Under the pieces are notes generated by a model. The model saw nothing but the letters and a program-made list of their open reading frames with translations, did no database searches and had not been told where the DNA came from. 64,000 nucleotides of DNA from Isoptericola sp. AK164 (GTDB lineage: Bacteria; Actinomycetota; Actinomycetes; Actinomycetales; Cellulomonadaceae): contig NZ_CP119106.1 in assembly GCF_029643425.1 (NCBI RefSeq), forward strand, positions 992,001 through 1,056,000, read 5' to 3'. Shown piece after piece: positions 1 through 64,000 of the stretch (its first letter is position 1; every line of letters begins with the position of its first letter). Position numbers and translations under genes: made by a program.

Positions 1-110
1 GATCGAGGCAGCGCCGCGGCGGAGAGGGTGGTGGCGAGGGCGAGCCGGTCGTCGTCGGTCAGGACCAGGTCACCGGGGCGGACGGGCTGCGGGGGTGTCG
101 TGGTGTCCAT
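1..110 (-). CDS. Truncated hypothetical protein (N-terminus only)
   Basis: An ATG at 108-110 on the minus strand opens a frame that runs off the left edge without a stop. Only 36 residues are visible, beginning MDTTTPPQPVRPGDLVLTDD, which is hydrophilic and has no recognisable motif. It lies 108 bp downstream of the helicase gene on the same strand, so the two could be co-transcribed. The family cannot be told from this fragment. Confidence 0.5.
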   Translation of the reverse strand, partial: MDTTTPPQPVRPGDLVLTDDDRLALATTLSAAALPR

Positions 111-218
111 GCTCCGACGCTGCCGGAGTCGCGGGGCTCGTGCGGGGACTGTCCACAGGGTGCGGGGTCGTGCGGTGTGCGGGGCGGCCTGTGGGTGACC
201 GGTCGGCGGCGCCGACGC

Positions 219-2621
219 TCAGCCTGCGCAGAGCCCAGTCCAGGCGAAGAACTCCTCCGCTGGCAGCACCGGCTTACCGAGCTCGGCCGCCTTGCGTGCC
301 TTGCCCGACATCGTGCCGGCTTCCGCGACCACCAGGACGTCGCACTTGGTCTTGGTGACGGTCTTGACGGGTTCCAGGCCGCGGGCCAGCGCCAGGTCGG
401 TCATGTCGGCGCGGGTCCACGAGGACCCGTCCGGCCCCTGGGCCTCCCCGGTGAAGCAGACGCGCACCCCCGGGCCGAAGTGCTCGCCCACCGCATCCGG
501 GCCGCCTGAGGGGCCGACGACGTCGTCCACGAACGACGTGTCGAGCAGTGACTCGAGCCGCCGCAACCGCTTGACGATGCCGACAGGCAGCCCGGCGGAG
601 CGTTCGGCCACAGCGGCCAGACGGTCGACCACGGCCCGCCGCAGCGTGGAAGATGCCTGATCGGCGAGCGCTCCCGTCGGAACGGCCGTCGCGCCGTCGT
701 CGAGCACGACGGCGCTCAGCGCCTGGCTGACGTCGAGCAGCGTGGCGAGGTGCGGTGAGTCGGCAGGCCGCGGAGCGGGAGCGCCCGGCTCGCGCGTCAG
801 CAGGTAGCTGGTGGCCTCCGCGTCGTCGTCGCGCCGTCCGAACGGCGTGCCGTCGGCAGGCAGCGCGTGCCGTTCGTGGGCACGCAGCGCGGCACGGGCG
901 CGATCGCCGGCGGTCCCGGTGCGGAGCGCCCGTTGTTCCTCGGAGGTCAGTTCGCCGTCGGACAGGTCGACGCCGAGCGGCAGCGGCTCGACGCGGCCCA
1001 GCCGCTTGAGCTCGAAGTCGACGAGCCCCAACGCCGCGTCGGTGTCGACGCCGACCGGTGTGCAGCCTTCGAGCAGTGGTGCGAGCACCGACCAGGCCTC
1101 GTCCAGCGTGGGGGCCAGGACGACGTCGTCCACGGTGATGCCGTGGTCGGCTCGCGCGCTGCCGAGATCCCGCTGCGGGTTGACGAGCGTGCTCACGGAC
1201 GTGCCGTCGTCGAACGCGACCCCGATCTCGATCGGCCGCGGCCGGGAGAGGCGACCCTCGTCCCCGACGGCCAGCACGCTGACGGCGCAGTAGCGCTGCT
1301 CGCGCTGCGAGGCCGTCGCAGCATGCAGGAAGCGCACGACCCGACGATCTGTCCTGAGGTCCTTGGCCAGCACCGGTCGGGTCAGCACGAGCCCGTCCAA
1401 CGACGTGCAACGGCTCAGCGCGACGTACACCTGGCCGTAGTCGAACGCCCCGCCGGTCAGGTCCACCACGAGCCGGTCGAGCGTCTGCCCCTGGCTCTTG
1501 TGGATCGTGATCGCCCAGGCCAGCTTGAACGGCAGCTGGGTATACGTGCCGATCACCTCGTGCCGCAGCGACCCGCCCTCGACCACGGGCCGCGTGGCTT
1601 GCCACGTGTGCGGTTCGACGTCGACCACGCTGCCGCCGCGCAGCTCGACGGTGACGGACACGTCGTCCACCGCGGCGCCGTCGGGCGGGTCGACGTCGAG
1701 GATCCGGCCGATGCTGCCGTTCGCCCAGCGGCCGGCCGGGTCGTTGCTGAGCAGCATGACCTGCGCGCCGACCTTGTACCGCAGCCGGCGTTCCACCGGC
1801 GGATCGAAGAGCGACAGGTCCCCCGACTCGAGGGCTGTCGCGGTGAACTCCTCGGTGGTCAGCCGCTCCAGGTGCTCCCGGTTGCGCTTGGCCACGATCC
1901 GGTTGGTGGGCGCCACGGTCAGCCAGAACTCCTCGTCGGGCGGGGAGAACTCCGCGTCCGAGCGTTCGTTCAGCTCGGCGCGGGTGTGCTCGAGCAGGAC
2001 TCCCTCGCGGATCGCGTTGAGGGTCGCGGTCATGCGGTCGTCGCCCAGCTGGCGGAAGACCGTGGTCAGGGCGACCGTCGGGAATCTGTCACGATCGAAC
2101 GCCGCGGCGGAGAAGAAGTACGGCGTGTCGTAGTGCTGATCGAGGTAGCCGGCCTCGCCGTCGGGCACCACCGGCGGGAGCTGGAACAGGTCGCCGACGA
2201 GGACCACCTGCACGCCGCCGAACGGCGTCCCGGGTGCCGGACCGAAGCGCTCCAGCGCGGCGGCGATCATGTCGAACATGTCGGCGCGCACCATCGACGC
2301 CTCGTCGACGATCAGCGTCTGCAGGTTCGCGAGCGTCGTCGCGAACCGGCCCGGCTTGTAGCCGCCGTGACGGACGTCGTCGAGCCCGGTCGTGGTGCCG
2401 AACCCGAACAGCCGGTGCAGCGTGTACCCGTCGACGTTGAGCGCGGCGATGCCGGTCGGCGCGGCGACGACGAGGCGCCGGTCGGTGGTCGCCATGAAGT
2501 GCCGGATCAGGGTCGACTTGCCCGTCCCGGCGCGCCCCGTCAGGAACAGGCTGCCGCCGGCATCCAGGATGCCCAGGGCATGCTCGAACTCGTCGGTGAG
2601 CACCATGTCGTCGTTCGTCAC
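219..2621 (-). CDS. PIF1/RecD-like SF1 helicase with exonuclease-like and BRCT domains
   Basis: This 800-aa protein is a DNA helicase/ATPase of the PIF1-RecD type. Walker [10 protein letters not shown] is at residues 29-37, Walker B IVDEAS near 104-109, and the helicase motif GDLFQLPP near 143-150. The UvrD-like C-terminal helicase motifs are ITIHKSQGQTLD (370-381) and VYVALSRCTSLDGL (397-410). Residues about 442-552 look like a DEDDh 3'-5' exonuclease fold (IEIGVAF, LVNP, HGIT, ending DFELKRLG), but the catalytic DxE and HN pairs are not visible, so this part is probably inactive. Residues 720-800 form a BRCT domain (VCFTGE at the start, KPVLPAEEFFAW at the end). It likely works in replication, repair or R-loop processing. 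It has its own start next to a 323-bp gap and is transcribed toward the left edge. Confidence 0.88.
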   Translation of the reverse strand: MTNDDMVLTDEFEHALGILDAGGSLFLTGRAGTGKSTLIRHFMATTDRRLVVAAPTGIAALNVDGYTLHRLFGFGTTTGLDDVRHGGYKPGRFATTLANLQTLIVDEASMVRADMFDMIAAALERFGPAPGTPFGGVQVVLVGDLFQLPPVVPDGEAGYLDQHYDTPYFFSAAAFDRDRFPTVALTTVFRQLGDDRMTATLNAIREGVLLEHTRAELNERSDAEFSPPDEEFWLTVAPTNRIVAKRNREHLERLTTEEFTATALESGDLSLFDPPVERRLRYKVGAQVMLLSNDPAGRWANGSIGRILDVDPPDGAAVDDVSVTVELRGGSVVDVEPHTWQATRPVVEGGSLRHEVIGTYTQLPFKLAWAITIHKSQGQTLDRLVVDLTGGAFDYGQVYVALSRCTSLDGLVLTRPVLAKDLRTDRRVVRFLHAATASQREQRYCAVSVLAVGDEGRLSRPRPIEIGVAFDDGTSVSTLVNPQRDLGSARADHGITVDDVVLAPTLDEAWSVLAPLLEGCTPVGVDTDAALGLVDFELKRLGRVEPLPLGVDLSDGELTSEEQRALRTGTAGDRARAALRAHERHALPADGTPFGRRDDDAEATSYLLTREPGAPAPRPADSPHLATLLDVSQALSAVVLDDGATAVPTGALADQASSTLRRAVVDRLAAVAERSAGLPVGIVKRLRRLESLLDTSFVDDVVGPSGGPDAVGEHFGPGVRVCFTGEAQGPDGSSWTRADMTDLALARGLEPVKTVTKTKCDVLVVAEAGTMSGKARKAAELGKPVLPAEEFFAWTGLCAG

Positions 2622-2944
2622 TCTGCCTCGCTGACGTCGTGCACGTGCGGCCGGCCACTGCCCGACAGCGTCCGCGCCGATCCTTTGCCCGGCCGAACGT
2701 ACCGCCCACGGCCTCGGGGATCGGGCCGGGCAAGCGGGTGAAATCCGCTGCCCAGCACCCGATCAGAGGGCCACCGCTGCACCACGTTTCACCCGGTCGC
2801 AGAGGCATTCACTCGACCGACAAGGCCTAGATTGTCCGGGAACGACGCCAGACGCACTGACGGGCACCGGCCCGGGACGGGACCGACGACGGAGGACCCG
2901 GGAGCATCTGGCACCACGAGTCGAGCCGCCAGGCAGGAGAACAG
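2622..2944. other. Divergent intergenic region with weak promoter signals
   Basis: This 323-bp gap separates the divergent helicase and DUF4230 genes and has no credible ORF. It holds an inverted repeat CGGGTGAAA (2735-2743) / TTTCACCCG (2787-2795) with 43 nt between the arms, and a TANNNT-type -10 candidate TAGATT at 2828-2833 facing the DUF4230 gene, about 110 nt before its start. No good -35 was seen. Promoters for both genes should lie here. Confidence 0.35.
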
Positions 2945-3679
2945 GTGCCCGAGAAGTCGTCAGTCGCCGACATCGAGCCGGTCGTGGCGATAGACCCACC
3001 ACGTTCCCGAGCCGGAGGCTTCGTCCGCGCGTTCCTGGGCACTCTGCTGGGCATGGTCGCCGTGCTGGTGTTGCTGGGCGCCGTCGTGTGGGGTGCCGTC
3101 CGTTCCGAGGCGATCTCGCTCCCGGCGGCGTTGAACCCCTTCCAGACCGAAGAAGTCGACCGCTCCGAACGCCCCGTGCTGGTCAGCATCCAGAACTTGG
3201 CTCGCTTCGTCGCGGCTCAAGGCAGCTACCAGGTGGTCCTCGACCTGGAGCAGGACACGAAGTACGTGCCGGACTGGCTGATGGGGGAGCGCACGATCTT
3301 CCTCGCGGACGGCTCCGTCGAGGTGTACGTGGACTTCCGCGAGCTCGGCGACGACTCGGTGGTCGTGTCCGAGGACGGGGCCACGGCGACGGTCATGCTG
3401 CCGGAGCCGGCACTGGCGGAGCCGCGGATCGATCTCGAGCAGAGCCGGGCGCTCTCGGAGTCGCGGGGACTGATCAACCGTGCCGAGGACTTCTTCGCCG
3501 ACGACGTGGGCAGCCGGCAGGAGACGCTGCTGAAGGCGGAGGGCCTGCTTACCGAAGCGGCCGAGGCGAGCGGTCTGACGAGCCGTGCCGAGGAGAACAC
3601 GCGTAAGACGCTCGAGGCGCTGCTCGGCGGGCTGGGGTACGAGACCGTGGAGGTCGTGTTCGACGACGGCCGGTTGTGA
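2945..3679 (+). CDS. DUF4230 membrane-anchored protein
   Basis: The product is 244 aa. One transmembrane segment lies at about residues 29-51 (AFLGTLLGMVAVLVLLGAVV), after a basic N-terminus, so the remainder is likely outside the membrane. The soluble part from about residue 75 (PVLVSIQNLARFVAAQG) to the end fits the DUF4230 family, small bacterial proteins of unknown function. The GTG start at 2945 is preceded by AGGAGA at about 8 nt. It is a single gene that converges on aceB, with a strong hairpin just after its stop. No biochemical role is known for the family. Confidence 0.82.
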   Translation: MPEKSSVADIEPVVAIDPPRSRAGGFVRAFLGTLLGMVAVLVLLGAVVWGAVRSEAISLPAALNPFQTEEVDRSERPVLVSIQNLARFVAAQGSYQVVLDLEQDTKYVPDWLMGERTIFLADGSVEVYVDFRELGDDSVVVSEDGATATVMLPEPALAEPRIDLEQSRALSESRGLINRAEDFFADDVGSRQETLLKAEGLLTEAAEASGLTSRAEENTRKTLEALLGGLGYETVEVVFDDGRL

Positions 3680-3688
3680 GGCGCGCCG

Positions 3689-3748
3689 GCCGAGCACGCG
3701 ACGACGGCCCGTCACCGGTCGGTGACGGGCCGCCGTGCTGTGCTCGGC
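3689..3748. terminator. Bidirectional hairpin between DUF4230 gene and aceB
   Basis: The arms pair almost completely over 28 bp: 12 bp next to the loop are perfect (CGGCCCGTCACC with GGTGACGGGCCG), the outer 9 bp GCCGAGCAC/GTGCTCGGC are perfect, and a few mismatches lie between. The loop is GGTC. There is no U tract, which is usual for actinomycete terminators. Confidence 0.75.
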
Positions 3749-3775
3749 GCCCTGGGCAGCGGCCCGGGACGCGAG

Positions 3776-3805
3776 GTCGGCTCCGGAGGGGTGGCCGGAG
3801 CCGAC
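3776..3805 (-). terminator. Hairpin after aceB
   Basis: A perfect 11-bp stem (GTCGGCTCCGG / CCGGAGCCGAC) with an 8-nt loop sits 20 bp past the aceB stop. It is the nearest terminator candidate for the aceA-aceB transcript. Confidence 0.65.
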
Positions 3806-3824
3806 GTCGGCGGAGCGGTGCCGC

Positions 3825-5570
3825 TCAGCCGAAGAACCGCGCGTACGCGCTCGTGGTGAGGAACGGCGGGAACTCGTCGCCCATCGCGACCTCGCGGAAG
3901 ATCGTCACGGACTCGTCGAGCCGGTCACCCGGGGTCCGCGGCGTCGTCCGCAGGAACTCCTGCAGCATGGACTCGCACAGCTCGCGGGTGATGGTGACCC
4001 CGTCCTCGGTGCGGGTCCCCGAGTGCATCCACTGCCAGACCTGCGACCGCGAGATCTCCGCCGTCGCCGCGTCCTCCATGAGACTGTCCAGCGCCGCGGC
4101 GCCGGTGCCCCGCAGCCAGGACGCGATGTACCGCACGCCGACGGAGATGTTGGTGCGCAGCCCGGACTCGGTGATGGTCGCGCCCTCGCGCCGCGCGGAG
4201 GCGACGTCGAGCAGCTCGGCCTGGCCCACCGTGACGTCGTCGCGCAGCCGCTCGACCTGGTTCTCCCGCTCGCCCAGCACCTCGTCGAACGCCTCGCGGG
4301 CGATGCAGATGAGGTCCGGGTGCGCGACCCAGGAGCCGTCGAATCCGTCGCCGGCCTCGCGCTGTTTGTCGCGGCTCACCTGGGCGAAGGCACGTTCCGT
4401 GGTCTCCGGGTTGCGACGGTCGGGGATGAAGGCGCTCATGCCGCCGATGGCGTGCGCCCCGCGCCGGTGGCACGTGGCGACCAGCAGCTCGGTGTACGCC
4501 CGCATGAACGGGGCCGTCATCGTCACCTGCGCCCGGTCGGGCAGGACGTAGGAGTCGCCGCGGGAGCGGAAGCACTTGATGACGCTGAACAGGTAGTCCC
4601 AGCGCCCGGCGTTCAGCCCGGCGCAGTGGTCGCGCAGCTCGTAGAGGATCTCCTCCATCTCGAACGCGGCCGGCAGGGTCTCGATGAGCACCGTGGCCCG
4701 GATCGTGCCCTGCGGGATGTCCAGGGCGTGCTGGGCCAGCTCGAAGACCTCGTTCCACAGCCGGGCCTCGCGGTGGCTCTCCAGCTTGGGCAGGTAGAAG
4801 TACGGTCCACGGCCCCGGGAGATCAGCTCGCGGGCGTTGTGGAAGAAGTACAGACCGAAGTCGACCAGCGACCCGGACGCCGGCTGGGTGGAGCCGTCCG
4901 TGCCCGTGTAGGCCAGGTGCGACTCGAACAGGTGCCAGCCCCGCGGGCGGAACACGATCGTCGGCATCTCGGTCAGCTCCGAGGTCCGCAGCGCGTAGTG
5001 CTTGCCGGGGGTACGACCGCCGTCGGGCGACGGGCCGTCGAACGACAGCTCGCCCCGGATCGCCGAGCGCAGCGAGAGCTGGCCGCCGACGACGTTGGCC
5101 CAGGTCGGGCTCGAGGCGTCCTCGGCGTCGGCCAGCCAGACCTTCGCGCCCGAGTTGAGGGCGTTGATGGTCATCTTCGGGTCGGTCGGCCCCGTGATCT
5201 CGACGCGGCGGTCGGACAGTCCGGGCGCCCCGGTCGAGCCGGCGACGCGCCAGGACGGGTCGTCCCGCACGGGCCGGGTGGTGGGCAGGAAGTCCGGGTC
5301 GGCGCCGTCGGCGATCTGCCGGGTGCGCCGCTGGCGGGTGAGCAGCAGCTCGCACCGCGCGTCGGCGAAGTGGTCGTGCAGCAGCGCCAGGAACTCCAGC
5401 GCCTGCGGGGTGAGGATTTCCTCGAAGCCCGGCTCGATCGGGCCGACGACGTCGATCGTGCCCTCGGCCACGGTGGCCGAGTCGGCCAGGGCGATGCCGC
5501 GCGGGGGCGTGGCGGGCGAGCCGGTCGAGCGGGGGGACTGCGTGCGGGGCGGGTCGGCGATGGTGGTCAT
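3825..5570 (-). CDS. aceB: Malate synthase A
   Basis: This 581-aa enzyme condenses glyoxylate with acetyl-CoA to malate, the second step of the glyoxylate shunt. The length fits the A form (about 530-580 aa). Recognisable motifs are the active-site block GLNAGRWDYLFSVIK and the signature GFDGSWVAHPDLI. I chose the ATG at 5570 (MTTIADPP), preceded by AGGAG 7 nt upstream; a longer frame reaches 5636 but would run through an intercistronic hairpin. It lies downstream of aceA on the same strand with a 95-bp gap and is probably co-transcribed with it, with some independent control at the hairpin. RamB, encoded just beyond aceA, is the likely regulator. Confidence 0.96.
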   Translation of the reverse strand: MTTIADPPRTQSPRSTGSPATPPRGIALADSATVAEGTIDVVGPIEPGFEEILTPQALEFLALLHDHFADARCELLLTRQRRTRQIADGADPDFLPTTRPVRDDPSWRVAGSTGAPGLSDRRVEITGPTDPKMTINALNSGAKVWLADAEDASSPTWANVVGGQLSLRSAIRGELSFDGPSPDGGRTPGKHYALRTSELTEMPTIVFRPRGWHLFESHLAYTGTDGSTQPASGSLVDFGLYFFHNARELISRGRGPYFYLPKLESHREARLWNEVFELAQHALDIPQGTIRATVLIETLPAAFEMEEILYELRDHCAGLNAGRWDYLFSVIKCFRSRGDSYVLPDRAQVTMTAPFMRAYTELLVATCHRRGAHAIGGMSAFIPDRRNPETTERAFAQVSRDKQREAGDGFDGSWVAHPDLICIAREAFDEVLGERENQVERLRDDVTVGQAELLDVASARREGATITESGLRTNISVGVRYIASWLRGTGAAALDSLMEDAATAEISRSQVWQWMHSGTRTEDGVTITRELCESMLQEFLRTTPRTPGDRLDESVTIFREVAMGDEFPPFLTTSAYARFFG

Positions 5571-5597
5571 GACGTACTCCTGATCGGGAGGGCCGGG

Positions 5598-5646
5598 CGT
5601 CCCGGTCGTGCGGGGTGTCGGGCGGGATGCCCGCACGACCGGGACG
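5598..5646 (-). terminator. Intercistronic hairpin between aceA and aceB
   Basis: A perfect 17-bp stem (outer arm CGTCCCGGTCGTGCGGG) with a 15-nt loop lies between the aceA stop and the aceB ribosome binding site. It has no U tract. It may partly terminate, or stabilise the 3' end of the aceA message so that more AceA than AceB is made. Confidence 0.6.
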
Positions 5647-5665
5647 TTCGCGGCACGGGGGTGAG

Positions 5666-7015
5666 TCAGAACTGAGCGGCCTCGGTGGAGCCGGCGAGGG
5701 CGAGGGTGGCGGCGTCGGGGTTGAGCGCCGTCGACACGCGGTCGAAGTACCCCGTGCCCACCTCCCGCTGGTGCTTGGTGGCGGTGTAGCCGCGGGTCTC
5801 GGAGGCGAACTCGGCCTCCTGCAGCTGCACGTAGGCCGTCATCTGCTCACGGGCGTAACCGTGGGCCAGATCGAACATGGAGTGGTTGAGGGCGTGGAAG
5901 CCCGCCAGGGTGATGAACTGGAACGTGAAGCCCATGGCGCCGAGCTCGCGCTGGAACGTCGCGATGGTGTCGTCGTCGAGGTGCTTCTTCCAGTTGAACG
6001 ACGGCGAGCAGTTGTAGGCCAGCATCTGGTCGGGGAACTCGGCCTTGACCGACTCGGCGAACCGGCGGGCCAGGTCGAGGTCGGGGGTGCCGGTCTCCAT
6101 CCAGATGAGGTCGGCGTACGGGGCGTAGGCGTGGGCCCGGGCGATGCAGGGCTCGATGCCGTTGCGGACCTTGTAGAACCCCTCCGAGGTGCGCTCCCCG
6201 GTGAGGAACTGCTGGTCGCGCTCGTCGACGTCGGAGGTGATCAGGGTGGCCGCCTCGGCGTCCGTGCGGGCGATGATGACGCTCGGCACGTCGGAGACGT
6301 CGGCGGCGAGCCGTGCGGCGTTGAGGGTGCGCACGTGCTGCTTGGTGGGGATGAGCACCTTGCCGCCGAGGTGGCCGCACTTCTTCTCGGACGCGAGCTG
6401 GTCCTCCCAGTGCACGCCGGAGGCACCCGAGGAGATCATCGACTTCATGAGCTCGTAGGCGTTGAGCGGCCCGCCGAACCCGGCCTCGGCGTCGGCCACG
6501 ATCGGGGCCAGCCAGTTGCGTGAGGGACCGTTCCCTGCGTTTTCAGAGACGTCGATCTGGTCTGCCCGCAGCAGCGCGTTGTTGATGCGCCGCACGACGG
6601 CGGGCACCGAGTTCGCCGGGTAGAGCGACTGGTCGGGGTAGGTCTGCCCGGAGAGGTTGGCGTCGCCGGCCACCTGCCAGCCGGACAGGTAGATGGCCTT
6701 GAGGCCGGCCTTGACCTGCTGCACGGCCTGGTTGCCGGTCAGCGCGCCGAGGGCGTTGACGTAGTCCTCGGTGTGCAGCAGCTCCCACAGCAGCTCGGAC
6801 CCGCGCCGGGCCAGCGTGTGCTCCTCGCCCACCGAACCGCGCAGCGCGACGACGTCCTCGGCCGTGTAGTCCCGGGTGACGCCGGCCCAGCGCGGGTCGG
6901 TCGCCCACTGCTCGGCGAGCGCCGCGGCGGTGGTGACCTGGTCGCCGGGACGGGCGGTCGGCGCCGTGGTCGGGGTGCCGGTGGTCGGGGTCTCGGTCTC
7001 GAGGGTCGCGGTCAT
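5666..7015 (-). CDS. aceA: Isocitrate lyase
   Basis: This 449-aa enzyme cleaves isocitrate to glyoxylate and succinate, the first step of the glyoxylate shunt, needed for growth on acetate, ketone bodies or fatty acids. The catalytic motif KKCGH is at residues 211-215 (Cys213), preceded by [12 protein letters not shown] (171-182) and VHWEDQL. I chose the ATG at 7015 (MTATLETE), with AAAGGCG upstream; longer in-frame starts would extend into the control region shared with ramB. It is the first gene of aceA-aceB and divergent from ramB. The 149-bp shared upstream region holds two palindromes, suggesting control by RamB. Confidence 0.97.
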
Positions 7016-7071
7016 CGTCGTCGCCTTTCGTCGTGCGGTCCGCCGGTGTTGTTCCGGTGGCCGCGGTGCCT

Positions 7072-7083
7072 GTCGATATCGAC
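7072..7083. promoter_or_regulatory. 12-bp palindrome GTCGATATCGAC in the aceA-ramB region
   Basis: This perfect palindrome lies 57 bp upstream of the aceA start and 82 bp upstream of the ramB start. It is a candidate binding site for a dimeric regulator. The match to any known site is untested. Confidence 0.35.
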
Positions 7084-7123
7084 TCTGCGGCCTGCGCAAC
7101 CCCCGTGGCGAGCCATTCAGGGG

Positions 7124-7140
7124 AGAACTTTCCGGGTTCT
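7124..7140. promoter_or_regulatory. Inverted repeat AGAAC-N7-GTTCT upstream of ramB
   Basis: Five-bp arms are separated by 7 nt within AGAACTTTCCGGGTTCT. The GAACTTT half recalls the AACTTT part of the RamB site as I remember it from Corynebacterium, but the rest differs. It lies 25 bp before the ramB start, where it could mediate autoregulation. Confidence 0.4.
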
Positions 7141-7164
7141 TCTCCTTGGCAGAAGGAGTGGCGC

Positions 7165-8679
7165 ATGTCACTCTGGGGCATGGCCCTCACGACGACGTCA
7201 CGGCCGCCGGCGACGCCCCCCGCGCCGCCCCCGGCCGAGTCCGAGCCCGACGCGCTGACGATCGGGCGACGCATCCGGCACCTGCGCCTGCAGCGGGGCA
7301 TGACCCTCGGTGAGCTCGGGGACGCTGTCTCACGTGCCCCGTCGCAGATCTCCATGCTCGAGAACGGAAAGCGCGAACCGACCATCGCGCGGCTGCAGGC
7401 AGTGGCGAAGGCGCTGGGCACGAGCGTGGACGACCTGCTCTCGCCCGAGCCCCCCTCGCGCCGGGACGCCCTGGAGATCGAGCTGGAGCGGGTGCAAAGA
7501 GGGCCCCTCTTCTCCGCGCTCGGGGTGAAACCGGTGCGGGTCGGCAAGTCGCTGCCGACCGACGCCCTCGAGGCGATCGTCTCCCTGCAGGCCGAGCTGG
7601 AACGGCTGCACTCCGAGCGGGCGCTCACCCCGGAGGAGGCGCGGCGGGCCAACACCGAGCTGCGCGCCGACATGCGCGCGCAGGACAACTACTTCCCGGA
7701 CCTGGAGATCGTCGCCCGCACGCTGCTGGACGACGTCGGGCACACCCGCGGTCCGGTGCCGCAGCGCGCGGCCGTCGACATCGCCAAGCACCTGGGCTTC
7801 ACGATCCACTACGAGTCGGATCTGCCGCACTCGACCCGCGCCGTCATCGACCAGCGCCACCACCGGGTCTACCTGCCCAGCAACGGCATCCGCGGCCGCT
7901 CCGACGCCCGGTCGGCGCTGCTCCAGGCGCTCGCCTCGCACGTGCTGGATCACGCCGAGCCCCGCGACTACGGCGAGTTCCTGCGCCAGCGGGTCGAGGC
8001 CAACTATCTGTGCGCGGCGCTGCTTCTGCCCGAGCGCGAGGCGGTCAAGCATCTGCGCGAGGCCAAGGACGCCCGGGCGATCTCCCTCGAGGACCTGCGC
8101 GACGCCTTCGCCGTCTCCTACGAGACGGCCGCGCACCGGTTCACCAACCTGGCCACCCGCCACCTCGGTATCGGCGTGCACTTCATGAAGGTCCACGAGT
8201 CCGGGGCGATCCACAAGGCCTACGAGAACGACGGGGTGCGGTTCCCCGCCGACGCGCTCGGCACCGTCGAGGGCCAGCACGTGTGCAAGCAGTGGACGGC
8301 CCGGGTCGTGTTCGACGTCGAGGACCGCCTCAGCCCCTACTACCAGTACACCGACACCCCCACCGGGACGTACTGGTGCACCTCGCGGGTCTCCGACACC
8401 CCCGACGGCCGGTTCTCCGTCAGCGTCGGCGTGCCGTACGCGGAGGTGAAGTGGTTCCTGGGCCGGGAGACGACGGCGCGGTCCACCTCGCGCTGCCCGG
8501 ACGAGTCCTGCTGCCGCCAGCCCTCGCGGCCGCTGGCCGAGCGTTGGGACGGCCACGCGCTGCCCAGCGCCCGCCCGCACGCCTCGATGCTCGCGGCCAT
8601 GCCGTCCGGGGCGTTCCCCGGCGTGGACACGACGGCGGTCTACGAGTTCCTGGAGCGGCACGCCCCGGCCGCCGGCTGA
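7165..8679 (+). CDS. ramB: RamB-like XRE-family regulator of acetate metabolism
   Basis: This 504-aa regulator carries an XRE-type helix-turn-helix at about residues 31-92 ([19 protein letters not shown], then [15 protein letters not shown]). The middle section (about 190-330) is of the ImmA/IrrE (DUF955) type, but its metalloprotease HExxH is replaced by ASHVLDHAE. The C-terminal domain is rich in Cys (CKQW, WCTS, CPDESCC), as in RamB proteins. In Corynebacterium glutamicum RamB represses aceA, aceB and acetate activation genes; the divergent aceA supports the same role here. I chose the ATG at 7165, preceded by AAGGAG; a second ATG at 7180 is possible. Confidence 0.88.
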
Positions 8680-8703
8680 GCCTGCGACGCGGCGTCGCGG
8701 CGA

Positions 8704-8709
8704 TAGCAT
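8704..8709 (+). promoter_or_regulatory. -10 box TAGCAT for the glutamate dehydrogenase gene
   Basis: TAGCAT fits the actinobacterial TANNNT -10 and lies 51 bp before the ATG, giving a leader of about 45 nt. No clear -35 hexamer is visible. Confidence 0.4.
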
Positions 8710-8760
8710 CGGGACGACCCGCAACCCGGGTCACGGTCCCGACGGAGAACGAAGAGGTTC

Positions 8761-11700
8761 ATGACCGACGACGCTGTGCCGAGCCCGCAGATCCAGGATG
8801 CCGTGGACGACCTCCCGGCCGAGCTGCGGCGCTGTGCCACCCATCTGCTGAGCGCCTGGACCGACGAGGACGCCACGGAGCGCGAGCCCCGTGACATCGT
8901 CGGTGCCGTCGCCTCGACCTGCCGGTTCGCCGAACAGCGCGAACCCGGCGAGACCCTGGTGCGGGCGTTCACCCCCACCCTGCGCGAGGACGGCTGGACG
9001 TCGCGCCGCACCGTCGTCGACATCTGCACCGACGACGCGCCCTTCCTGGTCGACTCGGTCGACGGGGCCGTCGCCCGCCACGGCGGCACGGTCCATCTCA
9101 TGCAGCACCCCGTGGTCGGGGCGCAGCGCGACGAGTCCGGCCGGCTGCTCGAGATCGCGTCGCGCGGCGGACGCGCCGAGTCGTGGATGCACCTGGAGAC
9201 CGACCGCATCACCGACGCCGAGGACCGCGACGCCCTCGAGGCGCGGCTGCGCGACGTCGTCGCCGACGTCCACGCGTCCGTCGACGACTGGGCGGCGATG
9301 CGCCGCGCCTGCCTCGACATCTGCACCGACCTGCGCGTCCAGCCGCCCCCCACGGCCGACCCGGACACGGTCGCGCCCACGATCGAGTTCCTCACCTGGC
9401 TCGCCGAGGACCACTTCACGTTCCTCGGCTACCGCGAGTACGTCCTGGAGGAGCGCGACGGCGAGGACGTGCTGCGTCCGCTGACGCACACCGGTCTGGG
9501 CATCCTGCGCAAGCCGACGACCGACATCGTGCACCTGCGCCCCGAGGCCCGGCGCACCGCCCGCGAGCCGCGGCTGCTGACGATCACGAAGGCCAACTCG
9601 CGCGCGACGGTGCACCGCGACGTCTACCTCGACTACGTCGGCGTGCGGACCTTCGACCACGCCGGCAACGTCACCGGCGAGCGCCGCATCGTGGGGATGT
9701 TCACCTCGGCCGCCTACGCCTCCTCGGTGCTGACCCTGCCGATCGTGGCCGCGAAGGCGCGCGCCGTGCTCGCCGCCTCGGGGCTCGCCCCGACCTCGCA
9801 CTCCGGCAAGGACCTCCTGCAGGTCCTGGAGCAGTACCCGCGCGACGAGCTCTTCCAGGACACCCCGGAGCACCTGTACGCCGTCGCCAGCCAGGTCAGC
9901 CGCCTGCGCGAGCGGCGCCGGTCGCGGATCTTCCTGCGTCCCGACGAGTTCGGTCGTTTCGTCTCGGCCCTGGTCTACCTGCCGCGAGACCGCTACACCA
10001 CGGCGGTGCGGCTGCGGATCGAGGCGCTGCTGCACCAGACCTTCTCCGCCGAGCGCGTCGAGCACACCACCCGCGTGGACGACTCGCCGCTGGCGCAGCT
10101 GCACTTCGTGGTCCGCCTGCCCCGGGGCACGGGGATCCCGGACGTCGACGAGGACGAGCTGCAGCGCGGGCTCGAGGACGCCGTGCGGACCTGGTCGGCC
10201 GCCCTGGTCGACGCCCTGCACCACACGCACGGCGAGGAGGAGGCCGCCGAGGTCCTGGCGCGCTACGGCTCCGCCTTCCCCGAGGCCTACAAGGAGCAGG
10301 TCGAGCCGGCGGCGGCGGTGGGGGACATCAGGCGCCTGGACTCCCTGAGCCCGGACGACCCGATCGCGGTGCACCTGTACGCCCCGGAGGACGCCGACGA
10401 CGGCGTGCGGCGGCTCACGGTCGCCTCCCTGCAGGAGCAGCGGCTGACCCGCGTGCTCCCGATGCTCACCGACCTGGGTGTCGACGTGCTCGACGAGCGC
10501 CCCTACACGATCCGGCTCGCCGACGGCGGCACCCGGTACCTGTCGGACTTCGGCATCACCGCCCCCGACCCCGCGCTGTGGGAGGCCGACGGCGCCGCGG
10601 AGGCGCTCGAGGAGGCCTTCCGGGCGGTGTGGTCCGGCGAGGCCGAGAGCGACGCCCTCAACGCGCTGGTGCTGCACGCCGGCCTGGCATGGCGCGACAT
10701 CGTCGTCCTGCGGGCGATCGGGCGGTACCTGCGCCAGACGGGGTCGGCGTTCTCGATGGAGTACATCGACGCGGCGCTCATCGCCCACCCGCACCTGGCC
10801 ACCGACCTGGTGCGGCTGTTCGCGCTGCGCTTCGACCCGGACCTCGACGTCGACCGCGACGCCGAGGTCGACCGGGCCGCCGACGCCCTGCTGGCGGCCC
10901 TCGACGACGTCGCCAGCCTGGACCACGACCGCATCCTGCGGGCGTTTCTCGGGGTCGTGCGTGCCACGCTGCGCACCAACTTCTACACCCGGGACGCCGA
11001 CGGAGCCCCGACGCCGTGGGTGTCGATGAAGTTCGACTGTGCCCGGGTGCCGGACCTGCCCCGCCCGCACCCCATGGCCGAGATCTGGGTCTACTCCCCG
11101 CAGGTCGAGGGTGTCCACCTGCGTTTCGGGGCGGTGGCCCGCGGCGGCCTGCGCTGGAGCGACCGGCGCGAGGACTTCCGCACCGAGGTGTTGGGCCTGG
11201 TCAAGGCGCAGATGGTCAAGAACGCGGTGATCGTGCCGACCGGGTCCAAGGGCGGGTTCGTCGCCAAGCAGCTGCCGGACCCGGGCGACCGCGAGGCGTG
11301 GCTCGCCGAGGGCCGGGCCGCCTACCGCACGTTCATCCGGGGGATGCTCGACCTCACCGACAACCGGGACGGTACCGAGGTGGTGCCGCCCGAGCGGGTC
11401 GTGCGCCACGACGGCGACGACCCCTACCTCGTGGTCGCCGCCGACAAGGGCACGGCGTCCTTCTCCGACATCGCCAACGAGATCTCCGCCGAGTACGGGT
11501 TCTGGCTCGACGACGCCTTCGCCTCCGGCGGGTCGGACGGGTACGACCACAAGGCCATGGGGATCACGGCCCGCGGCGCCTGGGAGTCCGTGAAGCGGCA
11601 CTTCCGCGAGCTCGACCACGACACGCAGTCCGAGGACTTCACGGTCGTCGGGGTCGGGGACATGTCCGGCGACGTCTTCGGCAACGGCATGCTGCTCTCG

Positions 11701-13536
11701 GAGCACATCCGGCTCGTGGCCGCCTTCGACCACCGGCACGTGTTCGTCGACCCCGACCCGGACGCCGCCATGTCGTTCGCCGAGCGGCAGCGGCTGTTCG
11801 AGCTGCCCGGGTCCACCTGGGCGGACTACGACGCCGACCTGATCTCGCCCGGCGGCGGCGTGTTCCCGCTGTCGGCCAAGTCGGTCCGCGTGACCCCGCA
11901 GATCGCCGAGGCGCTGGGCCTCCCCGAGGGCGTCACCGCCCTCACCCCGACCGAGCTGAAGCGCGCCGTGCTCCTGGCGCCCGTGGACCTGCTCTGGAAC
12001 GGCGGCATCGGCACCTACGTCAAGGCCGCCGCGGAGTCCCACGACGAGATCGGCGACCGGGCCAACGACGCGATCCGCGTCGACGGCGGCGACCTGCGGG
12101 TGCGGGTCGTGGGGGAGGGCGGCAACCTCGGCGTGAGCCAGCGGGGCCGCATCGAGGCGGCCATGGCGGGGGTGCAGATCAACACCGACGCCATCGACAA
12201 CTCCGCCGGGGTGGGCACCTCGGACCACGAGGTCAACATCAAGATCCTGCTCGGTGCCGTGATGCGCGACGGCCGCCTGGACCTGGCCGACCGCAACAAG
12301 CTGCTGCAGTCGATGACCGACGAGGTCGCGGAGCAGGTGCTGCGCGACAACTACGAGCAGAACGTGCTGCTGGGCAACTCGCGGGCGAACGCCGCGGTCA
12401 TGCTGCCGGTGCACGCCCGCCTCATGGACTGGCTCGAGCAGCGCGGAGAGCTCGACCGCGCGCTGGAGGTGCTGCCCGACGTCGCCGAGATCACCCGGCG
12501 CGTCGAGCAGGAGCAGGGCCTGACCCGGCCGGAGTTCGCCGTCCTGGTGGCCTACGCGAAGCTCGCGCTCAAGGAGGACCTCAACGCGACCGACCTCGCC
12601 GACGACCCGTGGTTCGAGCGCACCCTGGCCGCGTACTTCCCGGCGCCGGTGCGTGAGGAGTACGGCGAGGACCTGGCCGCCCACCCGCTGCAGCGCGAGA
12701 TCGTCGTGAACGCCGTGGTGAACTCGATGGTCAACCGCGGCGGCATCACCTTCGCCTACCGGGCCACGGACGAGACGGGGGCCTCGACCGACCAGATCGC
12801 GCGCGCCTTCGTCGCGGCCCGCGAGATCTTCGACCTGCGGGGCTTCGTGGAGGCCGTCGAGGCGACCGACAACGTCGTGGCCACCGCGGTGCAGACCGAC
12901 CTGTACCTGGAGTTCCGCCGGCTGCTCGACCGCGCCGCGCGGTGGTTCGTGCACCACCGCTCCGACGGGCTCGACGTCGGGGCCGAGATCGAGGCCTTCG
13001 CCGGGCCCGTGCGCACCTACGGCTCCCGGCTGGGCGAGCTGTTCCAGGGCGAGGAGCTGCGTCAGTACGCCGAGCAGGTCGAGGCCCTGGAGGCGGCGGG
13101 GTGCGGCCCGGAGCTCGCCCGTCGCGGCGCGAGCCTGCTCGGGGCGCTGCCCCTGCTCGACGTCGCCGAGCTCGCGGAGACCCGCGGCTGGGACCTGGAC
13201 GAGGTGGCGCAGACGTACTTCGCGCTGTCCGGCCGGCTCGGGGTCCCGGACATGCTCACCCGGGTCTCCGCGCTGCCGCAGGACGACCGCTGGGACTCGA
13301 TGGCGCGCGCCGCGCTGCGCGACGACCTCTACGCGGTCACGATCGCCCTGACCGCCTCGGTGCTGGAGGCCACGGAGTCCGGTTCCGCGGTCGAGCGGAT
13401 CGACGCCTGGGTCGAGGACGGGGGCGCGGCCGCCGGCCGGGCGCTCGACGCCCTGGTGACCGCGTCCGGCGTGGAGGATCCGGGTATCGCCACGCTGTCC
13501 GTGGCGCTGCGCCAGCTGCGGTCCCTGGTGCGCTGA
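8761..13536 (+). CDS. gdh: NAD-dependent glutamate dehydrogenase, large (180-kDa) class
   Basis: This 1,591-aa enzyme belongs to the large NAD-GDH family, which oxidises glutamate to 2-oxoglutarate and ammonia. The N-terminal half has the regulatory region typical of the class (TDDAPFLVDSVDGAV near residues 97-111). The dehydrogenase core begins near residue 790 (ARGGLRWSDRREDFRTEV, then KAQMVKNAVIVPTGSKGGF, which carries the substrate-binding and catalytic lysines), followed by the nucleotide-binding part with VGVGDMSGDVFGNGML. The ATG start follows AGAGG. The gene is a single unit ending in a 15-bp tandem repeat and a long palindrome. The opposite strand also stays open along the whole gene, but this is a GC effect. 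Confidence 0.95.
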   Translation: MTDDAVPSPQIQDAVDDLPAELRRCATHLLSAWTDEDATEREPRDIVGAVASTCRFAEQREPGETLVRAFTPTLREDGWTSRRTVVDICTDDAPFLVDSVDGAVARHGGTVHLMQHPVVGAQRDESGRLLEIASRGGRAESWMHLETDRITDAEDRDALEARLRDVVADVHASVDDWAAMRRACLDICTDLRVQPPPTADPDTVAPTIEFLTWLAEDHFTFLGYREYVLEERDGEDVLRPLTHTGLGILRKPTTDIVHLRPEARRTAREPRLLTITKANSRATVHRDVYLDYVGVRTFDHAGNVTGERRIVGMFTSAAYASSVLTLPIVAAKARAVLAASGLAPTSHSGKDLLQVLEQYPRDELFQDTPEHLYAVASQVSRLRERRRSRIFLRPDEFGRFVSALVYLPRDRYTTAVRLRIEALLHQTFSAERVEHTTRVDDSPLAQLHFVVRLPRGTGIPDVDEDELQRGLEDAVRTWSAALVDALHHTHGEEEAAEVLARYGSAFPEAYKEQVEPAAAVGDIRRLDSLSPDDPIAVHLYAPEDADDGVRRLTVASLQEQRLTRVLPMLTDLGVDVLDERPYTIRLADGGTRYLSDFGITAPDPALWEADGAAEALEEAFRAVWSGEAESDALNALVLHAGLAWRDIVVLRAIGRYLRQTGSAFSMEYIDAALIAHPHLATDLVRLFALRFDPDLDVDRDAEVDRAADALLAALDDVASLDHDRILRAFLGVVRATLRTNFYTRDADGAPTPWVSMKFDCARVPDLPRPHPMAEIWVYSPQVEGVHLRFGAVARGGLRWSDRREDFRTEVLGLVKAQMVKNAVIVPTGSKGGFVAKQLPDPGDREAWLAEGRAAYRTFIRGMLDLTDNRDGTEVVPPERVVRHDGDDPYLVVAADKGTASFSDIANEISAEYGFWLDDAFASGGSDGYDHKAMGITARGAWESVKRHFRELDHDTQSEDFTVVGVGDMSGDVFGNGMLLSEHIRLVAAFDHRHVFVDPDPDAAMSFAERQRLFELPGSTWADYDADLISPGGGVFPLSAKSVRVTPQIAEALGLPEGVTALTPTELKRAVLLAPVDLLWNGGIGTYVKAAAESHDEIGDRANDAIRVDGGDLRVRVVGEGGNLGVSQRGRIEAAMAGVQINTDAIDNSAGVGTSDHEVNIKILLGAVMRDGRLDLADRNKLLQSMTDEVAEQVLRDNYEQNVLLGNSRANAAVMLPVHARLMDWLEQRGELDRALEVLPDVAEITRRVEQEQGLTRPEFAVLVAYAKLALKEDLNATDLADDPWFERTLAAYFPAPVREEYGEDLAAHPLQREIVVNAVVNSMVNRGGITFAYRATDETGASTDQIARAFVAAREIFDLRGFVEAVEATDNVVATAVQTDLYLEFRRLLDRAARWFVHHRSDGLDVGAEIEAFAGPVRTYGSRLGELFQGEELRQYAEQVEALEAAGCGPELARRGASLLGALPLLDVAELAETRGWDLDEVAQTYFALSGRLGVPDMLTRVSALPQDDRWDSMARAALRDDLYAVTIALTASVLEATESGSAVERIDAWVEDGGAAAGRALDALVTASGVEDPGIATLSVALRQLRSLVR

Positions 13537-13537
13537 C

Positions 13538-13597
13538 GACGGCCAACCCGCCGACGGCCAACCCGCCGACGGCCAACCCGCTGACGGCCAACCCGCT
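13538..13597. repeat. Tandem repeat, 4 x 15 bp, after gdh
   Basis: Four head-to-tail copies of GACGGCCAACCCGCC begin 2 nt after the gdh stop; the last two end in CT instead of CC. The final six bases of copy four form part of the left arm of the adjoining palindrome. The unit length is a multiple of three, yet the block is outside the coding frame. Replication slippage is the likely origin. Confidence 0.85.
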
Positions 13598-13659
13598 GTG
13601 GGCATGAAATCTGCAGTCCTCTATCGGTGGAGGACTGCAGATTTCATGCCCACAGCGGG
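13592..13659. repeat. Long palindromic element, copy 1
   Basis: Perfect 29-bp arms flank a 10-nt loop CTATCGGTGG. Each arm contains the core TGTGGGCATGAAATCTGCAG. It lies between the convergent gdh and thiolase genes, 6 bp past the thiolase stop, so it can end transcription from both sides. The same core and the loop motif CGGTGG recur at 37094-37157, which marks it as a dispersed element rather than a chance terminator. Confidence 0.85.
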
Positions 13660-13665
13660 CCGGGG

Positions 13666-14886
13666 TCAGGCCTCCAGCAGCAGCGCTTCGCCCTGTCCGC
13701 CGCCCCCGCACAGCGCGACGGCGGCGCGGACGCCGGTCTCGCCGTCGGCCCGGCGGCGGGCCAGCTCGTGCGCGGCGTGCACGGCCAGGCGTGCGCCGGA
13801 CGCCCCGATGGGGTGCCCGAGCGAGATGCCGCCGCCGTGCGGGTTCACGATCTCCGCCGGCAGCCCCAGCACGCGGGCGGACGCCGCGGACACGACGGCG
13901 AAGGCCTCGTTGATCTCGACGTGGTCGAGGTCCTCGGCCGTCCAGCCCTCGCGGCTCAGCGCCGCGGTGATGGCGTTCGCCGGCTGGGAGTGCAGGGAGG
14001 TGTCCGGCCCGGCCACCTGCCCGGCCGAGCGCACGGTCGCCAGCACCGGCACGCCGACCGCTTCGGCGCGCGAGCGCGTGGTCAGCACCAGCGCGGCGGC
14101 GCCGTCGGAGATCTGCGAGGCGTTGCCCGCCGTGATCGTGCCCTCGGCGGAGAACGCCGGGCGCAGCCGCGCCAGGCTCTCGGACGTGGTGTCCGCGCGC
14201 ACCCCCTCGTCGGAGGAGACCACCACGGGGTCGCCCTTGCGCTGCGGCACCTCCACCGGCGCCAGCTCGGCGGTGAACACACCGTCCTTGGCGGCGCGGG
14301 CGGCCCGCTGGTGCGAGGCCGCCGCCACCGCGTCCTGCTCGGTGCGGTCCACGTGCACCGAGCCCGTGTTGTGCTCCTCGGTGCTCAGGCCCATCGCCTG
14401 GCCGTCGAACGCGTCGGACAGCCCGTCGCGGGAGACGGCGTCGAGGAGCGTGGCGTCTCCGTAGCGGAAGCCCGCCCGGGCGCCCGGCAGCAGGTGCGGG
14501 GCGTTCGTCATCGACTCCTGGCCGCCGACGAGCACCACGGACGCCTCGCCGGTGCGCAGCAGCCGGGCCCCGTCGACGACGGCGGTGAGCCCGGACAGGC
14601 ACACCTTGTTGACGGTCACCGCGGGCACCGTCATCGACACCCCGGCGGCGACGGCGGTCTGCCGGGCCGGGTTCTGCCCCGCGCCGGCCTGGAGCACCTG
14701 GCCGAAGACCACCGTGTCGACGTCGGCGGCGAGCGCACCCGCCTGCTCCAGCGCGGCCCGGGCCGCCACGGCGCCGAGCTGCACCGCCGAGAGCGAGGCG
14801 AGGGAGCCGCCGAGGCGCCCCTGCGGGGTCCGGGCGGCGGAGACGACGACCACGTCGTCGGGTCGCAGGTCGGTCGTGCTGGTCAT
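13666..14886 (-). CDS. Acetyl-CoA acetyltransferase (thiolase)
   Basis: This 406-aa thiolase splits acetoacetyl-CoA with CoA to two acetyl-CoA. Motifs seen are the nucleophile Cys96 in NKVCLSG, NEAFA, GHPIGASG (active-site His) and a C-terminal CGGGGQG with the second catalytic Cys. It is the last gene of the 13-gene operon, and its ATG overlaps the upstream hydrolase stop as ATGA. In this context it completes conversion of acetoacetyl-CoA to acetyl-CoA for the nearby glyoxylate shunt. The small active-site loop (VCLSG) is typical of biosynthetic/degradative acetoacetyl-CoA thiolases; long-chain activity is less likely. Confidence 0.95.
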   Translation of the reverse strand: MTSTTDLRPDDVVVVSAARTPQGRLGGSLASLSAVQLGAVAARAALEQAGALAADVDTVVFGQVLQAGAGQNPARQTAVAAGVSMTVPAVTVNKVCLSGLTAVVDGARLLRTGEASVVLVGGQESMTNAPHLLPGARAGFRYGDATLLDAVSRDGLSDAFDGQAMGLSTEEHNTGSVHVDRTEQDAVAAASHQRAARAAKDGVFTAELAPVEVPQRKGDPVVVSSDEGVRADTTSESLARLRPAFSAEGTITAGNASQISDGAAALVLTTRSRAEAVGVPVLATVRSAGQVAGPDTSLHSQPANAITAALSREGWTAEDLDHVEINEAFAVVSAASARVLGLPAEIVNPHGGGISLGHPIGASGARLAVHAAHELARRRADGETGVRAAVALCGGGGQGEALLLEA

Positions 14887-16016
14887 GAGGCTCGCTCCTC
14901 GTCGTCGAGGGCGGGGCCGGGATCGCCGGCGGCCGCCACGGGCTCGATGGTCCGGACGGGGGCGCGCACGGCGTCCACGACGAGCGCGAGCACCTCGTCC
15001 GGGCTCTCCAGGTGCGGCGAGTGGCCCACGCCGGAGAGCACGACTTCACGGTACGCCCCGCCGCGGGCCGCGTAGTCCTCCAGCACGGCCCGGGTCTGGC
15101 CGACCATCGGCTGCGGCGGGCACGCCTGGACCCCGGGCCACCCGGGCACGGCCCCCAGCGCCCCGAGCTGGGCCAGGTCGAGCGCCGAGGTGTCCGAGAC
15201 GATCGCGTCGGCGTCGCCGCGGACCCACAGCACCGGGGGCTGCGGGGTGACCGCGGCGAACCCGGACAGGTCGAGGTAGCGCGGGGAGATCGCGTTGTTC
15301 ATGCCGCGGGTCCCCGGCGCCACGGACGGCCAGCGGTCCGACGGCGTCAGGTCGCCCGGGTAGTGGTCCGGCCCGGTGCGGGTGCTGAGCACGGAGTCCA
15401 GCAGCTCCTCCTCCTGGTCGGCGATCGTGGCGGGGTCGGCGACGTAGACCCCGCGCAGGACGCCGCGGGGCGACCCCGGCTCGTGGGAGCGGTCGCCCGC
15501 GGCGATGGCGGCCACGAAGTCCGGGTTGGCGGTGCCGCCGCCGGACCCGGCGTGGTCCGGGGACGTCGGCGTCCCCGCCAGGTCCCGGGTGCCCCCGAAC
15601 CCGTACGGGGACATCGGCGCCTCGAGCACCAGCGCCGCGAACCGCACGGCGTCGTCGATCGCGAGCTGCAGCACCACCCCGGCGCCGGCCGAGTGGCCGA
15701 GCGCCGTCAGCGGGGGAGCACCGGGGGAGTCCAGCCCCAGCGCCGCGACCACCGCTGCCACGTCGTCGGCGAGGTCGCGCATCCCGCGCGTGGCGTCGAT
15801 CGGCAACGGCTCGCTGTCGCCGAACCCGCGCAGGTCCACGGCCACGCCGCGCACGTCGTCGGGCAGCGCCGCGAGCAGGCGGGCGAAGAAGGCCGACGAC
15901 GAGCAGTTGCCGTGCACGCACAGCAGAGTCGCCGCACCGCCCGGGCCGGTGTCGCGCACGTGGAACGTGCCCCGGGACGTGGTGACGTCGCTGCGGTGGA
16001 CCGGACGCCCGCTCAC
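14883..16016 (-). CDS. Alpha/beta hydrolase (first of two in the operon)
   Basis: This 377-aa protein has the alpha/beta hydrolase fold: an oxyanion-hole motif HGNCSS (about residues 35-40), nucleophile elbow GHSAGA with Ser109, and a C-terminal [11 protein letters not shown] that supplies the catalytic His. There is no signal peptide, so it acts in the cytoplasm. The GTG at 16016 overlaps the stop of the CoA-transferase B gene as GTGA, and its own stop overlaps the thiolase ATG, so translation is tightly coupled. Its place among ketone-body enzymes suggests an ester or lactone of a short hydroxy- or oxoacid as substrate. The closest-looking family is 3-oxoadipate enol-lactonase-like, but no protocatechuate genes are present. 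Confidence 0.85.
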
Positions 16017-16714
16017 GCGGTGCCCCCGACGGCCGCCGGCGGGCGCACGGCGTGCGGTGCCGCCGCCAGCGGGGAGTCGTCCAGCTCGACGGTGATCTCC
16101 GGCTCGGTGCGCTCGCGGACCTCCTCCTCGGTCACGCCGGGGGCGAGCTCGCGCAGCACGAGGCCGTCGGGGGTGACGTCGAGGACGGCGAGGTCGGTGA
16201 TGATGCGGTGCACCACCTCCCGGCCCGTCAGCGGCAGCGAGCACTCGTGCACGATCTTCGGCGACCCGTCCCGGGCGGTGTGCTCCATGACGATGATGAG
16301 CCGGGCGGCACCGTGGACGAGGTCCATGGCGCCCCCGGGGCCCTTGATCATCTTGCCGGGGATCATCCAGTTCGCGAGGTCGCCCGTGGCCGAGACCTGC
16401 ATCGCCCCGAGGATCGCGGCGTCGATCTTGCCGGCCCGGATCATGGCGAAGCTCGTCGCCGAGTCGAAGATCGCCGCGCCGGGCAGCGTGGTCACGGTCT
16501 GCTTGCCGGCGTTGATGAGGTCGGGGTCGACCTCGTCCTCGGTGGGGAACGGGCCGACGCCCAGGATGCCGTTCTCGCTCTGCAGCACCAGGTGCTTGTC
16601 CGCCGGCACGTAGTTCGGCACCAGCGTGGGCAGGCCGATGCCGAGGTTCACGTACCAGCCGTCGAGCAGCTCGCGGGCGGCGCGGGCGGCCATCTCGTCG
16701 CGGGTGAGCGCCAT
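16013..16714 (-). CDS. scoB: 3-oxoacid CoA-transferase subunit B
   Basis: This 233-aa beta subunit carries the catalytic glutamate (Glu47 in [11 protein letters not shown]), which forms the enzyme-CoA thioester. The start ([19 protein letters not shown]) and the segment [14 protein letters not shown] are typical of succinyl-CoA:3-ketoacid CoA-transferase subunit B. With subunit A, 3 nt upstream, it transfers CoA from succinyl-CoA to acetoacetate. The C-terminal tail of about 15 residues is Ala/Pro-rich. An acetate CoA-transferase role cannot be excluded, but the linked 3-hydroxybutyrate dehydrogenase and thiolase favour acetoacetate. Confidence 0.94.
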
Positions 16715-16717
16715 CGC

Positions 16718-17590
16718 TCAGCCCTCCTTCCGTGCGGTCGTGCCGTTGCTGGAGTCTGCGGTGCCGTCCGGGGACGCGTCCTCGCGCACCGTGCGGCGCT
16801 CGATCCGCTTCTCGATGTCGGGGCCGACGACGACCATGCGGTGCACGAACACCCCGGGCAGGTGGACGTCGTCGGGGTCGATCTCGCCGGGCTCGACCAG
16901 CTCCTCGACCTGGGCCACGCAGACACGGCCGGCCATCGCGGCCAGCGGCGTGAAGTTGCGCGCCGAGCGGTGGAAGACGAGGTTGCCGAACCGGTCGCCC
17001 TTGGCGGCGTGCACCAGCGCGAAGTCGGTGCTGATCGCCTCCTCGAGGACGAACTCCTGGTCGTGGACGCCGTCGGCCGCCGCCACGGGGAAGGTGCGGA
17101 TCTCCTTGGCGGGGCTGCCGACCGCGATCCCGCCGGCGCCGTCGTACCGGCGCGGCAGACCGCCGTCGGCCACCTGCGTGCCGACGCCGGTGCGCGTGTA
17201 GAACGCGGCGATGCCCGCGCCGCCGGCGCGCAGCTTCTCGGCGAGCGTGCCCTGCGGGGTGAGCTCGACCTCGAGCTCGCCGGTGAGGAACTGGCGCTCG
17301 AACTCCTTGTTCTCGCCGACGTACGACGACGTCATCTTGCGGAGGCGTCCGGCGTTCAGCAGGACGCCGAGACCCCAGTCGTCGACGCCGCAGTTGTTGC
17401 TCACGACCGACAGGTCGCTCGTGCCCTGGGCCAGCAGCGCCTCGATCAGGGCGATCGGGTTGCCGCACAGGCCGAACCCGCCGACGGCGAGCGAGGCGCC
17501 GTCCGGGATGTCGGCCACGGCCTCGGCCGCGCTGCCGACGACCTTGTCGAGCCCGGTCGGCTCGGCGGCCGGGGGAAGGGGTGTGCTCAT
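16718..17590 (-). CDS. scoA: 3-oxoacid CoA-transferase subunit A
   Basis: This 290-aa alpha subunit has the family hallmarks DGASLAVGGFGLCGNP near residues 30-45, VSNNCGVDDWGLG and TGVGTQVADG. It pairs with the B subunit next door. It is somewhat longer than usual (about 230-250 aa): a hydrophilic tail of about 20 residues follows RRTVRED. Its ATG overlaps the upstream alpha/beta hydrolase stop (ATGA). It acts in the cytoplasm in ketone-body use, joining 3-hydroxybutyrate dehydrogenase to thiolase. Confidence 0.94.
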   Translation of the reverse strand: MSTPLPPAAEPTGLDKVVGSAAEAVADIPDGASLAVGGFGLCGNPIALIEALLAQGTSDLSVVSNNCGVDDWGLGVLLNAGRLRKMTSSYVGENKEFERQFLTGELEVELTPQGTLAEKLRAGGAGIAAFYTRTGVGTQVADGGLPRRYDGAGGIAVGSPAKEIRTFPVAAADGVHDQEFVLEEAISTDFALVHAAKGDRFGNLVFHRSARNFTPLAAMAGRVCVAQVEELVEPGEIDPDDVHLPGVFVHRMVVVGPDIEKRIERRTVREDASPDGTADSSNGTTARKEG

Positions 17591-18564
17591 CGGACCTCCT
17601 CGGTGCGGGCGCCCAGCAGGGCGCGCGTCTCCGCCGCGACGGCGGCGCTGCCGTCACGGCCCATGATGATCGTGTAGTGGTTGACGTCCGGCACGTCGCG
17701 GGGCCGCAGCGCCGGGGCCCGCTGGGTCCAGCGTGCCATGTGCGCGGGGTCGTACAGCGGGCTCGGCTCGTCCAGCAGTCCGCGGGGAGCCCGCAGCAGC
17801 GTCGTCGGCCGCTCCAGGCGGGCCAGGGCGCCCGCGACCGGCCCGCCGTCGTGCAGGTCGAGGGCGTCGGCGGCCACCGCCTCCGGGTTCGACGCCGGGC
17901 GCAGGCCGTCCGGCGTGGCCACGAGGTCGTAGTCGACGTAGTCCAGCACGGCCGGCCCCCACACGGCGGTGAACGCCGGGTGCTGCGACCAGAAGGACTG
18001 GTAGGCCTCCGCGTCGGGGAACGTGCGCCGCAGCCGGTCGGCCGCCGGGCCGAGCACGGCCCGCAGGCGCTCGGCCGGTGTGGCCGCGGGATCGAGCCCG
18101 GGCGGCTCGGGCAGGGGCACGCCGCCGTCGACGAGCAGCAGGCCCGCCACGACGTCGGGGTGCCGGTCGGCGAGGGTCACGGCGACGAAGCCACCCATGG
18201 AGTGCCCGAGCACCGGCACCGGGCCGTCGGCCACGGCCCGGGCCACCGCGGCGACGTCGTCGGCGTGCCGGGTCATGCCGCAGGGACCGGGCAGGTCGCG
18301 GCTGCGCCCCCGGCCGCGCAGGTCCGGCGCCACGACCCGCACGCCGGGCAGCTCCCCGGCCAGCAGCGGCCAGGCCAGGTGCGAGGCGGTGATGCCGTGC
18401 ACCGCCAGCAGGGTCGGGGCGTCGGGCGCGACGACGCCGTCGGCGTCGACCGGGTCCCACACGCCCACCCGCAGCGCACCGCCGTCGACCGGGACGTCGA
18501 GCGTCCGGTAGCGGTGCCCGGGCACGACGTGCCGCAGCGCGACGGCGTCCGGCGCGGCGGTCAC
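17587..18564 (-). CDS. Alpha/beta hydrolase (second of two in the operon)
   Basis: This 325-aa alpha/beta hydrolase shows the oxyanion motif HGITASHLAW (56-65), DLRGRGRSRDLPGP (81-94), nucleophile elbow GHSMGG with Ser122, and a late DVNHYTIIMG that likely holds the catalytic His. I chose the GTG at 18564, which overlaps the dehydrogenase stop as GTGA. There is no signal peptide. It differs clearly from the other hydrolase in the operon, so the two probably act on different bonds of one substrate, for example an ester and a thioester or lactone. The exact substrate cannot be told from sequence. Confidence 0.85.
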   Translation of the reverse strand: MTAAPDAVALRHVVPGHRYRTLDVPVDGGALRVGVWDPVDADGVVAPDAPTLLAVHGITASHLAWPLLAGELPGVRVVAPDLRGRGRSRDLPGPCGMTRHADDVAAVARAVADGPVPVLGHSMGGFVAVTLADRHPDVVAGLLLVDGGVPLPEPPGLDPAATPAERLRAVLGPAADRLRRTFPDAEAYQSFWSQHPAFTAVWGPAVLDYVDYDLVATPDGLRPASNPEAVAADALDLHDGGPVAGALARLERPTTLLRAPRGLLDEPSPLYDPAHMARWTQRAPALRPRDVPDVNHYTIIMGRDGSAAVAAETRALLGARTEEVR

Positions 18565-19316
18565 TTGGCGCTCCAGCCGCCGTCGACGGTCCACGAGGCC
18601 CCCGTGACCATCCGGGCGGACGGCCCCGCGAGCCAGGCGACCAGCTCGCCGACCTCCGCCGGCTCGGTGAGCCGCTTGATCGCCGACTCGGTCAGCAGCA
18701 CCTTCTCCAGCACCTCGGACTCGTCGATGCCGTGCACCCGGGCCTGGTCGGCGATCTGCTTCTCGACCAGCGGCGTGCGCACGTAGCCCGGGTTGACGCA
18801 GTTGCTGGTGACCCCGTGCGGGCCGCCCTCCAGCGCGGTGACCTTCGACAGGCCCTCGAGGCCGTGCTTGGCCGCCACGTAGGCGGACTTGAACGGCGAG
18901 GCGACCAGCCCGTGCACGGAGGAGAGGTTGACGATGCGGCCCCAGCCGCGCTCGTACATCCCCGGCAGGGCCGCCCGGACCAGCAGGAACGGCGCCTCGA
19001 GCATGATGCGCTGGATGAGCCGGAACGCGTCGGGGTCGAACTCCTCGATCGGGCTCACCCGCTGGATGCCGGCGTTGTTGACCAGCACGTCGGCGTCGAG
19101 CGTCAGGTCGTCCAGCGCGGCGGTGTCGGCCAGGTCGACCACCCAGGCCTCCCCGTCGACGTCGGCCGCGACGCGCTTCGCCGCCTCGGCGTCGCGGTCC
19201 GCGACGACCACGTGGGCCCCGCGGGCGGCCAGCGCCGCCGCGCAGGCCGCGCCGATCCCGCTGCCGCCGCCGGTGACGACGGCGCGGCGGCCGTCCAGGT
19301 ACGTCTCGGTGCTCAT
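18561..19316 (-). CDS. bdhA: 3-hydroxybutyrate dehydrogenase (SDR family)
   Basis: This 251-aa short-chain dehydrogenase oxidises 3-hydroxybutyrate to acetoacetate with NAD. It has the Rossmann motif TGGGSGIG (15-22), NNAG, and the catalytic Ser133, Tyr146 and Lys150 (YVAAK). The segments NAGIQRVSPIEEF and HGLVASPFKSAYVAAKHGL are characteristic of bacterial D-3-hydroxybutyrate dehydrogenases, which makes this the most informative gene for the operon's purpose. The ATG overlaps the TetR stop (ATGA). Confidence 0.93.
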   Translation of the reverse strand: MSTETYLDGRRAVVTGGGSGIGAACAAALAARGAHVVVADRDAEAAKRVAADVDGEAWVVDLADTAALDDLTLDADVLVNNAGIQRVSPIEEFDPDAFRLIQRIMLEAPFLLVRAALPGMYERGWGRIVNLSSVHGLVASPFKSAYVAAKHGLEGLSKVTALEGGPHGVTSNCVNPGYVRTPLVEKQIADQARVHGIDESEVLEKVLLTESAIKRLTEPAEVGELVAWLAGPSARMVTGASWTVDGGWSAK

Positions 19317-19963
19317 GCGGACGGTCCTTCCTGGGGCGCCAGCGCCCGTTCGATGAACTGCATGGTCTGGGCGAAGACGTCCTCGGGGATCTCCGGGAGC
19401 CGGTCGTCCTGCCCCGGCCCGCCGCCGTCGGCCGGGCCGTCGGCCCCGCCCCACAGCACCCAGCGCATCCCGACGATCTCGCCGATGCCCATCAGCGCCC
19501 AGGCGGCCACGGTGGGGTCGACGTCGCCGACCTCGCCGTTCGCCCGCGCCTTGTCCAGTCCGGTGACGTACCCCTCGACGATGCGCTGGTAGTGGCGGCG
19601 CAACGCGTCCGGTGCGACGAACTCGGCCTGCCGCACCACCCGGTACAGCGCGGGGTGCTCGGCGGTGAACCGGAAGAAGGCGCGGAACCCGGCTCGCTCC
19701 GCCTCCAGGCGGTTGGACGCCTGGGAGCTCGCCTCGTACATGGCCTGGCGCACGCGCTGGTTGAGGTCGTCCACGAGCTCGACGAAGACGGCGTGCTTGC
19801 CCTCGAAGTACAGGTAGAAGGTGCCCATCGCGACGCCGGCGGCCTCGGTGATCTTCACGATCGAGGCGTCGTGGTAGCCCAGGTCCGCGAACACCTGCTC
19901 GGCGGCGGCGAGGATCTTCGCGCGGGTCCGGTTCCCGCGGGCGGTGCGCGGCGCGTTGCTCAT
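19313..19963 (-). CDS. TetR/AcrR-family regulator
   Basis: This 216-aa protein has an N-terminal TetR helix-turn-helix (TRAKILAAAEQVFADLGYHDASIVKITEAAGVAMGTFYLYFEGK region, residues 13-55) and a ligand-binding C-terminal part. It sits inside the operon between the acyl-CoA ligase and the dehydrogenase, with stop-start overlaps on both sides, so it is co-expressed with the genes it probably controls. A CoA ester or the imported acid is a plausible effector. It would likely bind upstream of the binding-protein gene near 26.24 kb. Confidence 0.9.
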   Translation of the reverse strand: MSNAPRTARGNRTRAKILAAAEQVFADLGYHDASIVKITEAAGVAMGTFYLYFEGKHAVFVELVDDLNQRVRQAMYEASSQASNRLEAERAGFRAFFRFTAEHPALYRVVRQAEFVAPDALRRHYQRIVEGYVTGLDKARANGEVGDVDPTVAAWALMGIGEIVGMRWVLWGGADGPADGGGPGQDDRLPEIPEDVFAQTMQFIERALAPQEGPSA

Positions 19964-21492
19964 CGGGCCTCCTCGGTGCGGGCACGCAGGGCGTGCCGGG
20001 GGATCTTGTGCAGGGACGTGCGGGGCAGCGCGTCGACGAGCGCGAACCGCTGCGGGACCTTGAAGTGCGCGAGCTCGGCGCGGCAGTACGCCTCCAGCTC
20101 CTCGGCGTCCGTGGCGTACCCGGCCCGGGGCACGACGAAGGCGTGCCCGACCTCGCCCCACCGGTCGTCGGGCACCCCGACGACGGCCGCCTCGGCGACG
20201 CCGGGGTGCCGGTGCAGCACCGCCTCGACCTCGGCCGGGCTGACGTTCTCCCCGCCGACGATGAACAGGTCCTTGAGGCGGTCCACGATCCGGTGGTAGC
20301 CGTCGGCGTCCCGCTCGACCAGGTCCCCGGTGCGCAGCCAGCCGCCCGCGAACGCCTCCGCCGTGGCCTGCGGGTCGCGGAAGTACCCGGCGAACAGGCC
20401 CGGCCCCCGCACCAGCAGCTCGCCGGTGGCGGCGCCGTCCAGGTGCTCGCCGGTGGCCGGGTCGGCGATCGCGACGTCCACGTGCGGGTACGGCTTGCCG
20501 GCCGACCCGGGGCGCTCGCGGGCCTCGTCGTCGGGCAGGCACAGGACGTTGGGTCCGGCCTCGGTGAGGCCGTACCCCTGGGTGAGGGCGACGCCGCGGC
20601 GGTGCCACGTGCGCAGCAGCGGTTCCGGCATCGGCGCCCCGCCCACGACGGCGGTGCGCAGCGAGGACAGGTCGGTGCGGGCGAAGCCGGGGTGCTCGGC
20701 CAGCAGCAGGTACTGGGTGGGCACGCCCATCATGGTGGTGACGTGCCGTTCGGCGATCAGACGGAGCACCCGCTCGGGCTCGAAGGTGCGCTCGAGCACG
20801 ACGGTGGCCCCGCTCCACCAGGCCAGCAGGGGCTGGATGTTCCACCCGCCCGCGTGGAACTGCGGCAGGACGCTGAGGACGACGTCGTCGTGCGACATCT
20901 CGACCGTGCGCGAGAAGGCCAGGTTGGTCCAGAAGCAGCTCGCGTGGGTCAGCACGGCGCCCTTGGACCGGCCCGCGGTGCCCGAGGTGAACAGCAGCAG
21001 CAACGGGTCGTCGTCCTGCACGTCGCGCTGCTCGCCGGGGCCCTCGTCCCGGCGTCGCGAGGGCGGCGGCACCGCGGCCTCGACGCCGGAGCGGCCCAGC
21101 CCGGTGGACCGCGGCGGCAGGACGAGCCGGTCGAGCGCCGCCGCGGCCAGGGTGGCGAACTCCTGCTCGACGAGGACCAGGGCCGGGTCCGCGCGGTCGA
21201 TCTGGTCCGCGAGCTCGCGGGGGGAGGAGCGCCACGACAGCGGGGCGAGCACGAGGCCTGCCTGGGCGCAGGCGAAGAACAGCACGACCTGGTCGGCGCT
21301 GTTGCCGGTGACGGTGGCGACGCGGTCGCCGACGCCGTAGCCCGCGGCGCGCAGCGCGCCGGCGAGCTGCGTGGCCCGGTCGTCGAGCTCGGCGTAGGTG
21401 AGCGTCACCCCGCGGTCGTCGACGGCGACGCGGTGCGGTGTCGACGTCGCCCGGTCGCGCGTCCAGCGCCCCAGCGTGTGCAGCCCCGTCAT
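19960..21492 (-). CDS. AMP-forming acyl-CoA ligase
   Basis: This 510-aa member of the acyl-adenylate/CoA ligase family activates a carboxylic acid to its CoA ester with ATP. The P-loop-like motif is LFTSGTAGRSKGAVLTH, followed by YGLTEAGPN, GWLRTGDL and the C-terminal KDLFIVGGENVSP; the catalytic Lys lies in SLHKIPR near the end. It resembles medium- or short-chain acid ligases. It overlaps livM upstream and the TetR gene downstream (ATGA both). As acetoacetate is handled by the CoA-transferase, this ligase presumably activates another part of the substrate, or the imported acid itself. Confidence 0.92.
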   Translation of the reverse strand: MTGLHTLGRWTRDRATSTPHRVAVDDRGVTLTYAELDDRATQLAGALRAAGYGVGDRVATVTGNSADQVVLFFACAQAGLVLAPLSWRSSPRELADQIDRADPALVLVEQEFATLAAAALDRLVLPPRSTGLGRSGVEAAVPPPSRRRDEGPGEQRDVQDDDPLLLLFTSGTAGRSKGAVLTHASCFWTNLAFSRTVEMSHDDVVLSVLPQFHAGGWNIQPLLAWWSGATVVLERTFEPERVLRLIAERHVTTMMGVPTQYLLLAEHPGFARTDLSSLRTAVVGGAPMPEPLLRTWHRRGVALTQGYGLTEAGPNVLCLPDDEARERPGSAGKPYPHVDVAIADPATGEHLDGAATGELLVRGPGLFAGYFRDPQATAEAFAGGWLRTGDLVERDADGYHRIVDRLKDLFIVGGENVSPAEVEAVLHRHPGVAEAAVVGVPDDRWGEVGHAFVVPRAGYATDAEELEAYCRAELAHFKVPQRFALVDALPRTSLHKIPRHALRARTEEAR

Positions 21493-22652
21493 GCCGACTC
21501 CTCGATCGTCTCCCGTGCGGCCTCGCGCTGCCGGTCCCGGCCGGACCGGTGGGCCAGCCGCTGCGCCGCGCCGGCGATCCCGCCGGGCAGGAACAGCACC
21601 ACGAGGACGAACAACGTTCCCAGGATGAACAGCGGTTCGCTCAGGGGCACGCGCAGGACGGACGGCAGCCCGGCGATCGCCTCGGAGGAGGCCAGCGCAC
21701 CGAGTCGCTGGTCGAGCAGCGTGTACAGCACGCCGCCGACGACGGCGCCCCACCGCGACCCGACTCCGCCGAGCACGACCATGACGAGCAGGGTGAGCGT
21801 GAAGTCGGCCGACGTCACCCGCGGGACGGCCCCGGACTGCAGCAGCAGGTAGGCCATGCCGACCCCGGTGGCCAGGGTGGCCGCGACGACGAAGACGAGC
21901 AGCTTGACCAGGTAGGGGCGTCCGCCGACGACGCGCACGCGCATCTCGTTCTCGCGGGTCGCCGCGGCCACGTGGCCGGCGCGGGAGCGCTCGACCCACA
22001 GCACGATCGCGTAGACGACGACCAGGACGGCCAGGGCGAGCCAGTAGAGGTTGCGCGTGTTCGCCACGCCCACGAGGGCGTCGGGGACGTGCGCGGTGTC
22101 CAGGGCGAGGCCCTCCTCGCCGCCGGTGGCACCGGCCGGGTTGCGACGGACCAGCACGTTGCCCGCCTGGGCGAACGCGAGGGTGACCATCGCGAACGAG
22201 ATCCCGGTGACCCGCAGCGAGATCGCCCCCACGAGGTGCGCGACGGCGATGCCGCCGACGAGCACGACGCAGGCGGCCGGCAGCAGCGGCAGGTCCGTGC
22301 GGTCCAGCACGATCGCCAGCCCGTAGACCCCGACGGCGAAGTACAGCGCGTGCCCGAAGCTGAGCAGCCCGGCGACGCCGAACAGCAGGTGGTAGCTCAG
22401 GGCCAGGGCCCCGACGAGGAGCGCCAGGGCGAGGACCTGCAGGGTGCCCGGGGTGTAGGTGGGGCCGGGCAGCACGCCGGGCAGGGAGATGGCGAGCAGC
22501 GGCAGGCAGGCGAGCAGGACGACGAGCCCGAGCCCGATGGCCGGCGGGAGCCAGCGGCGTCGTGCCGGCACCGTGCCACCGTCGTCGGCGGGCAGCGGGG
22601 CGGTCTCGTCGGACCGGGGCGAGGACTGCTGGGTGGTCGGCGTGGTGGTCAT
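21489..22652 (-). CDS. livM: Branched-chain-type ABC transporter permease (LivM-like)
   Basis: This 387-aa inner-membrane permease has about 9-10 hydrophobic segments and the family block LLFGVAGLLSFGHALYFAVG. A charged N-terminal extension of about 30 residues (rich in T, S and D) precedes the first membrane segment. It is paired with LivH (stop-start overlap) to form the channel of a HAAT-type importer. Its linkage to hydroxybutyrate enzymes suggests that it imports a short organic acid or ester instead of amino acids. Confidence 0.92.
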   Translation of the reverse strand: MTTTPTTQQSSPRSDETAPLPADDGGTVPARRRWLPPAIGLGLVVLLACLPLLAISLPGVLPGPTYTPGTLQVLALALLVGALALSYHLLFGVAGLLSFGHALYFAVGVYGLAIVLDRTDLPLLPAACVVLVGGIAVAHLVGAISLRVTGISFAMVTLAFAQAGNVLVRRNPAGATGGEEGLALDTAHVPDALVGVANTRNLYWLALAVLVVVYAIVLWVERSRAGHVAAATRENEMRVRVVGGRPYLVKLLVFVVAATLATGVGMAYLLLQSGAVPRVTSADFTLTLLVMVVLGGVGSRWGAVVGGVLYTLLDQRLGALASSEAIAGLPSVLRVPLSEPLFILGTLFVLVVLFLPGGIAGAAQRLAHRSGRDRQREAARETIEESA

Positions 22653-23521
22653 GCTCTCCTCCCGAGGAGGCCGGAGGGACGGACGAGCAGCACGAGCGCC
22701 AGGAGCAGGACGACCACGAGGTCGCCGTAGCCCCAGTAGTAGTTGGCGAACTGCTGCAGGACCGCGACGAGGACGGCGGCGACCGCGGCGCCGGTCAGCG
22801 ACCCGAGCCCGCCGATGACGGTGACGATGAAGGCGAAGATGAGCAGCTGGGCGCCCAGGTGCGGCGAGACGTACCCGAAGTACTGGGAGGCGAGCACCCC
22901 GCCGAGGCCCGCGGCCGCGCCGCCGACGGCGAAGACCAGCGTGAACGCCTTGCGGACGTCGATGCCGAGCGCCGTGACCATGGCGCGGTTCTCCACGCCG
23001 GCCCGGATGATCAGGCCGAAGCGCGTGTAGCGCAGGAACAGCACGATGCCGACGAGGACGAGGACGGCCGCGCCGATCGCGAGGAACCGGTCGTTGGGGA
23101 CGGGGGCGCCGGCGACGTCGGTGGTGCCGCGCAGCCAGGCGGGACCCTCGATGAACTCGGGGTCCGAGCCCCAGGCCCCCTCGAACAGGGCGACGGTCGC
23201 CAGGGCGAGGCCGACGGTCACCAGGACCTGCTCGATGTGGCGTTCGTAGAGGCGCCGGACCAGCAGCAGCTCGGTGAGGGCGGCGAACGCGGCCCCGACG
23301 CCGGCGCCGACGACGAGCGCGAGGCCGAAGACGGCCCAGCTGTCGGCGCCGAGCCGGCGGGCCACCTCCCACCCGGCGAAGGCGCCGAGGGTGAGGAACG
23401 ATCCGTGGGCGAAGTTCAGCACGCCCATCAGCCCGTAGATGAGCGACAGCCCGGAGGCGACGAGGAAGTACAGCGCACCGAGGCCGAGCCCGGTGATCAG
23501 CAGCAGGACGATCGTGCTCAT
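22649..23521 (-). CDS. livH: Branched-chain-type ABC transporter permease (LivH-like)
   Basis: This 290-aa membrane protein has the typical LivH start (GLGLGALYFLVASGLSLIYG) followed by LMGVLNFAHGSFLTLGAF, and about eight membrane segments. The ATG overlaps the livF stop; the stop overlaps the livM start. It forms the membrane pore with LivM. Confidence 0.93.
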   Translation of the reverse strand: MSTIVLLLITGLGLGALYFLVASGLSLIYGLMGVLNFAHGSFLTLGAFAGWEVARRLGADSWAVFGLALVVGAGVGAAFAALTELLLVRRLYERHIEQVLVTVGLALATVALFEGAWGSDPEFIEGPAWLRGTTDVAGAPVPNDRFLAIGAAVLVLVGIVLFLRYTRFGLIIRAGVENRAMVTALGIDVRKAFTLVFAVGGAAAGLGGVLASQYFGYVSPHLGAQLLIFAFIVTVIGGLGSLTGAAVAAVLVAVLQQFANYYWGYGDLVVVLLLALVLLVRPSGLLGRRA

Positions 23522-24231
23522 GCGGCGTTCTCCGAGGTGTGCACGCCCAGCAGGCGCTGGATGCGGTCGGGGTCGTCGAGCAGCTCTGCGGCGTCGCCGG
23601 TGTGGACCACGCGGCCGGCGTCGATGACGACCACGGTGGTGGCGAGCCGTTCGATGACCTCGAGGTTCTGCTCGACCAGGAGCACAGGAGCGGTCGCGGC
23701 TGCCTCGGCGAGCGCCGTCGCGACCTCCCCGACGATCTTGGGCGCCAGGCCCTTGGTCGGCTCGTCGACGAGGAGGAGGCGGTTGTCGTTGAGCAGCGCC
23801 CGGGCCAGGGAGACCATCTGCTGCTGACCGCCGGAGAGCGTGCCCGCGCGCTGCGCGGAGCGCTTGACGAGGTCGGGGAACAGGTCGGCCACGAGCTCGC
23901 GGCGCGGGGCGGCGTCCCGTTCGGCCAGGCGCAGGTTCTCCGCGACGGTCAGGCCCGCGAAGACCTCGCGGTCCTCCGGGACGTAGCCGACGCCGCGGCG
24001 CACGATGCGGTCGGTGCTCAGCCGGTCGATGCGCTCGCCGGCGAGGGTCACCTCGCCGGTGCGGGCGTAGAGACCGAGGAGCGCCTTGAGGGTGGACGTC
24101 TTGCCGACGCCGTTGCGGCCGAGGACGGCCGTGACGCCGGTCGCGGGGACGTCGAAGGTGACGTCCTCGACGACCTGCTGGCCGGCCACGGTGGCGCGCA
24201 GGTTCGTCACGCGCAGGATCGGCTCGGTCAC
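23518..24231 (-). CDS. livF: ABC transporter ATPase (LivF-like)
   Basis: This 237-aa ATPase has Walker A GRNGVGKTST, signature LSGGQQQMVSLARAL, Walker B LLLVDEPTKGLAPKI and a switch His-like segment near LLVEQNLEV (LivF has Q in this place). The GTG at 24231 overlaps the livG stop as GTGA. It powers the importer together with LivG. Confidence 0.95.
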   Translation of the reverse strand: MTEPILRVTNLRATVAGQQVVEDVTFDVPATGVTAVLGRNGVGKTSTLKALLGLYARTGEVTLAGERIDRLSTDRIVRRGVGYVPEDREVFAGLTVAENLRLAERDAAPRRELVADLFPDLVKRSAQRAGTLSGGQQQMVSLARALLNDNRLLLVDEPTKGLAPKIVGEVATALAEAAATAPVLLVEQNLEVIERLATTVVVIDAGRVVHTGDAAELLDDPDRIQRLLGVHTSENAA

Positions 24232-25007
24232 GCGACGTCTCCCAGGTAGGCGCTCTGGACGGTGGGGTCGGACATCACGGCCTCCGGTGTGTCGTAGGCG
24301 AGCAGCTCGCCGTGGTGCATGACGGCGACCCGGTCCACGAGCCCGAGGACGACGTCCATGTGGTGCTCGACCATGAGCACGGTGCGGCCGCTGCGGTGCA
24401 GCCGGCGGATGACCTCGCTGAGCCCGGGCACGTCCGAGGAGGAGACCCCGGCCATGGGCTCGTCGAGCAGGATGACGCTCGGGTCGGTGGCCAGCAGGAC
24501 GGCGATCTCCAGCTTGCGCTTGTCCCCGTGGGAGAGGTCGCCGGCGGCGACGCCGAGGCGGTGCTCCAGGCCCACCTCGGCGAGGTGCTCGACGGCACGC
24601 CGGGTGGCGGCGTCGCGCCGGTGCGGGAACGCCAGCACCGACAGGCTGCGGCCCAGGTGCATCTGGGCGGCGAGCCGGACGTTCTCGAGCACGTCCAGAC
24701 GCGGGAAGACGCTGGAGGTCTGGAAGGTGCGGCCCAGCCCGGCACGGGCCCGTCGGGCGACCGGGTCGCCGGTGACGTCGCGGCCGTCGATGCGGACCGT
24801 GCCCGTCGTGGGGCGCAGGACCCCCGAGACGAGGTTGAACAGCGTCGTCTTGCCGGCACCGTTGGGGCCGATGACGCCGATCATCTCGCCCGGCGCGACC
24901 TCGAGGGTCACGTCGTGCAGGATCTGCGCGCCACCGATCTGCAGGCCGAGGCCGTGGGTGGCGAGGGCGGGCACGGTGCGGTCCGTGCCGGGCTGGTGGT
25001 GCGGCAT
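24228..25007 (-). CDS. livG: ABC transporter ATPase (LivG-like)
   Basis: This 259-aa ATPase has Walker [12 protein letters not shown], the LivG-type block GLGRTFQTSSVFPRLDVLENV, Walker B VILLDEPMAGV and H-loop LMVEHHMDVV. The signature is changed: LSHGDKRKLEIA stands where LSGGQQR is usual, a variant common in LivG proteins. The ATG at 25007 lies 2 nt after the binding-protein stop and is preceded by a 15-residue polar N-terminal stretch. Confidence 0.95.
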   Translation of the reverse strand: MPHHQPGTDRTVPALATHGLGLQIGGAQILHDVTLEVAPGEMIGVIGPNGAGKTTLFNLVSGVLRPTTGTVRIDGRDVTGDPVARRARAGLGRTFQTSSVFPRLDVLENVRLAAQMHLGRSLSVLAFPHRRDAATRRAVEHLAEVGLEHRLGVAAGDLSHGDKRKLEIAVLLATDPSVILLDEPMAGVSSSDVPGLSEVIRRLHRSGRTVLMVEHHMDVVLGLVDRVAVMHHGELLAYDTPEAVMSDPTVQSAYLGDVA

Positions 25008-25009
25008 CG

Positions 25010-26215
25010 TCAGTCGGCCTCCGGCGGGGCGACCGCGTCGGCGGGCACCTCGTCGACGAGCTCGGGCATCCAGGAGCCGTCGGTCTCGACCAGGCCGACC
25101 TGGTACATCGGCTGCAGCACCGCGTGGTCGGTCTCGCGGATCGTCGTCGAGCCCTTGGGGCCGTCGAACGTCCAGCCCTCCAGCGCGCCGACCATGGCGT
25201 CGACGTCGTCGCCGCCCTCGGCGATCGCGTGCACGATCATCTGCGCCGCGACGAAGCCGTCGGGCGTGAACAGGTCGGGCGTCCCGCCGGCCTCCTCGAC
25301 CGCCGTGACCATGGCGTCGTTGACCTCGTTGTCCGGTGCGCCGGGGAAGTAGTGGTTGAGGAAGTCGACCTTGGCCGCGGCGTCGCCGTAGGCGTCGTAG
25401 GTGGCGGCGTCGCCGAGGCCGGTGACCACGGTGGTGGCGTCGAGGACGCCCTGCTGGTCGAGGCCCTGCCACATCGCGCCCGACGACGCGCCCGCCCAGG
25501 CGACGAAGACGAGGTCGGGGTCGGCGTCGATCACCTGACGGGCGAACGGCGTGAACTCGGTGGCGTCCTCGGGCACGAGGATGCTGTCGACGTCGGCGCC
25601 CTGGGCACCGAGGACGCCGTCGACGGCGGCGAGGTTGCCCTGGCCGAACGCGGTGTCCTGGGCGAAGACGAGCACCTTCGCGCCGTCGGGCTCGACGAAC
25701 GTGCCGGCCGTGGCGACGTCCTGCAGCGACTGCCGGCCGGAGCGGAACGTGTAGTCGTTGATGCCGGTGATCGCGTCGGCGGCGGCGGGGCCGGAGACGT
25801 AGAGCACCTGGTTCTGCTCGGCCTGCTCGGCGAGCTTGAGCGCGATGCCGGAGGAGACGGTGCCGCCCATGATCTGCACGCCCTGGCCGATGATGTCCTT
25901 GGCGTGGTTGACGGCCTTGTCCGGGTCGCCGGCGTCGTCGAGGTAGGTGACCTCGATCGGCTGCCCGTCGACCTCGCCGGTGCCGTCGGTCGCGTAGTCG
26001 AGGCCGGCCTCGAAGCCCTGGTGGTAGGCCTCGCCGTAGGCGGCGAGCGGTCCGGTCTTGGAGTAGATGATGCCGACCTCGACGGGTTCGGCCGCGGCGC
26101 TCTCGCCGCCGTCGTCGGTGCCGCCGACCCCGCCGTCCGCCGGTGCGCACGCAGCGAGCGCCAACACCGTGACGGCAGTGGTGGCCAGTGCGAGGGACTT
26201 CTTCGTGACCCGCAT
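25010..26215 (-). CDS. Lipoprotein substrate-binding protein of the Liv-type importer
   Basis: This 401-aa protein begins with a lipoprotein signal: basic MRVTKK, a hydrophobic core, and lipobox LAAC with Cys23. The mature part starts with an acidic linker and then fits the periplasmic-binding-protein class for branched-chain amino acids, amides and short acids (VEVGIIYSKTGPLAAYGEAYHQGFEAGLDY begins the fold). It captures the substrate outside the cell for LivHMGF. It is the first gene of the 13-gene operon, with GAAGGGCAG as its ribosome binding site. This protein would decide the transported substrate; sequence alone does not reveal it. Confidence 0.93.
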   Translation of the reverse strand: MRVTKKSLALATTAVTVLALAACAPADGGVGGTDDGGESAAAEPVEVGIIYSKTGPLAAYGEAYHQGFEAGLDYATDGTGEVDGQPIEVTYLDDAGDPDKAVNHAKDIIGQGVQIMGGTVSSGIALKLAEQAEQNQVLYVSGPAAADAITGINDYTFRSGRQSLQDVATAGTFVEPDGAKVLVFAQDTAFGQGNLAAVDGVLGAQGADVDSILVPEDATEFTPFARQVIDADPDLVFVAWAGASSGAMWQGLDQQGVLDATTVVTGLGDAATYDAYGDAAAKVDFLNHYFPGAPDNEVNDAMVTAVEEAGGTPDLFTPDGFVAAQMIVHAIAEGGDDVDAMVGALEGWTFDGPKGSTTIRETDHAVLQPMYQVGLVETDGSWMPELVDEVPADAVAPPEAD

Positions 26216-26237
26216 GACTCTGCCCTTCGTTGGGTTC

Positions 26238-26261
26238 TCACCCGCCAAACATGACAGGTGA
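26238..26261. promoter_or_regulatory. Inverted repeat TCACC-N14-GGTGA upstream of the operon
   Basis: The arms lie 23-46 bp upstream of the first gene of the operon. On the transcribed strand the block reads as two near-repeats, ATACCTGAATCACCTG. It is a candidate TetR operator or promoter overlap; the arms are short, so confidence is low. Confidence 0.25.
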
Positions 26262-26374
26262 TTCAGGTATGAGGATCTTGTCGGGCGACGCGTCCGGATG
26301 TCAAGACGGTGGCCCCGGGATCGGGTCACGATCCCGTCACGAACCGGTCGTGCAGCCCGCCGCCCGGGCAGCAC

Positions 26375-26407
26375 GAAGGCCGCCGCCCGTGGTGGGCGAC
26401 GGCCTTC
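26375..26407 (-). terminator. Hairpin after nhaA
   Basis: A 14-bp stem with one mismatch (GAAGGCCGCCGCCC against GGGCGACGGCCTTC) and a 5-nt loop lies 46 bp past the nhaA stop. It would also shield the operon promoter downstream from read-through. Confidence 0.7.
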
Positions 26408-26452
26408 GACGGGGCGGGCCGGGCGGTCGGGACGACGCGGCCGGCGCCCGCC

Positions 26453-27748
26453 TCAGTGCTCCCTGCGGTCCTCCTCGTCGCCGATGACCGTGGTGACCTC
26501 GTCGGGCAGGTCGTCGCGGTTCATGTCCGGGCCGCGCTCCTGCTTGGCGTCCCACCGCAGGGTGAGGGCGCCCAGCGTGGCGGCGACGACGGACGCGATG
26601 AGGATGGCGGCCTTGGCCCCCAGCGTGTACTCCGAGCCCTCCTCGAAGGACAGCTCGGCGATGAGGAGCGAGACCGTGAACCCGATGCCCGCCAGGAAGG
26701 CGACGGGCAGCAGGTCGCGTACTCCGATGCCCTGGGCCAGCCGCAACGGGGTCACGCGGGTGACCAGCCAGGTCGTGCCCAGGATGCCGAGGAGCTTGCC
26801 GAGCACCAGGCCTGCGACGATCGCGTACACCACCGGCTGGCCCAGGATCTCGGCCGGCCCGCCGCCGTCGACCAGGTTCACGCCGGCCGAGAAGAAGGCG
26901 AAGACGGGCAGGGCGAGGCCCTGGGACCACGGCTTCACCGCGTGCTCGTAGTGGTGCGTCCGCGTCTCGCGCTCGCCGTGGATCGGACGGGCCGTGGCCG
27001 CGAAGCCCATGAGCACACCCGCGATCGTGGCGTGCACCCCCGAGGCGTGCATGAACGCCCAGGCGACGACGAACAGCGGGACCAGGATCCACCACTTCGG
27101 CGACCGGGTGCGGACGTACCAGGCGAAGACCGCGACGACGACGAGCGAGCCGCCCAGCCAGGCGCCGTTGATCTCGCTGGTGTAGAAGACCGCGATGATG
27201 ATGATCGCCAGCAGGTCGTCGACCACCGCGAGCGTGAGCAGGAAGGTGCGGATCGCCACGGGCAGGCCCTTGCCGAAGACCGCCAGGATCGCGAGCGCGA
27301 AGGCGATGTCGGTGGCGGTGGGGATGGCCCAGCCGTGCAGGGCCTCCGAGCTGCCGAGCGTGAGGACCACGACGACGTAGAAGATCGCCGGCAGGGCCAT
27401 TCCGCCCACGGCGGCCAGCATCGGGACGCCGGCCTGCTTGGGGCTGCGCAGCGAGCCGGCGACGAACTCGTGCTTGAGCTCCAGGCCGACCGTGAAGAAG
27501 AAGATCGCGAGCAGGCCGTCGGCGGCCCACTTCGCCAGCGTCAGGTCGAGGTGGATGTACACGGGGCCGATGTACGCCGGGCCCACCACCGTCTGGGACA
27601 GCGTCTCGTAGGCCTCCCGCCACGGTGAGTTGGCGAAGATCAGCGCGATCACGGCGGCACCGATGAGGAGGGCACCACCGGTCGTCTCCCGGCGGAGGAA
27701 GGTCGCCAGGCGGGTGCCGAAGGACTGGGTCGTCGTGTCGTGGCTCAG
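26453..27748 (-). CDS. nhaA: Na+/H+ antiporter NhaA, probable CTG start
   Basis: This is a membrane antiporter that exchanges Na+ for H+. The ion-binding Asp pair is present in AVVDDLLAIII, along with AIPTATDIAFALAIL and the early LLAIFFFTVGLELKHE. The family's first helix is encoded (RETTGGALLIGAAVIALIFANSP), but the frame has no ATG, GTG or TTG before the GTG at 27652, which lies within that helix. A CTG at 27748 has AGGAG 6 nt upstream and gives 431 aa with a normal N-terminus, so I chose it. The alternative is a one-base error at an ATG 6 nt further on. The frame closes upstream at 27830. It is a single gene with its own terminator. Confidence 0.9.
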   Translation of the reverse strand: MSHDTTTQSFGTRLATFLRRETTGGALLIGAAVIALIFANSPWREAYETLSQTVVGPAYIGPVYIHLDLTLAKWAADGLLAIFFFTVGLELKHEFVAGSLRSPKQAGVPMLAAVGGMALPAIFYVVVVLTLGSSEALHGWAIPTATDIAFALAILAVFGKGLPVAIRTFLLTLAVVDDLLAIIIIAVFYTSEINGAWLGGSLVVVAVFAWYVRTRSPKWWILVPLFVVAWAFMHASGVHATIAGVLMGFAATARPIHGERETRTHHYEHAVKPWSQGLALPVFAFFSAGVNLVDGGGPAEILGQPVVYAIVAGLVLGKLLGILGTTWLVTRVTPLRLAQGIGVRDLLPVAFLAGIGFTVSLLIAELSFEEGSEYTLGAKAAILIASVVAATLGALTLRWDAKQERGPDMNRDDLPDEVTTVIGDEEDRREH

Positions 27749-27864
27749 GGCATGCTCCTGGGTCGTCGATGGGCACGGGCCGGCGTTCCAGCCGACTTCA
27801 CCGACCAGACTTCCCGGCTCGCCAGAGGCTCATGCTACCCGCGCACCGTTCGCGCGCCCGGTGG

Positions 27865-28422
27865 TCAGGGCGTGTCGTCGGTCATCCCCCGGAGGCGGAG
27901 CACCGTGCGCCAGTTGCGACCCGTGGTCCACGTCCCGGTGGCGCGGTCCAGGCGCGCGCTCGTCAGGCGGCTGCGTCCGATGCCGTCCGGGTAGTGCACG
28001 AACAGCGCGCCGTCGGCCGTCGCCAGCCGTTCCGGGCCGTCGTGGTCGGCCGCGAGCCGTGCCACGCCGTCGGCGTCCACCGGGTCGGGGCCGAGGTGGA
28101 GCTGCAGGTGGGAGGGGTCGTCCTGCGCGGGTCCGGGGAAGGGGTTCGCCGCGACCAGGTGCGTCAGCCGGGCCGCGGACACCGCCAGCAGCGGCACCGG
28201 CGCACCCAGGGTCGCGGCCAGCGCGGCGCCCACCCCCGCGGCGACGCCCGGGGCGTCGTCCGGGGCGTCCGTGCCCGACGACGCCACGAGGTTCCCGCTG
28301 GTCGCGTACGTGCGGGCGTCGCGGAGACCTGCCTCGGCGGCCGCGGCGCGCAGGTCGGCCGCCGCGACCCGGCGGTGCGGGCCGAGGTTGACCCCGCGCA
28401 GCAGCACCACGTAGCTCGTCAC
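27865..28422 (-). CDS. DUF1697 protein
   Basis: This 185-aa soluble protein shows the DUF1697 features: YVVLLRGVNLGPHRRV at the start, a YATSGNLV strand, and late GPERLATADGALFVHYPDGIGRSRL. The family is widespread in bacteria with no proven role. The GTG start at 28422 has little ribosome-binding sequence. It is upstream of nhaA on the same strand with a 116-bp gap. Confidence 0.85.
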   Translation of the reverse strand: MTSYVVLLRGVNLGPHRRVAAADLRAAAAEAGLRDARTYATSGNLVASSGTDAPDDAPGVAAGVGAALAATLGAPVPLLAVSAARLTHLVAANPFPGPAQDDPSHLQLHLGPDPVDADGVARLAADHDGPERLATADGALFVHYPDGIGRSRLTSARLDRATGTWTTGRNWRTVLRLRGMTDDTP

Positions 28423-28532
28423 GGCTCCATCGTGCCCCGCGGGTCACGGCCGTGTGAATTCTGGATGACACCTTCGCGCCACGCCGCCGGTGTGACCCTG
28501 CTCACGGCCGACGGGACGTAGCGTGACCGGCA

Positions 28533-28553
28533 GGACACCCACCCAGGGTGTCC
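28533..28553 (+). other. Small hairpin in the phoH leader region
   Basis: An 8-bp stem GGACACCC/GGGTGTCC with loop ACCCA lies 126 bp before the phoH start. It is followed by GGGAGG and an ATG at 28569 that starts a frame overlapping phoH. This may be a leader structure; no known riboswitch was recognised. Confidence 0.3.
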
Positions 28554-28678
28554 CCGGGAGGCCAACCGATGGAGTGCATGCTCCGTGCAGGAGGGCCGGC
28601 CCCGGTCCTGGTGCACGACGTGCGCGAGGCCGGTCGCCCGCCCCACCCGCCGTTCCGCTCTGCACGAGGGAGCACATC

Positions 28679-30016
28679 GTGGCCCACACCGATCCCACCG
28701 CCCACCCCCGGACGTTCGTCGTCGACACGTCCGTGCTGCTGTCCGACCCCCGCGCCATCCACCGGTTCGCCGAGCACGACGTCGTGCTGCCCGTCGTCGT
28801 CGTCACCGAGCTCGAGGCCAAGCGGCACCACGCCGAGCTCGGCTACTTCGCCCGCAGCGCCCTGCGGGCCCTCGACGACCTGCGGATCACGCACGGTCGC
28901 CTGGACGCCCCGATCCCCATCGGTGACGACGGCGGGACGTTGCGGGTCGAGCTGAACCACAGCGACCCGGAGGTGCTGCCCGCCGGGTTCCGGCTCGGGG
29001 ACAACGACACCCGCATCCTGGCGGTGGCCGCGAACCTCGCGGCCGAGGGCCGCGACGTCACCGTGGTGTCCAAGGACCTGCCCATGCGGGTGAAGGCCTC
29101 CGCCGTCGGGCTGCGGGCCGAGGAGTACCGCCACGAGCTCGCGGTCGACTCCGGGTGGACCGGGATGCGCGAGATCGCCGTCACCGACGACCAGCTCTCC
29201 GCCCTGTACGACGGGACCGAGCTCGAGCTCGCGTCCCTCGCCCCGGAGGTCATGGCCGAGGCCTCCCCGCTGCTGTGCCACACCGGACTGGTCATCCACG
29301 GCGGGGGCGGGTCGGCGCTCGGCCGGGTCACGGCCGACAAGCGGATCCGGCTGGTGCGCGGCGACCAGGACGTGTTCGGGGTGCACGGCCGCTCCGCCGA
29401 GCAGCGGGTCGCCATCGACCTGCTCAACGACCCGGACGTCGGCATCGTCTCGATGGGCGGGCGCGCCGGGACGGGCAAGTCGGCCCTGGCCCTCTGCGCG
29501 GGCCTCGAGGCGGTGCTCGAGCGCCGGCAGCACCGCAAGATCCTCGTCTTCCGTCCGCTGTACGCCGTCGGCGGGCAGGAGCTGGGCTATCTGCCGGGGT
29601 CCGAGTCGGAGAAGATGAACCCGTGGGCCCAGGCCGTCTACGACACCCTCGGTGCCCTGGTCTCCCCGCACGTCGTCGACGAGGTCATCGACCGCGAGAT
29701 GCTCGAGGTGCTGCCGCTGACGCACATCCGCGGACGGTCCCTGCACGACGCCTTCGTCATCGTCGACGAGGCCCAGTCGCTCGAGCGCAACGTGCTGCTC
29801 ACGGTCCTGTCCCGGATCGGGCAGGGGTCGCGGGTCGTGCTCACCCACGACGTCGCCCAGCGGGACAACCTCCGCGTCGGGCGCCACGACGGTGTCGCCG
29901 CGGTGATCGAGGCGATGAAGGGGCACCCGCTGTTCGCCCACATCACCTTGACCCGGTCCGAGCGCTCGCCGGTGGCGGCGCTCGTCACCGAGATGCTCGA
30001 GGGCCTGGAGATCTGA
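28679..30016 (+). CDS. PIN-PhoH fusion protein (PhoH2 type)
   Basis: This 445-aa protein has an N-terminal PIN ribonuclease domain (about 1-150; [12 protein letters not shown] with the first catalytic Asp, then TELEAKRHH and a later DNDTRIL). It also has a C-terminal PhoH ATPase domain with Walker [13 protein letters not shown] and Walker [11 protein letters not shown]. PhoH2 proteins studied in mycobacteria unwind and cleave RNA. I chose the GTG at 28679 with GAGGGAG 6-8 nt upstream. Its last 32 bp overlap, tail to tail, the end of the FUSC gene. Confidence 0.93.
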
Positions 30017-31382
30017 GTCCTACCGAGCCGTCGGGGTCCGGGCCGTCGCCGGCGGGGCCCCGACGGCGACGGCGCGGGTGGACCAGGACCACGGCGCCGA
30101 CCCCGACGGCGGCGCCGAGGACTGTGTCGAGGGCCCGTGCCAGCGCGATCCCGCCGGCGTCGGCGGGCGCGGCCAGCGAGGTCATGAGGAGCGCCATCGG
30201 GGTGATCGTCAGCATCGCGAGCCCGTAGTGGCGGCCGACGACCAGCTCGGTGACGACCTGCAGCGCCACGACGAGCACGCAGGTCGCGGCGAAGCCGAGG
30301 TCGGCGTCGAGCAGGAGCCAGGCGACGAGCGCGCCGACGGCGGTCCCCGCCGCCCGCTGCAGAGCCCGGACGACCGCGTGCTGCGCCGTCGTCCCCTGCA
30401 GCGTCGCCGTGGCCCCCATCTGGGCCCAGGCGGGGTGGGTCAGACCGCCGGCCGTCGCCAGCAGACCGGCGCCCAGGCTCGCCAGGACGACGCGGACGCC
30501 GGTGAGCCGCCACGAGGAGGACCGCGCCTCGCGGACGGCCTGCTCGCGCAGGCTCGTCCGGGCGGGCCGCGGGCGGTCCGGTGCCGGACCGCCGGCGGTG
30601 TCGTCGAGCACCCGTTCCACGGCGTCGAGCTCGGTGGTCAGCGACCGGGCGGTCCCGCGCGTCCGGCGGTGCGACGAGTCGTCGGCGAGGGCCGCCCGCG
30701 CCGTGTCGATCGCGGCGCGGGCGGTGCGTACGGCGTCGCCGTGGCGCAGGTCGCCGGCGGTGTCGACGGAGGGTCCGGCGGCCCGCCGCACGGCGTCCGC
30801 GGCCCGCCGCACGGCCAGCCGGGCCGGTGCCGACGGTCGCGCGAGGTAGCCGCTCATGCCCACGGTCCAGGCGATCGCCGCACCGACGAGGGCCGCTCCG
30901 CCACGCTCGGCCACGTCGGGCCAGCCGAGGGGTCCGGCGAGCCCTCCCGCGGCGGCGAACACGACGATCGTGGCGCCGGGCGGCCCGGTGCGGACGAGCC
31001 GGCAGAGCACGGTCGTGGCGCCGGCGATCGCGGCGACGGCGAGCAGGGTGACGGCCGGTGCCGCCCCGGCGGCGGTCAGGGCGGAGGTCGCCACGAGGGC
31101 GGTCGTCAGGAGGCCGCCGAGCAGGGCGAGCACGGCCGCCCGGCGGCGGTACGGGTCGAACCGTCCGAACAGGGAGGCCAGCGCTCCGAGCGCCGCGAAG
31201 CCGGCCAGGTCACGGTGGCCGGTCGCGGCGCAGACGGCCAGGGCGAGCCCGACGGCCGCGCCGCAGCGCAGGGCCGCGGCCAGCGTGGCGTCGGCGGGGC
31301 TGACGCGCAGTGCGGCGCGCAGGTGCTGGGTGTCGAGGACGTCGCGTGCGGTGGTGACGACGGGGGAGGAGGCGAGGCGCAT
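29985..31382 (-). CDS. FUSC-family membrane protein (possible aromatic acid/drug exporter)
   Basis: This 465-aa protein has two blocks of about five to six membrane helices separated by a hydrophilic middle (about residues 185-290). The C-terminal block starts [20 protein letters not shown] and contains [17 protein letters not shown], as in the FUSC (fusaric acid resistance-like) family. The ATG at 31382 follows a -10-like TATCAT by 8 nt. It is divergent from a MarR regulator, which likely controls it and may respond to the exported compound. Its 3' end overlaps phoH by 32 bp. Confidence 0.85.
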
Positions 31383-31390
31383 GTCCTGCC

Positions 31391-31396
31391 ATGATA
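31391..31396 (-). promoter_or_regulatory. -10 box TATCAT for the FUSC gene
   Basis: TATCAT on the minus strand ends 8 nt before the ATG, so the transcript would be leaderless or nearly so. The box overlaps the left arm of the MarR operator candidate. Confidence 0.5.
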
Positions 31397-31423
31397 GTTC
31401 ACGAGTAAATCACCAGGGAACTA
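31395..31423. promoter_or_regulatory. Candidate MarR operator between FUSC and marR genes
   Basis: The inverted repeat TAGTTC (31395-31400) / GAACTA (31418-31423) has 17 nt between the arms. The left arm overlaps the FUSC -10 box, and the right arm covers the place expected for the -35 of the MarR gene, so one bound dimer pair could block both promoters. Confidence 0.5.
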
Positions 31424-31438
31424 CTGCGGCGTCGTCCC

Positions 31439-31444
31439 TATCCT
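31439..31444 (+). promoter_or_regulatory. -10 box TATCCT for the MarR gene
   Basis: TATCCT stands 6 nt before the GTG start, which has no ribosome binding site. This is the usual geometry of a leaderless actinobacterial message. Confidence 0.55.
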
Positions 31445-31450
31445 GGGCGG

Positions 31451-31939
31451 GTGGACTACATCGAGAGGGTGCGGGCCCGGTGGGCCGAGCTGCTGCCGGA
31501 CGTCGACACGGCGCCGGCGGAGACCGGCGCGCGGATCCGCAGGATCGCGGGCCTGCTCGAGGCCGCGCTGGCCGGCGAGCTCGCGGCCCACGACGTCTCG
31601 CGGGCCGAGCTGGACGTGCTGACGGCGCTGCGGCGCGCCGATCGCCCGCTGCGCGCGGGGGAGATCACCACCATGACGGGGTCGCCCGGGGCGTCGATCA
31701 CCAAGCGGCTCGGGCGGCTGGAGCGCGACGGGCTGGTGGAGCGCGCCGTCCACGAGCGCGATCGCCGCGGTGTCGTGGTGGCGCTGACCGACCGCGGTCG
31801 TGCGGTGGTCGACGAGCTGTTCCCGCGGCAGGTCGAGCACGAGCGGGCGGCCGTCGCGGACCTGTCGGCGGCGGAGCGGGCCGAGCTGGCCCGGCTCCTG
31901 GCCGTCGTCCTGCGTCGGTTGGACCCGCAGGACTACTGA
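31451..31939 (+). CDS. MarR-family regulator
   Basis: This 162-aa winged-helix regulator has a recognition region LRAGEITTMTGSPGASITKRLGRLERDGLV and the wing HERDRRGVVVALTDRGR. The GTG start at 31451 lacks a ribosome binding site and is probably leaderless. It is divergent from the FUSC membrane protein with a shared inverted repeat, so autoregulation and control of that exporter are likely. The ligand is unknown; MarR proteins next to such exporters often sense phenolic acids. Confidence 0.93.
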   Translation: MDYIERVRARWAELLPDVDTAPAETGARIRRIAGLLEAALAGELAAHDVSRAELDVLTALRRADRPLRAGEITTMTGSPGASITKRLGRLERDGLVERAVHERDRRGVVVALTDRGRAVVDELFPRQVEHERAAVADLSAAERAELARLLAVVLRRLDPQDY

Positions 31940-31966
31940 CCGGGTTGCCGTCGCGGACCGGGCCGT

Positions 31967-31998
31967 CCCGGTGCCGCGGCGTCGTCCGCGGCACCGGG
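31967..31998. terminator. Bidirectional hairpin between marR and fumC
   Basis: A perfect 13-bp stem (CCCGGTGCCGCGG / CCGCGGCACCGGG) with a 6-nt loop lies between the two convergent stop codons. There is no U tract. Confidence 0.75.
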
Positions 31999-32004
31999 CG
32001 CGGC

Positions 32005-33438
32005 TCAGGCCTGCGGCGGGCGCGTCATGGACAGCACGTCGAGCGCTGCGTCGAGCTGGGCCTCGGTGACCTCGCCCCGCTCGACGAACCCGAGCGCCAC
32101 CACGGCCTCGCGGACCGTGATCCCCTCGGCCACCGCCTTCTTGGCGACCTTGGCCGCGGCCTCGTAGCCGATCACGCGGTTGAGCGGCGTGACGATCGAC
32201 GGCGAGGACTCGGCGAAGGCGCGGGCCCTGTCGACGTTGGCCGTCAGGCCGGCGACCGTCTTGTCGGCCAGCACGCGCGAGGCGTTGGACAGCAGACGGA
32301 TCGACTCCAGCACGCCCTGGGCGATCACCGGGATCTGGACGTTGAGCTCGAAGGTGCCCGTGGCGCCGGCCCACGCGACGGTCGCGTCGTTGCCGACGAC
32401 GCGCGCCGCGACCATGAGCACGGCCTCGGGGATCACCGGGTTGACCTTGCCCGGCATGATCGACGACCCCGGCTGCAGGTCCGGGATGGCGATCTCGCCG
32501 AGACCCGTGTTCGGGCCGGACCCCATCCAGCGCAGGTCGTTGCAGATCTTGGTGACCGACACGGCGATGGTGCGCAGCGCGCCGGACAGCTCGACGAGGC
32601 CGTCCCGGGCGGACTGGGCCTCGAAGTGGTCGCGGGCCTCGGTCAGCGGCAGCCCCGTGTCCTCGCGCAGCAGCTCGATGACGCGCTGCGGGAAGCCGGC
32701 CGGGGTGTTGATGCCCGTGCCCACGGCCGTCCCGCCCAGAGGGACCTCGGCGGCGCGGGGCAGCGCGGCCTCGACGCGCTCGATGCCGTACCGCACCGCG
32801 GCGGCGTACCCGCCGAACTCCTGGCCGAGCGTGACCGGCGTGGCGTCCATCAGGTGCGTGCGGCCCGACTTCACGACCTCGGCGTACTCCTCGGCCTTGG
32901 CCGACAGCGCCTCGGCGAGGTGCTGCAGGGCCGGGACGAGGTCGCGGACGACGCCGGCCGTGGCGGCCACGTGCACCGACGTCGGGAAGACGTCGTTCGA
33001 GGACTGCGAGGCGTTGACGTGGTCGTTCGGGTGCACGTCGCGGCCCAGGGACCGCGTGGCCAGCGTGGCCAGCACCTCGTTGGTGTTCATGTTCGACGAG
33101 GTGCCCGACCCCGTCTGGAAGACGTCCACCGGGAAGTGGCCGTCCAGCTCGCCCGAGGCGACCTGGTCGGCGGCGGCGGCGATGGCGTCCGCGACGTCCT
33201 GGTCGAGCACGCCGAGCTCGGCGTTGGTGAGCGCCGCGGCCTTCTTCACCCGGGCGAGCGCCTCGATGTGGCTGCGCTCCAGCGGCGTGCCGGAGATGGG
33301 GAAGTTCTCGACCGCACGCTGCGTCTGGGCGCGGTAGAGAGCGTGGGCGGGGACACGGACCTCGCCCATCGTGTCGTGCTCGATGCGGTACTCGGTCGCG
33401 GGCGCGTCGGCGCCACCGGCGGCGGTGTCGGAAGTCAT
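32005..33438 (-). CDS. fumC: Fumarate hydratase class II
   Basis: This 477-aa enzyme interconverts fumarate and malate in the citric acid cycle. The class II signature [11 protein letters not shown] is present, with SSNDVFPTS and the early [19 protein letters not shown] chose the ATG at 33438 (MTSDTAAGG); a GTG at 33456 is also in frame, and neither has a good ribosome binding site. It follows carbonic anhydrase by 54 bp on the same strand and may belong to the xseB-kinase-carbonic anhydrase transcript. Confidence 0.96.
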
Positions 33439-33492
33439 GCGTCTATCGTGCCGCACCCGACCCCGCCGCCGCGTGTGAGAGGAGTCACGCGC

Positions 33493-34137
33493 TCAGCGCA
33501 GCGGTTCCTCGCCCACGTCACCGGCGACCTCGACGAGCCGCGCGGACCCCTCGGCGAGGTCGTACTCGACGCCGACGATCGCCGTGCGCCCCTCCGTGAC
33601 GGCCGCGTCGAGGGCGCGGGAGTAGCCCCGCAGCGTCGTGACGGTGTGCCGCACGTGCGCCGTGCGCAGCCGGTCGGCCAGGACCGCCTCGTCCTCGTCC
33701 TCGGACTCGTCGGGCGAGCCGGAGAGCTCGGCGATCGAGGGGATCACCTTGTCGACGACGGAGCGGACGAACCCGGGCGGCTGCTCGCCGGTGCGCAGCG
33801 TGTGCGCCGTCGCGCCGACCGCGCCGCACGAGTCGTGCCCCAGGACCACGATCAGCGGCGCTCCCAGGACCTCCACTCCGTACTCGATCGACCCCAGGAC
33901 CGTGGTGTCCACCACGTGCCCGGCCGTGCGGACCACGAACACGTCCCCGAGGCCCTGGTCGAAGATGATCTCCGCCGCCACCCGCGAGTCGGAGCAGCCG
34001 AACACCACGGTGTGCGGGTGCTGCGCGGCGGTCAGCTCGGCGCGACGCACCGACATCTGCGACCTCTCGGCCGGCTCGTCGTGGACGAAGCGCTCGTTGC
34101 CGGCCCGCAGCGCGGCCCAGGCTTCCTTCGGGGTCAT
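33493..34137 (-). CDS. Beta-carbonic anhydrase
   Basis: This 214-aa zinc enzyme interconverts CO2 and bicarbonate. Zinc ligands Cys48, His101 and Cys104 and the catalytic dyad Asp50/Arg52 are seen in FGCSDSR and GHDSCGAVG. An acidic segment ESEDEDEA lies near residue 145. The ATG at 34137 overlaps the sugar-kinase stop (ATGA). It is cytoplasmic, with no signal peptide. Confidence 0.95.
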   Translation of the reverse strand: MTPKEAWAALRAGNERFVHDEPAERSQMSVRRAELTAAQHPHTVVFGCSDSRVAAEIIFDQGLGDVFVVRTAGHVVDTTVLGSIEYGVEVLGAPLIVVLGHDSCGAVGATAHTLRTGEQPPGFVRSVVDKVIPSIAELSGSPDESEDEDEAVLADRLRTAHVRHTVTTLRGYSRALDAAVTEGRTAIVGVEYDLAEGSARLVEVAGDVGEEPLR

Positions 34138-35057
34138 GCATCCTCCAGGTCGTCGTTCCACGGCGGGTTCGCTCCCGCACGCGACACGGTCACGGCCGCC
34201 ACGGCGGCGCAGCGCGAGAGCAGCCGCTCGACCGTGGCGTGGTCGATCGTAGCCAGTGCCTCGCGGCGGTCGGCCCCGAGCAGGTCGGCCGACCACAGGC
34301 CGTCGAGCAGGGCGCCCATGAACGAGTCCCCGGCCCCGACGGTGTCCACGACCTCGACCGGTCGGGACGGCACGTGCACCTCGCCCGTCGCCGTGACCGC
34401 CGTCGAGCCCTCCCCGCCGAAGGTGACGACCACCAGCGCCGCGCCGAGGTCGTGCACCCAGGCGCGGGCGACGTCCAAGGCGGCCGTCTCCGGTGCGAGC
34501 CAGGCGAGGTCCTCGTCGCTGACCTTGACCACGTCGGCCAGCCGGACGAGCTCCTCGACGCGCGCACGGGCCCCGGCCGCGTCGCCCATGAGCACGGGAC
34601 GGGCGTTCGGGTCGTAGGTGATGGTCGACGTCGCGCGCGCGGCCTCGACCACGGTGCGGACGTCGGCGGCGCCCGGCTCCAGCACGGCCGCGATCGAGCC
34701 GGTGTGCACGGCCAGCGTCCCGGCGTCCGCGGCCGTCCCGACGGGTACCTGCCAGTCGAGGTCGAACGCGTAGGTGGCGGTCCCGGCGTCGTCCAGCGTT
34801 GCCTGCGCCACGGACGTGCGCGCCGCGCCGTCGCTGCCCGGCGCCAGCGTCACGCCCGAGGCGGCCAGCCAGGACCGCACGGTGTCGCCGCGTTCGTCCC
34901 GCCCGAGCCAGGTGGCCAGCCGGGCGTCCCGTCCGAGGCGGCCGAGCGTGAGCGCGACGTTGGCCAGCGAGCCGCCCGGGTGCTCGGCGCTCGTGCCGTC
35001 GGGTCGGTGGACGACGTCGACCAGCGCCTCCCCGACGGCGAGGACGTGGCCGGCCAT
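34134..35057 (-). CDS. PfkB-family carbohydrate kinase (fructokinase-like)
   Basis: This 307-aa kinase has the PfkB N-terminal pattern GEALVDVV...GGSLANVALTLGRLG and the C-terminal catalytic motif DTVGAGDSFMGALLDGL with its anion hole and base Asp. Fructose is a likely substrate by resemblance, but ribokinase-like or other sugar specificities cannot be excluded. It sits between xseB (one-base TGATG overlap) and carbonic anhydrase. Confidence 0.9.
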   Translation of the reverse strand: MAGHVLAVGEALVDVVHRPDGTSAEHPGGSLANVALTLGRLGRDARLATWLGRDERGDTVRSWLAASGVTLAPGSDGAARTSVAQATLDDAGTATYAFDLDWQVPVGTAADAGTLAVHTGSIAAVLEPGAADVRTVVEAARATSTITYDPNARPVLMGDAAGARARVEELVRLADVVKVSDEDLAWLAPETAALDVARAWVHDLGAALVVVTFGGEGSTAVTATGEVHVPSRPVEVVDTVGAGDSFMGALLDGLWSADLLGADRREALATIDHATVERLLSRCAAVAAVTVSRAGANPPWNDDLEDA

Positions 35058-35323
35058 CAGCCCTGTCCGTCCGGTGCGGCGGTCTCGGCGCTCGAGGCCG
35101 ACTGGGCGGCGGCGAGCCGCTCGCGCGCTCCGTCGAGCCACTCCTGGCAGCGGGCGGCCAGGGCCTCGCCGCGCTCCCACAGGGCGAGCGACGTCTCCAG
35201 CGGCTCGCCGCCGGCCTCCAGCCGGGAGACGACCTGGACCAGCTCGTCGCGCGCCTGCTCGTACGTCAGCGTGCCGACGTCGGGGGCGTCGGCCGGGGCG
35301 GGGGTGAGGTCTGCGTCGGTCAC
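35057..35323 (-). CDS. xseB: Exodeoxyribonuclease VII small subunit
   Basis: This 88-aa protein has the family core [21 protein letters not shown], then [18 protein letters not shown]. It binds XseA to form the single-strand-specific nuclease of DNA repair. The GTG at 35323 is the only reasonable start and gives a 25-residue N-terminal tail. It is not next to xseA: an ABC-F gene on the opposite strand and a palindrome lie between. Confidence 0.92.
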
Positions 35324-35448
35324 GACACCAGTGAACCGCACCGGTCCGACATCGTGCCCACCGGTCCAACGGCCGGGCACCGTCGCCCGGGTCGCCCGGG
35401 TCGCGTAATTCGGTTGCCCTCGCGCGGGCCGGCCCCGACGATCGGTCC

Positions 35449-37068
35449 ATGGGTCACCTCGAGGTGGCGCACGTCTCCTACGTGCTGCCGGACGGACGCG
35501 GGCTGCTCGACGACGTCTCCTTCCGGGTCGGTGAGGGCAGCACGACGGCGCTCGTCGGCCCCAACGGCGCCGGGAAGACCACCCTGCTGCGCATCCTGAC
35601 CGGTGCGCTCCGGCCCGACGCCGGGATGGTGACGGCCTCCGGCGGCCTGGGCGTGATGTCGCAGTTCGTCGGCTCCGTGCGCGACGCCACCACCGTGCGC
35701 CAGCTCCTGGCCTCCGTCGCGCCGGACCGGATCCGACAGGCCGCCCGCGCCGTCGAGACCGCCGAGGACGCCCTGCTGGCGGTCGACGACGAGGCGGCGC
35801 AGATGCGGTACGCCCAGGCGCTGGCCGACTGGGCTGAGGTGCGCGGCTACGAGGCCGAGACGCTGTGGGACGTGTGCACGACGGCGGCGCTCGGCGTGCC
35901 GTTCGACCGGGCGCAGTACCGCGAGGTCCGCACCCTGTCGGGCGGCGAGCAGAAGCGCCTCGTCCTCGAGGCGCTGCTGCGCGGGCCCGACGAGGTGCTG
36001 CTGCTCGACGAGCCGGACAACTACCTCGACGTGCCCGGCAAGCGGTGGCTCGAGGACGCGCTGCGGGCCACGCGCCAGACCGTGCTGCTCGTGTCCCACG
36101 ACCGCGAGCTGCTGGCCGGCGTCGCGGACCGCATCGTCGCCCTCGAACCCGGGACGGACGGATCGGACGCGTGGGTGCACGGCGGCGGGTTCGCGACCTT
36201 CCACGCGGCACGCCGGGAGCGGTTCGCGCGGTTCGAGGAGCTGCGCCGGCGCTGGGACGAGAAGCACGCGCAGCTCACCAAGCTCGTGCTCACCCTGCGG
36301 CAGGCCGCCGCGAACAGCCCCGACATGGCCTCCCGGTACCGCGCGGCCCAGACGCGGCTGCGCAAGTTCACCGAGGCCGGGCCGCCGCCGGAGCCTCCCC
36401 GCGAGCAGCAGGTCCGGATGCGGCTGCGCGGGGGACGGACCGGTACCCGGGCCGTCACCTGCGAGGCGCTGGGCCTGACCGGCCTCATGCAGCCGTTCGA
36501 CCTGGAGGTGTTCTACGGCGAGCGGGTCGCCGTGCTGGGGTCCAACGGCTCCGGCAAGTCGCACTTCCTGCGGCTCCTGGCCGGTGACGACGTCGCGCAC
36601 TCGGGCCGGTGGCGGCTCGGGGCACGGGTGGTGCCCGGGCACTTCGCCCAGACCCATGCCCACCCCGAGCTCGCGGGGCGGACCCTCGTGGAGATCCTCT
36701 GGGCCGACCACGCCCGGGACCGCGGGGCCGCCATGGCCGCGCTGCGCCGCTACGAGCTCCACGGGACGGCGGACCGCCCGTTCGACCGGCTGTCCGGGGG
36801 CCAGCAGGCCCGCTTCCAGATCCTGCAGCTCGAGCTCGGAGGGTGCACGGCGCTGCTGCTCGACGAGCCGACGGACAACCTCGACCTGGCCAGCGCCGAG
36901 GCGCTGCAGGAGGGTCTGGAGGCCTTCGAGGGCACCGTCCTGGCGGTCACCCACGACCGCTGGTTCGCCCGCGGGTTCGACCGGTTCCTCGTCTTCGGTG
37001 CGGACGGCCGGGTCCGGGAGACCCCCGAGCCGGTGTGGGACGAGGACCGCGTCGAGCGCGTCCGCTGA
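35449..37068 (+). CDS. ABC-F family ATPase (ribosome-associated, possible antibiotic resistance)
   Basis: This 539-aa protein has two ABC domains and no membrane segment. Domain 1 has Walker [12 protein letters not shown] and signature LSGGEQKRL, with Walker [12 protein letters not shown]. Domain 2 has [19 protein letters not shown] and [11 protein letters not shown]. The charged linker between them (about 245-300; [21 protein letters not shown] and the basic RLRKFTEAG) is where ABC-F proteins reach the ribosomal P site. Members act in translation or protect ribosomes from antibiotics; which applies here is open. In Walker A of domain 2 the usual T after GKS is His. It lies between xseB and xseA and has no evident ribosome binding site. 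Confidence 0.9.
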
Positions 37069-37093
37069 CCTCTCGTCCCCGCACCCACCCTTT

Positions 37094-37157
37094 CGTTGTG
37101 GGCATGAAATCTGCAGGTCAGCAGGCGGTGGCGACTGCAGATTTCATGCCCACAACG
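37094..37157. repeat. Long palindromic element, copy 2
   Basis: Perfect 23-bp arms surround an 18-nt loop that contains CGGTGG. The arms share the 20-bp core TGTGGGCATGAAATCTGCAG with the element at 13592-13659. It stands between the convergent ABC-F and xseA genes, 26 bp after one stop and 20 bp after the other, and can serve as a two-way terminator. Confidence 0.85.
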
Positions 37158-37177
37158 TCGGCGGGTGCGGCGCAGGG

Positions 37178-38464
37178 TCAGGGCGTGGTCGAGGTGACCT
37201 CGGCGTCCAGGGCGCCGGCGGCGAGCCGTACGTGGACGCCGTCACCGGGAAAGACCTCGTCCGCGGCCCGTACCACCGCACCGTCGCCGCGCTGCACGAC
37301 GGCGTAGCCCCGCTCGAGCGTGGAGGCGGGCGACAGGGCACGCACCTGCGCGGCGAGCCGACCGACGTCGCCGGACGCCGTCAGCAGAGCCGCCTGCAGC
37401 AGGTGCCGGGCGTGCCGGAGCCGCTCGGCGACCTGTGCCTCGCGGCCCTCGACCATCGTCTCCGGGCGGGCGAGCACCGGGCGCGAGCGCACGGCGTCGA
37501 GGCCGTGCTGCTCGCGCTGCAGCAGTCCCTGGACGGCGCCGCGCATGCGCTGGCGCGCCTGGGCGACCCGCTGCCGTTCCTCCGCGACGTCGGGGACGAC
37601 GCACTTGGCGGCGTCCGTCGGGGTCGACGCCCGGTGGTCGGCCACCAGGTCCACCAGGGGGGTGTCGGTCTCGTGGCCGATCGCGCTGACCACCGGCGTC
37701 GTGCACGCGGAGACGCGGCGCACCAGCGCCTCGTTGCTGAACGGCAGCAGGTCCTCGACGGAGCCGCCCCCACGGGCCAGGACGATCACCTCGACGGACG
37801 GGTCGGCGTCCAGCTCGGAGACCGCCTGCGAGACCTCCGCCACCGCGTTGACGCCCTGGACGGCGACCTCGCGGATCTCGAAGCGCACCTGGGGCCAGCG
37901 GGCGCGGGCGTTCACCACGACGTCGTGCTCGGCCTTGGACTCCCGCCCGCAGACCAGGCCGACGACGGCCGGCAGGAACGGCAGGGGACGCTTGCGACCG
38001 ACGTCGAACAGCCCCTCGGCGGCCAGCACGCGGCGCAGCTGCTCGATCCGGGCGAGCAGCTCGCCCACGCCGACCTGCCGGATGGCCGCCGCTCGCAGCG
38101 ACATCCGGCCCGCCTTGATCCAGAACTCCGGCTTGGCGTGCACCACGACGTGGTCGCCCACCTCGGGCCGCGCGTCGAGGCCGTCGAAGGCGCGGGTGAG
38201 CATGTTCACCGGCAGGGAGGCCTCGACGTCGGTGTCGCGCAGCGTGAGGAACTGCATCCCCGAGGTGCGACGGTAGGTGTGCTCGATGACCTGACCCTCG
38301 ACCCACACGGGCGACATGCGGGCGACGTAGTCGCGGATCTTGCTCGACAGCAGGCGTACGGGCCAGGGGCGCTCGGCCGTCGTCTCGGCGGCCCGCTCGG
38401 GCAGCGGCTGGACGTCGTGGCCAGGAGTGTCGGGTCCGGTCGCGTCGGTCACGGCACCCAGCAT
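37178..38464 (-). CDS. xseA: Exodeoxyribonuclease VII large subunit
   Basis: This 428-aa nuclease subunit degrades single-stranded DNA. It has the N-terminal OB-fold ([27 protein letters not shown]), the catalytic-region block [25 protein letters not shown], and [24 protein letters not shown] helical region follows, and the C-terminal tail has [16 protein letters not shown] chose the ATG at 38464; a GTG at 38452 is nearly as good. It is divergent from ispH with 80 bp between starts. Confidence 0.95.
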
Positions 38465-38532
38465 GCCCCACGGCACCCACAGCGACCGCGACGGGTCGGG
38501 CCGTCCGTCACCGACCCTCCACACCGGGCTCC

Positions 38533-38538
38533 TACACT
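38533..38538 (+). promoter_or_regulatory. -10 box TACACT for ispH
   Basis: TACACT is followed by 6 nt and then the GTG start with no ribosome binding site, so the message is probably leaderless. Confidence 0.55.
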
Positions 38539-38544
38539 GGCACC

Positions 38545-39549
38545 GTGACTGCGACCGCACCGGCCCCCGTCCGACCGACCCCGACCAAGCGCGTGCTGCT
38601 CGCGGCGCCGCGCGGCTACTGCGCCGGCGTCGACCGTGCCGTGGTCGCCGTCGAGAAGGCGCTGGAGAACTACGGCGCCCCCGTGTACGTCCGCAAGGAG
38701 ATCGTGCACAACAAGCACGTGGTGGAGACGCTGAGCGAACGCGGCGCGATCTTCGTCGAGGAGGCCGACGAGGTCCCGCGCGGGGCGCGCGTGGTGTTCT
38801 CCGCCCACGGCGTCTCCCCGGCCGTGCGCGAGTCCGCCGCCTCGCGGGACCTGCAGACCATCGATGCCACCTGCCCGCTGGTGACCAAGGTCCACAAGGA
38901 GGCGGTGCGGTTCGCCAAGGCGGACAAGACGATCCTGCTCATCGGCCACGACGGCCACGAGGAGGTCGAGGGCACCGCCGGCGAGGCGCCGGAGCACACC
39001 ATCGTGGTGAACTCGCCCGAGGAGGCGGACGTCGTCGAGGTCCCGGACCCTGACAACGTCGTGTGGCTGTCGCAGACCACGCTGTCCGTCGACGAGACGA
39101 TGGAGACGGTGCGCCGCCTGCGCGAGCGGTTCCCGAGCCTGGCCGACCCGCCCAGCGACGACATCTGCTACGCGACCCAGAACCGCCAGGTGGCGGTCAA
39201 GAAGCTCTCGCCGGAGTGCGACCTGGTCATCGTCGTGGGGTCGGCGAACTCGTCGAACTCCGTGCGGCTGGTCGAGGTCGCCCTCGACGCCGGCGCGACG
39301 ACGGCCTACCGGGTGGACCGCGCCACCGAGATCCAGGACGCCTGGTTCGAGGGCGTGAGCACGGTCGGCGTGACGTCCGGGGCGTCCGTGCCGGAGATCC
39401 TCGTCGACGACGTGCTGCGCCAGCTCGACGAGCGGGGCTACGGCGAGGCGGAGGAGGTGCGCACCGCGACCGAGGACCTGGTGTTCTCGCTGCCGCGCGA
39501 GCTGCGTCCGCCGCGCGACGCCCGCCAGCTCCCGATCCAGCCGGCCTGA
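38545..39549 (+). CDS. ispH: 4-hydroxy-3-methylbut-2-enyl diphosphate reductase
   Basis: This 334-aa iron-sulfur enzyme makes IPP and DMAPP in the last step of the MEP isoprenoid pathway. The three cluster cysteines are in [15 protein letters not shown] and ICYATQNRQ, and the catalytic Glu region follows ([11 protein letters not shown]). The GTG start at 38545 looks leaderless. It is divergent from xseA and convergent with rmuC. Confidence 0.97.
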
Positions 39550-39560
39550 CCCCGGTCGGA

Positions 39561-39595
39561 GGGCCCGGCCCGAGCCCTGGCGCTCGGGCCGGCCC
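39561..39595. terminator. Bidirectional hairpin between ispH and rmuC
   Basis: The inner stem GGCCCGAG/CTCGGGCC is perfect, and it extends outward by GGGCC/GGCCC past a single bulged C. The loop is 8 nt. Confidence 0.6.
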
Positions 39596-39630
39596 GGCCC
39601 GAGCGCCGCGAACCCGGAACCGTCGGGGTC

Positions 39631-41163
39631 TCAGCCCGCGGCGGACTCGTCGTCCTGCGTCGACGTCTCCTGGGCGCGCTGCAGCGCCCGGCGGTCGGAG
39701 TCGACCAGCGTCTCCACCGCGGACCGGTCGTCGTCGATGCTCACCTGGCCGATCCCGACGACCCCGCCCTCGTCGGCGGCCAGCAGCTCGGGCTTGGTGA
39801 TGGGGCGGGTCGTCTCCTCGAGGCCCTTCATCTCGTCGATCTCGTCCTTGGCGTCGACCACGTCGAGCTCGACCATGCGGCGCGCCGAGGTGAGCACGTT
39901 GCGCTCGAGCGACCCGATCATCTTGTTGTAGTTCTTGGTGGCCCCGTCGAGCGACTTGCCCATCTTGGTGACGTGGTCGGTCATGGTCACCAGTCGCGAG
40001 TGCAGCTCCTTGCCGACCTTGAGCACCCGCTGGGCGTTGTCCGCGAGGGCCTGCTGCCGCCACGAGTAGGCCACCGTGCGCAGCAGCGCCAGCAGCGTCA
40101 CGGGGCTGGCCAGGATGACGTTCTTGCGGGCCGCGTCCTCCATGAGGGCCGGGTCCCGCTCGAGGGCCGCCGACAGGAACGACTCGGCGGGCACGAACAT
40201 GACCACGAACTCCGGGGCGTTGTCGAACAGGTCCCAGTACCGCTTGGACGCCAGGTCGTCGACGTGCTTGCGCATGTGCCGCACGTGCGCCGCGAGCCGC
40301 TGGTCGCGGACCGCCGGGTCCTCGGACTGCTGGGCCTCCAGGTAGCCGAGGAAGGCCACCTTGGAGTCGACGACGATGTGCTTGCCGCCGGCGAGGTTCA
40401 CCACGAGGTCCGGGCGCAGGGTCTCGCCGTCGTCGTTGGTGGCGTGCACCTGGACGTCGAAGTCGACCTGCTCGATCATGCCCGCCGCCTCGACGACCCG
40501 CTGCAGCTGCAGCTCGCCCCAGGCGCCCCGCTCCTGGGAGGACCGCAGCGCGGTGACCAGGTCGCTCGTGCCCTTGCGCAGCTCGCCGGAGACGTCGGCC
40601 AGGCTGCGCATGTTCTCGGTGAGGCGGGAGTCGAACTCGATGCGCCGCTTCTCCTGCTCGGCGACCTCCGTGCGGACCTTCTCCAGGCTCTTCCCGATCG
40701 GGTCGACGAGCGCCTTGAACGCCTCCTCGCGCTGGGCGAGCGTCTCGTCGTGGCGGACCGTGGACTGCTTGAGCCGCTGCTCGGCCAGCTCCAGGAACTG
40801 CTTGTTGGACGAGGACAGCGCCTCACCGGCCAGGGAGCGGAACTGCTGGGCCATGCGCTCCTGGTCGCCCTTGACCTCGGCGAGCTGCCGGTCGGCCTGC
40901 TCGCGCACCGCGTTCGTCTCGCGCTGGTGGCGCTCCTGGGCCTCGGCGACCCGGCGGTCGCCGTCGTCCCGCGCGGCCTCGACCTGCTCACGCAGGTGGG
41001 CGCTCTCCCGGCGGACCGACTCGAGCTCGCTGTGCAGGCGTACCGACTCCATCTCCTGGGACCGGTGCCGGCCCGTGGTGCGCAGCGCGTGCCAGAGCCA
41101 GCCGAGGAGCACCCCCACGGCCAGGGTGCCGAGCGAGAGCAGCAGGGCGGACGTCGTCTCCAT
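39631..41163 (-). CDS. rmuC: DNA recombination protein RmuC
   Basis: This 510-aa protein has an N-terminal membrane segment (residues 5-24, SALLLSLGTLAVGVLLGWLW), a long charged coiled coil (about 35-185), and the RmuC nuclease-like core (GAWGELQLQRVVEAAGM, then DLVVNLAGGKHIVVDSKVAF, with the acidic residues of a restriction-endonuclease fold). RmuC limits DNA inversions in E. coli. An acidic tail rich in D, E and S ends the protein. It is a single gene, divergent from the ABC transporter pair. Confidence 0.94.
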   Translation of the reverse strand: METTSALLLSLGTLAVGVLLGWLWHALRTTGRHRSQEMESVRLHSELESVRRESAHLREQVEAARDDGDRRVAEAQERHQRETNAVREQADRQLAEVKGDQERMAQQFRSLAGEALSSSNKQFLELAEQRLKQSTVRHDETLAQREEAFKALVDPIGKSLEKVRTEVAEQEKRRIEFDSRLTENMRSLADVSGELRKGTSDLVTALRSSQERGAWGELQLQRVVEAAGMIEQVDFDVQVHATNDDGETLRPDLVVNLAGGKHIVVDSKVAFLGYLEAQQSEDPAVRDQRLAAHVRHMRKHVDDLASKRYWDLFDNAPEFVVMFVPAESFLSAALERDPALMEDAARKNVILASPVTLLALLRTVAYSWRQQALADNAQRVLKVGKELHSRLVTMTDHVTKMGKSLDGATKNYNKMIGSLERNVLTSARRMVELDVVDAKDEIDEMKGLEETTRPITKPELLAADEGGVVGIGQVSIDDDRSAVETLVDSDRRALQRAQETSTQDDESAAG

Positions 41164-41232
41164 GCCTGCCAGGCTGCCACGGGGCACCGACACGACCCGG
41201 CCGACGCACCGTGACCAGGTCCGACGGGCGGA

Positions 41233-41238
41233 TACGGT
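41233..41238 (+). promoter_or_regulatory. -10 box TACGGT for the ABC transporter pair
   Basis: TACGGT is followed by 6 nt and the GTG start, again the leaderless arrangement. Confidence 0.5.
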
Positions 41239-41244
41239 GGGCGC

Positions 41245-42039
41245 GTGACGCACCCCACCGCCCCGCCGGACCCGGCGGCAGCCCTCAGCCTGCGCGGCCT
41301 GTGGAGACGCTTCGGGGACAAGATCGCCGTCTCCGGCGTCGACCTGGACGTGCCGGCCGGCTCGTTCTTCGGGCTCGTGGGCCCCAACGGCGCCGGCAAG
41401 ACGACGGCGCTGTCGATGGCCACCGGCCTGCTGCGGCCGGACTTCGGCACGGTGCACGTGCTCGGCACCGACCTGTGGGCCCGTCCGGACGAGGCCAAGC
41501 CGCTCCTCGGCGTCCTGCCGGACGGTGTGCGGTTGTTCGACCGGCTGACCGGGGCCCAGCTGCTCACCTACTCCGGCCTGCTGCGCGGCCTCGACCGGGA
41601 CACGGTGGCCCGGCGCGGCGAGGACCTGCTGCGCGCGATGGACCTGCTCGCGGACCGCGACACGCTCGTGGTCGACTACTCGGCCGGCATGACCAAGAAG
41701 ATCGCGCTGGCCGGGGCGATGATCCACGCGCCGCGGGTGCTCGTGCTCGACGAGCCCTTCGAGGCCGTCGATCCCGTCAGCGCCGCCAACATCCGCGCCA
41801 TCCTGCAGCGCTACGTGGACGGCGGCGGCACCGTCGTCGTCTCGAGCCACGTGATGGACCTCGTGCAGCGCACGTGCTCGCACGTCGCGATCATCGCCGG
41901 CGGGCACGTCCTCGACGCCGGGACCGTCGACGCGGTGCGCGGCGGGCAGAGCCTGGAGGACCGGTTCGTCGCCCTGGTCGGCGGCCGTCAGGAGTCGGGA
42001 GGGTTGGAGTGGTTGCGCACCTCGTCCGACTCAGGCTGA
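41245..42039 (+). CDS. ABC transporter ATP-binding protein
   Basis: This 264-aa ATPase has Walker [12 protein letters not shown], an altered signature YSAGMTKKIALAGAM, Walker B VLVLDEPFEAVD and H-loop VVSSHVMDLV. The signature and size fit the DrrA/CcmA-like exporter class. It works with the membrane protein encoded next, whose start overlaps its last 31 bp. The substrate is unknown. Confidence 0.92.
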   Translation: MTHPTAPPDPAAALSLRGLWRRFGDKIAVSGVDLDVPAGSFFGLVGPNGAGKTTALSMATGLLRPDFGTVHVLGTDLWARPDEAKPLLGVLPDGVRLFDRLTGAQLLTYSGLLRGLDRDTVARRGEDLLRAMDLLADRDTLVVDYSAGMTKKIALAGAMIHAPRVLVLDEPFEAVDPVSAANIRAILQRYVDGGGTVVVSSHVMDLVQRTCSHVAIIAGGHVLDAGTVDAVRGGQSLEDRFVALVGGRQESGGLEWLRTSSDSG

Positions 42040-43619
42040 CGCTCCTGGGCAACACGCTGCGCCGCAGCGTCTGGCAGGCGGTCGGGCTCGTCGTGGCGAC
42101 GCTGTACGGGCTGTCGGTGGTGACGCTCGCGGTGACGGCCGCGGTCGCCGGCGGCCTGGCCGACCCGGTCGTGACCGGCCAGGTCCTCACCGTGGCGGGG
42201 TCCGCCGTCGTCGTGGCCTGGTGGGTCGTGCCGCTGTTCGCCTTCGGCCTGGACTCCACGCTCGACCCGCAGCGGTTCGCGCCCCTGGCCATCCCGCGCC
42301 GTCGGCTCCTGGCCGGCCTGGCCGTCGCCGCGCTGGTCTCCGTACCGGCCCTGGTCACGGTGCTCGGCGCCGTCGGCGTCGCCTTCGCCTGGGTGACCGA
42401 CCCGGCCGCCGTGGCCGCGGCGCTCCTGAGCGCCGCGGTGGCGGTGGCGCTGTGCGTGCTCGGTGCGCGGGCCGTCACGACGCTCCTCGCCCCGCTGCTG
42501 GACTCGCGGCGCCACCGCGAGGTGCTCATGGTCGCCGCCGTCGTGCCGCTGCTTGCGGTCGGACCGTTCTTCGCCTGGGTCACGTCCCCCACGCGCGGCG
42601 ACGGCGGCGAGGTGACCGTGTCCGGACCGGGCGACCTGGTGCCCGCCGTCGTCGCACCGGCGGCCGAGCTCCTGGCCTGGACCCCGCTGGGAGCCCCGTG
42701 GGCGCTGCCGGGGGCCGTGCACGACGGCGCCTGGGGGCTGGCCGCGGCACGGCTCGGGATCGCGGTCGGGGCCCTGGTCCTGCTCGTGGTCGTCTGGGAC
42801 CGCGCCCTGGCCCGGGCGCTGGTCGCCCCTCGCGGCGGCCGCGCGGGCGGGACCGCGAGGGGTCTGGGCTGGTTCGGCCGCCTGCCTGCCACGCCGACGG
42901 GTGCGGTGGCGGCACGGTGCGCCACCTACTGGGTGCGCGACCCGCGGTACGCCACCACGCTGGCGCTGGTGCCGCTGCTCCCCGCCGTCGCCGTCGTGCT
43001 CGGGCTGACCACCGGCGCCGGGGCGGGCCTGCTGCTGCTCGCGGCCCCGGTCGTGGCGTTCCTGCTGGGCTTCGCCGTGTCCGACGACGTCGGCTACGAC
43101 AGCACGGCCTTCGCGCTCCACGTGGCCTCCGGCGTGCCGGGCCGTGCCGACCGGTGGGGTCGCGCCCTGCCCGTGCTGGTGGTGGGCGTCCCGCTGGTCG
43201 TCGCGCTCGCCGTCGTCGGCGCCGCCGTGGCGGACCGCTGGGTCGCCCTGCCGGCCGTGCTCGGGCTGGCGCTCGGCGTGCTGGGGGCGGCGCTGGGGAC
43301 GTCGAGCGTGGCGTCGGCCCGGCTGGTGTACCCGGTGCCCAAGCCGGGACAGAGCGCCTTCTCCACGCCCCAGGGCGCGACGACGGCGACGGTGGTGGCG
43401 CAGATGGCCGCGTTCGCCGTCATCGCTGCGCTGACGCTGCCGACGACGGCGCTGGCCGTGGCGGCCGTGCTCCTGGCGAGTGTGCCGCTGTCCCTGGCCG
43501 CGGCCGGGGTGGGGGTCGCGACCGCGACGGCCGCCGTCGTGGTCGGCGTGCGGTGGGGCGCCCGCGTGTACGAGCGGCGCCTGCCGGAGCTGCTCGCGCA
43601 GGTCAGGTCGTTCGCCTGA
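42009..43619 (+). CDS. ABC transporter membrane protein
   Basis: This 536-aa protein has about 12 hydrophobic segments, some close together. I chose the GTG at 42009 (MVAHLVRLRLTLLG), which has GGGAGGG 5 nt upstream within the ATPase gene. It resembles large exporter permeases next to CcmA-type ATPases in actinobacteria. Strong hydrophobicity and high A/V/L content are typical. Nothing indicates the substrate. Confidence 0.85.
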   Translation: MVAHLVRLRLTLLGNTLRRSVWQAVGLVVATLYGLSVVTLAVTAAVAGGLADPVVTGQVLTVAGSAVVVAWWVVPLFAFGLDSTLDPQRFAPLAIPRRRLLAGLAVAALVSVPALVTVLGAVGVAFAWVTDPAAVAAALLSAAVAVALCVLGARAVTTLLAPLLDSRRHREVLMVAAVVPLLAVGPFFAWVTSPTRGDGGEVTVSGPGDLVPAVVAPAAELLAWTPLGAPWALPGAVHDGAWGLAAARLGIAVGALVLLVVVWDRALARALVAPRGGRAGGTARGLGWFGRLPATPTGAVAARCATYWVRDPRYATTLALVPLLPAVAVVLGLTTGAGAGLLLLAAPVVAFLLGFAVSDDVGYDSTAFALHVASGVPGRADRWGRALPVLVVGVPLVVALAVVGAAVADRWVALPAVLGLALGVLGAALGTSSVASARLVYPVPKPGQSAFSTPQGATTATVVAQMAAFAVIAALTLPTTALAVAAVLLASVPLSLAAAGVGVATATAAVVVGVRWGARVYERRLPELLAQVRSFA

Positions 43620-43667
43620 CGACCCCCGCACTCGGGCGTGTCGGCCCGACCTGAGAGACTGGGGGAT

Positions 43668-44720
43668 GTGAATCCCGAGAACGACCGACCTTCCGTGACG
43701 CTGCCCGAGGGCTGGACGGTGGTGGTTCCGGACCTTGCCGACGTGCCCCGGCTGGGCGCGCTGCGGGCGCTCCAGGCGGCTCCGCACACCGGTTCCGACA
43801 CCCCCGACACGGCCCAGATCGAGAACGAGATCGCCGGCGCCGCCTCGTGGACCCGGCGGCACCTCGCGGTCCAGGACGCCGACGGCGAGCTCCGCGCCTG
43901 GGCCCACGCGCACGACCGGGCGGCGGGCCGGACCGTGCTCGGCATCGAGATCGACCGGTCGCTGCCCCGCGAGACCCAGGACCGGCTGGCGGCCTGGTGC
44001 TACGACGAGCTCGCCGCCGTCGGGCGGGAGATGGCCCAGCTGCGCGGCGAGTCCGCGACGCAGCTCGACGCCGGTGCCTTCGCCGGGGACGAGCGGCTGC
44101 GCGGCTGGCTCGCCGACGCCGGGTTCACCCACGTGCGCACGTGGTGGCAGATGACGCGGCCGGTCACGCCGGACGAGGCCGAGCCGGGGGTCTTCCCCGA
44201 GCCGAAGCCGGGGGTGGAGATCCGCCGGGTCGCGCAGCACGAGAACGGCATGCCGGTCGCCGAGGACCTCAACGCCGTGCACCAGGTGCTCGAGACCGCC
44301 TTCACGGACCACTTCAACTCCTACCAGGAGTACTTCACCGAGTTCGTGCAGCGGCTGCGCGAGGACCCGGGCCACCGCTGGGACCACTGGTGGCTCGCCT
44401 GCGCAGACGACCCGGAGGACCCTGACGCCGACCCGTTCCCGGCCGGTGCCCTGGTGGGCTCGGAGCTGGCCCCCGACGCCTCCGGGGTGCGCGGGACCTA
44501 CATCGACTACATCGGCGCGCTGGCCGAGGCTCGCGGCCGCGGGGTGGCCACCGCCCTGCTGCACGCCGTCATCGCCGACGCCGCCTCCCGGGGCCGCAAC
44601 CGCGTGGGCCTCGAGGTGGACGCCGACAGCCCCACGGGTGCCGAGTCGCTGTACACGAAGCTCGGGTGGCGCACGAAGTACGTCACCGAGTCCTGGCACC
44701 GCGAGATCACCGTCGACTGA
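43668..44720 (+). CDS. GNAT-family N-acetyltransferase, tandem-domain
   Basis: This 350-aa protein appears to have two GNAT-like halves. The C-terminal half has the acetyl-CoA loop EARGRGVATALLHAVI (motif A, R/Q-x-x-G-x-A) and LGWRTKYV near the end; the N-terminal half lacks a clear loop and is probably degenerate. The GTG at 43668 is preceded by GGGGGA. A MshD-like (mycothiol synthase) role is possible by size and duplication but not supported by specific motifs. Confidence 0.82.
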   Translation: MNPENDRPSVTLPEGWTVVVPDLADVPRLGALRALQAAPHTGSDTPDTAQIENEIAGAASWTRRHLAVQDADGELRAWAHAHDRAAGRTVLGIEIDRSLPRETQDRLAAWCYDELAAVGREMAQLRGESATQLDAGAFAGDERLRGWLADAGFTHVRTWWQMTRPVTPDEAEPGVFPEPKPGVEIRRVAQHENGMPVAEDLNAVHQVLETAFTDHFNSYQEYFTEFVQRLREDPGHRWDHWWLACADDPEDPDADPFPAGALVGSELAPDASGVRGTYIDYIGALAEARGRGVATALLHAVIADAASRGRNRVGLEVDADSPTGAESLYTKLGWRTKYVTESWHREITVD

Positions 44721-44745
44721 GGGCGGGGCGGGCGCGCACGGCGCG

Positions 44746-44751
44746 TAGGAT
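44746..44751 (+). promoter_or_regulatory. -10 box TAGGAT for ychF
   Basis: TAGGAT is followed by 8 nt and a GTG start without a ribosome binding site. Confidence 0.5.
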
Positions 44752-44759
44752 GGGGCGAC

Positions 44760-45845
44760 GTGGCTCTCACTATCGGCATCGTCGGCCTGCCCAACGTCGG
44801 CAAGTCCACGCTCTTCAACGCACTGACCCGGAACTCCGCGCTCGCGGCGAACTACCCGTTCGCGACGATCGAGCCCAACGTCGGGGTGGTCCCGCTGCCG
44901 GACGAGCGGCTGGGCAAGCTTGCGGAGATCTTCTCCTCGGAGCGCGTGCTGCCGGCCACGGTGTCGTTCGTGGACATCGCCGGCATCGTCAAGGGCGCCT
45001 CGGAGGGCGAGGGGCTGGGCAACCAGTTCCTGGCCAACATCCGCGAGGCCGACGCCATCTGCCAGGTGACCCGCGCGTTCGACGACGGTGACGTCATCCG
45101 TGTCGAGGGTTCCACCGACGCCTCCGGCGACATCGAGACCATCTCCACCGAGCTCATCCTGGCCGACCTCCAGACGCTCGAGAAGGCGCTGCCGCGCATG
45201 GAGAAGGAGGTCAAGATCAAGAAGGGCGACCCCGTCCTGTTCGCCGCGGCGAAGAAGGCCCAGGAGATCCTCGAGGAGGGCACCACCCTCTTCCAGGGCG
45301 CGGCCGCCGCCGGCCTCGATCTCACCGAGGTGGCCCCGCTGCAGCTCATGACGGCCAAGCCGTTCATCTACGTCTTCAACACCGACGACGCCGGGCTGGC
45401 GGACGAGGCCATGCAGACGAAGATGCGCGAGCTCGTCGCCCCGGCCGAGGCGATCTTCCTGGACGCCAAGTTCGAGGCCGAGCTCGTCGAGCTCGAGCCG
45501 GACGAGGCCGCCGAGATGCTCGCCGAGACCGGCCAGGAGGAGTCCGGCCTGGACCAGCTCGCCCATGTCGGCTTCGACACGCTGGGTCTGCAGACGTACC
45601 TCACCGCCGGCCCCAAGGAGGCCCGCGCGTGGACGATCCGCAAGGGATGGACCGCCCCGCAGGCGGCCGGCGTCATCCACACCGACTTCGAGCGCGGCTT
45701 CATCAAGGCCGAGGTCATCTCCTTCGAGGACCTCGTCGAGGCCGGGTCCGTCGCCGCCGTCAAGGCCGCGGGCAAGGCGCGTGTCGAGGGCAAGGACTAC
45801 GTCATGCGTGACGGCGACGTCGTGGAGTTCCGCTTCAACGTCTAG
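44760..45845 (+). CDS. ychF: Redox-regulated ATPase YchF
   Basis: This 361-aa Obg-related protein hydrolyses ATP in preference to GTP and associates with ribosomes. G1 is GLPNVGKSTLF, G3 is DIAGIVKGASEGEGLGNQFL, and the C-terminal TGS-like domain has LQTYLTAGPKEARAWTIRKG. The G4 position reads NTDD in place of the NKxD of true GTPases (many YchF have NxxE), in keeping with relaxed base choice. The length is typical. Confidence 0.97.
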   Translation: MALTIGIVGLPNVGKSTLFNALTRNSALAANYPFATIEPNVGVVPLPDERLGKLAEIFSSERVLPATVSFVDIAGIVKGASEGEGLGNQFLANIREADAICQVTRAFDDGDVIRVEGSTDASGDIETISTELILADLQTLEKALPRMEKEVKIKKGDPVLFAAAKKAQEILEEGTTLFQGAAAAGLDLTEVAPLQLMTAKPFIYVFNTDDAGLADEAMQTKMRELVAPAEAIFLDAKFEAELVELEPDEAAEMLAETGQEESGLDQLAHVGFDTLGLQTYLTAGPKEARAWTIRKGWTAPQAAGVIHTDFERGFIKAEVISFEDLVEAGSVAAVKAAGKARVEGKDYVMRDGDVVEFRFNV

Positions 45846-46065
45846 CGCTGTCGACGGATCGCGTGACGTGCTGATCCGGTGTCAGGTCGGTCGGGATGCA
45901 CGGGTCCCGCCGACCTCCTCGTGGCCGTCACGTCCGGTGGTCGTGGCATCCGCGACGGCTTCCCCCCGTCCCCGCACAGCGTGCAGGGCGGTACCTGACA
46001 TCATGGAAAGGTCCGAGGAGACAACGATCTTGGACGGATCCAACTCTTGACGGTGAGAGGTTGTC

Positions 46066-46272
46066 ATGAGCGTGTACCGGGTGATCGACGTGATCGGGAC
46101 GAGCTCCTCCTCCTGGGAGGACGCTGCGGCGGGCGCCATCAGGACCGCGAAGGGATCGCTGCGCGACGTCAGAGTGGCCGAGGTGACCCAGCAGGACGTC
46201 GTCGTGGGAGATGACGGGGAGCTGGTCTACCGGACCAGGCTCCAGCTGTCGTTCAAGTACGAGTCGGAGTAG
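46066..46272 (+). CDS. Dodecin family protein
   Basis: This 68-aa protein has the dodecin layout beta-alpha-beta-beta: YRVIDVIGTSSSSWEDAAAGAI with the aromatic residue (Trp17) at the place expected for the flavin-stacking Trp, then a C-terminal strand LSFKYESE. Dodecins assemble as 12-mers and store flavin or, in some bacteria, CoA. The ATG follows GAGAGG. It is alone, with a 220-bp upstream gap containing TTGGACGGATCCAA. Confidence 0.9.
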   Translation: MSVYRVIDVIGTSSSSWEDAAAGAIRTAKGSLRDVRVAEVTQQDVVVGDDGELVYRTRLQLSFKYESE

Positions 46273-46317
46273 CCGGCGCCGGGTGTCGGTGAGCGGCTGG
46301 TTGTCGCGCGCGGACGT

Positions 46318-47754
46318 TCACGTCGTGGCACGTCCACGTCGGTACGCCGTCAGCGGCATGATCTCCAGGTGCATCGCCGTCCGGCCCGACTCGGGATCGG
46401 GGGCGAAGACGACCCGGATGGGGGAGAGCCCGGCGGCCGTCAGGTCGATGGCGAAGGAGAAGGGGTCCGCCGGGTCGTCGGGGACCAGCTCGACGCCGCG
46501 GTAGAGGAACGGGACGGGGTGGAGGCACCGCAGCACGAGGCGGCCCCGGCGGACGAGCACCTGGATCCCGGCGCCGACGATCGAACGCAGGCGCAGGTCG
46601 CTGAGGGTGCTGGGGAGCGTGTAGGTGCCGCAGACCCGGTCCCAGACCTCGGGTCGTTGCGCCACGTCGGTCCGCGCCGTGGCGGGCGGAAGGCCCAGGA
46701 GCCTGCGCACCAGCCTGTTGGCCTCGTCGGGGACCCAGAACATGCCCAGTCGCGCTCCGGTCACCACCACGAAGACGGCGGTCCGTGAGTCCGGGGCGAG
46801 GACCAGGGCGGAGTCGAAGCCGGGGATGATCCCCTGGTGCTCGGCGGTCGGGTGGTCGCCCAGGCGCCCGCGGAAGAACGCGAGGCCCATCCCGGGGATC
46901 CGCGGGTCGGGCTGGTAGTGCGGCGCGACCATGTCCGCGACAGTCGTGGGCGCCAGCGCGCGGCCGTGCCTGTTCGCCCCGCCGCCGACCAGCGCCTCGG
47001 CGTACCGCAGCATGTCGACCGGCGTCGACCAGGCGGCTGCCGCGCCGACGGTGGCCATGTTCGTCACCGGCACCGGGCGGGGCCCCCGTGCCGTCAGCCG
47101 GTAGCCGGTGGCGCGACGCGGGTCCCCGGGGCGGGACTGGTCGAGGTCCGTGCTGGTCATGCCCCACGGCGCGAAGACGTGCACCGCGAGGTGGTCGGCC
47201 AGCGGGGCGCCGGTGATGTCCTCGACGATCTGGCCGAGGGTCGCGGGACCGTGGTTGGTGTAGCAGAACCGCGTCCCGGGTTCGGCCACGCCGTGCAGGA
47301 CACCGCCGTAGTAGTCGCGCAGGGACGGCGCGGGGACGTCGGCCGGTGTGCTCTCCCCGAAGTCGGGGCGGACGGCGTGACGCAGCGAGAGTGTCTCGGG
47401 GAGCCCGGCGGTGTGGGTCAGCAGCTGCCGCACCGTGACCGGCCGGTCCGTCGGCGCCGGCGGCTCGAGCCGGTAGCCCCGCAGGTAGTCGTTCGCCGGG
47501 GCGTCGAGGTCGACGAGGCCACGCTCGACGAGCTGCATGACGGCGACGCCGGTGAACGTCTTGGTGATCGACGCGACGCGGAAGGCGGTGTCCGCCGAGA
47601 CGGTGGATCCGGTGGCCAGGTCGGCGAGGCCGCTCGTCGCGACCTGTGTCGTCACGCCGTCCTCCACCATGCCGAGGGCGATCCCGACCGCCGCTCGGCG
47701 GTGACGGATCGCCTCGACCTCCGCGTCGAGGTCGATCGCTGTCCCTGCCGACAT
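46318..47754 (-). CDS. Class C beta-lactamase-like serine hydrolase
   Basis: This 478-aa protein has the SxxK motif at Ser62-Lys65 (VASITKTFTG), the second motif YTN in FCYTNHGPATLG, and a C-terminal HQGIIPGFDS that may replace the KTG triad. The domain of about 360 residues is followed by a beta-rich tail of about 115 residues. There is no signal peptide, so it is probably cytoplasmic: an esterase or peptidase, not a true beta-lactamase. It converges with dodecin. Confidence 0.85.
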   Translation of the reverse strand: MSAGTAIDLDAEVEAIRHRRAAVGIALGMVEDGVTTQVATSGLADLATGSTVSADTAFRVASITKTFTGVAVMQLVERGLVDLDAPANDYLRGYRLEPPAPTDRPVTVRQLLTHTAGLPETLSLRHAVRPDFGESTPADVPAPSLRDYYGGVLHGVAEPGTRFCYTNHGPATLGQIVEDITGAPLADHLAVHVFAPWGMTSTDLDQSRPGDPRRATGYRLTARGPRPVPVTNMATVGAAAAWSTPVDMLRYAEALVGGGANRHGRALAPTTVADMVAPHYQPDPRIPGMGLAFFRGRLGDHPTAEHQGIIPGFDSALVLAPDSRTAVFVVVTGARLGMFWVPDEANRLVRRLLGLPPATARTDVAQRPEVWDRVCGTYTLPSTLSDLRLRSIVGAGIQVLVRRGRLVLRCLHPVPFLYRGVELVPDDPADPFSFAIDLTAAGLSPIRVVFAPDPESGRTAMHLEIMPLTAYRRGRATT

Positions 47755-48288
47755 GTCGCCGCCTCTCCGGCCGCGACGGAGACCGCGGCGGCCGGGTCAG
47801 GTCGTGGGGTCCGCCCGGATTCTCAGGCAGCTCCAGGATAGGCGGCGGCGTCCGCGCCCGCTCGCGGCTCGTCGGCCACAGGACCGGTTGCTCCGGACGA
47901 CGGTGTCCGGGGGGCGAGATTCACCCGGCGGGAGCCGCGGATCCACCGTAGGGTCGCGAATATGGCGTCGTCATCAGAATGAGACCGAAAAGCGCCCTCC
48001 GCGTGACGACCCTTTTCCATAACACGGGAATAGGACGATTGTGTGATGGAATTCCGGGTGGTGTTTCTCCGCCGTTTCGGCGCAACCGCCCAGTTCGTTC
48101 CCAATGATTCTTGGCAGTCTCAGATCCATAACGATCACCAGTCAATCTCGGAAAGTGGCAATTTCGCCTTCTGCTCGCTGGGTACGGTGTGGCGAACACC
48201 ACGGACCCCCTGGCGGTGAGGTCGGCCACTCGTGACCCGGGCGGCCGCCGAACCTGGCGGGGGGCCCTTCCCATGAGGAGGAACCCCA
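47755..48288. other. 534-bp intergenic region with an AT-richer stretch
   Basis: No gene is supported here. The left part should hold the promoter of the serine hydrolase; on the minus strand a TATCCT -10 candidate is at 47836-47841. The stretch from about 47950 to 48180 is clearly richer in A and T than the rest of the window (for example TTTTCCATAACACGGGAATA and TCCATAACGATCACC), with a short hairpin GCCGTTTCGGC. It leads into the first Opp-type operon, with a possible -10 TACGGT at 48183-48188. The AT content suggests a complex promoter region or acquired DNA. Confidence 0.5.
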
Positions 48289-50133
48289 GTGAAGATCAGG
48301 CGTGCAAGCGCGGCCGTCGCGGCCGTCGCCACCGGCGCTCTCCTGCTGTCGGCCTGCTCGAGCCCGGCGTCGGACGACCAGCCGGAGACCGAGGAGACCA
48401 CGGCGGCCGAAGAGACCGCCGACACCGAAGAGATCACGGACTCGTGCAAGGTCGACACCGGTGTCACCGAGTCGGCCGACGGCGAGATCCAGTACTCGGC
48501 CGGTGAGGTGCAGTGGGCCGGTTACAACGGCAACCTGCCCGACACCTACTCGACGTACAACTCTGTCGTGAACGACCGCATGATCGGCGGCTTCATGTAC
48601 TTCGGCGTCGACGGCACCGTCTGCCAGGACGAGGAGTATGGCTCGTTCGAGGCCGTGTCCGAGGACCCGCTGCAGGTGCAGTACACCCTCGCCGACGACG
48701 CGACGTGGTCCGACGGCACCCCGATCACCTACGCCGACTACCTGCTCGACTGGGCGACCCAGGCGGTCACGGTCGACGGCACGATCACCGAGGACGCCTC
48801 GGAGGAGCCGCTGTTCAACAACGTCAGCGGCCTGACCCTGGGCGACTACGTCCCCGAGGGCCCGCAGGCGGACTCGGCGGACGCCAAGTCGTTCCAGTAC
48901 GACTACGAGCGCGTCTACGCCGACTGGCAGCTCAACGTCTCCGGGGCCTTCCCGGCGCACGTCGTGGCCGAGCAGGCCGGCGTCACCGTCGAGGAGCTCG
49001 TCACCGCCATCGAGGAGCTCGACATGTCGGTCCTCGAGCCGGCCGCCGAGTTCTGGAACACCGGCTGGCTGTCCTCGACGCCGGGCGAGCTGCCGGACCC
49101 GGCGCTGGTCCCGGTCTCCGGTCCGTACATGCTCAAGGAGGACGGCTGGATCGCCGGTCAGTCCATCACGCTGACCGAGAACGAGAACTACTGGGGCACC
49201 CCGCCCGCGACGAAGGAGCTCACCTTCCGCTTCGCGGCCGCGGACACCCACGTGCAGGCGCTGCAGAACGGTGACCTCGACGTCATCGAGCCGCAGGCCA
49301 CGGTCGACACGATCCCGCAGCTCGAGCAGATCGGCTCGTCCGTCGAGGTCCTCACCGGTCAGACCCTGATCTGGGAGCACCTGGACTACAACTTCGGCGA
49401 CAGCTCGGTCTTCGCCGACAACCTGGCCGCCCGCGAGGCCTTCGCCTACTGCGTGCCGCGTCAGAAGATCGTCGACGACCTGATCGCGCCGATCGACGAG
49501 AACGCGGTCGTCATGAACGCCCGCGAGGTCTTCCCGTACCAGACCGAGAAGTACGAGGAGGTCACGGCCGAGTCCTACGACGGCCGCTACGACGAGGTCG
49601 ACCTGGAGATGGCCACGGAGAAGTTCGCCGAGGCCGGTCTCGAGGAGGGCACCGAGATCCGCATCGGTTACTCCGCGCCGAACCCGCGTCGTGCCGACGA
49701 GGTCGCCGCCATCAAGTCGTCCTGCGACCAGGTGGGCTTCAACATCGTCGACGCCGGTGACCCGGAGTTCTTCGCCGCCGGTGGTGCGCTGGAGACCGGT
49801 GACTGGGAGATCGCCCTGTTCGCCTGGGCCGGTTCCGGTCAGATCGCCTCCGGCCAGAACATCTACGCCTCCGGTCGCCCGCAGAACTTCGGCGGGTACT
49901 CCAACGAGACGGTCGACGAGGCCTGGGAAACCCTGGCCTCGACGGTCGACGAGTCCGTCCACCTGGAGCAGACCAAGGTGATCGAGTCCGAGCTGTGGGA
50001 CACCCTGTACGGCATCCCGCTGTTCGCTCACCCGGGTGTCGTCGCGCACTCGGCCGACCTGGAGAACGTCCGCTTCACCGCGGCCCAGGACGGGATCGTC
50101 TGGAACGCCGAGCAGTGGTCTCGCGCCTCCTGA
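48289..50133 (+). CDS. Peptide-type ABC transporter substrate-binding lipoprotein
   Basis: This 614-aa protein has a lipoprotein signal: MKIRRAS, a hydrophobic core and lipobox LSAC with Cys22. It then has an acidic, Thr/Glu-rich linker (about residues 30-50) before the SBP family 5 (Opp/Dpp) fold. The fold shows PLQVQYTLADDATWSDGTPITYADY and the late GQIASGQNIYASGRPQNFGGYSN. The GTG at 48289 follows AGGAGGA. It would bind peptides or another oligomer outside the cell for the permeases that follow. A strong hairpin separates it from them, so it is probably made in excess. Confidence 0.93.
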   Translation: MKIRRASAAVAAVATGALLLSACSSPASDDQPETEETTAAEETADTEEITDSCKVDTGVTESADGEIQYSAGEVQWAGYNGNLPDTYSTYNSVVNDRMIGGFMYFGVDGTVCQDEEYGSFEAVSEDPLQVQYTLADDATWSDGTPITYADYLLDWATQAVTVDGTITEDASEEPLFNNVSGLTLGDYVPEGPQADSADAKSFQYDYERVYADWQLNVSGAFPAHVVAEQAGVTVEELVTAIEELDMSVLEPAAEFWNTGWLSSTPGELPDPALVPVSGPYMLKEDGWIAGQSITLTENENYWGTPPATKELTFRFAAADTHVQALQNGDLDVIEPQATVDTIPQLEQIGSSVEVLTGQTLIWEHLDYNFGDSSVFADNLAAREAFAYCVPRQKIVDDLIAPIDENAVVMNAREVFPYQTEKYEEVTAESYDGRYDEVDLEMATEKFAEAGLEEGTEIRIGYSAPNPRRADEVAAIKSSCDQVGFNIVDAGDPEFFAAGGALETGDWEIALFAWAGSGQIASGQNIYASGRPQNFGGYSNETVDEAWETLASTVDESVHLEQTKVIESELWDTLYGIPLFAHPGVVAHSADLENVRFTAAQDGIVWNAEQWSRAS

Positions 50134-50157
50134 CGTCCTGACCGCCTGACAGGCACC

Positions 50158-50192
50158 GTGTGGGGGCAGGGATGACCTCCCTGCCCCCACAC
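50158..50192 (+). terminator. Hairpin between binding-protein and permease genes
   Basis: A perfect 15-bp stem (GTGTGGGGGCAGGGA / TCCCTGCCCCCACAC) with loop TGACC lies 25 bp after the binding-protein stop and 28 bp before the permease start. There is no U tract. It likely attenuates transcription or protects the upstream message. Confidence 0.8.
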
Positions 50193-50220
50193 GCCTGCCT
50201 TGACCGAAAAGGGGCACAGC

Positions 50221-51738
50221 GTGCTCAAGTTCATCCTTCGACGACTGGGGATCTCGTTCCTCGTGCTGTGGGCGGCGTCGCTGCTCATCTTCGTGCTGAC
50301 GATCAACGCGGGCGACCCCCTGGCAGATCTGCGCGAGTCCAACGCCGAGAACCGCGAGAGCCTCATGGCCCTGCGCACCGAGCAGATGGGCCTCGACCTG
50401 CCGTGGTACGAGCGCTACTGGGAGTGGCTCTCCGGCGTCGGCGGCTGCTTCACCGGCAGCTGCGACCTGGGGACGACGGTCAACGGCGCCAACGTCCTCG
50501 ACCTGACGGCGCAGGCCGCCGGCTCGACGCTCCGACTCGTGACGCTGGCGACCCTGCTGGCGATCGTCGTCGGCATCGCCGCGGGTATCGTCTCCGCGAT
50601 CCGTCAGTACACCGGCTTCGACTACGGTGTCACGTTCCTCGCCTTCCTCTTCTTCTCGCTGCCTGTGTTCTGGGCGGCGGTGCTCCTCAAGGAGTACGGC
50701 GCGATCCGCTTCAACGACTGGATCGCCAGCGGCGACATGGAACCACCGATGATCCTCGGCTTCGCCCTGGTCGCGGCGGCGATCATCCCCGCCGTGCTGG
50801 GCGGCCCCTGGCGCCGACGCCTCTACACCGGGGCGGCCACCTTCACCTTCGTCGCCGTGCTGCTGTACGTGCTGAACGTGCTCGACTGGTACCGGAACCC
50901 GTTCTTCGGGCTCGCGATGGTGCTGCTCACCTCGCTGGGTGCGGCCGTGCTCGTCACCGCCCTCGTGGCCGGGCTGGGCAACCGACGGGTGCTCTACGCG
51001 GCGCTGACCACCGCCGTCGTCGGGACGCTCAGCTACCTGGTCTTCGCCGGGGTCCTGCTGGAGCCCACGTGGCTGCAGCTGATCGGCCTGTTCGTGCTGG
51101 CGATCGTCGTGTCGATCGCGATCGGCGCCGCCTGGGGCGGCTACGCCCGCAAGCAGGCGATGTTCATCTCCGCGGTCACCGGTGTCATCACCTCCGGGGT
51201 GATCGTCTTCGACATCCTGGTGGCGCACTGGGCCGGCTTCCTCGAGCTCAAGTCGCGGCCGATCTCCACGATCGGGTCGCAGACGCCGAACTTCAGCGGT
51301 GACTTCTGGGAGTCGGTGCTGGACTCCGGGATGCAGCTCATCCTGCCGACGATCGTGCTGACCCTGGTCTCGGTCGCCTCGTACTCCCGGTACACGCGGT
51401 CCTCGATGCTCGAGGTGATGAACCAGGACTACGTCCGCACGGCGCGCTCCAAGGGCCTGTCCGAGCGGGCGGTCATCACCAAGCACGCGTTCCGCAACGC
51501 CCTGATCCCGATCACCACGATCGTCGCCTTCGACTTCGCGGGCCTCATCGGCGGCGCGGTGATCACCGAGCGCGTCTTCGGCTGGAAGGGCATGGGCGCC
51601 ATGTTCCAGGAGGGCCTGGACCGGGTCGACCCCGACCCGGTGATGGCCTTCTTCCTGGTCACGGGAACGGCGGCGGTGCTGATGAACATGCTCGCCGACA
51701 TCGCCTACGCCTACCTCGACCCACGGATCCGGCGGTGA
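50221..51738 (+). CDS. Peptide-type ABC permease (OppB-like), enlarged
   Basis: This 505-aa permease starts at the GTG at 50221 (MLKFILRRLGISFLVLW) after AAGGGG. It has the OppB start, the usual membrane segments and the ATPase-contact EAA loop near 397-418 (EVMNQDYVRTARSKGL). Normal OppB proteins are about 310-340 aa; here an extra stretch at about 175-340 adds four to five hydrophobic segments in the middle. It pairs with the OppC-like permease downstream. Confidence 0.92.
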   Translation: MLKFILRRLGISFLVLWAASLLIFVLTINAGDPLADLRESNAENRESLMALRTEQMGLDLPWYERYWEWLSGVGGCFTGSCDLGTTVNGANVLDLTAQAAGSTLRLVTLATLLAIVVGIAAGIVSAIRQYTGFDYGVTFLAFLFFSLPVFWAAVLLKEYGAIRFNDWIASGDMEPPMILGFALVAAAIIPAVLGGPWRRRLYTGAATFTFVAVLLYVLNVLDWYRNPFFGLAMVLLTSLGAAVLVTALVAGLGNRRVLYAALTTAVVGTLSYLVFAGVLLEPTWLQLIGLFVLAIVVSIAIGAAWGGYARKQAMFISAVTGVITSGVIVFDILVAHWAGFLELKSRPISTIGSQTPNFSGDFWESVLDSGMQLILPTIVLTLVSVASYSRYTRSSMLEVMNQDYVRTARSKGLSERAVITKHAFRNALIPITTIVAFDFAGLIGGAVITERVFGWKGMGAMFQEGLDRVDPDPVMAFFLVTGTAAVLMNMLADIAYAYLDPRIRR

Positions 51739-51783
51739 GACCCATGACCGGACCCCGTACGCACCACACCCGCGGAGCGCACC

Positions 51784-52692
51784 ATGACTGACCTGAAGAA
51801 TCCGCCGGCCGAGGAGAAGTCCTACAGCCAGGGCCAGCTCGTGCGGATGCGGTTCTTCCGCCACAAGGGAGCCATCATCTCGATGGCGGTCATGGCGCTC
51901 GTGATCCTTGTCGCCTTCACCTCGATCGGCATCGGTCCGATCCCCGGCTGGTGGGACAAGGTGCCCGAGCTGCAGTACCCGAAGATCGGCGACGGCGCCC
52001 CCAGCTGGGAGCACCCGTTCGGTCAGGACACCGGCGGCAAGGACTACTTCGCCCTGGTGATGCTCGGGACCCAGAAGTCCCTCATCATCGCGTTCGGCGT
52101 GGGGATCATCTCCACCGTCATCGGCACGCTGGTCGGGGCCCTGGCCGGCTACTTCCGCGGCTGGGTCGAGGCCGTGCTCATGCGCATGACGGACCTGCTG
52201 CTCGTCATCCCGCTGCTCGTGCTCGCCGCGGTGCTGGGCAAGATGGCCAGCTCCTGGGGCATCTGGGGACTGACCCTCATGCTGGGCCTCGTCACCTGGA
52301 CCGGTCTCGCCCGCCTGGTGCGCGGCGAGGTGCTGTCCCTGCGCGAGCGCGAGTTCGTCGTGGCGGCCTACGCCGTCGGCACGAGCAGCAGCCGGACGAT
52401 CTTCAAGCACATCCTGCCCAACGCCATCGGGACGATCATCGTCTCGGCGACGCTGGCCATCTCGGCGGCGATCCTGCTCGAGACGGCGCTCAGCTTCCTC
52501 GGGTACGGCGTGCAGGCACCGGACACCTCGCTGGGCCTGCTGATCCAGCAGTACCAGACGGCGTTCACCACGCGTCCGTGGCTCTTCTGGTGGCCGGGGC
52601 TGATGATCCTCGCCATCGCCCTGAGCGTGAACTTCATCGGCGACGGTCTGCGCGACGCGTTCGACCCCCGCCAGAACAGGACCAAGGCCTGA
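51784..52692 (+). CDS. Peptide-type ABC permease (OppC-like)
   Basis: This 302-aa permease has an N-terminal cytoplasmic tail with YSQGQLVRMRFFRHKGA, a first helix, and the EAA loop EFVVAAYAVGTSSSRTIFKHILPNA. The C-terminus ends FIGDGLRDAFDPRQ as in OppC/DppC. The ATG is preceded by GGAG. It forms the channel with the enlarged OppB-like protein, and its stop overlaps the ATPase start by one base (TGATG). Confidence 0.95.
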   Translation: MTDLKNPPAEEKSYSQGQLVRMRFFRHKGAIISMAVMALVILVAFTSIGIGPIPGWWDKVPELQYPKIGDGAPSWEHPFGQDTGGKDYFALVMLGTQKSLIIAFGVGIISTVIGTLVGALAGYFRGWVEAVLMRMTDLLLVIPLLVLAAVLGKMASSWGIWGLTLMLGLVTWTGLARLVRGEVLSLREREFVVAAYAVGTSSSRTIFKHILPNAIGTIIVSATLAISAAILLETALSFLGYGVQAPDTSLGLLIQQYQTAFTTRPWLFWWPGLMILAIALSVNFIGDGLRDAFDPRQNRTKA

Positions 52693-54446
52693 TGACCACC
52701 CTCGATCTCTCCTCCGCGCCGGACGCCACCACCCCCGGCGACGCCGTGCTGTCCTTCACCGACCTCGAGGTGACCTTCGGCACCGAGTTCGGCGACGTCC
52801 ACGCCGTCAAGGGCATCTCCCTGGAGGTGCGTCCCGGTGAGGTCGTCGCCCTGGTGGGCGAGTCCGGGTCCGGCAAGTCCGTGACGTCGACGACGGCGCT
52901 CGGTCTGCTGCCGGGCAACGCCCGCGTCTCGGGACGGGTCCAGGTCGGCGACCAGGTCGTCGGCGACCTGGACCCGGCGGGGCTGCGCAAGATGCGCGGC
53001 AACGACATCGCCATGGTGTTCCAGGAGCCGATGACCGCGCTCAACCCGGTGCTCACCATCGGCGACCAGCTCACCGAGGCCCTGCAGCTGCACGGCATCG
53101 CCTTCGGCAAGCAGGCGATGGCCCGGGCCGCCGAGCTGCTCGACATGGTCGGTATCCCGGAGCCCGAGCGGCGCCTCAAGCAGTACCCGCACGAGCTGTC
53201 CGGCGGTCAGCGCCAGCGCGTCGTCATCGCCATGGCGATCTCCTGCGACCCCAAGGTGATCATCGCCGACGAGCCGACCACGGCCCTCGACGTCACCGTG
53301 CAGGCCGACATCCTCGACCTGCTGCGCTCGCTGAAGGACAAGCTCGACACCGGCATCCTGCTCATCACCCACAACATGGGCGTGGTGGCCGACATGGCCG
53401 ACCGCGTCGCGGTGATGTTCAAGGGCGACCTCGTCGAGACCGGCAGCGCCGCCCAGGTGCTGACCGACCCGCAGCACGACTACACCAAGCGGCTGCTCAA
53501 GGCGGTGCCGCACCTCGGCGAGGGCCGGGGCCAGGACGACGCCGCGGTGGCCCGTTCGGTGGAGACCGAGCGTGCCGACGCCGAGACCCCGGCGCTCGAG
53601 CTGGACCAGCTGGTCATCGAGTACCACCGGCTCGGCAAGCCGCCGTTCCGCGCGGTCGACGACGTCTCCTTCACCGTCGGTGCGGGCGAGATCGTCGGAC
53701 TGGTGGGCGAGTCCGGGTCGGGCAAGTCCACGATCGCCAAGTGCGCCCTCGGCCTCATCCCGGCGCGCTCGGGGTCGGTCCGGATCCTCGGCGAGGACTT
53801 CGGCGCGATGCGCAAGAAGCAGCTCAAGGACCTGCGCCGGCGCATCGGCGTCGTGTTCCAGGACCCGGCGGCCTCGATCAACCCGCGCTTCCCGGTGGGC
53901 GAGGCCATCAACGAGCCGCTGGCCGTGCACAAGATCGGCGACGCGGCCTCGCGGCAGAAGCGGGTCATGGAGCTGCTGGACGCCGTCGAGCTGCCCCGGT
54001 CGTACTACAACCGGTACCCGCACGAGCTGTCCGGTGGTCAGCGCCAGCGCGTCTCCATCGCGCGGGCGCTCACCCTCGAGCCGGAGCTCATGGTGGCCGA
54101 CGAGCCGACGTCGGCCCTCGACGTGTCGGTCCAGGCCGCCGTGCTGGAGATGTTCCTGGACCTGCAGAGCGAGTTCGGGTTCGCGTGCCTGTTCGTCAGC
54201 CACGACCTGGCCGTCATCGACATGCTCGCCCACCAGGTGGTCGTCATGCAGGAGGGCCGCATCGTCGAGAAGGGGACCCGCGACCGCGTGCTGCGCTCCC
54301 CGCAGGAGGAGTACACCAAGCGACTCCTCGCCGCAGCACCCGTGCCGGACCCGACCGAGCAGAAGGAGCGTCGCGAGGAGCGGCACCGGCTGCTCGCCGA
54401 GTGGGGCGACGAGGTCTCCGAGATCCGCCTGCGCGAAGGGGCCTGA
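52692..54446 (+). CDS. Fused double ATPase of the peptide-type importer (OppD-OppF)
   Basis: This 584-aa protein joins two complete ABC ATPase domains. Domain 1 (about 20-270) has GESGSGKSVTST, LSGGQRQRV and IIADEPTTALD; domain 2 (about 300-550) has GESGSGKSTIAK, LSGGQRQRV and MVADEPTSALD. In many bacteria these are separate OppD and OppF. Both sets of motifs are intact, so both sites should bind and hydrolyse ATP. Only 7 bp separate it from the large permease that follows. Confidence 0.95.
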   Translation: MTTLDLSSAPDATTPGDAVLSFTDLEVTFGTEFGDVHAVKGISLEVRPGEVVALVGESGSGKSVTSTTALGLLPGNARVSGRVQVGDQVVGDLDPAGLRKMRGNDIAMVFQEPMTALNPVLTIGDQLTEALQLHGIAFGKQAMARAAELLDMVGIPEPERRLKQYPHELSGGQRQRVVIAMAISCDPKVIIADEPTTALDVTVQADILDLLRSLKDKLDTGILLITHNMGVVADMADRVAVMFKGDLVETGSAAQVLTDPQHDYTKRLLKAVPHLGEGRGQDDAAVARSVETERADAETPALELDQLVIEYHRLGKPPFRAVDDVSFTVGAGEIVGLVGESGSGKSTIAKCALGLIPARSGSVRILGEDFGAMRKKQLKDLRRRIGVVFQDPAASINPRFPVGEAINEPLAVHKIGDAASRQKRVMELLDAVELPRSYYNRYPHELSGGQRQRVSIARALTLEPELMVADEPTSALDVSVQAAVLEMFLDLQSEFGFACLFVSHDLAVIDMLAHQVVVMQEGRIVEKGTRDRVLRSPQEEYTKRLLAAAPVPDPTEQKERREERHRLLAEWGDEVSEIRLREGA

Positions 54447-54453
54447 CGGCCCC

Positions 54454-57288
54454 ATGCTGCGGTCCGCGTGGCGGCGTGCCGTCGCGCACCGCGGCCTGCT
54501 CGCGCTGGTCGCCCTGCTCGTCGCCGCGATCGCGGCGACGAGCGGGGTGACCGCGGGGGCGGTCGCCGCCACGACGACGGACGCCGCCCGCACGGCCCTC
54601 GGTGACGGCTCGACGGCGTCGCTGCAGGTGACCACGCGGGTCGCCGAGGACCCGGCGGCCCAGGACGCCCGGGTGCGCTCCACCGTCGCCGACCTGTTCG
54701 GCGACGCCCCGCTGCGCGTCGACCGCACCGAACGCCCCGACGGCGACGACACCCCGTTCGTGGAGTGGACGCTGACTCCTGTCGTGACGGAGGTCCTGCC
54801 CGCCGACCTCGCCGGGTTCGCCGCGGGCGGCGACGCCCTGCACGGTGTGCTGCGCGCCGACGACGCGGTGGCCGTCCGCGGCCTGACCGTCGAGGGCGAC
54901 CTGGCGCAGCGCGCGGCCGCCGAGCAGGAGGCCCAGGCCGCTGCCCGGGCGGTCCTCACGGTGCCGGTCGCCCTGCTCGTCCTGGTGGCCCTGGTGGCGC
55001 TGGTGCAGGTCGCCCGGCTGCTGGCCCAGGCGCGGGAGCGCGAGACCGAGATCCTCGTCGCCCGCGGCGCCGACCCGGGCCGGCTGACGGCCGCTGCGCT
55101 CGGAGAGGCGGCGGCCGTGTGCCTGCTCGCCGCCGCAGCGGGTTCCGCGGCCGCCGCCGGTGCCCTGAGCGTCGCCGGCACCGCCTCGCCGGCTCCGACG
55201 GTGCTGGTCGCGGGGTGCCTGGCCACCGTGGTCGCCGGCACGACCGCGCTCACCGTCGTGGCCGGTTCCCGGGCACGCGCCGTCGCGCGCCGTCGGCTCG
55301 CCGACCGGTCGGGACGGCTGCAGCGCGCCGCGGCCGCCGGCACCGTCGCCGGTGTCGGGCTGCTCGCCGTCGCCGGCATGTGGCGTCTGCGCTCCCTCGG
55401 GTCGCCGCTGGTCGTGGCGGACGGCGCCACGACCTGGGACCCTCTCGCCGCCGCGGGGCCGGCGCTGGCGCTCGCCGCGCTGGGCCTGCTCGCGCTGGCG
55501 CTCCTGGGTCCGCTCACGCGGGCCGGAGCACGGCTCGCCGCGGGGGGTCGCGGTGCGACCGCCGTGCTGGCCGCACGCCAGGTCTCCCGAGGTCTGCGGG
55601 TCGCCGTCGTGCCGGTGGTGCTGCTGGTGCTCGCCGGGGGATCCGCCGTGCTGGCCGCGGCCTACGCGGGCACCGCCCCGCAGGCACGGGCCGACCTGGC
55701 CACCCAGCAGCTCGGCACCGACGTCCGGGCCGCCGACGGCGCCGGGGCACGGCTGGCGCCCGACCGACTCCCGGTCCGCACGGCACGGCTCGCGGACCTG
55801 GACGGGGCGGCGGGCGCCGTGCCGGTCCTGGCCCGGAGCGCGACGGTGCAGGGCGACCCGCTCGGGCTCGTCGCGATGCCGGCCGACGCCGCGCCGGGCG
55901 CGGTCCGTCCCGTCGAGGCCGCCGCGGCCGTCGCCCCGCTGCGCGGCACGGAGCCGTTCGCCGCCGCGCCCGTCCTGCCGTCCGGGACGACGGGGCTCAC
56001 GATCGACCTGACGGGGACCGCCGTGGCCGACCCCGCAGCCCTGCCCCTCGGGACCCGCGACCGGTCCGAGCAGGCGCTGGACGTCGCCGTCACGGTGTGG
56101 CTCGTCGACGCGCACGGAGCCCTGGCCGTCGTGGACGCCGGCGTGCTGACCCTGACGGACGGACCCGCCGGAACCGAGCTGGTCGTCACCGTCCCCGCCA
56201 CCCTCGCCGACGCCTCCGAGCTGCGGGTCGCGGCGCTCGAGCTGGACCTGCCCGGCGTCCTGGTGCCTACCGAGGTGTCCGTCGCGGTGACCGGACTCGA
56301 CGCGGACGTCGAGGGCGCGCAGGTCCCCGTGGACGTCGCCGGGACCCGCTGGGCCGCCGCAGGGACCGCCCCGAGCTCCTCCGACGACGGCGCCCTCGGC
56401 GCCGACCTGACGCTCGGTTCCCGTGACGGGACCTGGCTGCGCCTGCTGGCCGCCGACGGACCGGGGGCGACGTCCCGCCCGGTGGTCCCGGCGGTGGTCA
56501 CCGACGCGGCGGCGCAGCGCTGGGACGCCGCCGTGGGGGACGAGCTGGAGGCCACCGTGGCCGGTGCCGAGGTGGTCCTCCGGGTCGCCGCGACCACCGA
56601 CGCGGTGCCCGGGGAGTCGACGGCCGAGTCCGCCTGGGTCGATCTCGGGACGCTGGACGCCGCGCTGCTCGCCACCACGGGGCAGCTGCCCCGGCCCGCC
56701 GAGGCGTGGGTCGCGGCGGACGATCCCGGCGACGCCGCCGCCGTCGACCGCCTGGCCGACGACGTGGCGCAGCTCCTCGGTCCGACGGACGCCACCGTCG
56801 CCGGCGGCGGCAGCCCCGGCGTCGTGGTCCGGACCGTCGCCGACGTCACCGCGTCCGACGCCGGGGCACCGGTCCGGCTCGCCGTCGTCCTCGCGGCCGC
56901 CGGGGCGACCGTGCTCGCCGTCCTCGGCCTCGCCGTCGTGGCCGTGACCACCCTGGCCGCGCGACGCGGCGAGGTCGCCGTGCTCCGCGCGCTGGGCGTG
57001 GGCCCCCGGCAGCAGGGCAGGGGGCGTGCCGGCGAGCTCGTCGTGCTCGGCGGCGTCGGTCTCGGCGCCGGCGTCCTGGCCGGGGCGGTCCTCGCGGCCG
57101 TCACCGTGCCCGGTCTCGCGCACGCCGTGGTGCGGGGCGGGACGACGCCGGACCTCGTGGTCGACGCCGGGGTGCTGGTCCCGCTGCTCCTGGCGGCCGT
57201 GGCCGGTGTGCTGCTGGTCGGCGCCGTGGTCGCCTCCCGGGTGGCCGCGCAGGCGCGCGACACGACCTACCGGGCGGAGGTGCGATGA
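54454..57288 (+). CDS. Large FtsX-like ABC permease 1
   Basis: This 944-aa protein starts MLRSAWRRAVAHRG with a first membrane helix at about 13-33. Further helix clusters lie near residues 165-185 and 210-265 (with LARARERETEILVARGADPGRL, an FtsX coupling segment), 290-400, and 805-940 (AARRGEVAVLRALGVGPRQQ). A large Ala/Asp/Val-rich extracytoplasmic domain lies at about 405-800. The architecture is that of FtsX/MacB permeases with two FtsX domains. It overlaps the next permease by ATGA. The substrate is unknown; such systems export lipids, lipoproteins or peptides, or act as mechanotransmitters. Confidence 0.88.
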   Translation: MLRSAWRRAVAHRGLLALVALLVAAIAATSGVTAGAVAATTTDAARTALGDGSTASLQVTTRVAEDPAAQDARVRSTVADLFGDAPLRVDRTERPDGDDTPFVEWTLTPVVTEVLPADLAGFAAGGDALHGVLRADDAVAVRGLTVEGDLAQRAAAEQEAQAAARAVLTVPVALLVLVALVALVQVARLLAQARERETEILVARGADPGRLTAAALGEAAAVCLLAAAAGSAAAAGALSVAGTASPAPTVLVAGCLATVVAGTTALTVVAGSRARAVARRRLADRSGRLQRAAAAGTVAGVGLLAVAGMWRLRSLGSPLVVADGATTWDPLAAAGPALALAALGLLALALLGPLTRAGARLAAGGRGATAVLAARQVSRGLRVAVVPVVLLVLAGGSAVLAAAYAGTAPQARADLATQQLGTDVRAADGAGARLAPDRLPVRTARLADLDGAAGAVPVLARSATVQGDPLGLVAMPADAAPGAVRPVEAAAAVAPLRGTEPFAAAPVLPSGTTGLTIDLTGTAVADPAALPLGTRDRSEQALDVAVTVWLVDAHGALAVVDAGVLTLTDGPAGTELVVTVPATLADASELRVAALELDLPGVLVPTEVSVAVTGLDADVEGAQVPVDVAGTRWAAAGTAPSSSDDGALGADLTLGSRDGTWLRLLAADGPGATSRPVVPAVVTDAAAQRWDAAVGDELEATVAGAEVVLRVAATTDAVPGESTAESAWVDLGTLDAALLATTGQLPRPAEAWVAADDPGDAAAVDRLADDVAQLLGPTDATVAGGGSPGVVVRTVADVTASDAGAPVRLAVVLAAAGATVLAVLGLAVVAVTTLAARRGEVAVLRALGVGPRQQGRGRAGELVVLGGVGLGAGVLAGAVLAAVTVPGLAHAVVRGGTTPDLVVDAGVLVPLLLAAVAGVLLVGAVVASRVAAQARDTTYRAEVR

Positions 57289-60095
57289 GCCTGATGCTCC
57301 TGGTGCGCCGGCACCTGCGCACCGCGGCCGGCGCCGTGCTGGCCCTGGCGGCGGTGACCGTCCTCGCCGCCGGCACCCTGTCCACGGTGCCGCGGGCGGT
57401 CGCCGCGGTGCACGCCGACCAGCTCGCGCACGTCACGGCGCAGACGTCCGCCCTGACGTCCGACGTCGTCGCCACGACGCCCGTCTTCCCCGGCTACGGC
57501 GAGGACTACGACGCCTACGGCGGCGTGCACCGCGAGGGTCCGGCCGACGGGGAGGTCGACCCGCCGGTGCCCGACCTCGACGGCTACCTCGCCGGGCTGC
57601 GCGACCTCGCCGCCGCGCGACCGGCCCCGCTGTCCGGCGTCCTCGGCGAGCCCGACCTGGTCGTCGCGGCGGACCGCACCGGGGTGGAGCGGGTCGAGGG
57701 CAACGACGTCGCCGCGCCGGGCATCGTGCTGCAGGCGGGCCCGTCGGCGTCGGCGCAGGTCCAGGTGGTCGAGGGGCGCTGGCCGGCCGCCACGCCCGTC
57801 CCCGCCGACCCGACGGCGATGCTGCCCGGGTCCGACGGCGTGGTGGAGTTCGAGCCCACCGCGATGGAGGTGGCGGTCTCGACCGCGGTCGCCGCCGAGC
57901 TCGACTGGGCCCTCGACTCGGTGCACGCCACCGACGAGCCGCTGCTGCCGCCGCTGCACGTCGTCGGCCTCTGGGAACCGCAGGACGCCGACGCCGACTA
58001 CTGGGCGCACGTCCCGCGCACGACGACTCCAGAGATCGTGTTCGACCCCAACATCGGCAAGATCGTCACGGCGGGGGTCTTCGCCGACCCGGCCACGCTC
58101 GGCTCCTGGGTCCCCGCGCCGTCGGCGCGTGTCTGGTTCCCGGTCGACACCTCTGGCGTCGCCGCGCAGGACGCGCCGGCGCTGCTCGCCCAGCTGCGCG
58201 GCCTGACGGCCACGACCACCACCGTCGTCGACGGCGACAGCGCCGTGCTGGAACCGGCCACGGGGTTGCTCGACGTGCTGGAGACCGCGCTGGGCCAGCG
58301 CGCCGGCGTCGACGCGATCGTCACGGTGCTCGCCGTCGGACCGCTGGGCGCGCTGGCCGCCGTTCTCGTGCTTGCCGCGGGGCTGGTCGTCGACCGGCGC
58401 CGCGCGACGCTGGCGCTCGCACGGGCGCGGGGTGCGTCGATGACGTGGGTCCGCGGGGTGGTCGCGCTCGAGGGCCTGGTCGTCGGGCTGCCCGCGGCCG
58501 CGCTGGGGTTCGCGGCCGGGCTCGCCGTGGTGCCCGGGACCGTGACGTCCGTGCAGGTCGGCGCGGCGGTGCTGTGCGGGCTCGGCCCGGCGCTCGTGCT
58601 GGCCGCCGTGACCCCGGCCGCCGGGCTGCGGGCCGGCCGCGCGGACCTCGGGGCCGTCCCCGCCCGACGTCGGCACCTGCGCCTCGGGGTGGAGGCCGGC
58701 GTCGTCCTCGCCGCGGCCGGGACGTCGTGGCTCGCGGTGGACCGGGGCGTCGTCGCCGCGACGGGCTCCTCGACGGGCCCGACCGGCACCGGCAGCGGTG
58801 TCGACCCGCTCCTGGCCGTGGCCCCGCTGCTGGTCGGCGTCGCGGTCGCGCTGGTCACGTTCCGGCTCGTGCCGCCCGTGGCGCGCGCGGTGGAACGCCT
58901 CGCCGCACGGGGGTCGGGACTCGTGCCGTTCCTCGGGGCGGCGCGCGTGCGCCGGGACCCGGCCGGGGGTCCGCTGCCCGCGGTGGCGCTGGTGCTCGCC
59001 GTCGGTGTCGCCCTGTCGTCCGTGGTGCTGTCCGGCACGGTGCGCCAGGGCGTCACCGACGAGGCCTGGGCGGAGGTCGGGGGAGACCTGCGGGTGGCTG
59101 GTCCGGTCGTCGACGGCCCGACGGCCGACTCCCTGCGCGGGATCGACGGCGTGGCCGCGGTCGCGCCCGTCGCCGACGCCGGCCGGTTCGCGCTCGGCCG
59201 TGTCGGCAGCGGCAGTCCCGTGACCGCGTGGACCACCGACGCCGCCGAGCTCGCGCGGGTGCAGCAGGACGTGCCGGGAGCGCCGGACGGGCTGGACCGG
59301 CTCGCGGCCACCGACGACGGACGACTCCCTGTCGTCGCCGTCGGCTTTGCGGCCGGGCAGGTGACCGACGGACAGGTGCTGTCCGGGCCCGGGGGCGCTC
59401 GCACGGAGGTCGTCGTCGTGGACCGCGTCGACGCCCTGCCCGGCCTGCCGCCGTCGTCGGGCGCCCTGCTGGTCGACGCGACCGCGGCCGGGGACCGGGT
59501 GGGGATCGCACCGGGGACCGCGCGCCTCGCGCTGGTCGGCCTGACCGACGCCGCCGACGCCGAGGCTCCGGACCCCGCCCCGGTCGAGGCGGAGATCGGC
59601 GCGCTGCTGCCCACCGCCGTCGTCGACGACCCGCGCGAGGGCGAGCAGGCGCTGCTGTCCTCGCCGGCCGCCGCCGGTCTGGCGACGGCGTTCACCGTCG
59701 CCGTCGCGCTCTCGGCGCTGCTGTGCGTGGCGACCGTGACGCTGATGCTCGTCCTGGCCACGCCGGCCCGCACCCGCGTGCTGGCCGTGCTGCGCACCCT
59801 CGGCCTGCCCCGCCGGGCCGAGCGCGGGCTGGTGGCGTGGGAGGTCGGGCCCTGGGCGGTCGCCGCGCTGCTGGCGGGCGGCGTCGTGGGCGTGCTGGTG
59901 CCGGCGCTCGTGCTGGCGGTCGTCGACCTGACCCCGCTGACCGGGGGTGCGGCGTCGCCCGCGCTGGTGGTCGACCCCTGGGGGCCCGCGGCGCTCGCCG
60001 GGGGCCTGCTCGTCGCGGTGGTCGCCGGCACGCTGGTGGCCGGGTCGGTGGGGCGGCGCCGGGGTGCCGAGACGTGGCGGACGGTGACGGACTGA
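57285..60095 (+). CDS. Large FtsX-like ABC permease 2
   Basis: This 936-aa protein resembles permease 1 in length and design: an N-terminal helix (about 11-32), a long external domain (about 35-340), a helix cluster with LALARARGASMTWVRG, a second external domain, and a C-terminal FtsX cluster (ARTRVLAVLRTLGLPRRAERG). The two permeases probably pair. The ATG at 57285 overlaps the stop of permease 1. The first ATPase gene follows after 16 bp. Confidence 0.88.
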   Translation: MSLMLLVRRHLRTAAGAVLALAAVTVLAAGTLSTVPRAVAAVHADQLAHVTAQTSALTSDVVATTPVFPGYGEDYDAYGGVHREGPADGEVDPPVPDLDGYLAGLRDLAAARPAPLSGVLGEPDLVVAADRTGVERVEGNDVAAPGIVLQAGPSASAQVQVVEGRWPAATPVPADPTAMLPGSDGVVEFEPTAMEVAVSTAVAAELDWALDSVHATDEPLLPPLHVVGLWEPQDADADYWAHVPRTTTPEIVFDPNIGKIVTAGVFADPATLGSWVPAPSARVWFPVDTSGVAAQDAPALLAQLRGLTATTTTVVDGDSAVLEPATGLLDVLETALGQRAGVDAIVTVLAVGPLGALAAVLVLAAGLVVDRRRATLALARARGASMTWVRGVVALEGLVVGLPAAALGFAAGLAVVPGTVTSVQVGAAVLCGLGPALVLAAVTPAAGLRAGRADLGAVPARRRHLRLGVEAGVVLAAAGTSWLAVDRGVVAATGSSTGPTGTGSGVDPLLAVAPLLVGVAVALVTFRLVPPVARAVERLAARGSGLVPFLGAARVRRDPAGGPLPAVALVLAVGVALSSVVLSGTVRQGVTDEAWAEVGGDLRVAGPVVDGPTADSLRGIDGVAAVAPVADAGRFALGRVGSGSPVTAWTTDAAELARVQQDVPGAPDGLDRLAATDDGRLPVVAVGFAAGQVTDGQVLSGPGGARTEVVVVDRVDALPGLPPSSGALLVDATAAGDRVGIAPGTARLALVGLTDAADAEAPDPAPVEAEIGALLPTAVVDDPREGEQALLSSPAAAGLATAFTVAVALSALLCVATVTLMLVLATPARTRVLAVLRTLGLPRRAERGLVAWEVGPWAVAALLAGGVVGVLVPALVLAVVDLTPLTGGAASPALVVDPWGPAALAGGLLVAVVAGTLVAGSVGRRRGAETWRTVTD

Positions 60096-60111
60096 TGACG
60101 AGGAGCGAGGT

Positions 60112-61041
60112 ATGAGCGAGATCCTGTGCCGCGGGCTGGTGCGCATCTTCGCCACCGACGGCGTGGAGGTCCAGGCCCTGCAGGGCCTGGACCTGGAGGT
60201 CGAGGCCGGCGACCTGGTGGCCGTCGTGGGTGCCTCCGGGTCGGGGAAGTCCACGCTGCTGGGCATCCTGTCCGGGCTGGACACCCCCACCGGAGGGTCG
60301 GCCGTCGTGGCGGGCACGGACCTGCTCACGATGGGGCGCCGGGACCGGGTCGTCTACCAGCGCCGCACGGTCGGGTTCGTCTGGCAGCAGACCTCCCGCA
60401 ACCTTCTGCCGTACCTCACGGCGGCCGAGAACGTCCGCCTCGTGCTCGACCTGGGCGGCGGCCGCCGCACCGAGCGGGCCGCGCGCACCGACGAGCTGCT
60501 CGACCTGCTGCAGGTGGCCGACGTCGCCGACCGGTACCCGGCCGAGATGTCCGGCGGGCAGCAGCAGCGGGTCGCGATCGCCGTCGCGGTGGCGAACCGC
60601 CCGCGCGTGCTGCTCGCCGACGAGCCGACCGGCGAGCTCGACGAGGCCACCAGCGCGGACGTGCTGGAGGCGCTGCGCGCGGTCAACGCGGCCACGGGCA
60701 CGACGACGCTCATCGTCACGCACGACCCGACGGTGTCGGAGCACGTGGCCCGCACCGTGCAGATCCGTGACGGCCGCACCTCCACCGAGGTGCTGCGCCG
60801 GACCGCCACGGACGCCGACGGCGTGCGGCGCGACGTCGCGGAGGAGTTCGCGGTGCTGGACCGGGTCGGGCGCCTGCAGCTGCCGCACGACGTCGTCGAG
60901 GCCCTGGACCTGCGCGACCGGGTCCGGCTGCGGCTGCAGGAGGACCACGTCCAGGTCCGGCGGGACAGCGACGACACGCAGGACGAGACCCGTGGCGACA
61001 CCCGCGAGGACGCCCGCGGGTCCACGGGGGAGGAGAGCTGA
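60112..61041 (+). CDS. ABC ATPase (LolD/MacB type) with C-terminal AbrB-like domain
   Basis: This 309-aa protein has an ATPase domain (about 1-226) with Walker A GASGSGKSTLL, signature [15 protein letters not shown] and Walker [13 protein letters not shown]. Residues about 243-285 then read like a SpoVT/AbrB swapped-hairpin unit (FAVLDRVGRLQLPHDVVEAL, then RVRLRL), and an acidic D/E/R-rich tail closes the protein. The ATG follows AGGAG. It powers the FtsX-like permeases. Confidence 0.9.
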   Translation: MSEILCRGLVRIFATDGVEVQALQGLDLEVEAGDLVAVVGASGSGKSTLLGILSGLDTPTGGSAVVAGTDLLTMGRRDRVVYQRRTVGFVWQQTSRNLLPYLTAAENVRLVLDLGGGRRTERAARTDELLDLLQVADVADRYPAEMSGGQQQRVAIAVAVANRPRVLLADEPTGELDEATSADVLEALRAVNAATGTTTLIVTHDPTVSEHVARTVQIRDGRTSTEVLRRTATDADGVRRDVAEEFAVLDRVGRLQLPHDVVEALDLRDRVRLRLQEDHVQVRRDSDDTQDETRGDTREDARGSTGEES

Positions 61042-61745
61042 TGCCGACGACGGTGACGACGCCGGGGACGACGCCGGTCCTGCGGACCGAGGACGTGCGC
61101 CGCACGTTCGGCCGCGGGGCCGGCGAGGTGCACGCCCTGCGCGGGGTGTCCGTGGCGGTCGCGGCGGGCGAGCTGCTCGTGGTGCGCGGTCCGTCGGGGT
61201 CGGGCAAGACCACGCTGCTCAACGTGCTCGGCGGGCTGGACGCGCCGTCGTCGGGCCGGGTGTGGCTGGACGACCGCGAGCTGACGGCGCTGGACCCGGA
61301 CGAGGTGCTGGCGCTGCGGCGCGACGAGGTCGGCTACGTCTTCCAGTCCTTCGGTCTGCTGCCGGTGCTGTCCGCCGCGGAGAACGTCGAGGTGCCGCTC
61401 CGGCTGCGCCGGGTCCCCCCGGCCGAGCGGGCGGCGCGCGTGGCGGACGCCCTGGACCGGGTGGGACTCGCCGACCACGCCGACCAGCGGCCCTACGAGC
61501 TCTCCGGCGGCCAGCAGCAGCGCGTCGGCATCGCGCGTGCCCTGGTGGCGGCCCCCCGGGTGCTGCTCGCGGACGAACCCACCGGTCAGCTCGACACGGC
61601 GACCGGGCGGCGCGTGATGGACGTGCTGGCCGAGCTGGTGCACACCGCGGGGGTCGCGGCCGTCGTCACGACGCACGACCCGGAGCTGGTCCGGCGGGCG
61701 GACCGGGTGGTGGACCTGCACGACGGCGCGACCGCCGAGGCCTGA
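61041..61745 (+). CDS. ABC ATPase (LolD/MacB type)
   Basis: This 234-aa ATPase has Walker [13 protein letters not shown]-loop region [19 protein letters not shown], signature [15 protein letters not shown] and Walker [13 protein letters not shown]. It overlaps the previous gene by one base (TGATG). With two permeases and two ATPases in one row, each permease may have its own ATPase, or both may serve one heteromeric complex. It is the last gene of this transcript before a 222-bp gap. Confidence 0.94.
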
Positions 61746-61967
61746 TCCCGCCGTCCTGCCACGGGACAGCGTTTTCACCCGCTCTCAGATGTCGAGCGGG
61801 TTCCGATCGGGTCACGATCGTGGTATCGGTCGCCAGGAAGGGTGACCGGGGACACGATGAGGGGTTAGGCTCCTGGGCGCATCTTGTGCTGCGGACGCAG
61901 ATCCGCGCCCGCACCCCTCGCGTCGGAGCACCCCTCCGACGGCGTGCACATCAACTCAGGAGGACAC

Positions 61968-63590
61968 GTGACACCTCGCGGACGTATGGCAGGCATCGGG
62001 GCCTTCACCCTGGCCTCGGCCCTGCTGCTCTCGGCTTGCGGCGGCTCTGGCAGCTCCGACGAAGGCGACTCGACCGCGGCTGCGGAGGGCGACAGCACCG
62101 GCGTCGTCTCCATCAGCAGCGGCGAGCCCCAGAACCCGCTGACCCCCGGCATGACCAACGAGGTCTACGGCGGTCTGGTGGTCAAGAACATCTACTCCGG
62201 TCTCGTCTACTACGACGCGGACGGTGCGATCGAGAACGAGGTCGCCGAGTCCATCGAGTCCGAGGACAACCAGAACTGGACGATCACGATCCAGGACGGC
62301 TGGACCTTCTCCGACGGCACCCCCGTCACGGCCCAGAGCTTCGTCGACGCGTGGAAGTACGTCGCGAACCTGGACAACGCCCAGAACCAGCAGTACTTCT
62401 TCAACGGCTTCGCCGGCTTCAGCTTCGAGGAGCCGTCCGACATCGCCGTCGAGGTCGTGGACGAGACGACCTTCACCGCCGAGCTCTCCCAGCCCGCCTC
62501 GGACTTCCCGCTGTGGCTCGGTTACTCGGCGTTCAACCCGATGCCCGAGGCCTTCTTCGAGGACCCGGAGGGCTTCGGCTCGGAGCCGATCGGCAACGGC
62601 CCGTACGAGCTCGAGTCGTGGGAGAACGACAGCCTCATCACGCTCGTGCCCCGCGAGGGCTACGAGGGTCCGCGCCAGCCGGCCAACGGCGGGCTCGAGA
62701 TGGTCGCGTACGTCGAGGAGGACACGGCGTACAACGACATGCTCGACGGCAACCTCGACGTGCTGCCGAACGTGCCGTCCTCGGCCTTCGCGACCTTCGA
62801 GGACGAGCTCGGTGAGCGCGCCGTGAACCAGCCGGCGGCCGTCATCCAGGTCGTCAACGTGCCCGAGTGGCTCCCCGAGTTCCAGGGCGAGGCCGGCGTC
62901 ATGCGCCGCCAGGCCATCTCCATGGCGATCGACCGCGAGACGATCACCGAGACGCTCTACAGCGGTTCGCGCACCCCGGCCAGCGACTTCACCTCGCCGG
63001 TCATCGACGGGTTCTCCGACGACATCCCCGGCTCCGAGATCCTCGACTACGACCCCGAGGGCGCTGCCGAGATGTGGGAGCAGGCCGAGGAGATGGACCC
63101 GATCGGCGACTACACGCTGCAGATCGCGTCCAACGCCGACTCGGACCACCAGGACTGGATCGACGCGGCCTGCAACACCATCCGCACCGACCTGGGCATC
63201 GGCTGCGAGTTCGCGCCGTACACCACCTTCGACGAGTTCCTCAACGCGCGTGACGACGAGTCCGTCGAGGGCATCTTCCGCGGTGGCTGGCAGGCCGACT
63301 GGCCGTCGATGAGCAACTTCCTGGGCCCGATCTACGGCACCGGGGCCGGCTCGAACGACATGAACTACTCGAACGAGGAGTTCGACGCCCTGCTCGCCGA
63401 GGCGGCCGCCGCCGAGGACACGGCCACCGCGACCGAGCTCTACAAGGAGGCCCAGGAGATCCTGTTCCAGGACGTCCCGGGCATCCCGCTGTGGTACCAG
63501 AACGCGACCGGCGGCTACGCGGAGACCGTCGAGAACGTCGAGTTCGGCTGGGACAGCGACCCGATCCTGTACCAGATCACCAAGGAGTGA
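61968..63590 (+). CDS. Second peptide-type ABC substrate-binding lipoprotein
   Basis: This 540-aa protein starts at the GTG at 61968 after AGGAGG. The lipoprotein signal has a hydrophobic core and lipobox LSAC with Cys24, followed by a Gly/Ser/Asp linker. The fold is SBP family 5 (TFSDGTPVTAQSFVDAWKYVA, PIGNGPYELESW). It resembles oligopeptide-binding proteins and differs clearly from the first one in this window, so it likely has another ligand. Its permease follows after a perfect hairpin. Confidence 0.94.
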   Translation: MTPRGRMAGIGAFTLASALLLSACGGSGSSDEGDSTAAAEGDSTGVVSISSGEPQNPLTPGMTNEVYGGLVVKNIYSGLVYYDADGAIENEVAESIESEDNQNWTITIQDGWTFSDGTPVTAQSFVDAWKYVANLDNAQNQQYFFNGFAGFSFEEPSDIAVEVVDETTFTAELSQPASDFPLWLGYSAFNPMPEAFFEDPEGFGSEPIGNGPYELESWENDSLITLVPREGYEGPRQPANGGLEMVAYVEEDTAYNDMLDGNLDVLPNVPSSAFATFEDELGERAVNQPAAVIQVVNVPEWLPEFQGEAGVMRRQAISMAIDRETITETLYSGSRTPASDFTSPVIDGFSDDIPGSEILDYDPEGAAEMWEQAEEMDPIGDYTLQIASNADSDHQDWIDAACNTIRTDLGIGCEFAPYTTFDEFLNARDDESVEGIFRGGWQADWPSMSNFLGPIYGTGAGSNDMNYSNEEFDALLAEAAAAEDTATATELYKEAQEILFQDVPGIPLWYQNATGGYAETVENVEFGWDSDPILYQITKE

Positions 63591-63599
63591 TCCGCTGAC

Positions 63600-63637
63600 A
63601 CGGACGGGGCACCCGCCTCGGCGGGTGCCCCGTCCGT
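63600..63637 (+). terminator. Hairpin between second binding-protein and permease genes
   Basis: A perfect 17-bp stem (ACGGACGGGGCACCCGC / GCGGGTGCCCCGTCCGT) with loop CTCG lies 9 bp after the stop. It stands in the same place as the hairpin of the first importer. Confidence 0.85.
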
Positions 63638-63816
63638 CGTCGTTCCCGAGCGGTCGCGGCGTCGGGTACCGTCTGACGTCGACCACTCGTCGCGAGGGGG
63701 CGGGGGTGCGCACCACAGCACCCCCGCCCCACCGCTGTCCGCGTCCCCGCACGGTCGCGGTTCGAGGAAACCCGTAGCCTGGGGGGACCCCCTGGGCACA
63801 CGAGGAGATAAATCGC

Positions 63817-64000
63817 ATGCTCTGGTATCTCGGACGCAGGCTGCTGCAGGTGATCCCTGTGTTCCTGGGGGCCACCCTGCTGCTGTACGCGCTGGTGTTC
63901 CTGCGGCCCGGTGACCCGATCGCCGGCCTGGGTGGTGAGCGTGGTCTGCCCGAAGCTGTGCAGGAGCAGATCCGCGCCCAGTACAACCTGGACCAACCCT
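63817..64000 (+). CDS. Peptide-type ABC permease (OppB-like), cut by window end
   Basis: Only the first 61 residues are present. They begin MLWYLGRRLLQVIPVFLGAT, the usual OppB/DppB first helix, followed by FLRPGDPIAGLGG, matching the family's conserved PGDP. The ATG at 63817 has GAGGAG upstream. Together with the binding protein it is the start of a second Opp-type importer. A weak -10 candidate TAGCCT at 63775-63780 could give it its own promoter. Confidence 0.93.
   Translation, partial: MLWYLGRRLLQVIPVFLGATLLLYALVFLRPGDPIAGLGGERGLPEAVQEQIRAQYNLDQP

Follow-up and report, generated by a model that had tools for sequence, protein, structure and literature searches.

A thirteen-gene operon of Isoptericola sp. 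AK164 with a probable role in the import and catabolism of PHB breakdown products

PHB is a bioplastic and also a common storage polymer of bacteria. According to excerpts of a 2021 review (PMC8000602), soil bacteria have no known transporter for 3-hydroxybutyrate uptake beyond a presumed one in Bacillus subtilis. The words "transporter" and "uptake" are absent from a 2025 review on PHA biodegradation (PMC11893044). The idea that secondary consumers, named "continuers", live on PHB breakdown products is put forward in excerpts of PMC13372988. In the literature searched, mainly open-access papers, we found no description of the gene cluster reported here.

The cluster lies in a stretch of 64,000 nucleotides of the Isoptericola sp. 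AK164 genome, hereafter the window. An ORF check confirmed 13 of 13 genes, all on the minus strand and spanning 26215 to 13666 (Table 1). The first-pass annotation had described them as sharing one strand with mostly 4-bp overlaps, which was confirmed: with GTG 18564 taken as the start of hydrolase 1, a 4-bp overlap of stop and start codons is found at 10 of the 12 junctions. The two remaining junctions are gaps of 2 bp between the solute-binding protein (SBP) gene and livG and of 3 bp between ctfA and ctfB. The order of the Liv genes is G, F, H, M. Judged by this layout, the thirteen co-directional and nearly gapless genes are predicted to form one operon. A promoter scan upstream of it gave 0 full sigma-70 matches. 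The inverted repeat behind the last gene is one copy of a palindrome that is dispersed through the genome.

Table 1. Features of the operon and its flanks, with positions in the window
Feature	Position	Strand	Remark
Candidate -35 box TTGACA of the operon promoter	26299..26304	-	predicted from sequence
22-bp palindromic operator TACCTGAATCACCTGTCATGTT	26248..26269	-	putative TetR site
Solute-binding lipoprotein (SBP), HAAT type	25010..26215	-	Peripla_BP_6
LivG-type ATPase	24228..25007	-	
LivF-type ATPase	23518..24231	-	
LivH-type permease	22649..23521	-	
LivM-type permease	21489..22652	-	
Acyl-CoA ligase (AMP-binding)	19960..21492	-	
TetR-family regulator	19313..19963	-	
3-Hydroxybutyrate dehydrogenase	18561..19316	-	TIGR01963 over cut-off
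Alpha/beta hydrolase 1, proposed ester (oligomer) hydrolase	17587..18564	-	longest ORF start 18594
3-Oxoacid CoA-transferase subunit A (CtfA)	16718..17590	-	TIGR02429 over cut-off
3-Oxoacid CoA-transferase subunit B (CtfB)	16013..16714	-	TIGR02428 over cut-off
Alpha/beta hydrolase 2	14883..16016	-	
Acetyl-CoA C-acetyltransferase (thiolase)	13666..14886	-	TIGR01930 over cut-off
Perfect 25-bp inverted repeat with 8-base loop, 3' of the last gene	13597..13654	.	possible terminator

The earlier family assignments were borne out by NCBIfam and Pfam scores. This includes the full ketone-body route, as its dehydrogenase (314.1 bits, cut-off 307.05), CtfA (233.8 bits, cut-off 128.5), CtfB (329.1 bits, cut-off 243.55) and thiolase all score over their subfamily cut-offs. 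The dehydrogenase is the only one of the 18 TIGR01963 matches in the genome that does so. Furthermore, we fetched 80 related loci; since these are the best 80 of 495 relatives, they represent nearest kin and not a random sample. Genes were counted by tblastn (at least 40% identity) in the 71 of the 80 loci with at least 9.9 kb downstream of the SBP gene. LivG, F, H and M were all present in 71 of 71 loci, hydrolase 1 in 70, the ligase and TetR in 68, the dehydrogenase in 58, hydrolase 2 in 52, CtfA in 47, CtfB in 45 and the thiolase in 38, the last being undercounted because the fetched loci end 10 kb after the SBP gene. The first-pass annotation had made its proposal depend on conservation of the cluster as a unit, and the outcome counts in part against it. 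A core of importer, ligase, TetR and hydrolase 1 is kept, whereas the dehydrogenase, which some cluster carriers lack, the CoA-transferase and the thiolase are separable from it.

The SBP with its Peripla_BP_6 domain, two Liv permeases and two Liv ATPases in one operon constitute an ABC importer of the HAAT/Liv type. A Cys of the SBP near residue 23 is nearly invariant. None of the five importer proteins attains the cut-offs of the LivGHFMKJ or Urt models. The HAAT architecture, together with a weak match of the SBP to the LivK/LivJ model, would fit a branched-chain amino acid importer of the usual kind whose operon also contains ketone-body genes by chance. However, the match (58.7 bits) stays far below the cut-off of 477, and amino acid catabolism genes are absent from the gene context. 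In addition, the Glu of the Leu-type protein 4n0q, which presumably contacts the amino group of the ligand, aligns by HMMER with the invariant Thr265, although in a MAFFT alignment that includes LivK/LivJ the Glu falls two columns further on. As placed by HMMER, this exchange would argue against a protein that simply binds branched-chain amino acids. A literature search on the Leu-binding Glu yielded nothing usable. Taken together, we rejected branched-chain amino acid uptake as a very improbable reading.

Both hydrolases are general alpha/beta hydrolases by Pfam, and no signal peptide was seen in either of them. By score, the nearest named family of hydrolase 2 is the intracellular PHA depolymerase NF050089 (74.1 bits); hydrolase 1 reaches 37.4 bits, and neither attains the cut-off of 300. 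The roles of the two hydrolases and of the ligase are proposed from gene context. The route enzymes lead from 3-hydroxybutyrate all the way to acetyl-CoA with no need for a hydrolase, and excerpts of the PHA biodegradation review state that most characterised short-chain depolymerases degrade to monomers (PMC11893044). The importer might thus carry monomeric 3-hydroxybutyrate together with acetoacetate, with the hydrolases serving, for example, thioester or lactone hydrolysis. We consider this unlikely, as hydrolase 1 is more constant than the dehydrogenase (70 versus 58 of the 71 loci) and as candidate monomer carriers adjoin the importer in relatives: locus L043 has a short-chain fatty-acid transporter there, and Promicromonospora loci have an MFS symporter. 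These neighbours would be redundant if the Liv system carried the monomer.

A gene for a secreted depolymerase adjoins the cluster in 15 of the 80 loci, divergently upstream in 13 and downstream of hydrolase 1 in 2 (Nocardioides). All 15 proteins have a hydrophobic N-terminal run, and 3 of 3 scanned members score over the cut-off of NF050058, the extracellular type-1 short-chain PHA depolymerases. On the SBP tree, this adjacency needs 3 changes. In a family sample, the adjoining depolymerase was found in 18 of 221 genomes, all 18 among the 26 SBP carriers, and 17 of the 18 genes lie beside the SBP gene by coordinates (P ~4e-4, by genus). In an order sample it was found in 3 of 396 genomes, all among the 44 SBP carriers (P 0.0013). 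Co-inheritance was seen for this adjoining subfamily but not for the broad NF050058 family, which was not enriched at E 1e-30 (9/44 carriers vs 58/352 non-carriers; Fisher P 0.52) and had members above the cut-off in 5/44 carriers and 32/352 non-carriers. It also counts against the PHB link that NF050058-like enzymes include sugar esterases: the best PDB match was an esterase of the PHB depolymerase family, followed by acetylxylan and feruloyl esterases. The C-terminal 69 residues of the depolymerase gave no Pfam family match.

A further point against is that most cluster carriers have no depolymerase of the adjoining type (41/44 SBP carriers in the order sample; 8/26 in the family sample, all 4 Isoptericola carriers among them), and a search of the window genome found none. 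The best NF050058 match in that genome reached 114 bits (cut-off 150); by eye, it joins an esterase to a membrane protein. Use of an endogenous PHB store was rejected: PhaC_N, the one PHA synthase class covered, occurs in 0 of 26 carriers scanned, which makes exogenous PHB the likely source. Cluster carriers without a depolymerase of their own may scavenge PHB products.

In the window genome, the 22-bp palindrome occurs as a single copy at no more than 1 mismatch, upstream of the operon. All 71 scorable TetR-bearing loci have it ahead of the operon and 0 of 5 loci without TetR do, counts that hold partly by construction because the motif was learned from these same upstream regions; 7 loci were too incomplete for scoring. 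In 70 loci the palindrome stands before the SBP gene; in the remaining one, L057, it precedes a CtfA-CtfB-Thl-SBP run that opens with ctfA. The ligase and TetR are present or absent together, and the 5 loci without palindrome are those lacking both. According to the SBP tree, ligase, TetR and palindrome were jointly lost at least 4-5 times independently. In some of these lineages a LysR regulator and/or an MFS carrier adjoins the cluster instead. We infer that the palindrome is the putative binding site of the operon's TetR.

The palindrome is also found within the shared upstream region of the 13 divergent depolymerase loci. In Cellulomonas fimi it stands (23.8 bits) 134 bp upstream of the likely start of an unlinked depolymerase gene. 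As background, 1.62 Mb of sequence other than the SBP upstream region hold 3 sites above 10 bits, L057 among them. Its position in these loci thus points to shared regulation of operon and depolymerase. Furthermore, it lies 60 bp before the ATG of an unlinked MFS transporter gene in genome G229, whose product is 63-70% identical to the MFS proteins adjoining the dehydrogenase unit or the SBP in other loci. At the level of sequence, the palindrome is common to the operon, the unlinked depolymerase and the unlinked MFS transporter. For the depolymerase of G351, no palindrome was found in the 20 kb fetched, which counts against.

A pattern search of 24 genomes gave 8 places outside clusters vs 5 for a reversed control, which is near background. 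Three of these places were inspected and only the one at the MFS gene was readable; a palindrome-like site in G022 (C2) has no pathway gene close by, and one in G419 precedes Liv-type ATPase genes of a different importer. Two of the 24 genomes, G410 and G137, had no pattern match. By coordinates G410 carries the TetR-less locus L064, and in G137 the weight matrix did locate a site before the cluster.

The ligase, present in 68 of the 71 loci, is superfluous in a pure PHB route, and in the PDB it matches a feruloyl-CoA synthetase best. Proteins of R. palustris, whose ligands are aromatic acids, are among the PDB relatives of the SBP; for the best PDB relatives, 3n0x and 3nnd, no ligand description was found in the literature searched. 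These observations would suit import of another ester or larger acid, such as a hydroxyacyl or acetoacetyl ester, from which 3-hydroxybutyrate or acetoacetate is released, with the link to PHB depolymerase being secondary. Such a substrate appears rather improbable to us given the adjacency of the depolymerase, its co-occurrence at the genome level and the common palindrome.

We therefore name PHB as the likely source polymer, because a secreted PHB depolymerase adjoins the cluster and appears to be co-regulated with it. Gene content, coupling, conservation, depolymerase linkage and palindrome-TetR linkage can be read from the sequences themselves. The operon probably serves the utilisation of PHB products by importing 3-hydroxybutyrate-type acids and catabolising them to acetyl-CoA under TetR control. 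Extracellular PHB would be cut to 3-hydroxybutyrate and short oligomers by secreted depolymerases, which are the organism's own in some relatives and probably those of neighbours in the case of the window's organism. The lipoprotein SBP and LivGFHM would take up the PHB-derived acids, most likely oligomers, and cytoplasmic hydrolase 1, with hydrolase 2 where present, would split the oligoester to 3-hydroxybutyrate. This would be converted to acetoacetate by the dehydrogenase, to acetoacetyl-CoA by CtfAB and to two acetyl-CoA by the thiolase. TetR would repress the operon at the single palindrome just upstream until a metabolite of the pathway, perhaps a CoA ester from the ligase, releases it. 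The narrower version, an ABC importer dedicated to 3-hydroxybutyrate oligomers with a local TetR sensing a CoA ester that the operon's ligase produces, is tentative. Of the earlier proposal of a compound hydroxybutyrate-type substrate, the dedicated importer and the ketone-body coupling stand and the PHB link is strong, whereas oligomer and monomer ligands are not separated.

The locus offers a specific importer candidate, possible intracellular hydrolases for the oligomers and a regulator whose putative site is defined. The cluster spans many actinobacteria, which may live as secondary consumers on what PHB breakdown releases. If true, an oligomer importer would supply the uptake step so far missing from the picture of how Gram-positive soil bacteria use extracellular PHB.

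Among described systems, HbuT of Bacillus subtilis resembles the importer in its proposed uptake of 3-hydroxybutyrate, but differs by its description, in excerpts of PMC8000602, as a membrane transporter belonging to an early stage of sporulation. Known HAAT importers, including the urea (Urt) and aromatic-acid members, have the same set of SBP, permease and ATPase domains, whereas the importer here is encoded together with hydroxybutyrate catabolism. Secreted short-chain PHA depolymerases of catalytic type 1 (NF050058) are represented by the neighbour gene of relatives, which scores over the cut-off, but none is encoded in the window's operon. Finally, the known ketone-body route comprises the same three enzyme steps as found here; in this operon, however, they are coupled to an ABC importer, two hydrolases, a ligase and a TetR regulator, and in relatives the enzymes are separable from the importer core.

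For the Liv-type operon, the first-pass annotation had described thirteen coupled genes with mostly 4-bp stop-start overlaps, and this description holds. The 13 genes all lie on the minus strand, from 26215 down to 13666, in the order SBP (the HAAT-type solute-binding lipoprotein), LivG, LivF, LivH, LivM, acyl-CoA ligase, TetR, 3-hydroxybutyrate dehydrogenase, hydrolase 1, CtfA, CtfB, hydrolase 2 and thiolase. With the start of hydrolase 1 taken at 18564, ten of the twelve junctions are 4-bp overlaps, and at the remaining two the genes are separated by 2 and 3 bp; the gene names were also confirmed by family scans. The genome consists of a single 3.58-Mb contig, and the nearest named relative at the operon locus is Isoptericola chiayiensis, whose SBP is 97% identical. 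On the far side of the thiolase gene lies a large convergent gene (8761-13536), and one copy of a dispersed palindromic repeat sits between the two. This repeat, GTGGGC(A/G)TGAAATCTGCAG ... CTGCAGATTTCA(T/C)GCCCAC, is about 65 bp long and was found at no fewer than about 40 places in the genome (at least 80 rows on both strands; 40 of 66 candidates scored). It may represent a mobile element or act as a REP-like terminator.

Features of the operon and its surroundings, in window coordinates
Feature	Position	Strand	Remark
SBP gene	25010-26215	-	first gene of operon
Thiolase gene	13666-14886	-	last gene of operon
22-bp motif	26248-26269		between TTGACA and SBP start; single copy in the genome at up to one mismatch
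TTGACA	26299-26304		upstream of motif
Dispersed palindromic repeat, copy 1	13597-13654		
Dispersed palindromic repeat, copy 2	37094-37157		

An SBP profile search of named genomes returned 495 relatives. The best 80 loci were retained, and gene content was counted over the 71 in which the sequence extends 9.9 kb or more downstream. All 71 contain SBP and LivGFHM, 70 have hydrolase 1, 68 have ligase and TetR, 58 the dehydrogenase and 52 hydrolase 2; CtfA was found in 47, CtfB in 45 and the thiolase in 38. Based on these counts, conservation as a whole unit stands for the importer, ligase, TetR and hydrolase 1, which form the constant part, but not for the ketone-body enzymes, which are variable. 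Judged by record titles, most carriers belong to the Micrococcales and some to the Propionibacteriales. The distribution of SBP is patchy (44/396 genomes in an order sample, 26/221 in a family sample and 4/18 in a genus sample that includes our genome). In Promicromonospora loci the dehydrogenase gene follows genes for a LysR protein and an MFS symporter and seems to form a unit of its own, and one Georgenia locus (L043) harbours a short-chain fatty acid transporter within the cluster. On the opposite strand, 5 kb from the cluster, C. fimi carries a second dehydrogenase and hydrolase 2 pair, with identities of 62% for the former and 51% for the latter (L046 3176-5123). Three SBPs, from records titled Sphaerisporangium cinnabarinum (L040), Sphaerimonospora mesophila (L066) and an Acidobacteria MAG (L047), nest within Cellulosimicrobium, Promicromonospora-type and Ornithinimicrobium sequences, pointing to mislabelled or contaminated records, or to transfer.

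Searching 83 upstream regions for palindromic motifs yielded a 22-bp motif near AACCTGAATCACCTGTCAGGTT, a putative TetR-binding site, which scored above the 99th percentile of shuffled regions (simple letter shuffles) in 75 of them. In 70 of 83 loci, TetR and ligase occurred together with a motif preceding SBP, and all three were absent from five; seven loci were too short for scoring, among them L088, which also lacks all three. In the remaining locus, L057, TetR and ligase are present and the motif precedes CtfA, the head of a CtfA-CtfB-thiolase-SBP run. On the SBP tree, the joint state requires five changes, with four independent pairs on well-supported branches. TetR and motif are also both present in two more loci (genomes G229 and G137). 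The weight-matrix background over 10 bits was 3 sites in 1.62 Mb, one being the L057 operon head. A promoter scan of the operon upstream region gave no full match. Away from the SBP cluster, the motif was found upstream of two genes: a depolymerase gene on a separate contig of a genome matching Cellulomonas fimi SB (134 bp from its likely start) and, in G229 (L137 1501-1520, contig C12), an MFS symporter gene (60 bp from its start). The latter product is 63-70% identical to symporters beside the dehydrogenase unit or SBP in other loci, and its gene is likely a further regulon member. No motif was found in the 20 kb around the depolymerase gene of a genome matching Agromyces allii (L091). Among TetR-less loci, SBP is flanked by LysR in L106, by MFS in L074 and by both in L088; L064 has neither among its listed genes. 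The LysR and MFS genes of these three loci (around 8-10 kb) belong to families found in the Promicromonospora dehydrogenase unit. In clusters without TetR and ligase, the regulator may have been swapped.

A link to PHB comes from the predicted depolymerase family f16. Its gene is divergent and upstream of SBP in 13/80 loci, which come from Cellulosimicrobium, Promicromonospora, Antribacter and Myceligenerans and from records under the labels Sphaerisporangium and Sphaerimonospora; in two Nocardioides loci it immediately follows hydrolase 1. All three members scanned exceeded the NCBIfam cut-off for extracellular type-1 short-chain PHA depolymerases, all four scanned with Pfam were Esterase_PHB, and 15/15 proteins had a hydrophobic run close to the N-terminus by a crude test. 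Their C-terminal end, a Cys-bounded region some 60 residues long that is conserved (nine members aligned), matched no Pfam family; according to excerpts of PMC11893044, substrate-binding domains of such depolymerases occupy this position. A profile built on nine members was run against the two overlapping samples (family, n=221; order, n=396). In the family sample, f16 was found in 18 genomes, all SBP carriers, with the two genes side by side in 17; in the order sample, all three f16 genomes were among the 44 SBP carriers (P about 0.0013). Since genomes of one genus are not independent, the fair figure for the family is that by genus, P about 4e-4 (5/5 genera, among 7/25). f16 was absent from 8/26 family carriers, including all four Isoptericola, and from 41/44 order-sample carriers. 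The broad NF050058 family showed no enrichment among SBP carriers of the order sample, either at E 1e-30 (9/44 vs 58/352) or over cut-off (5/44 vs 32/352).

PhaC_N synthase was found in none of 26 SBP carriers scanned, and the control search recovered Caulobacter PhaC_N. Because profile searches of our genome found neither this synthase nor an f16-type depolymerase, the organism would need to feed on what other organisms release, or use another enzyme or another 3-hydroxybutyrate source. Its best hit for the model of type-1 PHA depolymerases, outside the window (G000:C1:975991-976731; 114.2 bits, cut-off 150), lies within a 567-residue frame that looks by eye like a fusion of a membrane phosphatase and an esterase.

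In the proposed route, SBP-LivGFHM would import PHB breakdown products, hydrolases 1 and 2 would cleave their esters, and oxidation would then give acetoacetate, to be followed by CoA transfer and thiolysis. Several features argue for oligomers over the monomer as imported ligand: the near-constancy of hydrolase 1 with the importer, the lack of a secretion-like N-terminus in both hydrolases (hydrophobic runs in 2/71 and 0/52, respectively, by a crude test), their serine motifs (GHSMG in 66/71 and GxSxG in 45/52), and the occurrence, in some relatives, of other proteins next to the importer that might carry the monomer. Against oligomer import counts that depolymerases often yield monomers, as stated in excerpts of PMC11893044. 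Since the ligase is present jointly with TetR, we suggest that it would make the inducer or, in carriers that lack the dehydrogenase, directly activate 3-hydroxybutyrate.

By score, the SBP is not a LivK/J member (58.7 bits, cut-off 477). A Glu of the Leu-type protein 4n0q aligned with the invariant Thr265 of SBP in a HMMER alignment, but MAFFT with E. coli LivK and LivJ placed it two columns away, so that this replacement is only suggestive. A literature search, with subscription literature mostly outside its scope, gave no account of this cluster, nor of any ABC system importing 3-hydroxybutyrate or oligomers of it. Excerpts of PMC8000602 describe the 3-hydroxybutyrate uptake transporter of soil bacteria as not known; in B. 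subtilis, HbuT is presumed to fill this role. The parts of the operon are of known kinds, and what is new is their combination and regulation.
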